A stretch of 64,000 nt of DNA from contig OX419339.1 of assembly GCA_948470475.1 (NCBI GenBank), positions 442,001 to 506,000 on the forward strand, given 5' to 3'. Below, one piece after another: positions 1-64,000 of this stretch. The position numbers and the translations under genes are program-made. Origin of the DNA: Galaxea fascicularis (lineage: Eukaryota; Cnidaria; Anthozoa; Scleractinia; Euphylliidae). The notes below the pieces were generated by a model. That model searched no databases, was not told where the DNA came from, and saw only the letters and a list, made by a program, of their open reading frames with translations. Position 1 is the stretch's first letter; the number at the start of each line of letters is the position of its first letter.

Positions 1-15
1 TAGACTGGCTCATCC

Positions 16-144
16 TCGGTGTAAAAACCTGTGAAGCTCACAAGTGACGTAAAACAAAGACAACAAAACACTGTAAACAATAGCGTACAGGAAAACAATA
101 CCTCATAAAACAAAGAAAACCTCATCAAGTTTTTACACCGAGGG
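16..144. repeat. Short foldback (MITE-like) element, family A copy 1
   Basis: The left end carries CCTCGGTGTAAAAAC and the right end GTTTTTACACCGAGGG, a terminal inverted repeat around an AT-rich core with no coding capacity. The same end plus the adjoining GTGAAGCTCAC segment recurs in opposite orientation at 34041-34172, so this is a dispersed family rather than a chance palindrome. Likely a non-autonomous DNA transposon; no clear target duplication was found. Confidence 0.7.
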
Positions 145-1762
145 TGACCCTTTAGACAATAGTTATAGGCTGAGGCTGATAACTCTTATCAAGACCTTGA
201 TTATTCTGGATATCTCAAAAACTGAATCTAATAATTGTTTTATTATGCATGGAATGACAGTAAAAATTCACTTGCAAACCTGGACGTCATTTTGCTTCTT
301 AATCAATGGCAAGACACACAAAGCGCGCGAACTTGATATGATTATCTTTAAAAGGAGATCATGCACCGCGGCCCTACATGGCATGATTACCAGTGACCCT
401 TGAGGGTCCTTGATATGATTAATGTGTACTCTGCGAATAGATGCTGTCACAGGCGCTGATTTCGAAAATTCGGCCAACCAGAAAAGAGATGGCGAGTTCA
501 ACGTATAATAAATATTCATGCTCACCAGGCCGTTTGTATCAATTCAACAATAAACTGAATATGTAATCAAGTTATTTTAATACGTCGATTAACCAGACTC
601 GTAACACATTTAATTTGAATCAATGGGCGACACAGTGTTCAGATGACTCTGACAGTGACGCAACTATTTGGTTGAGAATCTTTTGTGCTGCGTTGGTGGC
701 GTGTGGAAACGAATCACTCACAAGATCCTGGAAACATTCTGTATCAGTGCGAGTTGGTACTCTCAATCCCGAGAAATCAACGGATGTTTCAGGTGTAACA
801 GCGTAGCTCTAAAACCCGTGCTATAAACCGCAAACAACCCACAAATACTTTAGTCGCTCTAAACCTTTGCTCTTGAATTATTTGCTGAGGCCATTTCAAC
901 TTGTCCTATCTGAGGTGATTACTTTGTTGGGACTATTCGGTGAGTCAGGTCGGGTAGTATTCCCGATTGTTCGGACTATTGGGTTAACAAAAAAAAAGTG
1001 TAGTGATTGACTAGGCTGAAATTTTATATGGAGGCTTATGCGGCCCAAGCGCGAAGCGCGCGGTCCATTAAATCAATAGGAAAAACCAAGGATCCATAAC
1101 TTACAGTGCGGACCGAGAAAAACGAGGTTTCGGGCGCGCGAGCAGGAAACTTTCAAATTTAGCAGGCCGTGGTTAATGTCCACAACGCGCGTACTAATAA
1201 CTTCATTTGATCATTGTTGATGTCATGATAAGTGAAATAGAGATCAAGACCGAGAGGGAAAATATGTAGATATACGGTATACACTTCAGCGCTGATGTCT
1301 ATAGATAGATAGATAGATAATCAATCAATCAATTCATCAGCCCATAAAAATACATATCACATACGCTAAAACATTTAAAATTCAAACTGTATACTATAAC
1401 ACTAAAAGCTGTTTTCCGTGAAAGCCGTGCGTTAGACTTAAAGAATGTCACCTGAACTCTTCGTGGTAACAATATCGCTGAGATAATGCAATGATTATTT
1501 AGTGGAATGAGTTTTTATGGCAGCTTACAATATCTATTTGAAGCAAACTAAGGAGAGCATTTATGGTATTAATTTTATCAGACACTTTGAAACAAGACGC
1601 ACGGTTTTAAGTATTTTTTCCAGTTTCTTGATTTTGTTATTCATTTGCCTTGGATTTGGTTCTTTTGTGGACGGAAGGTAGTTTTGACCATCCCCTTGAG
1701 AAGTGCAAGTAGGTCGAAGTACACAACATTTCTCAGTATGAGTATTTGGCCATTTCCGAGTT

Positions 1763-1902
1763 CATGTCTGCCTCCTCTTCAAAGCGAGTCTAAGTGCGAA
1801 GTTTTTGTGATGGTAATTAGTTCTACTTTACATATGAATGAAAACTAATTTTAATAACAAAAACTTCGCACTTAGACTCTCTTTGAAGAGGAGGCAGACA
1901 TG
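1763..1902. repeat. Hairpin element with ~46-bp inverted arms
   Basis: Arms 1763-1808 and 1857-1902 are reverse complements with a single mismatch and enclose about 48 bases. One arm contains GTCTGCCTCCTCTTC and the other GAAGAGGAGGCAGAC. The high arm identity implies recent origin or ongoing homogenisation. No coding capacity; MITE-like. Confidence 0.8.
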
Positions 1903-2004
1903 ATGGCCTATTCTGTTATCGGCGTATCAGACACGTGTTATTGAAAACTTGAGGTATGAGCCTTTTTGTGCATTTCAAAAGCTCGTCAAATTTACGCTTG
2001 AGAA

Positions 2005-2672
2005 ACGAGCACGGCAACGGCAATGAGAACGCCACAAACAATGGCCTCAATAAGTAAAAGTAACCACACTACACGTGCGTTTTACATTTTGGTACATTTC
2101 TTTGTCGTCCTCTACTGAACAACATTTGGGAGCTTAAGCAACGACGACGACGATGGCAACGAGAACGCCATTAAACAATGGGATTAATGAGCCAAAACAA
2201 TACTCTGCACGTGCGTTTTACATTTTGGTACATTTCTTTGCCGTTGTCTGAAATGAACAGCTTTTAGGTTTTCTCGAGAACGTGAGCGCATTACGGCAAG
2301 TTTTTGTTTTGTTTTCTTTGCTTCAACACCGTTCACCGTAATTAAGGCCTTGGACAGCTCGCCAGCATATCTTACGTTATACAAATTGAAATAATCGCGT
2401 TACAAAAACGAGAAGTTATATTTTGAAATGACGTTCTCGTTGCCGTCGTCGTCGTCGTTGCTTAAGCTCCCTAACAACGTCAGCGCATGGCGGTAAATGT
2501 TTCCTTCTTTTCCTGACTTTGACTCCGTTCATAGTACCTAAGTTCCTGGAGAGTTTGCCAGGGTTTTGGAAGTTAAACAAATTCGAATAATTGTGGAAGC
2601 GTTACAAAAACGAGAACTTACATTTTAAAAAGACGTTTTCGTTGCCGTCGCCGTCGTCATTGCTTATGCACC
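2005..2672. repeat. Nested inverted-repeat element with (GAC)n-rich ends
   Basis: An inner pair of ends, GGGAGCTTAAGCAACGACG at about 2128 and its complement ending near 2471, bounds a roughly 345-bp element. An outer related pair (about 2005-2031 and 2632-2672, the latter with GTTGCCGTCGCCGTC) suggests a second copy of the same family around it. Internal segments such as CACGTGCGTTTTACATTTTG occur twice. This fits a MITE inserted into, or duplicated next to, a relative. Confidence 0.6.
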
Positions 2673-4498
2673 CTATTTTCAAAAGGATACAGCGCACGTG
2701 CAGTGAAAGGCAGCTGAATTGTAACTGATAGCTCTAATAGTGAATAAATTAGTAATTTTCGGAACTGACAATTTTGTTTGAAAGTTTTCATCGCGAATAC
2801 AGATAGAATTTTTGTTCTTCACATTTGTACCAAGGACACGTAAGTACATTATAACCTCTTTCATGATACGATAGAGGCATATTTTATAATTTTAGAGCCT
2901 TTTAAAAGTTATTTCAGGAAAGATATCCGTACAGCCTCATACATTAATTATACATATCAACCCTAGCTCTTCCAAAAGCGATTAGAGTTTGAGTCACAAA
3001 ATGCATGTATAATTAATTAGGTATGGGGCTGTGCGGAATTCTTGCCATCATTTCATCTACTACGCTTCTCAGTCAGAAAACTCGGACATAAAGTCACCGT
3101 CATTGCCGCTGGAAAGACGGAAATCATGATGTAATCCATCATCCACTAAAATCCCTGTTAAATTTCGGCGGAATGGGCTTTCAACGTTCGAAGTCAGCTT
3201 GAAACGGAAACTCCTTTCTTTCAAATTGACTTCTTGAATTCAATCATAGGAAATATGAGAAATACGTGCTCGGGACATGCTCCAAAAATGAATTTATTCA
3301 TGAAAAATTCATTTCCAACTCAATTAAACACAGTTAAAATTACTCTGAACTTGACCTTTCTATAATGACATGACGTTCGAATCGTTGCACTCGCGGTTTA
3401 AAACGTTTCCTACACCACTCAGGGAATCGCAATTACAAGCTGCATTCTACAGAACTGGCTAAATTTGGGAACTGTACCATTCCTCTTTTTTCAAACAAAG
3501 TCATTTTAATTCATATGGTCTGAACTTCCTTTTTCCTTGTTCCTTCTTGAACTCTTGTACCATGGGTTCAAAATGTATCGAGTCATTACGTAGGATGAGG
3601 ACTGAGTGGCAGTGCGAGAAACGGCTGCAAAGTAAACATGTCCGGTCAGTCCCGGTGAGAAATTAACTTCAAAAAACCACTCGCCCACCTCCATTTTTCA
3701 GAGGAAAACTTTGCATAGTTTGCGAAACGTGGTTATCAACAGGTAATTGCAAAAGCAGCAGTTTTGAGACAATGTCAAATTACCAGAGGAAAACTGTAAT
3801 TCAATAATGACAGAATAACTGTCTTTATACTTTGGCCCGCCAAGTCGATATTTTTTCGCAGCCTGCTGACGGTGTTCCACCGTACAACAGTTTTATAAGT
3901 ATTGCTTCTGTGTCAACGTCAGTCAATTAAGGAGTGAGTCGTTAAAATATTTTGGAAGATTCTTTATTGCTAGATCCTTGTCAAATAAGTTATTTCAGTT
4001 GTCGATAACAGAAACAAAGCCTATAAGGTGAAATAAATATTTCTGACGATAAATGTCAAATACAGTATGCATTCCTTTGAGAAATGAGCGTCAATGGTAC
4101 CTTTCTTCATTATGAATGTTATTCATGGTTTTATATGTGATACATTTACTACTTTTGTTATCAGCGATGTATAAATCACTATGTCATTCATCACACAACC
4201 ATTCCAAATTTTTTAACTAATGAGCCTTAAGATCCAACTGTACGAGTTAACAAAAGGCAGCAAGATTTTGAAAGTAGTTGCTATTGATACGGAAAGGAGT
4301 TGGCCGTTTGACTTTTTTCCTCCCATGCGCAATGAATGAACCACAAAAATAGAAATCGTACAGAAAACTTCTTGAATTCACAATTAGTCAGCGAAGGACA
4401 AAATTCAATGTCGCCGCACAGTACTTAGTATAAATCTACTAGCGTTCTATCACGAATACCAGTCTCTGATTGGCCATGCTACTCCGACTATCTATTTA

Positions 4499-4690
4499 AC
4501 AAATAGATTCCATGTTGTCGTCCGTCTGTTCAGTAATAGATCACAGAATACGTCAAAATGTGGTAAGAACAAGAAAGTGGCGCCAGCACGAGTCGATAGC
4601 CGAGAGTGTCACTGTTGTTCTTACCACATTTCGATGTTTTCTGTAATCTATTACTGTACAGACGCACGGCAACATGGAATCTATTTGTTT
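4499..4690. repeat. Foldback element family B, copy 1
   Basis: Arms of about 73 bases (4500-4572 and 4613-4688) form a long imperfect hairpin. The ends read AAATAGATTCCATGTTG and CAACATGGAATCTATTTGT, and each arm carries TGTGGTAAGAAC or its complement. A clear relative with the same arms and a similar core lies at 42500-42687 inside the last intron of the E4-E2 gene. Non-coding, MITE-like. Confidence 0.85.
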
Positions 4691-5148
4691 GATATAATCC
4701 CGTCTGTCCTCTAATAGATCTCGATTTCTACGCGTGAAAGCTGATTCAGGCTGCGCCCTCATCACCTATTACGCGATAGAAATCTCGAGCTCATAATCTA
4801 ATTGTTAAATAGAAAGTTCCCACAGCCTACCGAAAATATAAGAGGTACAGTGCTGTGAAAGGAACACATCGTAAGGTTTGTTAGAGAGATTGTAGCCAAC
4901 CTTACTTGTATGCCATCTTGGCGCAGAACCATTTTCTTATTATGGATTACCTTAAATAAGTTAAAAAAAAAACGCGGCATAAGAAGTGAAATGGAGTACT
5001 TTATAGACATCACCGTTTCAGGCACACAAACAACTTGAAAAACGTTTTTTAAATTAAACCTTTTAGACGTCTCGAATTAATGCCATGAAGTCACTCTTGT
5101 TTGTACATGTGAAGACATGTTATCTATCGAGCCAATTTGGACTCCCTG

Positions 5149-8100
5149 TTAAACCTGCTCTATTGGTCCATCCGAGACAGAAGCTGTGTCATTTATGATA
5201 ACACTAATTTGCGGCAACGTTCGTTCCCTCCTTGAGACGGCAATGTTTGATACTTCTTCACTGTTCATATTAACATTTGAAACAGGAGAACTTAGTCTGA
5301 AATTCGTGTCTGTTGGAATTATAACTGGTAATATCTGACGAGTAAGTGATTGAGCATGCGAACTGATGTTGTTGAGTTCTGTAGCGTTGGAAATGCTCTC
5401 ACTGTTCTCTCCTGGTCTACTGTAGTAATACGAAAGACGCCTTGCCAACAAACGTTTCTTTAAGCTTTCAAAAGAAACTTTTATGTGCCACCCATTAATC
5501 ATGGAGAAAAATACAATGTTCATGAAGAAAAATCCAAGCGGGATGTACTCCAGTGACAAAGGACTGTGTAGTGATAGTGTAAGTGCCAGTAAAGCAATTG
5601 GACATATTGCTCTTAGTAAAATAGTAACGATAAATCTGAAGACAGAGATGTACAAAAGCAACAGCCCATTTTTGTTCACCCCTAACAAGCGCATCAGAGT
5701 GCTTAAGTCGCAAATAATGACACTTCCTTCAAAGAGAAGCCCAGTGACGCCCAAGATAGAGTTTTGTCTGTAGACTAGTAACACACTAAATGTTGACGCT
5801 GTTACAAAGTGATGTAGTAGATTGATCTTGTATAGAGGAAGCTTGCTTCTCAATAAAAAGTCCTGGCAAAATTTGTAAATATAGTTCCCAAGGTAGACGC
5901 TGAAGAGTATAAGGAAATGCGAAGGTGTGTCGCGAAGAGGTTTGTCGAACGTGTCTTTGGAGGAAATACAGTACAAGCCACAGCAGAAAAGAAGAATGGA
6001 GAAAATGTGGTCCCTGAACCTACAAGAAATGAAAACAATAAAATGTTGGTGAGCTAAATTAGAGAGGTAGGCTGACTTCGAGCTGTCTTAAAGTTTGCTG
6101 ATCAATAGTACAATTTCTTGCGAAGCGCGATGCAGCATGAATTGGTGATAAGGAAAAAACAGCGTGCACGCTTGGGTGATCAAAAACCTTCAAATAGCGT
6201 GCATGCTTTTTGCTAAAAAACGCCATTTAATAGAAGACCACTTAGTCATTTTCAAAATATTTTCAAGATTTACTTTAAAAAGGTTTCGTTTCGGCCTCTT
6301 TTTGTGAAACGCAACTGATATAAAAACAACTATACGAAACAAGGAAGTAATGACGGACAATGAAGTCCACAAGAAAATAGCTGGAGTTTTATTCCGCCCA
6401 CGGACGCTGCGCCAACTTGCTATCACGGCCAAACACTTTGTTGCCAAAGCAATGCACTTTACGCGAAACAATAAAAAAAATTTCGAGTGCATAGGAAATA
6501 TTAGTTCTAGGAGAATGGGAGAATGAACTAGAAAATGTGGGGGCCACTCAGTCACTCTGTAACTTGGAGGTAATAAAGGAGCAATGAACGGTGAACCATT
6601 GTAATGAAAGAATTCAAATGTTCCTCAAATGGCTTACATTTGCGGCGTACATTTAAGCTCAAATAGACGCATGTGAAAGGAAAGGCCGGGAAAAGGAAAT
6701 CTGTTCGAATGACGTTGCTCTGTAGATCCGTTTCAGTGAAAATGATCACGTTTTTCATCAAATCACGAGTCGGAGTAAACATATTGAAACAATAACATCC
6801 GTTAATTAAAACGTGTACGGCTCCCCTTTTTTGAGTGAGTGCCGGTTTCTCCATCGAAGGTACCGTTGTGGCTCGAAGGAACTAGAACAAACAACAAAGG
6901 GGAGAGAACCGAGCGCTGGTGATTCACAGCTACATATATTGATAATAATTTTCCATTTGTAATTAAGCTCATAAATGTTTTGTGGGCTACTTCCAGAATA
7001 TTTGAATTCGTTATTTAAAAATAAGTGCGGTTGTATTCCCACTTGAACGTCTTGTCGGTTTTTCCTTTTTTATGATAATGGTTCGAAAAACGAAAATGAG
7101 CGCCAATATCTACAATAATAGACTCACATATGTCTCATATTGTTGCCACATGTATAGTAAAAACACGCCACCTTTTAATGCATTTTAGTGATTCCGGAAG
7201 TCGTCCCCGGCACTCGAAATATTTTCACAGGATCTCAGCTTTCCTTACCCCTAATTTTTAAATATTTTCGACCAACGGGTGAATTGCCAACCACGAGATT
7301 TCCTCAGTAGTATTGAATTCTGTGTCCACTGAATGAGCTGTCTCAGCCCACATTAATTGCTCGTTCTCCCTGAAACAGGAGAAATCCTGGAAACCCTTAA
7401 TTAATCGAGTCGAAGCAGTATTTCTTGCTTAACCACAGTAACGTTAGAAACCCAAACAGAGCTGAAGTAAGGCTCATTCTAACACATATATGCTATTTGC
7501 GGAACTCGAGTCTGTCATCTTAATTTAACAGTCAAAACCGCAAGCACAAAGTGAAGCCTGAGCTTGAAGACGGAAAAAACCTCAAAAATTAGAAATCCTT
7601 TGTCTAAATTTGAGTATAGTTAAGTCTCTTAGAAAAAAGGTATAAACTGCTGTAATGATCACCGCGAGTAAATTCGCGTACACGCGCGCGACGTCAACAT
7701 TTTTACGCGTTATACTTCACCGGGCGTACAAATCAATTTTCGCGGAAAAGGACTTCAGTAAAGTGCTTTTCGTCAGAAAAGCGGAAAACTACGCTCTCGA
7801 CTCTCGTAAGAACTAGTTACATTTTATCACCGAATTACACTGTCTAGTGTAAAAAGTATTTAACATGGTTTTAAAAAAAGTTGCTGATTGTTTGTAATAT
7901 CTTTAAAAAATGGAAAGGAATACTTACAATTTTCGTATGAGTAGGGGCTTCTCTTCATATAGCTTAATTAATTGACGGGAAAGCTGGTGCTGTGAGTTTG
8001 AGAAGGCGAACACGATAATTGAAGCGAGAAAGAAAAATACCGCTGCTGAAATGTTGATGGTCAGCGAGGTAACAAGAAGGGCAAACATTGGTGACAGCAT
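5149..8100 (-). CDS. TLC-domain multi-pass membrane protein
   Basis: Two exons on the minus strand, 8100-7928 and 6019-5149, join in frame across a GT-AG intron (donor GTAAGT at 7927, acceptor TTGTAG ending at 6020) to give 347 residues. I chose the ATG at 8100 because it begins the first hydrophobic segment. About seven hydrophobic helices lie between residues 1 and 235. The histidine pair in LLHHFVTAST followed by membrane segments is typical of the TRAM-LAG1-CLN8 (TLC) domain found in ceramide synthases, CLN8 and TLCD proteins of the ER and plasma membrane. The last ~110 residues are a polar, Ser/Asn-rich cytosolic-type tail with a basic start. It lacks a homeobox-like region, so a TLCD/CLN8-type lipid-handling protein is likelier than a ceramide synthase. 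The exact subfamily and substrate are not determined. Confidence 0.75.
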
Positions 8101-9773
8101 CGTGTAGCGGGAAAGAACGTGTTGTGGGCGCGTGTAACAAGCTGTTATTTGTAGTTTAGCAGAGACTGCCAACTGACAGCCGGAGCCATTTACTGCAAGG
8201 AACACGATGACTCACACAGGAACTGGAACTGGTAGAAAGCTGCAATCATCTCCAGACAAAACATCACTGGAAAAAAATTGCGACCAAGGTCTGTTACATA
8301 AGCGAGAAGTGATCAAAGCCACTCGAATTCGTTTTGAGGTTGATGTGTTTTTCGTGGAATCTGCGATGCTTCCAATTTTTCAGAATTTGCCAGTCGTGTA
8401 GCTTTCATAAGTATAACCGATCCCTGTGATGTTTTTAAGCTTTGGCGCTCAAGCGTTGCGTCCTCCTAAACTCGCTTCAGCATAACTTCCTGGAGATGAA
8501 TTTGGACAAGCTATCCTTTTAAGGCCCGCCTTATTAATTATGCCAACTGTCACTCTATTCACCCGGAAGAAAATTCGTGCTGTAAATTTTTGTGCACCTT
8601 AAATCGTGCACAAGGCCGTTTTGTAATTAATACAGCCACTATTTCAAATGCTATTGACCACGACAAAAGCACTGAAGGTTTGTGTTTAACCAGCATTCAA
8701 AAACTCGCTTTGAACGAAAAGGGTTGCAGCCTTAACAAAATTCTATAATAAATCACTTAAAAAACTTATCACAAGATTTTTAGATAACGCAATTTGACAT
8801 CCTGTATTTGAAATAAAATATGACAAGCTAGTTTTAGTTGCTGTTTTGGCCGGTGAGATCAGTAATAATTCCGTTTTCTCTTAGGTCGGGTTCAGATGTT
8901 TAAGACTGACCGGATGTTCATCTTGAAAGGAAGTTGAATGTGATTGGTGGACGACCAAATGTATGGCTGCTGTTGATATATTTTATTTTTGCCGTGGAAC
9001 GTTAAACACGGTCAAAAAACCAAACCGTTAACCAGGACTGAGAAACAAAACAAATTTCTACCGTACCTTTATGTACACCAACACGTGTGTTTATCCGATA
9101 GTCAGAGCTTAATAAGCTGTTAAGAAATTACGTGGGCATGAATATTGATGGTAACCTGAACAGCGGAGACTCACGCACTCTTTGAAATCATCCATCACGC
9201 GCCTTATGCCAAAAAATTAAAGAGCATAAGAGAATAAATAGAGGATAAAATAAACTTTGTAGAACATTTTGTGCCTTAATGAGAATTTATTCTCACTTCT
9301 GGTTCGAAAATGAGTAGAAACCGAAACCGGCAAGAAGCAGTCTTCTTTTCATTGTCTTTAGGTCTTTGTAAAACCACATTTTAATCTATGAAATACGGAC
9401 CCTAAAACAAATTCGTATGAATAATTGAACAAATAGCTGTCTTACAATGAAAGACTTCCTGTGTTTCACCAGTTTGACAAGCTGCTAGGCAGGCGTCTAA
9501 CAGCGACAAATATCAGGATAATATCAGGCCGAATGCTTTAAATTGGCCTCTGTGAAGCGGCCTCTGGGGATCCCTTGAGTGAAAAGGATTTTACAATTTT
9601 AGACGGCAAAACTACTTCCTGTTGGCATACAGCTTCCTTACTTGCCACACGGCAACAGGAAAACATATTTTGGAACAGGAACAGCGAAAAAAAAAAAGAG
9701 AGGCAAAACACCTTTTTATTGGAATCGTGCTTGGAAATTTTCCGCAAGTTCAAGAGTTATTTATGGTATCATA

Positions 9774-9775
<2 letters not shown>

Positions 9776-9806
<31 letters not shown>
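9776..9806. repeat. (ATT)n microsatellite
   Basis: About ten uninterrupted ATT triplets in gene-free sequence. It makes spurious Ile- or Tyr-run open frames that are not genes. Confidence 0.95.
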
Positions 9807-10642
9807 GGTATCATAGCAAATAACTGGCCTGGACGATTAGTCACGCATGAGTTTAAATTTTGGTTAATAAATATTGTACTTATACACCCCCATCAACAGG
9901 TACTGATTTAGTACCCGCACAGCCCCAACCTTTCAGACACTAAAAAGAAAATGATTGATGCACGCAACTTGTTTGAGAGCGTGGGAGGAACTTAAACCAA
10001 AGCCATGATGAGAGGAATTTTCTAAGCTTTATTTCCTCGCGATCATCGTTTGATTTTCCATTTTAGGCAAATTTTTTCTCGGTTTCTTATAAACGTGATT
10101 AACCGTTAAACGAGGTTTACACACACTGACTGATGTAGGCAGGTAGGTGGCCTTTTTATGAACACGATAAGTTTATAAGCTTGTTGGGTCGTGATAGGCA
10201 TGAAAAGGACAAATAAAGACGTATCACGTTACGGGCTTGGAGAAGCGGCTTCGACATTCCCGCCGAATTTTCCTCAAAGTAAAATAAATATTTGGCGTAT
10301 TGCGAGTGAGCCGTATACAGTCGGTAGGTCTAAACGACACTGACTACCGGCGTCCTTTTTCGGGTATCCCAGAATAGTCCCAACAGAAAGTGGAAGGCAA
10401 CACTGAGGTGACGCTCGAGATGGTATAAGACGCACGACAAACTGATTTTTCAGAGCAACCTTGCACGAAGATAGGTTAGTTACAAACGCTACCGATGTTG
10501 AACTAATGACAGACCTTCAGTTTACATTTTATACGTTATTTTATGTATTCTTTAGCGTCCTACGAAGTACTTTCCCCGGGAGAGTACTGCTCGGAATTCT
10601 TGGTAGGGGTGTGCTCTGGTGAAGAAACTAGGAAAAAACAAT

Positions 10643-11192
10643 GCTGTGGCTATATGGCCGGTAACCGGCCAAGGTGTTAAAAACACTAAATGGCCGGCAG
10701 TGCGAGTTTTTTCTAAAAATTGTCGAATCAAAGAATCCTGGCTAATCCAAACCATCGTATGTCGATTAGAAAGAATCAAGCGATCCTGAAATGATTTTTA
10801 GATTTAGGTAATTCGTGACACTTAGTACAACAGTAGAAATGATGGATAAATCCTACATAACCGGTTGCATAGATGGCTGATCTTTGACAGTTTAAATTGA
10901 CTGAAATTCTTCGATCTTGCAATTTTTATCGGTCATAGTGTTTTTAACATCTTGGCCGGCAGTCGACCTGAAGAAACTTCTGTCTTAGTCACGAGTCTGC
11001 AGATGTTCGTGACAATGTTATATAAAAGCAAGCGCTGGAATCATTTCAGGATCCTCTTTTCCCAATCGACATACGATGGTTTGGATTAACCAGGATTCTT
11101 TAATTCGACAATTTTTTTTAAAAAAATTCTCGGACTGCCTGCCATTTAGTGTTTTCAACATCTTGGCCGGTTACTGGCTATATAGCCACAGC
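10643..11192. repeat. DNA-transposon-like element with ~150-bp inverted ends
   Basis: The sequence from 10643 (GCTGTGGCTATATGGCCGG) recurs as its diverged reverse complement ending at 11192. The arms are about 150 bases each, and the arm similarity includes CATACGATGGTTTGGATT and its complement. The roughly 240-base core shows no transposase, so this is a non-autonomous element. A further CTTGGCCGGCAGTC motif near 10953 in the core repeats part of the arm. Confidence 0.8.
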
Positions 11193-11618
11193 GAAAAAAA
11201 CAAAAAAAACAAAACAAAACAAAATGGCAGTCTAACTATTTGTCAGTTGACTCAGAAGTACTTTAAAATGCAATTTAAATATGATAGAAAACGCAGTTTC
11301 TGCGTTAACTTTTTTTTACCGTCACTGTAGTAATAACGTTCTGTCCATTAGCTGCGGTTACAGTTTTTTCGTCAGTTTTCAATTTTCAAATAGAGTGATT
11401 TTACTTAACCCGTAAAGGAAGAAATGAGTATAATACTAACTATTAGCCACTATTACACACTCTCTTCTTTGTGTTATCACGCTGTATTAAATGCGGTATA
11501 ATAAAAATTGTTTCACGGCTCTATAAAATGTTCACGTTTTTATCATACAACGCTGTGGTATTTTTTTGTTCATAGAACTCTAGCAAAAGCGTTTATGTTC
11601 TTGACAAACAGTCTGGGG

Positions 11619-11640
11619 TTAGGGTTAGGGTTAGGGTTAG
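11619..11640. repeat. Interstitial telomere-type (TTAGGG)n run
   Basis: Three to four consecutive TTAGGG units lie in intergenic DNA. TTAGGG is the telomere repeat of cnidarians and vertebrates. With so few units this could be a chance or repair-derived insertion and does not mark a chromosome end. Confidence 0.85.
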
Positions 11641-12640
11641 ATTAGACATGGGATTTTTTGGGGTTAATTCTTGGTGAAGGGATTGTCTGGGGTTTTATTT
11701 GAAGCTCTAGGGATTTTTTGGAGGGGTTTGATTTTTGCTCCCATTTGATCATCCCTGTCACTTGAAATTGAGAGTCCAATTCAGAGCCTCAACAGGCTTA
11801 GTATATGTATCCAGAGATGTGGTTCTTTGTTCTTCTGTAAATTCACTGGCATGTAATGTTGTCTTTTATTAAAATTGAAGTCTCATTTCTTTTCTATAAC
11901 CAACTTTGCATGTCTGTACATCTGCCCTAAAGAAACCTGAAACAAAAATAGGGGTTTCATGAAATAAAAAAACAGGAGGGTACAGGATTCTTGTGGGTAC
12001 TGTGTTCATAGACTATACACAGGTGCTGGTATCCAGCTTCTCAATAACAATCTTGCAATAATATGCTGTTATTTTTTCTGCTTTCGGGACAAAACTCTAA
12101 TGTGGTTACACTATGAAGAAAACATTTACAATCTTTCTATCCTCACATTCCACAGGGGTTTCATGAAGGTTTTAAGCTGGAAAGTTATTTACATTTCACT
12201 GCAAGGCATCTATGTTTGAATTTAATTTCCTTATCTTGGTCCATCACAGGGTTATCCCATAAATAGTATGATGTTTGTGGCCTCTTTTCATCCTGCTGAG
12301 AAGAGGGTGTGGAGCAAGGTACTTGTCTGAAGAGACAACACAATGGGAAGAGAACAAACTGATCCACAGACCTGATGTCCCAATGAGCACATGCCTTTAT
12401 AATATTTTAAACTACATAAAATACAGCAGCCACATGAAGCAAATGTAGAGCAGATGTAGCTCCTTGCTTTTTTGACAAAACAAATACAAAAACAAAAGCA
12501 AAAACAGAGCAGCAGAGGGCTACAATGTTTAAAGTTAATTCTGAACAATTTTCACCAGCTGGCCCCACCTAACATGTATACTCAGAGTTCTGACTAATAT
12601 GAAATTAAAGATCAGCATAATTTTATTTATGATACATTAC

Positions 12641-15296
12641 CTGTCTTTTCATAATTTCTAAATTGTCCTTTGCTCTTTTGACTACAGTATTAATTTTGTC
12701 TGGATCTGAAATGTCTTCGTTTTCCCTAAAAGCATCTTTTATTCTTCTTATGGCATACATTCTGTGAGAAGGAAGAAAAAAAAAGTGACACTTAACAAAC
12801 TAGTTGCCAAAAGATTAATCAGTAAACAGAAAAACTGTTCTGTTAAGTTCCCATCATCAAAAATACTTCTCACCCCCCCTCAATGTCAGATTTCTCCAAA
12901 AATGCTTCTCACCCCTGCCTCAATGTCAGATTTCTCCAAAAATGCTTCTCATCCCCTTGGAGGTCAGATTTTGTAATATACATGTACCCCCCTTCCCCCA
13001 ATAGTAAATGTTAATGTTAATAATACCAGAACTAGTGATGCGTGGGCCAAGTACAGTGTATATTTGAAACTTAAGATACATGTACATTGTAGATTTTCTT
13101 CTATGGGCTTTTTGTACTGACTCATTCGAGTGATCCCAGCATTGAAAAGAGAGGAAACACAAGTAACATGCAGACCATGAGCAATTTTGTGTTTGAAGCC
13201 TGCAGCCTTGCACATTTCTGGCAAAATGTTACACGATGCAACATCCTGAACACAATAATTATTAAGGTTGATGACAAATTGATTTTCTGGTTGCAGCTAC
13301 TTTAAAATCCAACAAAGATTGCAAACCCAATTATTACTTCATTTCCTTGCCTTTATATTAATCAAATGTATTGCAAACTGAAAAATAAATTTGCTTTTAA
13401 ACCTAATCTGGAACTCAAAATGTTAATAGTCTCTTAGAACCAGGGTTGTTAGAAGCTGGTAGCCGGCAGATTTCCACTGTCTGTCAGATGACTCTGTAGA
13501 CACCTACTTGAACTCATTCATCCATCTACTTAAAATCCTAGTGACAACCCTGAAACAATAACATTCTCGCAGCACTAAATGCCAATCCAAACTCAACAAC
13601 AACCACAATAAAAATGTGCAAAATGATGTATCTCTATTGACTGGTAGTCTTATACCCATAGTCCAAAAAGTAAGTACTATTTGCATGGAATGTCACTGTT
13701 TTCAAATTTCACTGCAGTTATTATGCTGTTCCTGTTGTACTTGACTATCACATTGTGCACAGAAAGTATAAATCCTGAAAGGTCTGATCATTCAATGCTT
13801 GCTTGTGGCTACATCTGATAAATGATGTCCTGGAATGCTGTTAGGCATAACATTTTCTGCTTGTGCTCATCACCAACACTAGCCTGCAGTGCAGGCGGTT
13901 TTTAGCGGGCGCGAGTGGATATTCCCATCGGTTGTTCAGGCCGCCATCTTGAATTAGGAAAACAGTGGAGAGTTGGGGCGAGGTAAAAAGTTTACCAAGC
14001 CAGTGGGAGGGAGAAAGAAAAATTGGGGAGGGGGGAGGGGGAGGGTTCCTTCCCCGCCCTCCACCCCCTCCGACAATCTCGCATCGCTTACTCGCCCCAA
14101 TTCTCCCAGTCTGCAACGAAACCAAAATGACGGCTAAACACTCGAAAGATGAAAACCACCAAAACCGCCTGCACTGCAGGCTACACCAACACTGACAATG
14201 CTTACCAAAATAATTTCTTTACAGTTAATTCTATTCATATAATGGCCACTCTGAGTCACATCACAGTTAGTAGACTACAGGGAGGTAAAATGTATTGCTC
14301 CAACCAATGCAGTGCTTTGATTTAGCCAATGAAATCACTGCCATGTGGTTTGTATTGTGCATTTTTCTGCACAGGAAAAATCCACTCAAAATATGACCGT
14401 GGTCCTCAAGGCCAAGGTAAATAGGAAACAGTATTTAAAACACTGCAATTCAGTTCTGCACAACGTTGGTATGGATGAATTTATTTTAGCGTACTTTGCA
14501 GACCTACAAAGATAAATTGGTTAGATTTAAGAGTTCAGGTTGCTTCCTACACAGACATTCTGGCTCGTCATGCAATCTTTCCTCTGTAACGAGGAGGAAA
14601 CATGGCATGACAAGCCACAGAATGTCTGTATAGCAGGCCACCAGTCTACAGAGTTTGGCAAGTACACCTGCAAGTCTTTTTTTCTAAACATTCATCGCAC
14701 ACGCCATAATCGTAGCATTGCACACGGCAGGTGTAAGGCTGAGAGGTATATACCATAAACCATGCATACAAAAATTCCGCACTTTGGGTGGCATTGCACG
14801 CGGAGCACATGGCTAAAGATGTCTCTGCATGCACAAGATCTTGTCCAGTTCTGCCATACTCTGCAGAGAGGGCAGGCCAGAGTTCAGGTCCACTAGCTAA
14901 TAAACGTTACATTCTGACAGTCTTTGCACGTAGTCCTTACTAACTTTCTCTCCTGACTTAATTTCAGAGCTCTCAACACGGGTGCTCGCTGATGACGTAA
15001 CACGTACCTTGCCACAAGCGCCGTTGGTTTATGTTGTTAAATTTTCCGAATATTTAGATTGGCCACAGTTTGTTACGTAATTTGCTGTAGCTTACGTTGT
15101 CATTAACCGTTAAGTCCTAGCGTGGCATTGGTGAAAGGCCGTTTTTAAGCTTTGCCAATAAACTCATAGACGATAATAGACATTTTCAACAATAGGAAAC
15201 AATAGACTACTAGCACCTGTAGTTATAACTGCTGAATGATTTTCCTACTTGTAACATCTGGCGATAAAGTTGAAGAACTTCTCTTTTTGATGCCAT
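12641..15296 (-). CDS. LYRM4: LYRM4/ISD11, mitochondrial Fe-S assembly factor (5' exons)
   Basis: Exon 1 (15296-15217) starts with ATG and encodes an LYR motif (LQLYRQML), then ends in SYNY plus two bases. Exon 2 (12761-12641) completes the arginine codon and reads YAIRRIKDAFREN and then ends KRQ. These match ISD11, in which NYRTYAVRRIRDAFREN is near-invariant. ISD11 binds and stabilises the cysteine desulfurase NFS1 with acyl-carrier protein in the mitochondrial matrix. The splice phase (2 then 1) is exact. Exon 2 ends at a GTAATG donor with the frame open, so a final exon of about 20 codons must lie further along the minus strand; I could not find a convincing one. The first intron carries a fresh transposon copy (13880-14183). 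The start lies 178 bp from the start of the divergent E4-E2 gene. Confidence 0.88.
13880..14183. mobile_element. Non-autonomous Mutator-like element with 9-bp target duplication
   Basis: Perfect terminal inverted repeats (TAGCCTGCAGTGCAGGCGG at 13880 and its complement ending at 14183) are flanked by identical 9-base direct repeats, CACCAACAC at 13871-13879 and at 14184-14192. A 9-bp duplication is characteristic of Mutator-like transposons. The 304-bp unit has no transposase. It sits in the first intron of LYRM4. The intact ends and duplication suggest recent insertion. Confidence 0.85.
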
Positions 15297-15474
15297 CTTG
15301 TAGCCGCCATGTGCAAATTTAGGACGCATGCGCACTGCAAATATTTTGCTCGTGGGCTCAATTCGATTGTTTGAAAATGGCAAATCGACCATGATGTGCA
15401 TGACTCAGTTGTTTTGAAATTACACGTATTAACAGCGTAAACATGGCAGCTCTTTTCTTTCCTCCATAGTTTGA
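15297..15474. promoter_or_regulatory. Putative bidirectional promoter, LYRM4 / E4-E2 gene
   Basis: Only 178 bp separate the start codon of LYRM4 (minus) from that of the E4-E2 gene (plus), so both 5' leaders and core promoters must share this interval or nearby sequence. It includes an 8-codon upstream open frame on the plus strand (15443-15469, ATG to TAG) six bases before the chosen start at 15475, which could dampen translation if it is in the leader. I see no convincing TATA box. The promoter itself is inferred from geometry, not from a motif. Confidence 0.6.
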
Positions 15475-18400
15475 ATGATGGTTAAAATCAACGTCTTCTG
15501 GCTTGGGTTATTCATACAATTGGTTTTCTTCATCCACTGCAGGTAAGGCTTCAACTTTGACCCGCTGGTAAATGCAGCCTATGTTTTCTCCAACTTACTT
15601 CCGCCATATCACCTTTGATTTCATTTGAAAAATCACGGAGGCATATAGTTTCTATGTCGTTGCTGTAGCTGGAGTTCGTTTAAGATTTTGTTTTATCTTG
15701 CAAATTCTTTCCAAAATATGCAATTTGATATCGCCACGTGGAATATTAGCGCGCGAAATACTGTAAAAGTCAAACTTTCATAAATTTCATTATTTTGCTC
15801 TTTGATTTATTTTACAGTACTGGAATTTGTTGATTCATGGCGCTTTAATTACATTCATTTACAAGTGCTTTATAGTTCATCATCTTTTTATCTCTTTATT
15901 CATGGCCTGTTAATGATTCATCATCATGGACAGGTAAACAATGATGCTGAGTGTATTTTTGGCGATAGATTCGAACCTTGATTAATGGGTCACCTCGGGC
16001 AAAGTATACCTGCCACCTCTCCTTGGGCGGACAGAGCTGAAAAACGAAACTTTACGTCACTGGTATGCGGTCGGAAATGTGAGCTCCAGCGTGCGAGACC
16101 CAAAAATGCTATTAAAACCAAAACATATTTTTGTTATTGGAGACACATTACCATTTTTTTAAAAAAATGGCAAATGGTCTGGGGACAAAAAAGTTGGTCA
16201 AATGTCCTGGGGTGAGGGCTAAAAAATGAGGCAAATGCCCCACCCCAGGCTCATCCAGAAAACAATAACTTATTCATTGCTAAAAATTTGCTAAAGTACT
16301 ATTATTTTGCATGCTTGTTGTGTTTGTTCATATGTACTTTTGTCAAACGAAGGATGATCCTCACAGTTTTGAATGCAATTTATGCAATTGCGAGGATCTT
16401 CCTTCATTTGATTTCATTTCCACAGTTCATATATGATTTATTTCATAATTATACATCATTCACATTCATCTCTTTCACGGGAACATATGAATTCATAATT
16501 GACCTGCTCCCAACGTTAGAGCATCGCACTGGTATAAGTGTATAGCGAGGTCAATGATTCAAACCCTGTTGAAGTCCTGAATTTTTTCAAGCTTCTTTAC
16601 ACAATGGCATAAATATACATGTACATTCTTTATGGTTAGTTGGAAAACAGTCGTAAGAAAATACACATCTGATTGGTAAGGAATCGTGTTTCTATAACTC
16701 GGTAGAAACACAGAACTATCACAAGCTGACATGGTTTGATGCTACTCTGGTTTGAAAATTGATGAATGTAACTTAAAAGTCACATTCATCAATTTTCAAA
16801 CCAGAGTAGCATCAAACCATTTCTGATTGTCCACCTGGTTGCAGTGTGAACTTGAACAAACCTATCACAAGCTGTTGACGTAATGATGATGTGAGCAAAG
16901 AGAATTTACATTTTGATAACCGAAGTTAAGACATTGTTTTCCTTGTTTTTGTCGTAGTGTTTTCTAAAAGAAATAGAAAACATGTTCTCTGTGTTTCTAT
17001 CGGGTTATAGAAACACTCGTGAAAGTTTTGGAGAACTTGAAAAAGCTGTGGAAACACTCACCTGCAGCTCGTGTTCCCACAGCACTTCTCATTCTCCCAA
17101 ACTTCCACTTATGTCTCTGTAACTCGAAAGAAACATTCTGATAATCAAAGTTAACAAGTTGTATTCATTTTTTTCTTCGCAGTGTTTTCTAAAAGAAATA
17201 GAAAACATATTCTTCATGTTTCTATCGAGTCATAGAAACGCAAGTGGAAGTTTGGGAGAACTCAAAAAAGTTGTGGAAACACTCGCCTACAGCTCGTGTT
17301 CCCACAGCACTTCTCATTCTCCCAAACTTCCACTTGTGTTTCTATTACTCAATAGAAACATGGTACACTGTACATGTTTTCTATTTCTTAATGAGCGCAT
17401 ATTATTTTTATTCATGAGTTGTGAAGAATAAAGCAAATGAGTAAGGAACAAGCGAGTGAGTTTTATTCTTCACACAAATGAAAATATACTGCTCAAATGC
17501 ATCAGAAACAAAAGCAATGTATTTGAACTGTCAACACTTGCCTTTAATGGCAGCCTTCTACCTGACACTTATTTACACCTCATTAAAACGAAAGGCAGTT
17601 AATTGGTGGGCAGCTGTATAAGGATCCTATAATTATTAGATCACCTCTGATGAAGACACTAGACAGGATGTCAAAATGTTGGGTTGTGAATATTAATGTT
17701 AACTACATTCATCAATCTTCAATTTCTGTAATAATACATTGTTAGCTCTGTTTTAATTATTATAAATCTATGCTCATGTGGTACACCACAACTGGTTGTG
17801 CCTTTTGAAACATTTCAAGATCGATTCAGCCTCCAGGTTATTCAACAGTCTGCCAAATAAAATCAAACTTGAGACTAATGCTAACATTTACGAGGAAAGC
17901 TTTTAAGTTCTTGAAAACTAAGGCTGAACTCAGATTAGACTGTTTTCAATTTGTATATTACCGGTAATTTTATTTTTGATTTTGTAAGTGTTTTCCACAT
18001 AGTCCATCACTTGTAAATTATACTGATATATCTATATGTAGCTACCCTGTAGAAATGTCATCATTATTATTATTATTATTATCATTAATGATGTTGATTT
18101 TAAATCACAAGCTGCAGCTGAGTAATTTACAGTCTTCTCAAGTGTCTCCCAGCATTCATTCCAAGTGGGTTTATGACACCATGAAACCCATAGAAAAAGT
18201 GGTCCATAAGTTTTTGACCAATAATCAAAATGTGTGTACTATCTCAGTTACTTATAAGACAACTAGTCTATATGAATTGCTGGGAGGGTGGTACTCCCTT
18301 ATATGGCAGGGGACATTGTGGCCAATAGGGTATGGTGTTCAGGGTTTTTTGCCTTGAATGGGGTGTCAGTGAATTTCACCACTTTTTGTCTTAAACAGGG

Positions 18401-19732
18401 TATAGCTACATGGCCTAATTTGGCTTAAAAAGGATGAGCTTAGATGTTTGTTTATTGAAGCATGACCACAACCCACCAGTTATTATTATAATTACAGCCC
18501 TTTAAGCCCTGATAGTGCCATATGGCACAAAATGCCATTAAATGCCCAATATTTGATCAATTGTTCTAAAAATAATTTTCAGAACCAAACATTCATTGAA
18601 AAATCTGCACATTGAAGGCATAAAGTCATGCCCCTACACTAATAGACTACATTTACCACCCCTGCAACTTTTGGAACTTTTTATCTTTGTACTTTTGTGG
18701 TCAAGGTTATATCTGAGAACAATCAATGCTCTTAGAGCTGCAATTTAAGCTCTAGTTCAGGGGTATACCATACATGAACAAGGCAGATGAGGAATTAAAA
18801 TGTTATTTATTTTTTACTGTGAATGTGTCTTAGTCTTTCCAGTGACCTCCTCCATGGCTGTTGGTGTCATTTATAGCATACCCTCAAAAATACCTTTCAA
18901 ATGGTTTAAAATTATCATATGTAGTCAAATGGTTCATAGTTCTTGTTTCAGAAAAATCTTGCATTTCCTTCGGGGCTTAAGGGTTGCACTACAAAAAGAT
19001 AAGTTGTAACTACAAAACGTTTTAGATAGGGTCTGAGAAATCTGAATTCTGTCTAAAATGGGATAGGGAAATCAAATATTTGTGTCTTAAACAGGGTTGG
19101 AGTTTGAGCGCCTGGGCTGCACCTACCTACCCAAGCATCTGCTGAGTACCCCCCTGTTGAATTGGCTATCCTTAAATATGCATGTAACAATAAATAAATA
19201 TAGAAAAAATCCAACTTTAATAACAACTAAAGTAATTCATACAACATTCTAAAAAGATCATAAAGCATCCTATTCTACAGGTATTAAAAGAACACTGTTT
19301 TACAATTCCTGTCGATTTAGAAAGCACTCAGCCAGAAAGAAAGAGTAGATTTAACTAAAAAAAACAATCAATTTGAACTAAAAACATTTCAATTCAATAA
19401 AATAAGCTATCGGCCTCTAAAATTAATTGTAAAATTCGTTAATTGTTCATGAGGGTGCAAACCAATCCAAGTACAGTATTCAGATCACATGTACACAAAT
19501 GTAAACCCCAATACAAATCAACAGTAGAATTAACTTTTGATACAGATCTCTACTGATTAAAATGAATAACAAAATGGACATATTTTCATCATAGAATTTA
19601 ATTTTACAGGTTAAAACAGAACATACAAAATATTACATTCAATTTAATGTATTCATTTCACAAGCAGGATAAAATATTCGTGTCCGATCTGTATGGATGT
19701 TTACAATGGTGAGCCGATAGGCGAGCCATTGT

Positions 19733-19773
<41 letters not shown>

Positions 19774-22700
19774 AAAAAATTCAGTAAAAAAAAAACATAT
19801 CTCTAGCTGTTGAGTCTAGGGAAGTCCTGCTTGACCCTTCTCTATTTCTAGATCCCTGTCCTTAACATTAAAGTTCCTCCTTCTCGGGGTTCTTGATCCC
19901 CTTAAGCATAGGAACGTGCTCCGCAAAATTGCAAAAGACACTTTCGCCCTGACCCATGAAATTGTTGTGGCATAGCTCTCTTGCTTTTTTGCGGATAATA
20001 GCTCGGCTAATCTTGAGTGGTTTCTCAGTCATTTGTCAGCCATCCCTCCTGTCGTTGTAAATACTTATGGGGTGAATGCGTCTTGCTTTATTTCTGTGAT
20101 GCGAGAGTTGTATTTTCCCTTCTTTTCATTTTCATGAATCCTGTCGCTTTGCTTGGGGCTAAGATCTCTATATGAGTCTGCATTGGGATGACACACCCTT
20201 ATAATAGAAAAAAAAGCGGCCCTCTGTTGCTCCCAGAAACCCCTACAGTGGACATCAAGGCGTGCATCTGGGGCTTGGTTAGTCCCTCCATCAGGCTCTT
20301 TGCCTGTGATAAGTTGCAATGCCAGTTCAACTTGCACATCATAACAGGCCATGTCGAGCAGCTTGGCCTGTAGATCGCGAATTTCATTATGGCGCTGAAT
20401 AACTAGGCCTCCACGCTGGCTAAGTGACAGCTTCATACGGGTTCCACATGATAATATGGGACAGAGAGACAGTGATTAATTGTATATCAACATAAATGAC
20501 TACTTACATGTATGATTTACAGTATGTGAAATTTGTTATTTCTGCAAAACATTAATTTATTCAGTGCATATTGTCTCTTTCTTTTTAGTCAGCAATTTCA
20601 AGATCCACTCTATGAAAGTATTGCTGATGAAAAGGAAAGCCATCACTTAAATGAAGTGGTGAGAGTTAAATCATTTTATTTTAACTGTGAAATATTTTCT
20701 TGGAAAGGTGAAACGCATTGTACAGTATTTATGGTATACATGTAAGTGACTTAAACAGTCTCCTAGATTTGTGATTTTAGGTTCACTGTTTAAATCACAA
20801 CAGATATGCCTTCATTTTTGTCCCATTTCATTTGTGCATGGGGGAGAAGGCAGGGTCAGCATCAAAATATAGAAAGACAGTACAAGCTACTGCAAAAGAA
20901 ACCAATTTATTCCACTCTTTATTGATTCCAGTGGAAAAATTTAAATGTACCTCTCAAAGTGAAACAATAATTTATTTACAAAGCTAGTAGTAGTATCAGT
21001 TGTCACAAGTTGTCAATCTGTCCTTGTTTGCATGTACCAGTGAAATTAAATCTAAAGCCTGATGCTAAATTTAATCAATTCCTAACCCTACTCCAAACCG
21101 TACTCCAAAAAAAAAAAAAAAAAAAAACTAAACAGTGAAACCAAACCCAACCTCTAACCGTGGATGAATAATTTTGTACTGGGTGTCCGGAAAGCTAAGA
21201 CCTAAGACCCGGAAAATTAAGACCCAGAAAACTAAGACCTGGAAAATCAAGACCCGGAAAACTAAGATTCTGCTTTTTTTTTAGGGAATTAAATCATCAA
21301 ATTCAGCTTTGTTTAACTTTAAGTGGTAAAATGAATGAAATAAATGCACTCACACTAAATGACAATTAACGCCTGTGTCGCAAATGGGGGTTGGGTGCTC
21401 AAGGATCTGGGGACTGGTACCAACGACCCAACCCCCGGTCGGTGGAACACCCCATAAGCCTGCCCTACCCGCAACCCAGCCACGAGCCCCGCCCGACACC
21501 CCAGACCCCAAAACAAGCACCCGTCACACTGAACCATAAGTTCAATGGAAAAAACAATCCCCAATAGGGAGAGGAGGGAGGGGAAATACTCGAAAGCCCC
21601 GCAAACGCCAACACACCAAAACGCTGAGCTAAACAAAACCACGAGGACATGCGACGGCGCACGCATAATATGCAAAACGAACTGCTGACCGCTCGGACTG
21701 CCAGAAGACACCACAGAGAGGCCCAACATGCAAATAACACATGCACACGCTAAATAACGCAGCAGGCAATGCCTCCAAAATACTAATAACGCACTAACGC
21801 TAACGCTAACGCCACACCACGCCACGCGACAACAAACAGAGCAACTTGCTCCTAGTCGTTAACTAAGTTAAATTGCATTTAACCCCATTTTACCGTAGTT
21901 GTGTTTTTCTTTCCCAGTATGGGTAGCCTCTTCCAGGCGTTTGTTTTGTAGTTGGGGCGCGTGAAAAAAATTAAAAAAAGCGCGGCGAGAAGAGGCTACC
22001 ATATGGCAAACAAAATTATTTCCGGTTGCCGCCATGTGGCGTTACACTGTCCACTAAAATTTGCAAAAAAAAAAAAACGAAATGAGGTGAAGAGTGCTTT
22101 GTCTACTTTGCAAAACGGCAGTTTCGTTTTTTTTTTTTTGCTTCCATATTACTTGAACATATTAATTTGAAGCTACTCACAACTGAATAAATAACTTCAT
22201 ATCATCCTGATAACTTTCCCATTTCCAGTCTGATGATTTCGTGGGCAGAAGCAGATGTCATAAAGGGGCGACAGACAAGACGTCGAATGATCAATTTCTG
22301 TTTTTATTTATGATTTTGCGTCTAACATCGCAAAACCAGTTGTGTCCAAATAGCCATCATATTGAGCAACTGTAACTGGGTCACCATTTGCCGAGACTTG
22401 GGAGTGAGTGAGCGTACAAAAAAAGAAAACAAACTTAAAGACTTTTAAAAAAAAAGCATGAAGAGAATAACATTGGCACCAAAGCAACATGTGCTTCTGC
22501 CGACGAAATTATCAGACTGATTGTTGGGAAAGTTATCAGGATGATATGAAAGAATATTTGTTTGTGAGTAGCTTCAAATTAATGCGTTCTAGTAATATGG
22601 AAGCAGCAAAGCACCTTTTCGGAAACTCCTGTTTTGCAAAGTAGACAAAGCACTGCTTTGCTTCATTTCGCCAAACTTTAGTACACATGAAAACGCCACT

Positions 22701-24578
22701 CGGCGGCAACCGGAAAAAGTTTTGCCGTTTGCCATACCGGGAAAGAAAAACACAACTTCATTTCATTCATTTTACCACTTAAAGTTAAAGAAAGTTGAAT
22801 TTGATGATTTCCCTAAAAAAAACAGGGTCTTAGTTTTCTGGGTCTTAGGTCTTAGGTCTTAGCTTTCTGGACACCCAAATTGTACTAGTACATACTAATT
22901 GACAAATTGTACCAAGAGCCAACTGAACTGCAACTTATCATCAGTTGGTTCTGATGACCTGTAACATTTCCTATGCATTGTATTTATTCAGGAACTGGAA
23001 AAAATTCTCTCAGAATATGACAAAGATGGAGATGGAGAGTTATCAGCTAAGGAATTGGAACAGTATTTTCATGATGCTTTGGTAACAAAATACAATATAC
23101 AATACAATACAGTATTATAATTGAAGTAATGGTGAGCCATTTATAGTAATTGTTCTTGATTAAAGCCAAGCCATTGATTTCAATAGTGCAGTATGGAAAT
23201 GTGCCTAATATACCGACAAACTGTGCTGCTGTGTTCCACAAAGCCTTTACATGGTAATATCTTAAAGGGCAACATTAACTTATAGACAGATCGAGTTATG
23301 TACTATACAGATCCAGTCCACAGTTGAAACATCACCCAACTCTGTGGTTGAGTTTGCAGTATTCATCTTGTGTTTTATGGTTAAGTCCTTGAAAAATACA
23401 GAGAAATGATTTATATTGCAGGGAAAAATTTACTTGCTTTAAATGCTTGTACGGAAATAATCTGTGTCTCACACACAAAATTAATCAGTTAGTGTATTGA
23501 CCAACAGGCCAAGTTACAAGGTGAAGATGGTGAGAATGAGCAGCAAAGAAAACAGACAAAGGCTCCAGCTAAAGGCAGGAATGTTAAGAACAAGAAGCCT
23601 GAACAGCAAACAGAACCACTGGATGGCAGCAGGTATCACTGGAGCATGACACACATTGCTGGTGCTATCTTGGGGATGATTTGTTTCATAGTGGTGTGTG
23701 TAGTGGTCTTAAAAAGAGGAAATGGCAGAACTCATGGTAATAATTTTTGTTGTTGTAAATAATGCAATATGTTTTGGAACTTAATAAAGTGTAGCGTTAT
23801 ATAGCAGGGTAACTGTTAGTTGTTGTTGACATACATGTACAAGTACAATATTCCATTTGTTTAATATTTTAAGAGACATTTATTCTAATTTACAGTCTTA
23901 CAGCAGACATTGATTTTTATGAGACTGATTTTAAGACAATAGTGCCACTATGATAGTGGTATTTTATTTGTTAATTATGATGTTCTATTTTTATAGCTAT
24001 AACAGTTAGCAAATTGTAATAATAGTAGTAGTTTAGTATTTTTAATGGTTATATTGTATTATGATAATTTTAATTTGTCACCTGTAAAGCATTTTTGGAC
24101 CTCAGGGAAAAGAGGGTATATAAATGTATTATTATAATAATTATTATTAATATTCTAGGTGTGAATGTGCTTATGGAAGATGTGCGTGCTGCTCGCTTGA
24201 GGAAACTGGCTGCTCAGCAATCCAACACCAAGGATGAGAATTCTACAGCTGTGACACTTAAATCTGAACCTTCTTTGCTAAGAGATGACAAAGTAATTTC
24301 TGTTAACAGACAAACCATCAGGAGAAGACTTGACAAGAGTGGAGAATCTAAGAGCAACACCAATGAGGTAGGGAGCAAGAACAGCCCTCCCATAACAGGA
24401 TTATTAAATACAAACATGGACAGAACAGAAGCAGTACATCACCAAGCCCAGCAGAGTACATCAGTTGGGACAATTTCCCATGAAGAGGCTGCTTCTTCAG
24501 AGAGCTTTCCAATTGCAGTGTCAACTGGAGCAGTTGCTGTGACTTCAGCCACGAATGATGGTATGGCTAATGAAGCAG
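15475..24578 (+). CDS. Exons 1-5: signal peptide, EF-hand, TM, UBE4-like N-terminus
   Basis: Exons: 15475-15542, 20589-20658, 22992-23081, 23508-23736, 24159-24578; phases match at each join. Exon 1 is a signal peptide (hydrophobic [13 protein letters not shown] ending HC). Exon 3 carries a canonical EF-hand loop, [12 protein letters not shown], with acidic residues at loop positions 1, 3, 5 and 12. Exon 4 is highly charged and then has one helix, [19 protein letters not shown], followed by KR, so the C-terminus should face the cytosol. Exon 5 reads [16 protein letters not shown] at residues 158-173. It resembles the first residues of UBE4B (an acidic start, then RRRRLARLAGG), the region reported to bind p97/VCP. 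The rest of exon 5 is Ser/Thr/Ala/Glu-rich and probably disordered. If splicing after exon 5 failed, the frame would stop at 24622. Confidence 0.75.
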
Positions 24579-27500
24579 GTAATCAAGAATTGTCGTCAGC
24601 CTATAACAGGGCTTGGAATTAACTTTTTCATCCATTCACCAGTTGGCGACTTAAGAAAGAAAAATTATGCCACTAGTTGCCATCGCTGAATTTCTGGTTG
24701 CATTGGCTACCAGTGAGTCGCAATTTTGAGCCCTGCTTTAAGATGACAGATACACAAATTAGTATTGAAAAACTTTAAAGGTAAAAGTTGTGGCGAAGAT
24801 TGAGTTAGGAATTTTAGTGGCTTCTTTCCTTCCTGAAATGACTGTCCAAGGAAGCCTAAGGCATTGTCTACAGAACGTAACCCTAATGTTACATGCTTAT
24901 AACCAGTCTACAGAACGTAACCCTAATGTTACATGCTTATAACCAGTCTACAGAACGTAACCCTAATGTTACATGCTTATAACCAAACAGTGCAGTTGGT
25001 TATCAAAAAGCATCATAATCTCACCATAAGTTGTAAACAAACAAAGTAATAATAGTTATTAGAACATTTCAGGAGTTAATTTTGTAGGTTACTTGAGACA
25101 GAAATGCAATCGCCTCTCATTTGTTGCAAGCGGTCACATGAAGGAATCATGACAGATGTTTAGAGTACCAGCCCTTAATGTAAATCTGCTGGTCATTATG
25201 TAAACTGCTGTTATGGCATCAAAGTTGCATTTTGAAGTCAATACTATATATATACTGTACGTAGCTACATTTGAGGTAATCAAACTAAATTTGCATGATT
25301 AATGCCCCACTTTTTTCAGCAAAAAAAAAGGCTGATGAAATTGTTTCTTCAATTTAGTCTTCAATTTCTCAGAGAAGAATAGTCATGAAAGTGACATCAA
25401 GAAAAAAGTTTTAGTCGCATTGGCAAACATACGGGTTGCAATTTTGAGCTTTGTCTTGGTGTTATGGTCTCTCCTCTCATAGTACAGTGTAGGTCCACAT
25501 CAGCCCACTGGCTGCCTTGATTTTTTGCATGACCTACATGTACATGTACTTAAATAAAATAAATAAAGAAGGAGAATAAGAAATTTACCACCAAACAACA
25601 ATAACAACAACAAATTTGTTTATTTAATAAAAACAAAGAAGATTATGAAGAAAGAAAGCTTCAAGAGCAAGGACACAAGTGTATTTTCCCAAGGAAGAGA
25701 GGGGCAAATATGTTTGCCAATACTTGTACTTGCCCTTGGGGGAACTTTGGGGTCTTACTTTGTGTACCAGATACTTACTGGACACAGATGATGTAAAACA
25801 AACGAAATTATTGTTTTCTGTCAATGCCTCTGGGTTATGAGGTATTGTTTCATGTTTTTCTTTTGTTTTATGTCATCTATATCCCGTACATGAAGTAAGA
25901 GCTAAACTTTCATGTACAGGTATCCCTTTGATGCAGCAAGGGAGTGCTTTGAGCTTATACATGTAGTAATGCAGATGGTGACCTAAAGAATTTATCTTTA
26001 AATTCAGTGATTGATAATGAAATATAAATAATAAGGTTCATGCTCTTAGTGTAGGTGTTGTAGGTCAAAATGAAACTCAGGTTGAAATGAATTTCTTTTG
26101 TCTCCTAACCCTAATTATTCATGGATCATAAGTAACTAGGGCTAGGAGACAACTCCTGTATGCCACATAGAAATGGATGACGAGGAAGAGAGAAAGGAAA
26201 TCAAATTTGGTTGAAATCATTTGACCTTAATACCTCAACTTAGATTTTATAATCCAGCAATTATCATTCTTTTCTCACATTATTTCCTTATTGGTTTTAG
26301 CCCTCAAGCCACAGAAATTTCAGGTGAGGGTGGAGACTTGTGTGTTACATCTTTTCAAATTTTGAAAAATAAAATTTGAAGGGTTGATTTTTTGTCAGCA
26401 CCTTTCAAAAAACTGTCCCAAGGGTCCAAATTTGTTGTCTGACCCCCGCCTTTGCAAAAACTGGCCATCCTTAGGAAGGGGGGGGGGGGGGGGGAGGGTG
26501 GTTAAAAAGTGGAATCACCCATAGCGTTCGATAGTGGTGAACAAACACAGCCGGGCGAAACACAAGACAATCGACAAACATTCAATGCAGCTTGACCATG
26601 ATTGTTTTCATTGCAGTTGCAATGCCCATTGAAATCAACAATGACTCTTCCACAATAGAACAAACAATAGGCTAGTTCATACATACTAATGATACATACT
26701 TGTATAACTGTATATGCCTATGTGCATTATGTCCATACTAGTACAGTCAACTCTCTTGTAAGTGACCACCCTTGTTGCACGACAAAGTGGTTGCTTACTG
26801 GAAAGATCAACAAAATAAGTCTAACACTGGATTGATCAATTAATTACATAAACATATTACCTAATCAGCTAAAATTAGGCAAATACAAACTAATTTATTT
26901 GATTTTTTTCACATGCAACAAGTTTCGGGAAAAATAGAGTGGAGTGTACATTTCTTGTCAATGTGTCTCATGTTAATGAAAATCACCAGAAATTTAAACC
27001 GAACAAAACCTAGGAAAACAATGGGGTAGCGTCATTAAAAATTGAACTTTTGTCACTTTTGAGTAGTGATTTACTAACGATCATGCATGATTATGTTGGG
27101 TGGTCACTTACCTGAAACAGAAAACAAAAGAATATGTCAAATTGCTGGCCTAAAAAGTGGTCGCGGTCGCTTTAGAAATATGAGTGGTGGTCGCTTACGA
27201 GAGAGCTCTGGGAACAGTGTTTAACTGAGAGACAAAACAGTTGTTTACGAAGTGGTCGCTTACGGGAGGTGGTCGCTTACGAGAAGTGGTCGCTATGAGA
27301 GAGTTGACTGAATGTGCATATTCTTACATGAGTTGTGCCCTCATTACTGACACATTTTGGTTTGCTTATCTCTGAGCTGCACTGTATACAAGTGAATCTA
27401 AAGCAAGGCACAAACTATTGTTCCTGATCCAAGGTCTCAGTTCATTATTTTGTTTGCAGAATCTTTCATATGAAGATGTGGTGAAAAAAGTGTTGAATCA

Positions 27501-30500
27501 AGTTTTGGATTGTTCTTTTGTAAGTGGCAGTTTTGTTATTCTTTCAATGGCTGAAAAACTCTCTGATTAGTTCTAAATTTCTCGAGTTGGCCATTTCGGG
27601 CACAGGACCAACTTGTCCAAAATCCATGGGTTTAAACTGCAATTAAAAGCTGTATTTACTGTATGGGTAGACATGATGGCAGACATACTGCTTTTACCTG
27701 TAGTTAAAACAGATTAAATCTTACACAACTGGTATATAATTTCATAGTAATACAGTGTTTACAGTGATAAACCAAAACAAGGGTTATAATTAAACGTTAA
27801 GCGCTTCAAGAACTGAACATTTATTTTATTTTGAAACTTTTGCAGGAAAATCAAGAAACTGATGGAGATGAAACCCTTCCACTAGTCAAGGTACGGATAT
27901 TAAAGATCACTACTTCTTGAATCTCTCCAAGTGTTTGTTAATGTTCAGTAGTGCTTACGTTAAGTGAAGCTTGCTTTTTGGAACAAAATCGTATTTGTCA
28001 ATGAATTTTTATGTTTTTCAGATTGAAAAAGACAATGGATATGTGAAGCTTAGCATTGAAGCAACTGAACTGCCTGTAAATAGTGATGAGTTGACCAAGG
28101 TAGGTTACCTTTTAAGCCCTGACATCAATGTGCATAAATTATTCTGTTAACTGGTCTTCACATATTTCTTATAGTACTAGTTCAAAGAATTTGGTTTAAC
28201 ATCAACACATTTCATGTTTGATGATCATTTACTTTATGATTCTCACAACCTATTTGTTAATAGCTGAGATGGTGACTCTGTAAGGAGAAAGTAGGCTGTA
28301 GATCTGGTCACCATTAGTGCTTTAAGTTTAATAAAGAGGCTAACACCATTGTTGCTATCAGCACCTTTAGCAATAACAGCAGCAATAACAGCAGTAGCAG
28401 TGGCAGCAGCAGTAGCGGTAGCAGCAACCGCAGTTGTAGTAGTAGTAGCAGCAGCAGTAGTAGCAGCAGTAGCAATAACAGCAGCAGTGGCAGCAGCAGT
28501 AGCAGTAGCAGTAGTAGCAGCAGTAGCACGAACAGCACCAGTGGCAGCAGCAGTAGCAGTAGCAGTAACAGCAGCAGCAGTATTAGTAACAGCATCAGTA
28601 GCAGTAGTCATAGTACCGTAGTCGTTGTTGTAGTAGTTGTACTGGGAGCAGTAGCAGTAGCAGTGAATTAAACTAAACTAATGTAGAGGTTGCTTTCCCT
28701 GTGACCAGTAAAGAATTGACACAGCATTCTTATCAAGTTGATTGACTGTGGTATTTCTCTTTGTCTAGAAATTAGAAAAACTTCTTGCAAAAAGAATCTA
28801 CAAGGAATTGGTAAGTTGTGTAGTGGATGTATACAGAAATGCCGTAAAGCAGTCTCAACCATGCCATTCTGATTTTGGTTCTGCATAATTGTTGGTTGCC
28901 ATGTTTTAACTTAACTATATTAATTTTATCCAATAATTTTCTTGCACAACATATTGGCCTAAAGTACCCTTCCTAAAGTATCCTTCCCTTTGGTGAAAAC
29001 AGTGGAATGAGAAAGAGTGGCACAGGGTGACCTTTCATTGGTTGTTTTATTTTTAGGATCCTATGAAGTTTTCTATTCTGTGCTTTGACCGGTGCTCTCA
29101 GCTACCAGGAAAGCAATTCAAAACAATTCAAGATGGTGGAAAGATTTGGAAAGAAGTGACATCAGTTATTAAGGAGCCCTGTGTAAACACTATTCTAAAG
29201 CATTTGGTTCATGGTGAGTCTATCTGATTAACACTATGCATGTTCCATATAACTGCAGTGGTTAACGGCAGTAAATCCTGCCTTTTAAGTCATCATCATC
29301 ATCATTATTACTCCCTTTGTTCTTTTTACAGCTGCAGCAAGTCCCACGTCAGCCGAGGAAGACTTGTGGTCAGAATTTATTCAGTCTGGACAGTCTGAAG
29401 TAGGCAGCACAGTGTTTTGACAGATACCATGATTCTTAACTTGGCCATGAATTAGTGTCTATTGTTTTTTTACTTTTAATTCAATCCCCTTGCTTTGCCT
29501 GCACATACATTTGAACAGAAAAAAGAGATTAAACAATAGGAATCCATTCAGGTTTGAAACCTGGGGCATCATATGGGACCATACATACAATTTAAAGGAA
29601 CAGTACCCAAGAAAAAGTGCATTAAAACCGCTGACAAACCTCCCATCCAGAGGGGGGGGGGGGGTGACAATAAAAAACCTTCACCCTCAACAATCTTCCC
29701 ATCTGCCTTTCTATTAGTCGAAAGTTCTTTGTTTCTCGTTTTAGGCACCATCTCAGTTTTTCCTGGCGAGTGTTGGAGGCTGGTCATGTGATGGCGTGAC
29801 AGTGAATGAACAACTCCTTATCAGATTACTGGAGAAAGGCAAATATGACTCAGATGTGAAAGAAACCTTTGTTGAAATGGTATATGAATATGTCCTGCAT
29901 ATAGCTTTTGGAGAACATTGTCATTTTAAACAAAGATTCAAACCCACAATCGGCGCCCAATGTGTTGACATATTTACCTTTTTAACCCCTTATTCCGTCA
30001 GTGTGATCCCTTTTCGCCCCCCTCCCCCCAAACAATGTTGTGCGGCAATTGCTGTGATCTCAAGGTACAAACAAGCAACATTGTATGGGGGAGCGGGGTC
30101 TTTTCACAGTTTATTGTGCAAAAAAAAGTGGTGTTATTTGGTGTACTAAAACTACCATAGAAACACAAGTGTGTCAACCAATTATGTCGCTGATTGTAGG
30201 TGATAATAACTACTTAATAACTGAGAGTGAGGTTGTTACGGGAAAATCTCAAACTGAGGCCTTGCCGTATTGACTGAGCGATAGCAAGGTCAATACAACT
30301 AGGCCGAGGTTTAAGATTTTCCTGTAACGACTGAACGGTCGAGGTTAGTAAGTTGTTTATTATATGACCAACATAACGGTTCTAAAGGGAAAAAAAACTA
30401 TTCATTTATTTTTCCAAACCCAGGTCAAACTTTTCAGTAACAGTTTTCCTGGTCGTGTTTTTTCCCCGAGTGGCAACAATGTTCAATGTAAATAAACCAA

Positions 30501-33500
30501 ATAACCAAATGTGGCCTTTGTATGACTTTTTGTTTTTTTCTCTCATTAGCCATATAATAAGTGTGTGTAATGACTTGGGTTTGTTTCCTTACCAAAGGTA
30601 ACTGTTGGAGGAAGACAAGTTAGCCGAGTTAAGAGGTACATAACGCTATTTGAATGAATGCTGACAGTACTTGCCAAGAAATGGTTCACTACTGATACGG
30701 GGAAGACACCTGAAGCTGCTCTTAAGTTGACATCTAACATTTCCAGGGATCATAATTTTAGAAATATTTTGAAAGAGTTATATGAGGAGGCTGAATGGCC
30801 GAGTGGATTTGGGTGCTAGATTTCAATGCGGTAACCCGGGTTCAAATCCCGTTCTGGCCACTAGCTTGTGTTCTCCTCGGTAAGTGTCTGGTTCAAATCC
30901 TCGGTCGTCCTTGTAACTGGTCTGCCAATTGGTCTGCCTCCCGCCAGTTGGGATTCTTAACTCTGTTGCTGCTATTTGTGTGTTTGTGTCGGAGATGATA
31001 GCACTACAATGCTACTCTAAATTCCGACTGGAAATAAAGATATTTATTTTTTATTTATACAGTCCTTGTCTTTGTTACGGGATAACTGCGATGCAGAGGC
31101 ATCTTCAAATCATTGTCGTTTCATTGCTTTTGTGTCACCTTGAAATCCTTGTCATTTCATTGCTGTTGTCTCTAAAGGCAAATTTTCTGCTTGTCTTTCC
31201 TAAGAATAAATGAGATAACATTGGAGTGCAAGAGTGCTTTCAGAGGCTTAGAAATTCTTCTTTCTCAGGTATTTTAACTCCTAAAATATTGCTGTGCGTC
31301 CTTGATATTTTACTTGCGTCTGCCTCCATAAAACCTTAACTACTCCTTTTCATTTTAATGTAGCCTATTATGACAGAATTTCTTGCTGAAGCCCTGGAAA
31401 GAGAGCTGGATTGTGGAATTAAAGAATTGGTAATTACTTCCTAACACTACTTTATTTTGTTTTGTGTTATCTGCTGCTCAAATCTAAAAGACAGACGATT
31501 TGATAGATGAAGGACGCCTCTATTCCTGCGTCTTGAAGGGCTGCATTTTATCTTAACTAAAAGAGTTTTTTGCAGTTGTGGTAACGCCCTTTTGTGACTT
31601 TTGCAGGGTGTTTTCTTTCAAGAGCGGTCCCTATTTTCTTCATTCCTTAAACTGTCTACAGTTGACAATAAGCTGGACAAGTCACGAGTGGCTTCCTGTT
31701 TTATTGAACTTCCTCATTTTCCTCAGGCATTTCGGAGTGATGTAGATCAACTTCAGGTACTTTGTTCATTCAGATATTTAGGTATCAGCACAAGGGCGCA
31801 TTTATATCAGAAGTGCGACTTACGATACCGCTGTTATTTAAACGAAAATGAACAGTCTTGATTTTGGAACAAGCGGCACACATAAAACACAAAAACTCTT
31901 GTAAAAGTCAGCAAACAACTTTTTCAATTAATATCACTATTTATCTGAAGATAACATGTCTTAAATATTGATAAAGCTTCACTGTCTCTCATTTCAAGTT
32001 TTGTGTAGTCTCGTGATAAAATGATATTATTTATTCATACAGTCTCAAATCATGGATGGCATTCATTCCTGCCAGAGTGTTGTTTACAAAGCCTTAGTGA
32101 AACTACTGAAAATGTCGAACACAAAAGGAAGGTAGGAGACAGTGCTGCAAGTTTTTAGCAGTGGTAGCAGTGATAAAGGAACCCGATTGTTAGTATTTTT
32201 TCAAATCTCAATTGTAATCCCAACTGGCACTGTGGTCAGCACCCTGCCTTCGTCGAACAATCGTAATTGCAATCTCCTCCTCTGACAGATTGAGAGAGAC
32301 CTGGAGATACTCTTCCCAAGCCAATCTCAAATATTGTTTTTATTCAACCTCCTTTCATTTAACTTGCAATTGAGAATTCGTGGTTGTTGTCTATTTTTGG
32401 TTTTAACTATAGTTTAATATGACATCTTTTGTTTATGGTTTCAAGTTAAACAGCATTTCTAAAAAAATGGGCGAATGTTAGTAGAAAACCGCTTTATGCT
32501 GATACATAAGAATTAACTGTTGTTATTTGTTGCTGGGTATTTAACGTGAAGCTAGTAGCACAGGTGTACCATTTTATAACTGAAAAATGCTTATTTGTCG
32601 ATCAACAGATGTTCAACCAGTTTGTTTTTATTTCTAGTGCTTTAGCTTGGCTGGCTGGCGTTGTTTCTCTCAATGATCTTAGACTATCAGCAAATTTGCC
32701 AGGACATAATTTTAAGACAGCAGTGGCTGGTGATGGTAAGTTCGTTAAAAAGTTGCCTTAGCTTGCGATAAGTTACAGCCACAGTATTTTGGCTTAGATG
32801 ATTGCATCAGTTTTTTTAAGGACACTAAAAACACTTGTTTTCTTTGTTTATTTTCAGGTTTTATGTTAAATCTTTGCTCAGTGGCTTTACAGCTTTGTGA
32901 TTCATTCCTGTTGTCCAAGGGAAAAGGAAAATATAAACAAATAGAGTCACAGTACTGCACCTCTAAAGGCTGTCGGCTGAGATTTGATAATGAACGCACT
33001 CTGGGCGGTGGACATATTGGTGAGCATGATAAAGAGAGATGAGACGTGGCCAACTGTCACAATCCAGTCCATGTCAGAGGCAGATACAAGTTGCATGGAA
33101 TTTTTTTTTCAACATTTGTTTTCTTCGATTCGTGTTGTTTACATACCGCTTTTATTGTCCTGTAGCCAGTGCACGAGTCTGAAGTACTACACAAAGCTCG
33201 CAATGAAACTGAGAAACTTATTCTTATTTTCTATTGCTTGTTGTACGCAGGTGCCGATAGCGAGGAAAGAACGGACTTACGTAACATACTCGTCCCTTCT
33301 GAAGAATGGAAAGGTTTGTTATTTAAAAAAGAGCGTATATCACTACTCATTACACATGTAACAGTAGCAATTTTGTTGAAAAGAAATTTGACATACTTTA
33401 AGTTTAAAGATGTTACAGACGTTATGTTCTTTGCCGAGTCCATTCTACATAACTGATGGTGCTTTCTAAAGGAACTTAATCCAGGGGAATGCCATTTTGG

Positions 33501-36500
33501 AGTCGTTATGACACCATCTCCAAGTACTAGGATTGCAAGTAGTACAAGAATCGCTTGCAGAAGTGCAACTGTATTGCTGTCTTTATTTTTCAGGTCAATT
33601 TAAATTGATGTCAGAGATGTTCCACATCACACACAGTGCTTTGCATGTTGGTCTCACCACCACAATTCAACATTACAACAAGCTGTTCAGGTTTGTGTCT
33701 TTCGGATTGGGCGCGCCAGACTCCGATTCTCCGTTCTGTATTATTTTTGTTTTATTTTCAGGAGTTACATGTTGATGGCTGAAATGAAGGAAGGCACACC
33801 CGTGGAAGCAGAAGCAAGGAAACTGCTGGTGGTGAGTTAAAATGTATCAAAGCTGGCCATTGGAAATAAAGCCTTTTTTCGCTTAACAGCGAATGACAGA
33901 ATTGCTTCAAAAGTAACCTCTTGTTGGTTAGAAAATATTCCAGCGTCAACAGCATAAGAAATAAGCAAGTTATTTAGCCAATCAGTTTACAATACGAGTA
34001 ATTCAATACAAAACAAGGCAATCATAAAATTCAGGTTTGCCTCGGTGTCAGTAAAAATCTGACGAGGACCTTTTCTTTGTTTTGTGATCTATTGTTTGCT
34101 TTACACTGTTCTTTCGAACCATTTGTCTTTGTTTCATGTCACCCGTGAGCTTCACAGGTTTTTACACCGAAGAAGAGCCCAAAATTCACAGCACTTAGCA
34201 ATGTATATACTTCTTAAGTTTGAGAATGCGTAAGCATACACCAAATGTTGTTTACATGCAGTCTCGCCTTGGCACTAGTAACTGAAATACCAAAAGTGTA
34301 GATGAAAGCATGTAAACAGTGGCTTGTGCAGGAAACGTGCATGAGTGTGTAAGGTTTCTATCTGCAAGTTAACGCAACCATTTGACACAGTGGTTCAGTT
34401 GCTTCGTCATGTTAACTTGACTGTTGTCTGTTTTTAGCTGTTTGTTCTTCAGTGGGAAACATGTCTCCAGGATGTTCATTTTATGAGACTCTGTTCAGAG
34501 TTTTATATCACCAGTGCAGCTTGGCTTCTCAGTCTTCTCGACAATTGTGCAACTGAAAATAAGGCGAGACCTAACATTGATCAATTTTGTTCTACAGTAC
34601 TCTTTCTGACTGTTACAAATTAAGGTAGTACCTGAAATGAATTAGAGAACTGTTCTTGACACGATATTCCCCTCTTATGACCTACACATTCCGTTAAACG
34701 ATCACATTTGCAGCATTCAGGTACAAAGTCTTTATTTGATAGTTCGATAACCTTGTTTGCTGTATCTTGGTTTGCATTTTATGTTCCTTTGTTTTGGGTC
34801 ATGCTGATGAGTTTGAATCAAAGGACAACAACATTTAAAGCAAGGCTACAATTGAACCACAACATATACATTTTTTCATCTTACATACCTTGATTTTAAA
34901 CAACCCCTTTGGTAAATTTGGTTTCAGGAATTGTCCCAAGATGAAATCCGTGCCAAACAGCGGGAAATATTTGCAAATATTCCTGAGTTCTACGTCAAAG
35001 ACATGTGTTGTTGGTTCAGTTTTGTTGCGATACACAAACCCTGTGCCCTCAAGGGTCTCGATGTAAGTGTCTAAAGTACACATAAACAGCAGCAGAGAAA
35101 CGTGGTAAAATAAGTTTCAATTCAGTATCTTATCCACAGTCTTCTTAGTTAGAGCATCATGAACATGTTTCACTTAAATAGTGATTTTTTTGCTTTGCAG
35201 ATTTGCGTTTTTGTTGATTGCTGTGTTACGCTCATTGAGCGCCGGGACCTAATGCCAGGCCCTGTAGCAGCCTCAAGGATTGTAACAGCGATCTTGTCAT
35301 TCGCTGAAATATGCTCCAGAAATAAGAGGTAGGTGGCGTGATGCTCCACTCTGTACAGGGTTTACAAGAGCGAAACTCGTTCCGAGGATATTTTTAAAGC
35401 TCTTTTTATCAATTCGTTACGAAAAACTAGTTATCTCTAAATAGTATGTTTTTCTACAGGAAAAACAAGCTGTTGGAGGCTACAAGTTGGGGAAGGTAAA
35501 GAATTCACCACTGACTTTTTTTGTTTTGCTTTGTTTTTAATTTTCACCAAATTGATTTTAGGTGCTTTCTAATAATGCTATTGTTAAACTAAATTTTTCT
35601 AGTGGCATTGAAGGTGATCTGATGGCGTGCGTTGCTATGTGTCCTGCGGTTAGAGAGAAACTAGGCCCAGCTCTCCTTCATACGTACTGCTCGGTTGATA
35701 TTGTAGAGGGTCTGGACGTGGATAAGGAAGAATTTGACAAATTTTCAGCCAGGTGTGTATTATCATCTTTATCGAAAATAGACACCTTGATAAAGTTTAG
35801 GCTTACAGTGCTTGGGTTGACTGGTATGTTGACCGTAGGTGTATGATGTGTAACTCGGGTGTTGGAAGGGGTCCATAGTTGAGAGAAGCTGGTAGCACAC
35901 TATATGACGGATTAACCATTCCTCACAGAGGCGCCCCAGGGGTGGTAGGGGTGGGGTGAGAGTGACTTCTCGCTTCAATCGTAGGTAAACCCGGTCAGAT
36001 CGACATAAAGATCCGTCGGGAAACTCTAATCTTATGTTATCTTATGTTATCACCCCTGTTACAGGTTTGAGATTGTCAAATTGCTGGAATCTCTGTGGAA
36101 AAGACCTGACATTTTGCCTTCCATTTTAGAAGAATGTGGAGGAGAGAGTTTTCAGGTAACGCCAGACGCATATTTTACATCGAGTACTCACCTGTATTCC
36201 TTTAGTCCTTGTCAAATTTGTCAAGTTGTGTGATACTTATTGCGGTTTTCCCATTTAATCTGATTTCCTTGTTAATTTTGGATCTTTTGATTAGCCGTCT
36301 CGTAGCGCCTTACTAACGTTTGACAAGTTAATTTGAAACTGTTGCGGGCCAATCCAGTGAGCCTATTATGAGAAGCTTTAGTCATTCTGGTCGAGTTATT
36401 CCTCTGACACCTCTGTGTGGGAGGAACTTTATTCTGTTTGTATTTTGTTTATTCTTTTTTTTTTTTTTTGTTCATAAATTTAGAAATTTCCGGTTTGTAT

Positions 36501-39500
36501 GTTGCCAATGTTTTATTGACCTGCTTTACCAAATAAACGTATGTATGTATGTATGTATATTGTAAAAGGAAAGAGTCTGTCTTCAAAGGAGTTACATCAT
36601 TCTGTTTTGATGCAGTCATTCTTAGGTGCTGTGCTGGACACCCTTCTGTATGTGTTAAAAGACGGTTTGCTGCGACTTACAAACGTTAGGAAACTACAGT
36701 GTGCCAAGAAGTGCGGTGAGAAACTCAGTGAAACTTACTGTGCTTCCATTTGAATTTTGAAAACAACATGTCAGGCAAATGTATCATTTATTATGTGGGG
36801 TTTTTTTTTCTGCTCAGACGAAAAGTGGAAGGAACTGAGTGTAGAGGAACGACAGGAGAAGGAACAGTTTTTAAAAAATGAGGAACACGTTTCTAAGTCG
36901 TTCATGGAGATGGTATGTAAAAGTCGTGATAACTGATTAGGCAAGGATAATGTACATTTTGACCGATAAACTCGCTCACATTTCTGGATCTTTAAAATGT
37001 GCTCACAAATATCTAACAAAATTATGTTTGAAATTAATATCGAGGGTTGGGATAATATTTTAAAACAAATGACCTTGATGGGATTGAAAACTGAACTAAG
37101 CGCACGTCACTCTGTTACTTAGCCAACAGATGGTATAGATACAGCTATGTTGTAAGATCTCATCTACCTCGGAGAAGTTGACAACAGACCATTTTACAGT
37201 TGTGGCTGAGTTACCTGGCCTGTGAATGGAAGCGAGGCTGAGGGTGACCATGTTTTGATACAAACCTTTTTGCTTTTGGTATGTAAATGTAGACTAGTTA
37301 GCATTACAACAACATGATTTACATGATAAAAGCAGTGAGGTCTCTATCAATACAAGGTCACCGGCAACCTCGCTGCCATTCATAAGCCAAGTCACTGAGC
37401 GAACAACTGTAGAATGGCCTATTACTGCAACGGAGAGCATTGCTGCACCGCAAAGAAGATTAAAGGTGCGAGATGCGCGCTTTCGGTTTCCTTGGAGTCC
37501 GCGAGATACACGCGCAGGCTGTTGTATCAGACAGGGCGAGATGAATAAAAATAAATAATAAATGAATAAATAGATAATTGAGGTTGAGCACTTAGACAAA
37601 AGCTATTATGAATTAATGTTCATTTATCGATATTTAGCTTACTTGTTTACTTGGCCGTGGTTCTTCCTGCACCTTGTGTTGATGCACTTCTTCAAAAAAT
37701 TTGTTTCAGGCTAATGTGACGCTTGCATTTCTGGAAAAAATTACCGAAGAAGAAAAAGTTGCACGCTGTTTCTCGCGTTATCCCCTTTCAGAGAGGGCAG
37801 CAGCGGCGGTAAGACCTCTTACCACTGATTTTGTATGAAATTTAGGACAATTGGGGAGGGGTGGGTAGTGGTGACATTGGCTATCATACCTTTCTACTTT
37901 CCATTTTCAAACAGTGTTATGTGAAAGTTAAGCCACTATAGCATGTTTAAGACAACTGTTTCTTTTCGTTCTCAGATTGTCGGGTTTTTGGATTCGCTTT
38001 GCGGTCGTAGATGTGTGGATTTGAAAGTCCAAAACATGGAGAAGTGAGTGGCCTGATTGGTATAGATCAACTACATTTGTGTAAACAAAGTTAATTTACA
38101 AGAGGAATAAGAAAAGTGGAATTGTTTTTAGCAGATTCGTTAGCAGATTCCGTCACTCTACTAACTGAGCCAACCGTTCGGCGTAGGGCCTGTAGGGCTA
38201 TAGGACCTGAGGGGCTTTCAGCATATGAAGGGTTTTTTAGCTTTGTCCCGTACATGTCTCATGGAGCAAACACATGTAACTATCTAAAACTGTTTTAACA
38301 GTGTGTGGCCATCAGGTGATACTGTTACGTACTGGCCACCATAACTTCCAGGCAACCCTACAACAAATGTGCATCCCTATATCGAGCCAGGTATAGCAGA
38401 GAAACAACTGTTTTGGAATAAAACTTTCTATACTACAATTTATACGTTTGGTCAAGCGTTATGTGGTGTTGAAGAATGAACCCTTGTGTTTTTAATATTT
38501 CCAGATATTCATTCGACCCACGTGATCTCCTGGTTAAAATTCTAACATCGATGGTACGTATGGCAAATGCCAGTGAAGAGAGAGAATTTGTTAAATGTCT
38601 GGCCCATAACCCTGACTACAGTAGGATCAGCGTCGAGAAAGCTCTGCATGTGGTGCAACGGGAGAACCTCGCTCCAGAGCACGTGATACAGGACTTAAGA
38701 AAACTAATGCAGGAGGTATGTTCTGTTGAACATGATTTCCTTCAGTTTATGTTGAAAAACAAGTTTTAAAGTCAACTTATGTCTTGTTGAATTTCCAGGT
38801 AGGGTCATTGGTGGCACCAGAAGAAGGCTACCCCATCCCCTGTGAGGACCAGAGCAAACTTCCTCCTCGAGAACACTTTGTGGTTACAAAGAGTGAAGCC
38901 TATGTGAAAGCTCTTGAACCACTTAAGTTCGACACCGCCGAGCTGGTGGTAAGAATACAGTGGTTTTAATATGAATGTCATTGGTAAAACCTTGTAAAGC
39001 ATCATTCCTGTTGTCTCCGTTCGGGATTCTTAGAGATTTTACTTTGGACAGTATTTATCATTGTAAATGAATTGTTTTCTCGCTTTAGGAAGTCCATGCC
39101 TTTCGCTGCCGCGCCTGTCAACCAATTTGTCCCAGGTAAATGTAGGTTATTCCTGCCCCGTTTATAGAACGACTTTTCGATAATTAAGGTTCTGGGGACA
39201 AAACAAGTAATAATAACATCGTCGATACATACTAATCAGCATTAGTGATGTGGTCGTGACTACTTTCTTTGGAAACGGAAACTTGTAGTAGATCGAGAAA
39301 GCGGGAAAATCGGCAACAGGCCCCCTTCATGGGAAATCATGCATCCAACCGTAAAGACCAGGGCCCGGTTGTTCAAACGTTGGATAGCGCTATCTAACGG
39401 ATAAGTCACTATCCAGCGGATAAGTAATGGGAAAGCTAATTGCACTATCCACTGGATAGTTATTTATCCGGTGTATAGCGCTATCCAGCCTTTGAACAAC

Positions 39501-42500
39501 TGGGGCCAGAAACGTGGGTTAAATCACTATCACGAATTTAGTTATTTCGTTAACCTTGCAGCCTATACACAAGCTGAATCACGTCAACTTCACAAAAATG
39601 TGTAATATAAATAGATAGGTAATACAGACAGGTTAAAACATACATGAGGCCTTGGTGGAGGTAAGGAATAATTATGACTCAACCTGTAATTTCCAGCACA
39701 ATTTTTGATTTGTGTTCTTCAGAATTTTTTAAACTGTACAGTAACTAACCTCTTCTGGAGCTTTGAAGAAGTGGCTGCTATTGGTCTAACGCCTCGGCTC
39801 TTGCAAAACAATTACCACTGCTTCTTATTTTTAGTCGATTTTACATTTGAACCTGTAGAATGCACAGTCCTTGCATGGCCAAGGATAGTAGTCTTTCCCC
39901 ATTTTCCTCTCACATTACAATCTTAGTAATCTTACTACCTGCAATTGAAGAGTTTGTATGTGTTACAAAGGGAACCACGTATACGCTATATACGACTGTA
40001 ACTATGCATGATTAGTGTACTGTAGCATAACATTTATCCTAATTTTGTATAGATTGTAAAATTGTCGGTATTTAGGATATTTCTAACCGTTAACTTTATT
40101 TTGAATCAGATTATTTTTCTCCCGTTAGATCTGGTAAAGTAAAGGCCCTCATGCGAGAAGCAACTCAACTGAAGAACAATCTCCCCATTCATTCCAACGC
40201 CTCCATTCTGGTCAGACAGGTCAGAACGTAAATACTTTTTGTTACCGTAATTTCCGTGCTTGAGTTCCCTTCCGTAAATGCATTCAATACGCGATAGGAT
40301 AGTTTGATCATAGTGCAGCAATTCAAACATAAGATTTGTTGGTAAAGCTTTAAATGGAGAAATTCAGACTTTCCTTTCATAACTTTAGCTATCGTTTTTT
40401 GTTTCATTTCAGGATGAACATCGTATGGACTTTGTCCGTGCGCTCATCACTGGCACGGTGGATACGCCGTACAGCCGGGGATGCTTCGTCTTCGATGTTT
40501 ACTTTCCATCCTCATATCCTGCTGATCCTCCGCTGGTGAAAATTATCACCACTGGTAACGGAACTGTCAGGTCAGACACGATGCTTTGTTTACCGATCTA
40601 AATTGTACCTTAGGTAGACAAGAGTAACGAAGCTTTTATTCATATCTGGCACACACGCAAATATCTCATTGGACAGGAGACTCCCATTGTTGTGATCTAG
40701 AACCCAACCCGCAGACTGATAAGAAATAGGAAATGCCTCACAATAAGACTACATTATGCTTTCGATTTTCTGGTTTTTTTTTGGTATATCTAGTCGGTGA
40801 ACGTTTCGTCCCAAGTTACTGGTCCGCAATAAAAAGTGTTCTATTTTGTTTCTTTATTTTCAGGTTCAATCCAAATCTTTACGCGGACGGAAAGGTAACA
40901 GTCATCCAGTGTGTCTTCCAGCAGTATGGCTAAGATTTGTTTGATGTAGTTATATTTATCATGTTGATCCAGTGAAGTAAATTTTTACTAATTTGCAGGT
41001 GTGTTTGAGTTTGCTGGGTACTTGGCATGGTGGAGATGCCAGTGAGAAGTGGGATCCAAAGAAGTCATCACTTTACCAGGTTTGCTAAAATAAGTAGCGT
41101 TTAACATTATTTTTGCAGATATCAGGACATCACTCTGCGTCAAGTGGTAAATGCAGAAAAAGCCGGAAAAGCATGAGAAGATTTGCGAGTTTTACAGCCA
41201 TTTCCGTGTGTGGGATTGTGTATTACCGTATCGTTGAATATTAAACTATACAAGATTTTACTCAGAAAAAAAGCTGGGAATCAGTGCATAACGTTGGCTA
41301 ACGGTAGTCGTTACGACTAATCCTGCGCGGCGCGCTTGGTCGGCGGTGTCGGCGCGTTCCGGAAACAGGCTCCTACGACTTTATTGCATACGGAAAAGTG
41401 GCGATAATTCTGCGATGCAACTTGTTTCGTACAAATTAAACCGTTACGTTTTTTGTGGATATCGCGAGGATTAAGCGCTATGGAAGTTGCATACTACATA
41501 TATGAAATGAATCAGAAGTCAGTGTGTAAATCGGCCGGTAGGAAACAGGTTTATGGTTGGTCTTTTTACAGGTTTTAGTGTCTATACAAGGAATGATGTT
41601 TACTCCTGACCCTTGTTTTAATGAACCTGGTTATGAGGGCATCAGAGGAACAGACGAGGGAGATGTAAGTAACAGATTAACAGTTTCCTGCCGTGATCAA
41701 ACCTACAATCATACAACAGAGAGACACGATACGTTAATTGTAAAGAAAGATATCAACTTGAATATGAGTGCTTTCAATGTTTTATCACTTTGCACTTTGT
41801 AATCTGTGTTTGCGTTCGTTCCTGTTTTCTTGACAGGCCTTGTGTAAGGAGTACAATGCACAAATCAGACTGTACACAATACGGCACGCCATGGTGGGCC
41901 AGCTACGAGAGCCAACGCCTGGTTAGTGTGGCTGTTGAGTGTTATCTATAGTAGGTTGTTAAGTGATCAGTGTGTCACACCAAGTCGCTGACATGTTGGG
42001 GGGGGGGGGGGGGTTGACAATTTCCAAAAGCAAGACGAAGGAAAAAAAAAACACTGTTCTTTGTACAAAACGACTTCAACTCGAGCAGTCTCAGGCCTCA
42101 TCCACCCATATCTGCACATTTTGTCTTGTACGTTTAGGCCTCCCGCCCACACGTAAACGACGTAAAAGATCTCTGTAAACGAATATTTTCGAAAACACCC
42201 GCCAGTTCTCGTGTGGACAGCACAACTTGTAAACACTGGTAAACGCTTAAGTTTACGTATGCTCAGTCAGTATTTAATGGCAATTATGGTTCCCAGATGG
42301 CCTCGTTTATTCTTCAGTCATGCATTAGTGACTTTCCTATCGTTTACGTGGGGGTAGGCGTGAACGGTATGTCAGGGGATCATCGTGTACGTGTGGACAG
42401 AAAACGTTTGCATACGTTTACCTTCGTAAACGTATAAGTGTGGACGGGGCTTTAGTCGAGCGCCACTAAACGAGACAAAATGTTTCTTTATCATATAAAA

Positions 42501-42877
42501 CAAGTAGATTCCATGTTTCCGTGCGTCTGTTCAGTAAGAGATCACAGAAGACGTGAAAATGTGGTAAGAACAACAATGACATACTCGGCTATCGCCTCGT
42601 GTGCCACTTTTTTATTCATACCACATTTTGACGTCATCTGTGATCTATTACCGAACAGACGCACGGCAACATGGAATCTATTTGTTTATCTGAAGTGACT
42701 CTATGCTTACCCATTTTAGGTTTTGAAAATGTGATCCGCACTCACTTCCGCCTTCAAAAAGAAGCTGTGTTGAAACAGTGCGCTGAATGGATAAAGGAGT
42801 GTGCAGATGATGAAGATGAAACGCGGATGCGCAAAGCCGTAGATATGCTAAAAGCTGAACTTGACAAGTTACATTGA
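15475..42877 (+). CDS. Membrane-anchored Ufd2-core (E4) / UBC (E2) fusion protein
   Basis: I assembled 41 exons that keep one reading frame over 4446 coding bases (1481 residues), every intron GT-AG. Domain order: signal peptide 1-22, EF-hand loop 56-67, transmembrane helix 126-144, UBE4B-like N-terminal motif 158-171, disordered linker to about 300, Ufd2 core about 301-1185, Cys-containing linker, and a BIRC6/UBE2O-class UBC domain about 1250-1440 with Cys1345. No U-box is present. Known E4 enzymes (UBE4A, UBE4B, yeast Ufd2) extend ubiquitin chains using a C-terminal U-box that recruits a separate E2. Here an E2 domain takes that place, so the protein may supply its own. Predicted topology puts the EF-hand in the ER or secretory lumen and the ligase part in the cytosol. 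Least certain is the join between exons 5 and 7 through microexon 6. Modules and exon coordinates are given in the next entries. Confidence 0.85.
16356..16615 (+). repeat. Diverged tRNA-derived SINE-like repeat, intron 1
   Basis: It contains GGGAACATATGAATTCATAATTGACCTGCTCCCAACG-type sequence, a degraded tRNA-like head (AGAGCATCGCACTGG), and the tail TTGAAGTCCTGAATTTTTTC. Better-preserved relatives lie at 58645-59120 and, in reverse, at about 50690-50780. The upstream half carries a GCAATTGC-containing segment also shared with the 58.5-kb copy. Confidence 0.7.
16732..16819. repeat. Perfect 38-bp hairpin, 12-base loop, intron 1
   Basis: Bases 16732-16769 and 16782-16819 are exact reverse complements (TGGTTTGATGCTACTCTGG... 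and its complement), separated by 12 bases. In the intron-1 transcript it would fold into a long perfect stem. It could be a young MITE, the product of local inverted duplication, or a small-RNA precursor; nothing here separates these. Confidence 0.9.
16956..17361. repeat. Tandem pair of ~180-bp palindromic units
   Basis: Units at 16956-17135 and 17181-17361 are close copies. Each starts AGTGTTTTCTAAAAGAAATAG and has internal inverted segments around a GTTCCCACAGCACTTCTCA core. A related fragment precedes them near 16680-16710. This is a duplicated foldback element in intron 1. Confidence 0.8.
17823..17960 (+). pseudogene. Short retrotransposon reverse-transcriptase tail fragment
   Basis: The frame reading [12 protein letters not shown] resembles the C-terminal tail of LINE reverse-transcriptase proteins (pattern xWNxLPxxIK), followed by frame breaks. 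It is too short for firm assignment. It sits in intron 1 of the E4-E2 gene. Confidence 0.35.
18280..19130. repeat. Dispersed non-coding repeat region, intron 1
   Basis: Phrases of the type GTCTTAAACAGGGT recur at about 18389 and 19084, and TATATGGCA / GGGTATGG motifs recur nearby, suggesting a degraded repeat unit spanning most of this part of intron 1. I see no coding sequence in it. Confidence 0.4.
19671..19768. repeat. Short imperfect hairpin element, intron 1
   Basis: GATCTGTATGGATGTTTACAATGG and its near complement CCATTGTAAACGCCCATACAGATC flank a small GCC-GATAG-GC centre, with weaker pairing extending into AAAATAT/ATATTTT flanks. MITE-like, non-coding. Confidence 0.75.
19850..20436 (-). 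pseudogene. Decayed retroelement-derived ORF fragment
   Basis: A 123-codon open frame (20436-20065) reads [20 protein letters not shown] and later [19 protein letters not shown]. This resembles a sequence often found after reverse-transcriptase domains in cnidarian retroelements ([13 protein letters not shown]..., DARLDV..GFW). Recognisable continuation runs down to about 19850 in other frames with stops, so it is broken. It lies in intron 1 antisense to the host gene. The element family is inferred from recall, not from a search. Confidence 0.6.
21179..22885. mobile_element. Large composite foldback element, intron 2
   Basis: The left end (21179-21339) has repeated CTAAGACC(C/T)GGAAAA units and is matched as reverse complement by the right end (22756-22885: GGTCTTAGTTTTCTGG, TAGGTCTTAGCTTTCTGGACACCC). 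Within it a second inverted pair, about 21895-22225 and 22525-22765 (for example ATTTCCGGTTGCCGCCATG against CGGCGGCAACCGG), surrounds a short core. Between the left end and the inner pair lies a GC-richer 0.5-kb piece (about 21345-21850) with AACGCT tandem units that has no partner on the right, probably a later insertion. No transposase seen. Confidence 0.75.
24866..24985. repeat. Three exact 40-bp tandem units, intron 5
   Basis: Units 24866-24905, 24906-24945 and 24946-24985 are identical, each starting GTCTACAGAACGTAACCC. Perfect identity indicates recent expansion and likely length variation among individuals. Confidence 0.97.
26301..26323 (+). CDS. Exon 6: 23-nt microexon linking membrane and E4 modules
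   Basis: Exon 5 ends with one base of a codon and exon 7 needs phase 0, so a linking exon of length 2 modulo 3 is required; splicing 5 straight to 7 gives an immediate stop. In the intervening 2.9 kb the segment 26301-26323 has exactly 23 bases, an acceptor TTGGTTTTAG and a strong donor CAG/GTGAGG, and encodes (A)LKPQKFQ in the needed frame. No other candidate I looked at had both a matching phase and good splice sites; one at about 25317-25339 fits the phase but has the poor donor GTTTCT. This is an inference from splice signals and frame, not from protein similarity. Confidence 0.65.
26479..26502. repeat. Poly-G tract, intron 6
   Basis: A run of about 18 G followed by AGGG lies some 155 bp downstream of microexon 6. 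Such G-runs near donors can enhance splicing or form G-quadruplexes; any role here is speculative. Confidence 0.9.
26744..27310. repeat. MITE family C copy 1 (CAGTCAACTCTC ends)
   Basis: Ends CAGTCAACTCTCTTG and GAGAGAGTTGACTG form terminal inverted repeats of a 567-bp element. Near the right end GGTCGCTTACGAGA-type units are repeated several times, with complements at the left. A degraded relative with the same GTAAGCGACCA motifs lies at about 60089-60330. It fills most of intron 6, just upstream of exon 7. Confidence 0.85.
27460..38715 (+). CDS. Exons 7-32: Ufd2 core (E4) module
   Basis: Exons: 27460-27519, 27846-27890, 28022-28099, 28769-28810, 29057-29213, 29332-29399, 29745-29879, 31364-31429, 31607-31756, 32043-32131, 32638-32735, 32858-33019, 33251-33313, 33594-33690, 33762-33831, 34438-34596, 34928-35062, 35201-35328, 35460-35495, 35603-35752, 36065-36155, 36616-36715, 36818-36912, 37710-37808, 37976-38043, 38505-38715. 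Landmarks match UBE4B/Ufd2 in order: GDGFMLN (GFMLNF in UBE4B), [10 protein letters not shown] (LPEFYVEDV), [11 protein letters not shown] (EFYDKFTIRYHI), LESLW (FKSLW), the acidic [11 protein letters not shown] stretch (DERVSRSYLAL), and [24 protein letters not shown] ([24 protein letters not shown] region). This is the helical-repeat scaffold that binds substrate and p97 partners in the E4 family. Length is close to the usual core. No internal stop or frameshift. Confidence 0.93.
28366..28662. repeat. Imperfect trinucleotide repeat (GCA/GTA/ACA)n, intron 9
   Basis: About 300 bases of AGC/AGT/AAC triplets between exons 9 and 10. Open in several frames, so it yields artificial Ala-, Val- or Leu-rich open frames that are not genes. 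Confidence 0.95.
30205..30365. repeat. Imperfect palindrome, intron 13
   Basis: GTTGTTACGGGAAAATCTCA and its complement TTAAGATTTTCCTGTAACGA, with further pairing (ACTTAATAACT / AGTAAGTTGT), form a foldback centred near 30280. MITE-like and non-coding. Confidence 0.7.
30785..31060 (+). repeat. tRNA-derived SINE, intron 13
   Basis: A tRNA-like head carries box A (TGGCCGAGTGG, 30796-30806) and box B (GGTTCAAATCC, 30839-30849). It is followed by unrelated sequence and an A/T-rich tail (GAAATAAAGATATTTATTTT). The head does not fold into a clean tRNA, and the tail is typical of a retroposed SINE, so I do not call a tRNA gene. Confidence 0.75.
34041..34172. repeat. MITE family A copy 2, intron 21
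   Basis: Ends CTCGGTGTCAGTAAAAATC and TTTTTACACCGA, with GTGAGCTTCACAGG inside the right end. It is the reverse-orientation relative of the element at 16-144. Confidence 0.75.
38799..39135 (+). CDS. Exons 33-34: Cys-containing linker replacing the U-box
   Basis: Exons 38799-38948 and 39089-39135 (residues about 1185-1249). In UBE4 proteins this position begins the U-box (DAPDEFRDPLM and so on). None of that is present. The segment instead has a Pro/Glu/Lys-rich stretch and [11 protein letters not shown], with cysteines at about 1241, 1244 and 1248, possibly a small metal-binding knuckle or an unstructured hinge. Introns on both sides are in phases that keep the E4 and E2 parts in frame. Confidence 0.8.
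39361..39507. repeat. MITE with GGCCCGGTTGTTCAAA ends, intron 34
   Basis: Terminal inverted repeats GGGCCCGGTTGTTCAAA and TTTGAACAACTGGGGCC, with several internal TATCCRNNGGATA palindromes (GGATAGCGCTATC, CACTGGATAG). 147 bp, non-coding. I recall very similar high-copy elements from coral and other cnidarian genomes. It lies between the Cys linker and the UBC exons, so it is a plausible trace of how the two parts came together, but equally a later insertion. Confidence 0.85.
40129..42877 (+). CDS. Exons 35-41: BIRC6/UBE2O-class UBC (E2) domain
   Basis: Exons: 40129-40219, 40413-40570, 40864-40894, 40999-41079, 41572-41664, 41837-41921, 42720-42877, stop TGA at 42875. The domain matches the giant E2/E3 hybrids BIRC6 and UBE2[20 protein letters not shown], then [19 protein letters not shown], then [12 protein letters not shown]. 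The catalytic cysteine (residue 1345, codon at 41002-41004) is intact. The usual E2 HPN tripeptide is NPN (1335-1337), which is also the state in BIRC6 and UBE2O. A C-terminal charged helix ends the protein (AELDKLH). The domain should form a thioester with ubiquitin, making an E2 or E2/E3 hybrid activity likely. Confidence 0.95.
42136..42452. repeat. MITE with CGCCCACACGTAAACG ends, intron 40
   Basis: Ends GCCTCCCGCCCACACGTAAACG and CGTATAAGTGTGGACGGGGC, with several internal CGTTTACG-type motifs. About 317 bp, non-coding; end structure resembles hAT-derived MITEs. Confidence 0.7.
42500..42687. repeat. Foldback element family B, copy 2, intron 40
   Basis: Same arms as 4499-4690: AGATTCCATGTT at the left, CAACATGGAATCTATTTGT at the right, TGTGGTAAGAAC and its complement inside. 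It ends only 32 bp before exon 41 of the E4-E2 gene, close enough to overlap the branch-point region. Confidence 0.85.
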
Positions 42878-43960
42878 GGATATCAGATTCTTGAAGGTCG
42901 AGAAACAAACACCACGCTAAATAGACGACGGATTGTTTCCTCTTACCTTCACAACATTCTCTGTCATTCGTTACGGTACATTCCACAGGCAGCTGAAATT
43001 TAGGCCAATCATCCGCTGGCCTGGTGAAAATATAGGGCAGGCGCATGTCGGTTTTCTTTCACTCAGAACCCTTCTGATTCCCCTGTTACGAGAGTTGGGG
43101 ATGAAGGCGGTGAGCTACGTTGGATTACACATGTCATTCTCTAGAAACGTATGCCTGGTAATATGTGGATATACAGCGACTGTAATCCTTTCGGGACTTG
43201 AAGGTTTTTTTATCATTTGCTTCTTTTCTTCGTTAATTCTTTATTGGAGGCCTTTCGACCTTAACGTTTGAGTTCGTGGTGATGATATGCTTTCAAATGT
43301 AATTTTCTTAATTTATTGTGATTGCTTGAAAAGCGCATTCTGGACGAGATGTCTTGGTTAGCAACAATTAATAGCAATAAGTAAAATCAGGGTGCTGGAA
43401 AAGCAAACTGTTCTTTTTTCTTGTCTTCTTTTGAGTCGTCTTTGGTTTTGGGCCACTGAAAAGGTGGATCTTTGTTGCCTAAATAGGACTCCTCTGTACT
43501 CTACTCTTGGAGAAGTGTTGGGAGAGCAAATATCGGTTGAGTACATTTGTTAGTTCTTTTAAGTCTAAATGGATAGGTATTAATCCTGTTGTGTGCAGAG
43601 GACAAAAATGTGACGTGCGTATTATGTTTGTGATTTTAACAATATTTTAATCACTGATAACGTTAAATACAGGATTACTAGATGCACCTGTGTCAAGGTA
43701 CTAAAACAGGCAGGTCTCGTGGTTAACACAACTTTAACTTAAGCGCGCTTTCATGTATATTACTCTTCCCTACACTTTTATACTTTTATTTTATATATTT
43801 TCTTAACAAAATTTAAGTTTATGTTGGCCCGAATATAGCAAATTTGCTATTCGCGGCGGGCAACTAAAAACTAAAGAATTAGACACTGCATGTTAAATTA
43901 TAAGGAGAAGCACAACTGGTAAATACATCAGTTGTTACATAGTGTAAGTATAGGAACAAA
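42878..43960. other. 3' flank of the E4-E2 gene, no gene seen
   Basis: This must contain the 3' untranslated region and polyadenylation site of the plus-strand gene, but I saw no canonical AATAAA close to the stop. An open frame at 42933-43271 has no recognisable similarity and is not called. Confidence 0.5.
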
Positions 43961-44146
43961 TTAGATACTAAGGTTTGTTTTAATTGTGCAGTTTTTGAGT
44001 TTGGAGGTAATATTTTCAACATCAAGATAAGAATCTTCATTACTCAGGATCTGAAATAAAAACTTTTTTATTTGTTTTTTAAATGAAGTTTTTGATAATG
44101 TTTTAAATTCACTTGGTATCTTATTCCAAATTTTGACTACACTCAT
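43961..44146 (-). pseudogene. LINE reverse-transcriptase C-terminal tail fragment
   Basis: A 61-codon open frame begins SVVKIWNKIPSEFKTLS and continues KTSFKKQIKKFLF. The pattern (xWNxLPxxxRxxxSxxxFKKxLKxxL) is the usual C-terminal tail of LINE reverse-transcriptase polyproteins. Only the tail is present, as expected for a 5'-truncated retroposon. It adjoins the lipoxygenase relic at 44224-44329. Confidence 0.6.
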
Positions 44147-44223
44147 TATTTAGCCATAAGACTTGAATATTGTAGGCGCTTGTGGGCGTTGTTTTTACCC
44201 TCTGTAGACTTTTTCGAGGATTT

Positions 44224-44329
44224 CAGATAGCGACACTGCTCGGGATTTAAGTACGGATATTTCATTGGAATTCTGAAGTTCCTTTCTTTGATCCCAGTGG
44301 AGATCTCCTTTAGCTTCTGTTGAAAATCA
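44224..44329 (-). pseudogene. Relic of a third lipoxygenase last exon
   Basis: Read on the minus strand the segment encodes FQQKLKEISTGIKERN and then KYPYLNPEQ. This aligns with the last exon of the intact gene at 45952-45773 (FQKKLKGISTGIKERN, PYPYLLPER). Near the end about 11 bases are missing relative to the intact copy, which shifts frame so that the conserved Ile C-terminus is lost; the remaining bases (AGTGTCGCTATCTGA) still mirror its final codons. The start of the exon is also missing. It lies about 1.4 kb beyond the intact gene, on the same strand, and is a decayed tandem duplicate. Confidence 0.85.
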
Positions 44330-45772
44330 GAAATGGAAACCCCCGGGACAAGTCCACTTTCGGTCCCGGGGGTGGGGAATTGCTTGAAGCGGTTAGTCCC
44401 TGTGGGTAGGGGGCCGGGTAATTTGAAAATAACTCCTCGTTGTTCTTGTGAGGTAGGCCACTTCTCGGTTCACGATGTCGCTGAACCGCGTGAAGAATAC
44501 CAAATACCGGTCCACGGAGTTTAATATTTTGCTCGGTGCTCTGAGCTGGTTGAAAAAAATGGCAGTTGATTTAAACTTTAAAGGGCCAGACATTTTAGTG
44601 TTCTATAAAAAGTATACATTTCATTCAGAAGCACTTTAAAAAGTAATTTGATCCAAAAACTCGCGGTTTCATTAATGTGGTACTAATGTTCTGTCCACCA
44701 GTACGGTTACAGTTTTTTCGTCAGTTTTCTTGTCTCTTGTTCGAAGTCAATTTTGTTATGTCCATTTTTCACCTAAAATGGCGTATTTGTGGTTTATGAG
44801 GAGCCCCGGGGATGGGAAATTGTCTCTTTCTGTGTGCCCGGGGGTGTGTCCGGGGAGGGAGGGTATGGTGACACGTAGAATTGAACCATGCATAAGGCTG
44901 GTTTTCACTACCTTATAAGCACAAGCGGTCACATGAAAACATCATGATAAGAAGAACGAATTTCGCAACAGACATGTAAACAATCACTACGAGGCTTGTT
45001 TTTTCAGTGCTCGAGTTTCTCTCATCATTCCTTTATCATTCCCTCCAGCAAATAAAACTCTTCTCTCGCCTTTCGTCTAAATATTTCATCGAAAATCGGC
45101 CAAATATAAATAAACGAAACTGAACAAAGGCGTAGAATAAAATTCCTGTTCTCGCCTGGTGGCCAAGCGGACATTTTAGGATTACCACAACCTGCGTAAG
45201 CCAATTACTACAGTGGAATTGATTGGCTTATATTGGCCACGGCCAAGAAATCGCACCTCCCACAGTGTTTCCAAATTTCTGGTCATGTTTTGGTTTTATC
45301 GATGTATTTGAAATTAGGAATTAGCCGCCGTGCTCGATTCAACAGCTAAGCTCCAAAAGTTTATTATGTCGGCCACTTTCATTCATCGACCTAGTTTTCA
45401 CTCGCCACCGACCGAACACCACACCTTTTGAACCTAAGCAGCTTCTCCATTCAGACAGCACTGAAAAGATAAAACAAAATCTAAGCCATGAACCCATTTC
45501 AGTTGATTCCGCGATTTATTTCCTTTAGCTTGTAGTTCCTAATTCCTTTTGATATGTGAGAGCTACAATGCTGAGTATTTCTTCTTTCATTGCATATAAT
45601 GGACCAAACAGTTCTACGTTCCCAGCAACGTAGATTATCTAGTTTCCCGCTTTACATAATTTCAGTGGTAAGGGATACGTGCCAAATCCAAGAATATATG
45701 TGAAGAAAACTTAATGGTCCCTGGAATTCATTTCGCTTGTTGTGATAGTGCTTTAACTCTTCGGGCTCAAAC

Positions 45773-46396
45773 TTAGATAGCGATACTGTTTGGAATTCGT
45801 TCCGGGAGCAGGTACGGGTAAGGCACCGCAAGTTTGGCGTTCCGTTCTTTGATGCCAGTGGAGATTCCTTTCAGCTTTTTCTGAAAGCCATTAATAGCAG
45901 ATTTGGCCGCCTCTTCGACGAAAAGTTGTTCAGGATAATCACCAATGAATTTCTGAAAAGAAAAGTGCAATTCAATATTTTACACTACCAATGCAAATTA
46001 TTGACCTCTAACAACGCAAGTCTAACGAAGAAAACCAAGCGTGCCAGTTGTAAGTCTGATGTCTGTAAAGTTGAACCTTATCCAGCTTATCCTCACTCTG
46101 GTAGCCAGAGGTTTTTATTTTTCTTTCGCAAGAAGCGGTGAAATACGGTGAACGGAGACGGCATTGTGGGTAGGCATGGCGGGTTCGTTTACTTAGGTCC
46201 TGTTTACAAGCAGGTATTTACCCTCCCTGCTTGTAAACAGGGTCTTATCATACCAAAACAACCCTTCTGGGACCCATTACCGTATCGCAAAACCAGTCCA
46301 GATAACCACAAACAGACATAACGGCAAAAAAATGTAGCAGACGTAGGTTATTTTATTTGGGCTACCTGTTCCATATCGAACTTGCCTTTCGTACAA

Positions 46397-46430
<34 letters not shown>

Positions 46431-49400
46431 GAAAAGGAAGGAAGGAAGGAAGAAAGGAAGGAAGAAAGGAAGGAATACCTCGTCATTGAAAATCCGGGTT
46501 AAGTCATACACCGTGGCAATTGTAAGGGACGATTGGTGCTTTGTAGCCAGACATTTCATGACGTCCTTCAGTGTCACAACTCCCTTTTTTGTGGGTGGTG
46601 GTTGGCGCATGAGAGCTGGAGAATTTGGCGGGAACGCATACACATCCATCTGAGAGAAATTAACTGCGGCGTGCTGACAGGAGCAGGTAAAGATGATGGC
46701 AGTAACAAAGTCGTACAGCTGCTGGCGGCTCGTGAATGATGTCGGGACCCCGTGGTCTGCGTGCCCAGTGTCAACAGGGTATCCATTGTCATGCAAATCT
46801 CTGATCCAGTTCTGCAGCTCATAGTCCTATAAAAGACAGTTGTTATCAAAGCAGTGGTATTCAGCCACAGTTTCATACTTGCTTGGGACGACTTGGTATA
46901 TATTACTCGCAATACTCAGGGGCACAAAACGAATCTGTTCCTCACTTTATCTGTTCCCCCGAGGTATTGTGCTGGCTGGCAAAATATCAGTTATTTCCCG
47001 GAGTGGGTTATGAAATTTCTTTCTGCTGATGGTAATTACTGAAGTGTGGTAGCAGTGTGAGTGTTGCTGGCTGGCGAAATGTCGATTGTTGTGAGAAATT
47101 TGCGTCTCCTCCTCCCCCCCACCCCCACCCCCCCTGCTGAAGGCTTGATTTGAGGCCTTTTGCCACGCCCATTTTGGCTTACGACATATGAAATTGTCTT
47201 TTCTGTTGTTGTGCAGGGTGCTCGATTTGCACCTGGCTGGGAAACCAACCAATTTTATCTAGCTGGCTGGGAAATATCTTCTGTGTCTTGCTGACAAAAA
47301 GGAACAGATATCTTTTCCCAGCAATATTAAAAAAGACCTGAAAATGCCTGAATAACATTTAGTTTTATCAACTGGGGTATAATAATACATTTTTCAAAAA
47401 ATTGGTCGTTTTGTGCCCCTGAATACTGGTTGCGCTTTTAACTAAAGAAAATGAGTTAAAATGAGATCCAGACTGATTTCAGCTGACAATTCATTGTATT
47501 ATTATCGCTGTGTGCGATATCCAGATTTTGGTCAGAAGCCCGCTTACCCTTAGTGAAGAAGAAAAGGAAAAGCATAGATCTCACATCATCATAAAGCCAT
47601 TAACTGAGAGACTTTAATGAGCACCATGAAAATACATGATTATGGGTTTAATTTTGTCCTCATTACCGTCTTGATGTTGTCATCGGAATGATAGTAAAGA
47701 GTAAGAATCTCCTTCACGAATTCCTCAATGGCTGCCCACAGTTTTAGCGCGTCCTCTCGGTAATGAAAGTTTGGAAGTTTTTCTACATCGTCAACTCCCC
47801 TTTCCTTTAAGACTTGTGGCAGGTTGTAGGTCGTCCAGCTCGCAGATTTGTAGTATTTCTTCATCAGCAAAACGTGTCCTGCCATTAAAAGATTACAACT
47901 AAATTTTGAAGGCGTTTTATATAAAAACAGTGGTTATAGCTAGAACAGACTATCCAAGTAAATGGAACGACCTCGAGAATGAGTTAAGAGATGATTTGAC
48001 ACCAACTTGAATCAAACGGAAGGGTCGCACCTAAATATCAAATCAGTAATTGAACAACCAGCAGCTTTTATAATTCATACTACTTTCCAAGCGCTATCGT
48101 AAGGTCGCAATTAACTTTGTAGTTGATCCAATTAACATATTCTTTCGTACAAGAATTGTGCAGTCATGAAAACAACATACTATTAAAGGTGACCTATTAC
48201 ATCACGTTTTTAACTTGTTTCTTGGTGTTAAAGAACTGCCAATTTGGCAAATGGTCGTACAGGTGTCAAAAAAAAAGTTCCGATTCCTTTAACTTTATCG
48301 AAAAAGAAAGAATCTAGAAGGACCTTCTCGGCGCATCAAAACGGAATCGAATATAGCAAAATCTCGTTCTTCGTTTCAACTGTCACACTGTTACTGTTTC
48401 CATCGAGGAGTTGTGAGTTGTTGGTAAACAACAAAGAGCCAAGCTCGAATATTCATCATTATTAGAACTTTTCTGCGGAATGTACATACCGAGACAAAGA
48501 GTTCTTTATGTCAATTGTGGCTTCAGTTGATGACGGCTGAGTTATGGCACTTCATGTGCACTATGCCATAAACTTACCTCCCCCACCAACAGTGAGAGTG
48601 TTATCAGCCACCCCTCCCTCTGCAATCAAGATACCTCTGCCAAGAGTGTTGATGGCAAAAACCCCTCGAATATGAGGGGCTAACAATTTCCACAGGGGAT
48701 GGAGAGTCGGTAGTTGTCTGTAGCTAGCAACAGCGATGGGCTCCATGAACAGATGAGTACGGAGAAGATGTGTGATCATCTGACAAAACAGTGAAACAAC
48801 GGAAGTTTTGGTGGGCAATCGCATAATCTACTTCTTGTGAAAACTGTTATGTTTGTCTTATGCTACCAAAGAAACCTCAAGCACAGTTATTTGCTCACGA
48901 AACCGCAAACGCAAAATACTTAGGGAGTGATCATTAGTTAGCGTGGGGGGAGGGGGAGGGGGAGGGGGAGGGGGAGGGGGAGGACTACTATATTTGAGGG
49001 TAGGGTCACTATTGTTCTAGCCTTACTTTGGGGAGGGCCATTAAAAAAAGTTTTTTAGGGGAGGTCACAGTTTTCTCTAATGGAGTAAGGGGGAGGGTCA
49101 GAGTTTTCTTTGGACCCTTTAGAAGGGAGGGCCACAACTTCTTGGCCAAACTTTTTTTCTCAGTTTTTGGTGTTTCTGTTTTGCAGCTTTGCAGTGTATT
49201 GTTTTAATACATCGCATGATTAAAGGTTGACTGATAAACCTCCGGAAAAATATAATCATCACGAAAGAAATGAAATTTCTATGTATTCACTTTGCCTTGA
49301 TAATGATGATAGCATCATCGAAACGTCAGGAGCTTTAAAGGAGCACTGGTATGGGTTTTCTGCTGTTTTCCGGCCCGAACTTCACAGAAATTGCCGCTAA

Positions 49401-50693
49401 CAAGCTTCTCTTGCCTCTAATCATGCCGAAAATTTCCTTTCAATGTGGAAGAAAGATATCAATCTATTTTTTTGCAGGAAAATTCATTCATAGTACATTT
49501 TTGGTCATGGCTTCAAGATGACGTGCGAGAATTTGAAACAAATTAGGCTAATGTTTTGTATTTAGTCTCAGCGTAGCAACAAATTCCTGAGTAAATAAAC
49601 GGCTTCATTATTTTTGGGTTTTTCTTGATTTGAAGACATTTTTTTTCGCATGTTACAGTGGAATGAAATAGCATGGCAGTGCTGCTTTAATATTAATATT
49701 GTTTTCATACCTGGTGATACTGAGTATCCGAGTTACGTAACCACAATTTGGCGTAGATCCAGTCCATTTCGGAGTCATTTGGGGTCCAAATTGGGTTATC
49801 TCGGTGAGGACTCTGGTGGAGCTGGATAGCTATCGGCACCAGATCTCCGCTACCTTTCTTGTAAAACAGGCCCAGGCTAGCGCACATGTACCTCCTTTCC
49901 AAGTCTTTGTTATTCTGGCCATAGTGCGGGATGTCCTCCAGGATCTTATAATCCACCATGTAAATGCGCCCATCCTGTAATCGAAACAGCGCTAAACATC
50001 AATTTAATTCTTAATCACCCCTTAATTGCTTTAAATGATCACTGAAAACTATCTTCTTAATCTCAAAGCCAACACAAGAGCCCCATATTAGTTATTATCT
50101 GGCCAGTGATGAAATATCACTAATTCTTGCAGGGAGATTGAATGTTCCCCCATCTCATGCTTTCCCTCTTGAGGGAGAAGTCGACGAGTGGTCGAGTGCG
50201 TTAATACAACTGAATGTATCAGAGGACCACCATGCCACAACAAAATATAGTAAAGAAAACTAACCGCCATGGCGCTCTCCAAAGTATCACCACCGTCTAA
50301 CAGGTTTCCGATCAACTGCTGGGTGACTGGGAAATGCGGTGGAAGTTTAATGCATCTCTTTAGTGAATCGGGATTACAGCCGTTCAAAAACTGGGATCCA
50401 AAAAAGCGGTCATCGCTCCAGTGATCAGCGGCCTGAGGTACATCTCCAACAAAACCAGTGAATGCCTACAAAACAAATAAACGTAGAGTAATGGTTTGCC
50501 GGCCCCGACTAAGTGATCAAAACTCGGTAGACCAGCATTTTTTTAATCAGTGCAGTTTAGCCTCAAGCAATAGCCGCAAACTCGGTGCTGAAGTTACTCA
50601 GTTTTGCTGTCAAAGTCAATTTGATTTGCTTTTTAAAGTTTGATTACTTAGGGTTATCGTATCCTTCTCACTTTCCCCTTGATCTAGAAGTAG

Positions 50694-50726
<33 letters not shown>

Positions 50727-53700
50727 AGGTCAATTTTGGGTTCATATGTTCCCGAGAAAAATATGTAAGTGAATGATGCGATAATAAAAAGACTGTATTT
50801 GATTTGATTTGTAGTTAGCTTGCTGGACACACGTAGATACCAGCTGATAGTCAGCTGATTGGTCTCATCGGGATAAAAAGGTTTATTATTATCATTATTA
50901 TTATCATTACTATTATTATAATTATTATATACAGTATAATACCTTGCGGTAGTCGTCAAAATCATCCCAATTGTCCCACAGATTCAGCAGATGCACGAGC
51001 CCTAGGTTGATGAGCGCGCGTCTCCGTGCACGGTGCAAGTCATACTGCGCTTCTTCAGTGAACTGGACATCTTTTGGTAGCGCCTTCTCATCTGCAGCTT
51101 TGACAAATCCCGGCAGATCCGAGTACGTTTTATCATCTCCCCATTCGTACAGAGACTGTCTCGCCTTCAGCTCCTCTCCTCGTTGACTTTTAACCGTGGC
51201 ATGCTGTTTATCCGTTGGAAGTTTGGCTGGGTTAAGAATAAAGAAAACAGAAATCAATCAATCGGAATAAAGTTCTTGGCAATATCCAGGCGATAATATC
51301 AGCGGTGTTTCGCATCAGGTTGCTTTCGATTATAAACTTGGTAAGTACAAAAGTTAACGTGCATAAACTCATTACATTTTATGATGAACCAAGATTTAGA
51401 GGCCATTAAGAGGGGAATGGGAAAAACACATGAGATCGGTGCGGGTAGTAGTATTAGTTGAACTGAATGAAATTTCATGGAACTGATTTAGTTTGATTAG
51501 TTACTTGCATTTTTTGATCTCATTGCTTATCAAATTAAAAAGTATAATGATTATAGTCAAGGGTCGACATGTACAGTATCGGCGTACAAATCCAACCAGG
51601 GTCTCTCAGTTAGCTCAAATTACTGAACTCATTACCGAGTCCGTCTGAATCCATTGAGTGCAGCGGAATCTGCAAGCACAATTAACCCATAACTCTGTAG
51701 TAAGGCCCCATGAGGGAGAAAAATCTATCTGCCTTTGACCGGTCCACATTCAAGTAGAGGCGATAGCGCTGCCGAAATAACCGGAGTAACAAAACAAAGC
51801 CTTTACATGAACACTTAATAACTCCGGTATACTTTCAAATTTCTGTTAGATGTCAATGGGAGTGTCATTCATTTAACCTCTGACTACGTTTCCTTAACTA
51901 TTTACTAAGTGTATTCAGTATTCAATGACTTGGTTTAAATCTTACGTACAATCAATGTCCCTATGTTCTTATGACTCACCCAATCTCACTTTTTATAGCT
52001 ATATGTTCTAAATCATTTACTAAGATCACCATCACCACCACCATCATCATCACCTGTCCCTTCGAAGATGATGACCTCGTCCTGGACCCACCGGTTGCAG
52101 GGGAAATCGTAGGTGACGTTTTTTGTCTTGTCTTTGATTGTCACGCGGTTGACGAACCAATCGCTGTAAAGCCCACCCCCATCACTCTTGAGCACCACCA
52201 TCAAAAGCTGCCCAACGTCCTTAGCGGTCACGTGGTAGTTATCAGTTTTGCCGGCTTCAAAGTCATTGTGGAACCATTGATCCAATGGAAGCGGATTAGT
52301 TTCACCATTTGTACCTGGTTACACAGCAACGCTTTTGTCACAATAACGTAATATGATCCCTACTTTAGCCCAAATTACGAGGAATATTAAATCAGGCAAA
52401 TACACAGATAGTTACAAATGATTTCAAATTTTGTTAGGGTTGTAATTAGCGAGATATGTCACTGTCATGGAGGTTTGCAAGCCAGCCACTTTGACCCTCT
52501 TGGCACACCCTTCCGCACCACAGCTTCATACTCGCTCTTCTTGGTTGTCTCGACAAAGCATCATATTGTGTTTCTATGTACCAACGAACTCGTGAGAAAA
52601 TGCAACACCCAGGGGTTTCATTACTATAATAATTATTATTAGGCTTTGTTGCTAATTCTTTATATAATTAGGCCAATTTCCAAATAAGCTGTATAAGACA
52701 CGCAACCTTTAGTAACGAGTGACACTGACGCATCGGTTCCAGCTCCCTTACGGTTTCCAGTGATAACTGTGATCAAGTAGTCTGAAGTCATTTTCTCAGT
52801 ACCTGAAGCAATAACAGAAAAATACTTGTGCGTGAAAGCCAAAAAGACTACGATCGACGAGAAAGTTTGCAACATGTAATTTCCAACAACAACAACAACA
52901 CTGAAGACAGCAACAACAAGCTTTATTTGCCTCATCTCCAGATTTTCACAAAATTGAAAATTAGAAAATCAAAAGTACATTACAATAAAATGGAGGGGAC
53001 TGACTGCCAGGAATAACTGATAAGATAAAAGTTCCAACCTACAATTAGTAGATTTTTGATGTTCTTCGTTTTTGTGGAGTGCCAAGGCTTATTCAGATGG
53101 CTATACTTGACTGTTTTTTACCTGTTTTTTACCCTGGAAGTGCTTTTCTCAGCTAAAAAAAGATTTCGATGACGCATAACACGTGGCTGGGTATTCTGAA
53201 GTTTAGCCGGGAAAACATACCAGTCACCTCAGAGGTTTTGATACCATGATCACTGATGTGCCTTCCAACAACAGAGGATTTATGTTCTTCAGTACGCTAA
53301 TGAAGGTGGCGCTTGGTACAGCCAATATAATCAGCATCACACTGATCACATTTACAAAGTGTACTTATCCATCAGTTATTGTTTGTGATTTAATTGTGCT
53401 TTGGGTCGGTTGACTTCTAGTCCGCCCCACAATCTTAGTGGTAGAAACAAGGCAGGCAACTCAGCACCACACAATAACTGATGGGTAAGTGAACTTTACT
53501 TAGCTGGCTTACAGTTCATCATAATTTGGGATAAAAAGATGCAAAGTTCCGAATTTTATGACGCATTTTCGTCGATTGCTTGACTCAAAACCGTTGCAAA
53601 TTACATTCAATGCACGAGATCAAATGTACTTTTATAAGAACGTCTAATTTGGGAGCTGAGGCTGAACGTTCTTCAAATGAAGTAAAATTGCAATTGCGTA

Positions 53701-55826
53701 AAAAAGCCTGTGTTATCAAGCTCGTTTTTAAGTTATAGGCACTTAAAGCTAAAATTAGGGGTGTTTTTTAACAGGGTCTACTGTTGCTACGGTAACCAGT
53801 CGTGTCCAGAAAATATTCATAACTTGTTTACCAATGTTTGGGCCGATTCATTTGGTACCATTATTATAGTATCAGCTGATAAACTGTGGTAGTATTGATC
53901 TATCAAAGTGTATGTGCTGGAAAGTGCTACAAGTCAGGTTTGAGCCATTTTAAAAGCGAGTTGGAAAAGCAACTGTTTTTACTCGCTCGTGAAAACACGG
54001 CCAGAAGTTCGTGTCATAATCATGAATGAGAATAGAATCGCAGAGCGTATCGAAGAAGAAACAATGCGAAGGGTTGACGAAGGGCTAACGCTCGAAACAT
54101 AAGCTTTACACCGTCATCTTCGCTGATAAAACCAAATTCTTGTGTACAACTCCCCTACCGAGGTAGCCGCTCACCGCTTGATTTTCATGCGATAACAAAC
54201 AATTGCAACGGGGCCTGTTTCCAGGGAAAAACAAAATTCTTTCGGGAGGAAATATGACATACTTCTGGGTTATTGCAGAAAAATGACAAGCGAAGGTTGA
54301 AACTGTGACCGCAAAAAATCGAGAGGATATTCCAAATTTCCAATTTTTTTCTTAGTTAGACGTAATGACGCTCAAACAACGTTTTTTGGAGTTGTCAACA
54401 TTCCCGGGGATGAGGAAACTGTTCAACTGCGCGATCGCAAATTATTGCTTAATTTCGAGGTTAATTTTGTTTTGGTTAGTTTCCATATGATCGCGACTAA
54501 TTGCAGAACTGTCTGGAAAACCTTTGATCCTTGCCTAAATGAATAAGTGAAATTAAAAACAAAACTTGTTTTCAGCTTCAGGCTATCGAGTGCTATCAGT
54601 GGAGTACGCTTGTGTCAGAAGCGACACAAACAACCAGGTCTTGTCTGCGAGTTCTTGAAAAATTACCGTCTCATACTTGGAAAAGTTTCACCTCGGCGTC
54701 TGGTTTTTTGCCTTGATGTTCAGATGATCGTGGGGTGAAGTTTGTTCATCCTTAGTTTATTTCATAGACTTCACACCAAACTGATTCCATGCGAACATTT
54801 TGTTAAACAGCAATAAAACTTTACCGGATAGCTTATCATGTCGACATGAAAAATACTACGGCCTGGCATGAACAGAAACGGCACAGAACTGGAACAAGTA
54901 GCGTCGTGACAATTCACTTTAAAGATCGACGCGGCGCAGCCTCGCTCCGTTACAGAAATCGCCCCGAAATCAGCGTTTTATGTTTGAACAAAAGCCCCAT
55001 CCGATATAGATCGTTTTCACTGTCACGCAATAAATAAATAAATCGAAAACCAGCCAGTGGAAAAAGTCAAGAATTTGTGATGTTATAGACGATAAATAAA
55101 GAAGACTTTTCCCCAAGTTTTAGGCCTTTTCCCTTCACCAAACGTCAGATATTCCTCGAAATGTTTCGCAGAAATTTATAGAGCCCAGTATGAAAACGCC
55201 ATCTTGGTGCACATCTGTTAACGTTGTGCACCAATATAGCGGCCGGAAAATAGTGTCAACAACTGGAACTAACTTTGGCTATCTGGGCGACTGATCATCA
55301 GCACTGAACAAACAGGTATTTCCACAATCACTTTTCCTAATGCTTCAACTTCTAAAAAAGCTCAAAATCATGGTATAAGTATACATTTTTAAAAAACTCG
55401 ATCGTAGCCTTGTGTCACGCGCCGCCATAACCCCGAAATTCAAAATGCTCTAGTTTCCAAACGAAGGACACCATTGAGCTGTAAAATTGTAAACAGCTAT
55501 AAATTTATTGCCTCTTATGCCTGATGAGGATAAAAACTTTCGTGGTTCTTTACTTTTGGATTTTAGAAAGTGATGACGTCATGTGAAAACGATCTATAGT
55601 TTTCGTGCCGGCCGAAAAGCTATCCGCTATAGTGTAGACAGGTATAAGCGTTTGATTCCTTTCTTAGGAAATGTTACTGAAAGCTCCAAAAGAGAAGCGA
55701 AATGATAAAATAAGTTTTCCGTTGCAAATGGTTCAGATTCCTAAAGGAAATTATAGTTCATAGCATACCTGCAATGTTTATAGGTCTACGGAGTAAGCGC
55801 CTGACAAAGCCAGTGAAGCATTCCAT
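45773..55826 (-). CDS. Coral-type lipoxygenase, intact copy A (predicted R-LOX)
   Basis: Ten exons: 55826-55769, 52802-52707, 52314-52054, 51226-50943, 50465-50265, 49974-49711, 48779-48578, 47878-47667, 46826-46479, 45952-45773; 701 residues, all GT-AG with matching phases. A PLAT domain (about 27-138; GNRKGAGTDASVSL) precedes the catalytic domain. Iron ligands are present: H392 and H397 (THLLRTH), H578 and N582 (QHAAVNF), C-terminal I701 (PERIPNSIAI). These lie at a constant offset of 365 from the ligand numbers I recall for Plexaura AOS-8R-lipoxygenase, so domain length is the same. The Coffa position (G435, in INTLGRG) is Gly, as in R-lipoxygenases. It should dioxygenate arachidonate-type fatty acids. 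Exon 1 (start ATG at 55826, phase fits) is the least certain exon; the donor after exon 2 (GTTGCG) is weak. No allene oxide synthase domain is fused. Confidence 0.88.
46397..46476. repeat. (GTAA)n and (GGAA)n microsatellites, LOX intron 9
   Basis: GTAA units (46397-46431) run into GGAA/GAAA units that stop only a few bases before the exon 9 donor at 46478. Length changes here could affect splicing of that exon. Confidence 0.95.
46911..47427. mobile_element. MITE with 6-bp target duplication, LOX intron 8
   Basis: Terminal inverted repeats CAGGGGCACAAAACGA (46917-46932) and its exact complement (47406-47421) are flanked by the direct repeat AATACT on both sides (46911-46916, 47422-47427). No coding capacity. 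The intact duplication indicates fairly recent insertion. Confidence 0.85.
48944..48982. repeat. (GGGGGA)n tract, LOX intron 7
   Basis: About six GGGGGA units on the plus strand, hence C-rich in the lipoxygenase transcript. It can form a G-quadruplex in DNA. Confidence 0.95.
49335..49690. repeat. Short inverted-repeat element, LOX intron 6
   Basis: Ends TTAAAGGAGCACTG and CAGTGCTGCTTTAA are inverted repeats with one mismatch around a 330-bp AT-rich core. Non-coding; it ends about 20 bp from the exon 6 donor. Confidence 0.6.
50690..50936 (-). repeat. SINE-like fragment and ATT microsatellite, LOX intron 4
   Basis: 50697-50780 is the reverse complement of the conserved part seen at 58645-58990 (TATGAAGCCACTGACGTTGGGAGCAGGTC and the CATATGTTCCCG end). 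An (ATT/ATC)n run (50880-50936) follows and abuts exon 4. Confidence 0.7.
53160..53366 (-). pseudogene. Penelope-like element GIY-YIG endonuclease fragment
   Basis: The minus-strand frame reads CDQCDADYIGCTKRHLH, then one in-frame stop, then RTEEHKSSVVGRHISDHG. This is the GIY-YIG endonuclease pattern (Y-I-G-x-T-x-R, then E-H-K) found at the C-terminus of Penelope-like retroelements. The stop and short length mark it as dead. It sits in the first intron of the lipoxygenase gene. Confidence 0.7.
54040..54180. repeat. Possible retroelement terminal-repeat fragment
   Basis: The phrase GACGAAGGGCTAACGCTCG, followed by AAACATAAGC and a later GATAAAACCAAATTCTTG, resembles non-coding ends often seen with Penelope-like elements in corals. 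Identification rests on recall only. Confidence 0.35.
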
Positions 55827-57044
55827 TTCAAACAGAGGCGCGTATAACGTAGACTGCGTTAACAACAGTGAAGAGAGGAAATCAAGGAAGCTTGGTACTT
55901 TTAATTATTTGGTGGCGTGCATAAGTTACAAATTTTTTATTACTGCATAATAATTCTAAGCGTCGCTCGGTGACGCTCTGTTTCTAATAGCATCCATTTT
56001 CTTAAAGGGGGCGTGCATCAGGGTCGGCTATTGAAGAACGAGGCATACCACTCTAGACACTATTGTTATTTAAAAGTATATAATGGAAGTGGCAGGGTAT
56101 TCTGCAGTTAAGCCGAGACTTGACTGTTGCATAACGAAGGTTTTCGGTAAAGCCCTTCATACTAAAATTAAAATCAAATATGCAAATCGACAAAATAATA
56201 CAAGGGGGATTAATCATGTCTAAAATTGAAATCTAGAATAAACTATTTTTTAAAGAAACTGTGGCCCTGCGTCGGTGGGGGGCTGTACATAAATATTTGG
56301 TTTTCTAAAAGCTGACGTTTCCAGCGTTAAGTGCCGCTTAAGGGTCGGTTAAAGCCGATTTAGAAATTAGAAACGCCTGTTTGACAGGAGGGCACGATTA
56401 GGTTGGTTGAAAGCGAGGAAAGAAGGAATGACGTGTTTCTTCGCTTTACATGCGCGCATGAACTCCAAAAAACTTCAGATACGATGTCCATTCCCTCTTC
56501 ATTCATTTAATATCGGTATGCTCGATCATATAAGCTCTTTCAAACGGCAAACTGAACTTTCTTAAATCTTTACAGGTCTCCGAAGGCAGGTCAAGTTTCA
56601 CGCATTAGCCAGTGTTTTGATTCGTTAAATTGATTTGTTTATTCCTATTGTCATGTTCTCTTGTTTTTATTCAAATTAGCCCTTGTTGCCTCGTTTTTGA
56701 GAGCAACATTCAAAAGAATGTTTTAACTTGAACGAGGGAACAAGGGCTAGTTCAAATAAAAACAAGAGAATATTAGAATAAGAGCCATTTTGGAATAAGG
56801 TGTATAAGTTCCCTGTTTTGTTTATTTCCTTCTTATCGCTTTAGATTTAATGGGTTTCACTTTTTGGTGTAAATTTAAGTAAAAAAATTTGAAGTTTGAA
56901 ATTATTTATCACGCGCGGAGTGCTTACATGGTCACGGAGTTCAGAGTACTGCAAATTATTCCTATGGCCTCAAATCGGCCATGATTACTTGTGGATACCG
57001 GCTTTTCTTTCATTTGCGCCCTCGTGTGTACTATGATATGGAGG

Positions 57045-57200
57045 TAGCTCCCGCAGTATCAGAGCCGCTGTAGCCTGCTTGCAGACGGTAGTTTGTATAC
57101 GCGAGATAGTTCGAAACCCGGCAAATCCGGTCACCATATTGGACGAGTTAGTGGAAGATCTGGGATGAGTGACAAAGCGAGGGGGAAGGGGGTAAGGAAG
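57045..57200. repeat. Dispersed repeat, inverted copy of 59860-59965
   Basis: GTTTGTATACGCGAGATAG and CCCGGCAAATCCGGT match, as reverse complement, GCGCGTATACAAACTATCG and ACCGGATTTGCCGGGC at about 59875-59930. The two lie in opposite orientation some 2.8 kb apart. Confidence 0.65.
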
Positions 57201-57549
57201 AGGAGGGTAAACGTCGCCTGTCCGAAAGCCCATGATTTCTCACTATCCGCCCCCAATGGTGAAGTTGTGATACGCCAAAGAAAGCGGTGAACAAGGCAAA
57301 ATCAAGAGAAAAATTGGCAAACGAGGAATGTAAAACTAGATTCTTTTTGATCCCAGAAGAAAAGAATACAGTGGCCCCGAGTTTCAGGATTTAGCGAACA
57401 AAACTCAGAGGTAGCCCAAGCCCTAAGGTCTGTGTTGACACCAGCGTAATGGCTTTGTATGGGAGGAAATACGTATCGGATTTCAAGGAAAAATTAGCAA
57501 CGATTTTCAATAAAAACGCCTTTTCTTAATTCCTTCCTTTGTGGTACTC

Positions 57550-57965
57550 TTTGTGTCCTGTGTGGTCCTTGCACTGATTTGAAGGGTTTTCGTCTGATGC
57601 ATTCGGCTGAGTTCTCAGACAGAGTTTGCAAGCCATGTGGTCGCAATTTGCGAAGCACGTATCGTTTTTTCAAATTACTCAAGTCGGTCGAAGACAACGC
57701 CAGCGGTTATTGTCGGCCGCGCATGCGTTATACGGGCGTCTTCTCGTGGCCCTGGAGTGTAGTTTTACTCGGCCATTTTGTAGAGGCTTTGTTGTCCTTA
57801 GTAAAGTGTTTGTATTTCGCTATTATCGAGTCGTCTGACCTTATCACTGGCGCAAACCTAAAAGTTACAACGATGGTAGTCAGCCACACAATGATTCGCA
57901 GTGAGAAGAAGCGACGAGATTTAAGAGGCAATTGTCTACGACGATCTCGCCAGAAAGAACACTGA
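57550..57965 (+). pseudogene. Cys-rich N-terminal piece of a multicopy coral protein family
   Basis: The frame from 57550 reads LCVLCGPCTD and then FSDRVCKPCGRNLRSTY, giving CxxC...CxxC spacing that suggests a zinc-binding module. Together with the downstream fragment at 59395-59810 it resembles a large, poorly characterised cnidarian protein family. I see no start codon context or splice pattern that makes a working gene, so I treat it as a fragment. The open frame continues to 57965 without recognisable similarity. Confidence 0.35.
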
Positions 57966-57999
57966 ATGATGCATATCGAAAAAATCATATGTGAACTAA

Positions 58000-58450
58000 T
58001 GATAATAATAATGATGAGGATTTATATAGCGCTTTTATCCAAAGGGCTCAAAGCGCTTTACAACACTTTTTGGGGACTTTGCCAGACTGCTTTTTTAGGC
58101 GCAAATTGCAGCCACGCAGTTTACAATCTTATTTGAATGAATAGGGGAATCAACACAGGTGCCCCGAGAACAGAACAGGTTATAGACCATCACACCAGGT
58201 ACTACATCCTCTACTCTTTCCGATCAGTGTGTGGGTTCTTTAACGTCCCACTGTGAGACGGGACCTCCGGTTTTATCGTCCTTATTCGAGAAGACTAGAA
58301 AGTCTAACCATTTGCAGATGTCATTACAAAGGTAGCATTTTCTCCTCAGTTTTTTAAAGACCCTGTGTGTTGGTCCGGCCTGGGCTTGAACCCCCGACCT
58401 CCCGCACATCAGTCCGGTGCTCCACCACTGAGCCAACCGGTCGGCGGTTG
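58000..58450 (-). repeat. tRNA-derived SINE on the minus strand
   Basis: On the minus strand the head holds box A (TGGCTCAGTGG) and box B (GGGTTCAAGCC), near 58380-58440. The body extends to a GCGCTATATAAATCC motif and an ATT/ATC-rich tail near 58000. Head-body-microsatellite tail is a SINE structure. Confidence 0.75.
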
Positions 58451-58645
58451 AACTGCGGATATCAAATCAAATGAGGAATGATCGTCGCAGTTGTGATCGC
58501 AATTTTTGCAATTGCGTAAAGAAGCCTGAAAAAAAACAAACAAACAAAAAACAAACAAACAAACAAAACAAAAAAACAAAAACGCAATTGCAAAAATTGC
58601 GATCACAACTGCGACGATCATTCCTCATTTGATTTCATATCCGCA
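58450..58645. repeat. Long near-perfect hairpin
   Basis: Arms of about 65 bases (ATGAGGAATGATCGTCGCAG... near 58470 and its complement ending near 58640) flank an (AAAC)n-rich loop of about 60 bases. The arms also match the tail of the SINE family at 59075-59115 (GCGATCACAACTACGACGAT), so this looks like two SINE tails in head-to-head arrangement. Confidence 0.8.
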
Positions 58646-58957
58646 GTTCACATATGATTTCTTTCATATGCATCATTCACTTACATATCTTTCACGGGAA
58701 CATATGAACCCAAAATTGACCTGGAGCCCGTTTCTCGAAAGTCCCGGTAACTTTAAAACGGGCCCGCAAACCACATTTTGAACTCAAATCTCAATAAAAG
58801 TAGGGTGTGTTCTGACCTCTAATGAAGTCTATTTTGTTTCTTTAGCTGATAACTTTACTGTATAATTTTCAAAGCGTTTGAAACTCCCATCTGGAATGGA
58901 AAACAAAACTGCTTAACGAGCCCGGTAATTACCGTGAGCTTCGAGAAACGGCCCCCT

Positions 58958-58991
<34 letters not shown>

Positions 58992-59120
58992 AAGAGCATC
59001 GCACCGGAATCGCGAGGTCTCGGGTTCAAGCCCTGTTGAAGTCCCGACTGATTTTTTTCAGGCTTCTCTACGCAAAAATTGCGATCACAACTACGACGAT
59101 CATTCTTCATTTGATTTTGA
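58645..59120 (+). repeat. SINE split by a nested MITE
   Basis: The SINE has GGGAACATATGAACCC...TTGACCT at 58690-58722, and continues after the insert with GCTCCCAACGTCAGTGGC, box A (TAGCTCAGTTGG, 58980-58991), box B (GGGTTCAAGCC, 59022-59032) and a tail with TTGAAGTCCCGACTG. Uninterrupted relatives at about 16480 and 50700 show these two parts are normally contiguous. Confidence 0.8.
58723..58957. mobile_element. MITE inserted inside a SINE
   Basis: Ends GAGCCCGTTTCTCGAAAG and CTTCGAGAAACGGCCCC are terminal inverted repeats, with CCCGGTAACTT / CCCGGTAATTACCG just inside. It interrupts the SINE above with CTG or CCTG present on both sides as a possible target duplication. About 235 bp, non-coding. 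Confidence 0.8.
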
Positions 59121-59394
59121 GAAAGAACACTCTCGACACTGTTGGCAGAAAATCAAGCACGTCGCACAGAGGTTACTCTATTTCGGACAAAAAGAAAACG
59201 GAACCTCTATTTTGGCGCACTTGAATATAGAGGAACTTGTCGACAAGCCGGCCGCCACCGAAGTAAAAGTTGTCGTTGTTTACCCTAATGGAAATGTGGA
59301 AAGCCGCAGCTCTCTCTAAAGAATCAAGAACACTGATTATTACTGATTATTATTAATTGAAAGACTGTAGCAAACGCAGTATTCAAACATGAGC

Positions 59395-59810
59395 GGATTA
59401 GGCCAGAACTTTTAGAAACCTTACGAAGAACCGTGGACGAAGAGGTCAAGGAATATTGTAGAGATAACTGGAACTCGATGTTACTTGCAAAAACGCTGTC
59501 GAAGTTTCCCGGTTTTCCAACAAACAATTCGTTGAAGAATTCTCCCTCTCCCGCCCGTTTTGGACTGCTGGACTGAAAGGAGCTATTGGAGTAAGAGACC
59601 GGAAAACAAACGAAGATAACGTGAAGACCCTCAGCAGTATGGCTCTATCTTCAGCATCTGCAGCAAGGCAAGAAAAATCAGAAGATGTCAGCGTTTGCTT
59701 ACCGGATATCAACTATTCTGTTTCACAGTGGAGTTAAAAGTGAAGATCAAGAGCGGCTTTGCAAACTGGGGACCCGCATGTCTCCAGACTCCATTGTCAA
59801 CTTTCAGAGC
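59395..59810 (+). pseudogene. Frameshifted fragment of a multicopy coral protein family
   Basis: One frame reads RPELLETLRRTVDEEVKEY and continues to SKFPGFPTNN. After a frame change, AGLKGAIGVRDRKTNEDN and TLSSMALSSASAARQEKSED follow, then another frame change. The pieces are collinear and look like one protein broken by indels. I recall similar high-copy uncharacterised proteins in stony corals, probably mobile-element-borne. Function unknown. Confidence 0.5.
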
Positions 59811-60088
59811 AAAATGGGTGAGAATTGCCTCTTTCTGTTTTTTTCCCTCGCTCGACACTAACTCGTCCAGTAGGGCAACCGGATTTGCCGGGCTTCGAAC
59901 TCTCGCGCGTATACAAACTATCGCCTACAAGCAGGCTATTCTAGAGCTGCTGTTACGCTTTTTGTAAAGCGACGACATTTTGTTGCCTATGCTCCTCCAG
60001 AAAATTTTAAAATTTGGAGGTTTCGAATGGCGGCCTATTTTCAACAGTATACATGGGACATGTCTTCGAAAAATCAACCTCGAACAAG

Positions 60089-60330
60089 CATAGTCAAATC
60101 TCATAGCGACCACTTCTCGTAAGCGACCATCTTCCGCTTGTTCCGGACTACTTTGAAAACAACCGTCTTAAATACTGTTTAAAAAAAACCTCTCTTGAGC
60201 GACGATCACTCAATTTTCTTAAATTAATCGCGACCCCACTTTTCTGGCCAGAAATTTGAGATATTCTTTTGTTTTCTGTTTCCAGTAAGCGACCAACTTT
60301 ACACTTTTTTTTTAAAATAAGAACCAGTAA
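60089..60330. repeat. MITE family C, degraded copy 2
   Basis: CATAGTCAAATCTCATAGCGACCAC at the left and several GTAAGCGACCA motifs match the element at 26744-27310 in reverse complement (GTGGTCGCTATGAGAGAGTTGACTG). The far end is not clear. Confidence 0.65.
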
Positions 60331-61721
60331 AATTTAGCTCAGGCTCGATGTTCTTATTTTTTCGGCCATTTCAGCCTCAAAATGTTCTTATTTTGTTCTT
60401 AAAATTCTGTGTTCTCTTATGGCCCCAAATGTGGTATGAAGTGATCATTGTTCTACTTCATACTCATAGATGTAATCTGTTACTGTTTACACACGAAAAG
60501 TGAGATAATGAAGTTTAAGAGTGATATATATATATGAAAGACTGTATAGTAAAGACCCTGAATTTTGAAAAGAATCATTAGCTTTACACTGTCGTCGCGG
60601 ACTGATGTTTGTTTGTTGAAAAAAAATTTCAGCCTCAGATTGTTCTTAAATTGGTCTTATTTTTCTAGCGATTTCAGCCTTAATGTTCTTATTAAGTTTG
60701 TTCTTATTAAAAAAAAGAGTGTATTTGAAAACTTTATTTGAAAACGGTAATTTTACCGCATTTTACATACTAAATCTGGTCTACCTAAAAGCCGTGTGGC
60801 ATACAAATAATACTAAAGATTGAAATGTTTACAACGATTCAAAGTTAAAATACTAAAATTACAGTATTTAATCACAGGCGGCCCAGACGTTGTTTGTGAT
60901 TTACATACGTGACAGTGTGCGTTACGTTTTGAGCCATTTAAGATAATGTATGAAAATGGTTGAAAAATCGCTCTAAATTCAACTTGTAGTCAAGGATTTG
61001 AATAAAAGAAGCTTATCTTAGTCTGCGCTTGTGTTATTCTGAAGTCTTTGTGGCAGCTGAGTCGTTCTAAAGTCGTTCTAAAGCCATTTTGACGATTTAA
61101 ACTTTTCCAGGTTTGCTTTCTAGTAAAGAGAAACAATTCGTTTCTCTTTACTGGAGAGCAAACCTGACGGGAAGCCAAATTTGTCTCGAGTTCAATCAAG
61201 CTCTTACATTGCTCTTAAATTCAGCCGTTTCTGCCGCCAGTGATCGTTGTTGTGTGAATAGAAAACGGCGTTTTTGACTTTACCCGGCGTGGTGTGAACA
61301 AGGCCTTAACCTTTATGTTCACCGTAAAAAGGTACACCCTCTGCAGGATGCTTAACATTTCCGGCTAAGTTAAAATAGGAAACGAAATATTTTGAGACCA
61401 TTATTAGATACAATATATGTTTGTTTATTCTATTGACACGTTTTCAGAGCTTACCATAAGGAAGCAAATAAGAAGCCTGAGTATCAGCTGGTAAACTGGA
61501 ATTTAGTCAATCCGATTATCTCGAAAATACATTGTTCGTAAAAAGAGAGGCACATTCAAGATGGTTATATATAATAGCACGGACACTCGCAGAACTCATT
61601 CCTTATCGAGATTTATGCTGTTGATAGTAATGTTGGTGCAACAGTGTAATGATAAACTGAACGGTATTATTTTAATACCATACAAATTATGTACACCTCT
61701 GTAAAAGTCCACGGAAGTCGG

Positions 61722-64000
61722 TTAAATGGCAATGCTGTTTGGTATCCTTTCTGGAAGCAGGTACGAATAAGGGACTTTCAAAGTCTCGTTCCGTTTCTTG
61801 ATGGAATGTGAAATGCGGTGCAGTTTTCCTTGAAACCGTAAAATGGCTTCTCTGGCTGCCATCTCAGTGAAAGAACCATCAGAGTAATCACCAAGGAAAT
61901 GCTTAAAAGGTAAAGTAACAAAAACGACATGGTTAGATTCACGCGAGGGTGTCATAAATTGTGTTTACATATTCTTTTTATTAGCAAACTCCTTTTAACA
62001 TGTTTAGTTGATCGGAAAAGGATCTGTCATCAATAGTAACTGTGGCCAATCAAACGGAAGTGATGTACTATTTGTTTTGTCTTCTGTTCTAGAGAATCGC
62101 AGGGTGTGTTGTAATCGAACTAGGGACGTTGTGAGAGAAATATATCTGTTCTATGAACGAACTTGTATCGTGAGTGAGTGATTTTAGCTCGAGATTCATC
62201 GGGAAAACCTTGTGTTGACAAGTAATTATCGAATTCTCAACAAGAGGATTTTAATAAAACCCAAACACAAGTCACTGATTCTTCCGAGCTCAACAACACA
62301 AAACTCCATGCATTGACGCTGGACATTAGAAGAGGGTCGTACAGGGGGGTCTCTCGCCCGGTTCACGAACAGAAAAAATAGCGAATCACGGATCACGGAT
62401 AACAAAATTTCATTTTCCCGAATTACGAAAATAAACAAGTCAGGTACTTTTTTCAATAACCTTTTCTTACGCTATGAGGGTTTGAAGAAAATCGTAAGTA
62501 AAAGCTCCCTATCGGAAATCACATCCCTAAAATCACTCTCGATGGACAACTCCGACCATTCGTCCACTTCGCGTTGTAACTGCACGAAGAAACACCAAAT
62601 CACGGAGAATAGAGCGGTAAAATCACGAATATCGGTTAATAATTCAAGTTCTTCACGGGTCACGCAAAACCTTAAGGTCACGGATCACGAAGAATAATTG
62701 ATTAAATTCACATTTCACAGGGAATGAAATCAGCTAATCACGCATCACGAAAATATCCCTGTACGACCCTCTTAGAATGATGCTCATCACCATTACTTAG
62801 TGATATCTAATGGGTGAATCCATAACTCACATGATTGAGGAATCCCTAACTACAAAACAAAATGCGCATTGTGTTGACTTAGGCTTCCTTAAATTTCTTG
62901 TTCATGTTTTATTTCCTTTGTGGACGTGTGTACATTGTCAGCATGTTATAATTTACGTAAGCATCCCTTTTGTCTATGTAACATAATTATTCAACTTGCA
63001 ATGGTTTCTGCCTTGTACTTTTAGAATTAACATTGATTCAGATATTTTTGTAATGGCCTGGTTTTTCGCATTCGTCGAAATACTTCCGGAGAGCCACTTA
63101 AATGTGTATAAACTATTTCCTATTGAGTAACGTGGCGTTGTGAGTTAAGAAGAATATTCAGCACTCGTTGCCCAAAAAATAGCCTTCGCTGCATGTGAGC
63201 TAATGAATCCACGAAACCCTATCTCATATATCCTTCATATGGCATTCATGACCACATCACTGTAGAAAGCATCACTAGAAAGTAAACTAGGGCATTGGTT
63301 ACCTCATCAGGGAAGATGCGAGTCAAGTCGTACACCGTTGCTATTGTAACTCCTGCCTGATGCTTCGTTGGAAGGCTTTTCATTATCTCTTTCTCCGTCA
63401 TTGTGCCTTTCTGCGTGGGAGGCGGCTGTCGCATAAGCGCCGGAGCGTTTGGCGGGAACCCAAAGGAATCCATCTGCGAGAAGTTAATGGCTGCATGCTG
63501 ACATGAAAACGTGAAGATGATGATAGTGAGTATGTGGGTGAGTTGATCAACATTTGTGAAGGAAGTCGGGACGCCGTGATCAGTTTCACCTCCTCTGACT
63601 GGATATCCGTTGTCATGGAGATCAAGAATCCATGCTTGAAGCTCTGTGTCCTGTGGAAAAAGATCAGCCATTGGTAGAGAGGAGAGTGTGTGTGATCATG
63701 CATTTAAAGATGAGAATGACAAGCATATGCTCAAAAATTCATTTGCTGTTGTATCCTAAGAAAAACCCCATGTTAACTTATCTACTTCTAACGATGATTA
63801 TGTCACAGTAGTTTTACTTGTGCACAAGAAATTTCATCCTGCTGTGAATTGTTTGAGGTTAAAACATTGCATTGTTTAGTTACTAACATGTTTATACTTT
63901 GTAATGATGATGATATGACGGGTTACTTACCCTTAGAGTTTTTAATGTTTTGTCTACATTCTTGTCAAAATTTCATTTAACCACAGGCAGCCCAAGCTCA
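61722..64000 (-). CDS. Lipoxygenase copy B, last two exons (gene continues beyond window)
   Basis: Exon 63650-63303 (348 bases) and last exon 61901-61722 (180 bases) have the same lengths and phases as exons 9 and 10 of copy A. Iron ligands are intact: QHAAINF (His and Asn) and the C-terminal Ile in LLPERIPNSIAI. Other shared runs include HGVPTSFT, PALMRQPPPT and IATVYDLTRIF. The protein part visible is about 175 residues. Upstream exons lie to the right of 64000, so whether copy B has a PLAT domain or a fused allene oxide synthase cannot be seen. The acceptor of the last exon is CTTTTAAG. Same orientation as copy A, hence tandem duplication. Confidence 0.9.
62330..62773. repeat. MITE in the last intron of lipoxygenase copy B
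   Basis: Ends AAGAGGGTCGTACAGGG and CCCTGTACGACCCTCTT are perfect inverted repeats around a core rich in ATCACGGATCACG-type repeats. 444 bp, non-coding. Confidence 0.85.

Follow-up and report, generated by a model that had tools for sequence, protein, structure and literature searches.

A Ufd2 core joined to a BIRC6-type UBC domain in place of the U-box: a transcribed fusion in corals with relatives across eukaryotes

Introduction

In the current view, E4 enzymes such as Ufd2 are U-box scaffolds that rely on a borrowed E2. Can such a scaffold carry an E2 of its own? The question is raised by a locus of the coral Galaxea fascicularis, for which the initial annotation of a 64 kb stretch of DNA (the whole stretch analysed, hereafter the window) proposed a Ufd2 core fused to a ubiquitin-conjugating (UBC) domain. 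We examined whether this is one gene, how widely it occurs and how its product might act.

We found no description of a Ufd2-core/UBC fusion in the open-licence PMC literature. The excerpted text of a snail survey ascribes one U-box-less ufd-2 protein to annotation (PMC6548493). Ufd2 does not occur in the excerpted text of a survey of domain architectures in the ubiquitin system (PMC4327156), and neither Ufd2 nor UBE4 occurs in the excerpts of PMC11354881 and PMC10971424.

Results

Gene model and transcription

The coral gene lies on the plus strand and has 43 exons (15475-42877) with 4,515 coding bases for 1,504 residues (Table 1). Exons 7-43 (37 exons, 27460-42877) form a single reading frame once spliced, with no internal stops, and all splice junctions inside the gene are GT-AG with the sole exception of a GC donor at exon 24. 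Upstream of 27460, exons 1-5 (15475-24578) and a 23-base exon 6 are in phase with the remainder. These upstream exons are backed by alignment to five close relatives (P0001-P0005); P0001 is 73.6% identical to the model over 1,537 columns, the alignment starting at model residue 2. Exon 6 is the least certain exon of the model. The interval first annotated, 27460..42877, thus holds exons 7-43, but the gene starts six exons further upstream, at 15475.

Table 1. Features of the coral Ufd2-core/UBC gene, in positions of the window
Feature	Position	Strand	Evidence
Exon 1: start codon; residues 1-22 form a predicted signal peptide	15475..15542	+	Aligns with N-termini of P0001-P0005; hydropathy only
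Exon 2: predicted luminal segment begins	20589..20658	+	Phase and splice sites fit
Exon 3: EF-hand, 12-residue loop at 23019-23054	22992..23081	+	EF-hand_1 profile, 24.8 bits, under cut-off
Exon 4: predicted transmembrane helix (residues 126-144, 23655-23711) followed by basic residues	23508..23736	+	Hydropathy only
Exon 5: UBE4B-like helix with VBM-like VRAARLRK (24182-24205), linker after	24159..24578	+	Consensus from excerpt of PMC5559722
Exon 6: 23 bases, ALKPQKFQ	26301..26323	+	Best candidate by splice sites; aligned with ELKEPKIKT in P0001
Exons 7-16: N-terminal portion of Ufd2-like region, ahead of Pfam core match	27460..31429	+	
Exon 17 into exon 35 (exon 35 end, 38948): Ufd2P_core, residues 563-1208	31607..38801	+	Pfam 306.5 bits
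Core-UBC linker: remainder of exon 35, exon 36, beginning of exon 37	38802..40150	+	
BIRC6-type UBC domain and C-terminal helices, exons 37-43	40151..42874	+	UQ_con 73.4 bits; BIRC6 247 bits; 3ceg E 2.3e-18
Catalytic Cys1368 codon, exon 40	41002..41004	+	Motif alignment
Stop codon TGA	42875..42877	+	

Intron 9 contains a tract rich in AGC/AGT-type trinucleotides (28360-28670), which is probably a mere repeat. A 122-codon ORF on the minus strand (28243-28611) overlaps part of this tract.

Protein P0006 (729 aa, encoded by a 3,288-base contig) is identical to the C-terminal 729 residues of the coral model (exons 23-43) apart from a single R-to-K difference. Its genomic counterpart (33775-42874) measures 9.1 kb, so the 3.3 kb contig is free of the introns and was taken as cDNA. 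Since it spans the core/UBC join, a spliced transcript crosses the join and the two parts belong to one gene. Two alternatives had been named for this locus, transcripts ending between the core and UBC exons and a separate transcript start at 39-40 kb. Neither holds, as the P0006 contig crosses the join and its transcript runs through from 33775. The proteins P0001, P0002, P0004 and P0005 (1,528-1,537 aa, from contigs of 4.9-6.5 kb) are too long for contigs retaining introns of coral-gene size and so support a transcribed fusion.

Domains and active site

Only two families passed their Pfam cut-offs in the coral protein: Ufd2P_core (PF10408; 306.5 bits, profile positions 3-627 of 628) and UQ_con (PF00179; 73.4 bits, cut-off 27). 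EF-hand, UEV and other families stayed below theirs, and the families reported at E values up to 0.1 did not include the U-box (PF04564). A complete Ufd2 core had been annotated in exons 7-32; the core is indeed complete, and its Pfam match begins in exon 17 and ends within exon 35 in our exon numbering, which differs from the earlier one. When compared with solved structures, the UBC domain scored 247 bits with BIRC6, at most 134 with UBE2O, at most 116 with UBE2Z and at most 50 with ordinary E2s, in agreement with the BIRC6/UBE2O type first assigned to it. The core matched yeast Ufd2 (63.5 bits).

AlphaFold2 models were obtained for P0006, the coral C-terminal half (pLDDT 88, pTM 0.86), and for the algal orthologue P0028 (pLDDT 88.5, pTM 0.91). 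In Foldseek searches, the best match of the coral C-terminal half was the BIRC6 UBC (3ceg, E 2.3e-18, 42% identity) and that of P0028 was yeast Ufd2 (2qiz, E 4.6e-17, 797 columns); P0028 matched the BIRC6 UBC too. The same lists contain 9khs, in which Ufd2 is seen with Ubc4-Ub and K29-linked di-ubiquitin; in a protein with a built-in UBC, this E2-bound state would be permanent. The linker between core and UBC has low model confidence in part and contains one Tyr that is invariant in a 48-row alignment.

The coral UBC has both the NPN motif and the catalytic Cys. The active-site Cys had been numbered 1345 and is Cys1368 in the full-length model. Around it, the stretch PNLY.DGKVCLSL is invariant in the 48-row alignment except at the dot position.

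Distribution of the fusion

The same domain order is present in other corals and in anemones, and also far beyond cnidarians. Among the matches listed in three protein searches, at least 111 distinct protein clusters (90% identity) have a Ufd2 core and a UBC, and none of these 111 has a listed U-box (PF04564); each search scored only the ~8,000 candidates sharing most words. The first search contributed 48 clusters, a Trebouxia query (P0030) 61 new ones and a P0113 query two more. The first search gave 55 matches (48 core and UBC, three core and U-box, four UBC only). Among the best 120 of 784 matches to Trebouxia P0030, 85 had both domains, 34 had the UBC only and one, algal P0100, had the core without a listed UBC. 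Six of the nine matches to P0113 had both domains.

The cnidarian sources named are Oculina, Porites, Actinia and Nematostella; the Nematostella gene is LOC5513359. Other animal sources are three Branchiostoma, Lingula, the sponge Dysidea and the molluscs Liolophura, Littorina, Babylonia, Nucella, Batillaria and Haliotis. Green algae are represented by Trebouxia, Myrmecia, Botryococcus, Ulva (by identifier), Chlamydomonas, Volvox and Haematococcus, and further eukaryotes by Chrysophaeum (Pelagophyceae), Chrysochromulina (Haptophyta) and Sexangularia (Amoebozoa). P0113 and P0152 are probably from diplonemids, as read from their label prefixes Hpha and Sspe, and many further matches carry no source name. 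Among the matches listed, no named protein with both domains comes from a vertebrate, insect, fungus or land plant. A fusion confined to cnidarians is ruled out by these clusters, which include algae and other eukaryotes.

One green algal fusion protein, P0063, is annotated as "ubiquitin-conjugating enzyme E2 R521"; we take R521 to be the name of a mimivirus gene. The Chlamydomonas member P0077 (CHLRE_12g510300v5; by its name, locus Cre12.g510300) matched the Ufd2 core with 191.9 bits and the UBC with 78.2 bits in Pfam. In the excerpted text of a paper on lead stress in Chlamydomonas, Cre12.g510300 is given as Ubc21 (PF00179), a separate gene being given as Ufd2; it is counted among the E2 genes upregulated under high lead, and the last column of the table shows its fold change, from very low expression, as 3.62 (probably log2) (PMC7838096).

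The catalytic Cys is present at its site in 110 of the 111 fusion proteins (105/109 by pattern, three more with an altered NPN motif by eye, plus P0152 and P0153); in P0069 none was seen by pattern or by eye. This conservation rules out a degenerate UBC.

Origin of the fusion

A quick tree was computed from the core alone (52 rows, 592 columns, no UBC columns), with rows labelled animal, algal or protist by their named source or, where there was none, by similarity. The 14 animal rows formed one clade (support 99) and the 17 algal rows another (97), and the three UBE4Bs were set apart (100). Constraining the animal fusion members with UBE4B was rejected (p-AU 0.012). A recent replacement of the U-box in an animal UBE4B is thereby rejected, subject to long branches and to only three U-box rows, all animal UBE4B. 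A single origin of the fusion is likely on these data.

In a UBC tree (109 rows kept of 129 after 20 near-copies were dropped; seven motif-less proteins were missed and ordinary E2s were not included), the fusion UBCs needed two label changes (one compatible) and surrounded the BIRC6-like clade. Animal BIRC6-like UBC domains were thus placed among the fusion UBCs, and BIRC6 may have taken its UBC from the fusion family, or the reverse.

N-terminal modules in animals

The initial annotation missed the predicted membrane-anchored N-terminus, as it did the spread outside cnidarians. We compared 23 full-length animal or animal-placed proteins, the coral protein included and five N-truncated ones excluded. 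The EF-hand of the coral protein scored E 1.3e-5 and 24.8 bits vs a Pfam cut-off of 25.4, and its loop is canonical by pattern. The loop pattern occurs in 15 of the 23 proteins, namely all eight cnidarian or cnidarian-placed ones and seven of the eight mollusc or mollusc-placed ones (P0018 is without it). A hydrophobic N-terminus followed by a membrane helix, as judged by hydropathy only, was found in 17/23: 8/8 cnidarian, 6/8 mollusc (not P0016 and P0018) and 3/3 amphioxus proteins. Mollusc P0016 has a weak helix only (1.44), and neither part of this membrane module was found in Lingula P0013 or in three sponge-placed proteins. Both the loop pattern and the pair of N-terminus and helix were found in none of the 82 other fusion proteins, of which 73 begin with Met and 56 have at least 1,200 residues, so that some are fragments.

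Just behind the membrane helix, and in Lingula without one, lies a helix with the pattern [DE]-aliphatic-RxxRLx[RKS]L, which was composed after inspection of the sequences. All 12 proteins from cnidarians (or placed with them), amphioxus and Lingula have it, and the three UBE4Bs compared begin with it; it is absent from the eight molluscs and the three sponge-placed proteins. According to the excerpt of PMC5559722, Ube4b binds p97 via an N-terminal VBM with the consensus aliphatic-RXXRXXR. The coral VRAARLRK departs from it in the last R, which is replaced by K, and one of the 12 proteins, Actinia P0008, is a strict match. These modules may confer type I topology, p97 binding and calcium sensing.

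Ubiquitin-binding modules outside animals

Three of six non-animal proteins scanned passed Pfam cut-offs for such modules (UBA in P0048 and P0099, UIM in P0116). A UIM-like pattern, composed after a first look at the sequences, was found in 31/82 non-animal vs 1/22 animal proteins, with a mean of 5.2/82 in shuffles. The presence of UIM-like or UBA modules in many non-animal members fits an enzyme acting on chains.

Other observations in the coral genome, the window and the matches

The coral genome has a second Ufd2-core locus (C3), in which the sequence behind the core reads N and which, by eye, looks UBE4A-like. A search of the genome with a crinoid UBE4B gave no match, an outcome that carries no weight as a sign of absence. 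U-box matches lie at three places (C2, C5 and C6). A tblastn search with P0053, P0054 and P0009 found no UBE4 core at C5 and C6, in a weak test that gave only one short match even at the C3 core.

Downstream of the fusion gene, ORFs 46362-46796 and 63246-63671, both on the minus strand, hit the lipoxygenase family PF00305 in its C-terminal part (E 3.4e-11 and 4e-15), which suggests a tandem lipoxygenase gene pair on the opposite strand. A 275-codon ORF (5149-5976, minus strand) matched no Pfam family at E 0.01 and contains hydrophobic stretches. Among the protein matches, P0156 (2165 aa, eukprot) has the E1 domains ThiF, SCCH, 4HB and FCCH together with UQ_con, all over Pfam cut-offs, and is a candidate E1-E2 fusion.

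Discussion

In-frame exons, Pfam matches, contig P0006 and at least 111 clusters agree with the proposal that a Ufd2 core is joined to a UBC and that the U-box is absent. The fusion is transcribed and conserved. Our best reading is that it is an ancient E2/E4 hybrid which was anchored to the membrane later, in animals.

Like Ufd2, UBE4A and UBE4B, the fusion protein has a complete Ufd2P_core and a fold match to yeast Ufd2 (2qiz and 9khs), and its cnidarian, amphioxus and Lingula members share the N-terminal helix of UBE4B. Unlike these enzymes, it has its own E2 domain and no U-box; its members stand apart from animal UBE4B in the core tree, and many animal members add a predicted signal peptide, an EF-hand and a membrane helix. 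Because the U-box was looked for and not found, the protein is not a U-box E4 by membership, and probably works like one.

With BIRC6, a dual E2/E3, it shares a UBC with the active-site stretch RFNPNLY.DGKVCLS, an N-extension and the 42% identity of the fold match, but Pfam found no other BIRC6 region in the coral protein, and the UBC is coupled to a Ufd2 core. UBE2O, an E3-independent E2, belongs to the same broad UBC class at a greater distance and has its own N-terminal region where the fusion has the Ufd2 core. A BIR domain or the UBE2O N-terminal domains are class features of BIRC6/UBE2O-type hybrids; Pfam found neither in the coral protein. Ubc6/UBE2J are ubiquitin enzymes of the ER membrane. 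So are Hrd1 and gp78, which bind p97 by a VBM and a VIM, respectively, according to the excerpt of PMC5559722. The animal fusion resembles all of these as a ubiquitin enzyme tethered to a membrane and differs in its predicted type I topology with a luminal EF-hand and in having E2 and E4 parts in one chain.

We consider it fairly probable that the single protein works as an E2/E4 hybrid whose own E2 domain serves to lengthen ubiquitin chains. The kinship with BIRC6 and UBE2O suggests that it acts without a RING or U-box, and the Ufd2 scaffold together with the UIM/UBA modules suggests chain elongation. Charged by E1 on Cys1368, the UBC would act on a substrate that already bears ubiquitin and is kept close by the helical Ufd2 core, so that a separate E2 or a U-box would not be needed; this chemistry we infer from sequence. 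The coral, anemone, amphioxus and most mollusc orthologues would be type I membrane proteins with the enzyme in the cytosol and, except in amphioxus, with the EF-hand on the ER-luminal or outer face of the membrane. Recruitment of p97 in coral, anemone and amphioxus would fall to the UBE4B-like helix that closely follows the membrane segment. Chains would then be added at the membrane to substrates under extraction by p97, e.g. in ER-associated degradation (ERAD), and luminal calcium might adjust this step. The non-animal proteins show no such membrane module, and many of them have UIM-like or UBA modules instead.

The protein could also be an E2/E3 hybrid like BIRC6 and UBE2O, in which the core binds particular substrates for de novo mono- or multi-ubiquitylation by the UBC and elongation is not a special function. 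The UBC is nearest to just these two enzymes, which are named dual E2/E3 or E3-independent in the PDB, and a Ufd2 core could have turned into a substrate-binding surface. However, the Ufd2 fold is retained, and the UIM-like and UBA modules of many non-animal members point to substrates already bearing ubiquitin; we therefore hold this to be rather unlikely. In ERAD, Ubc6 and the Cue1-Ubc7 pair supply E2 to RING E3s, and the predicted membrane anchor and cytosolic UBC of many animal members would allow the tethered UBC to serve merely as a membrane-bound source of charged E2 for a RING E3 partner. This is improbable, since the UBC is nearest to the E3-independent kinds, the membrane module occurs in none of the 82 non-animal members and the Ufd2 scaffold would be superfluous. 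That neighbouring genes or a mis-assembly place a U-box-less Ufd2 remnant before a BIRC6-like gene has practically no chance of being right and we regard it as refuted: intron 36, at the join, is ~1 kb long, but contig P0006 crosses the join and the identical domain order recurs in at least 111 clusters.

Beyond the preferred reading, an E2/E4 hybrid, a wider proposal may be put forward tentatively, as one that we would not yet bet on. The fusion may represent an overlooked enzyme class, a one-chain E2/E4 hybrid that was present near the eukaryote root, was apparently lost from the best-studied models and uses its inbuilt E2 to elongate chains. Its animal form would be an ER-membrane machine in which p97-dependent extension of chains is coupled to luminal calcium. 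The predicted luminal EF-hand and the p97-type helix suggest a direct link from secretory-pathway calcium to protein extraction, for which we know of no counterpart. A conserved family with a built-in E2 would show an E4 scaffold working without U-box allostery, and the fusion would offer a one-polypeptide system for the study of chain lengthening. Its occurrence in Chlamydomonas and Nematostella makes these proposals testable in tractable organisms.
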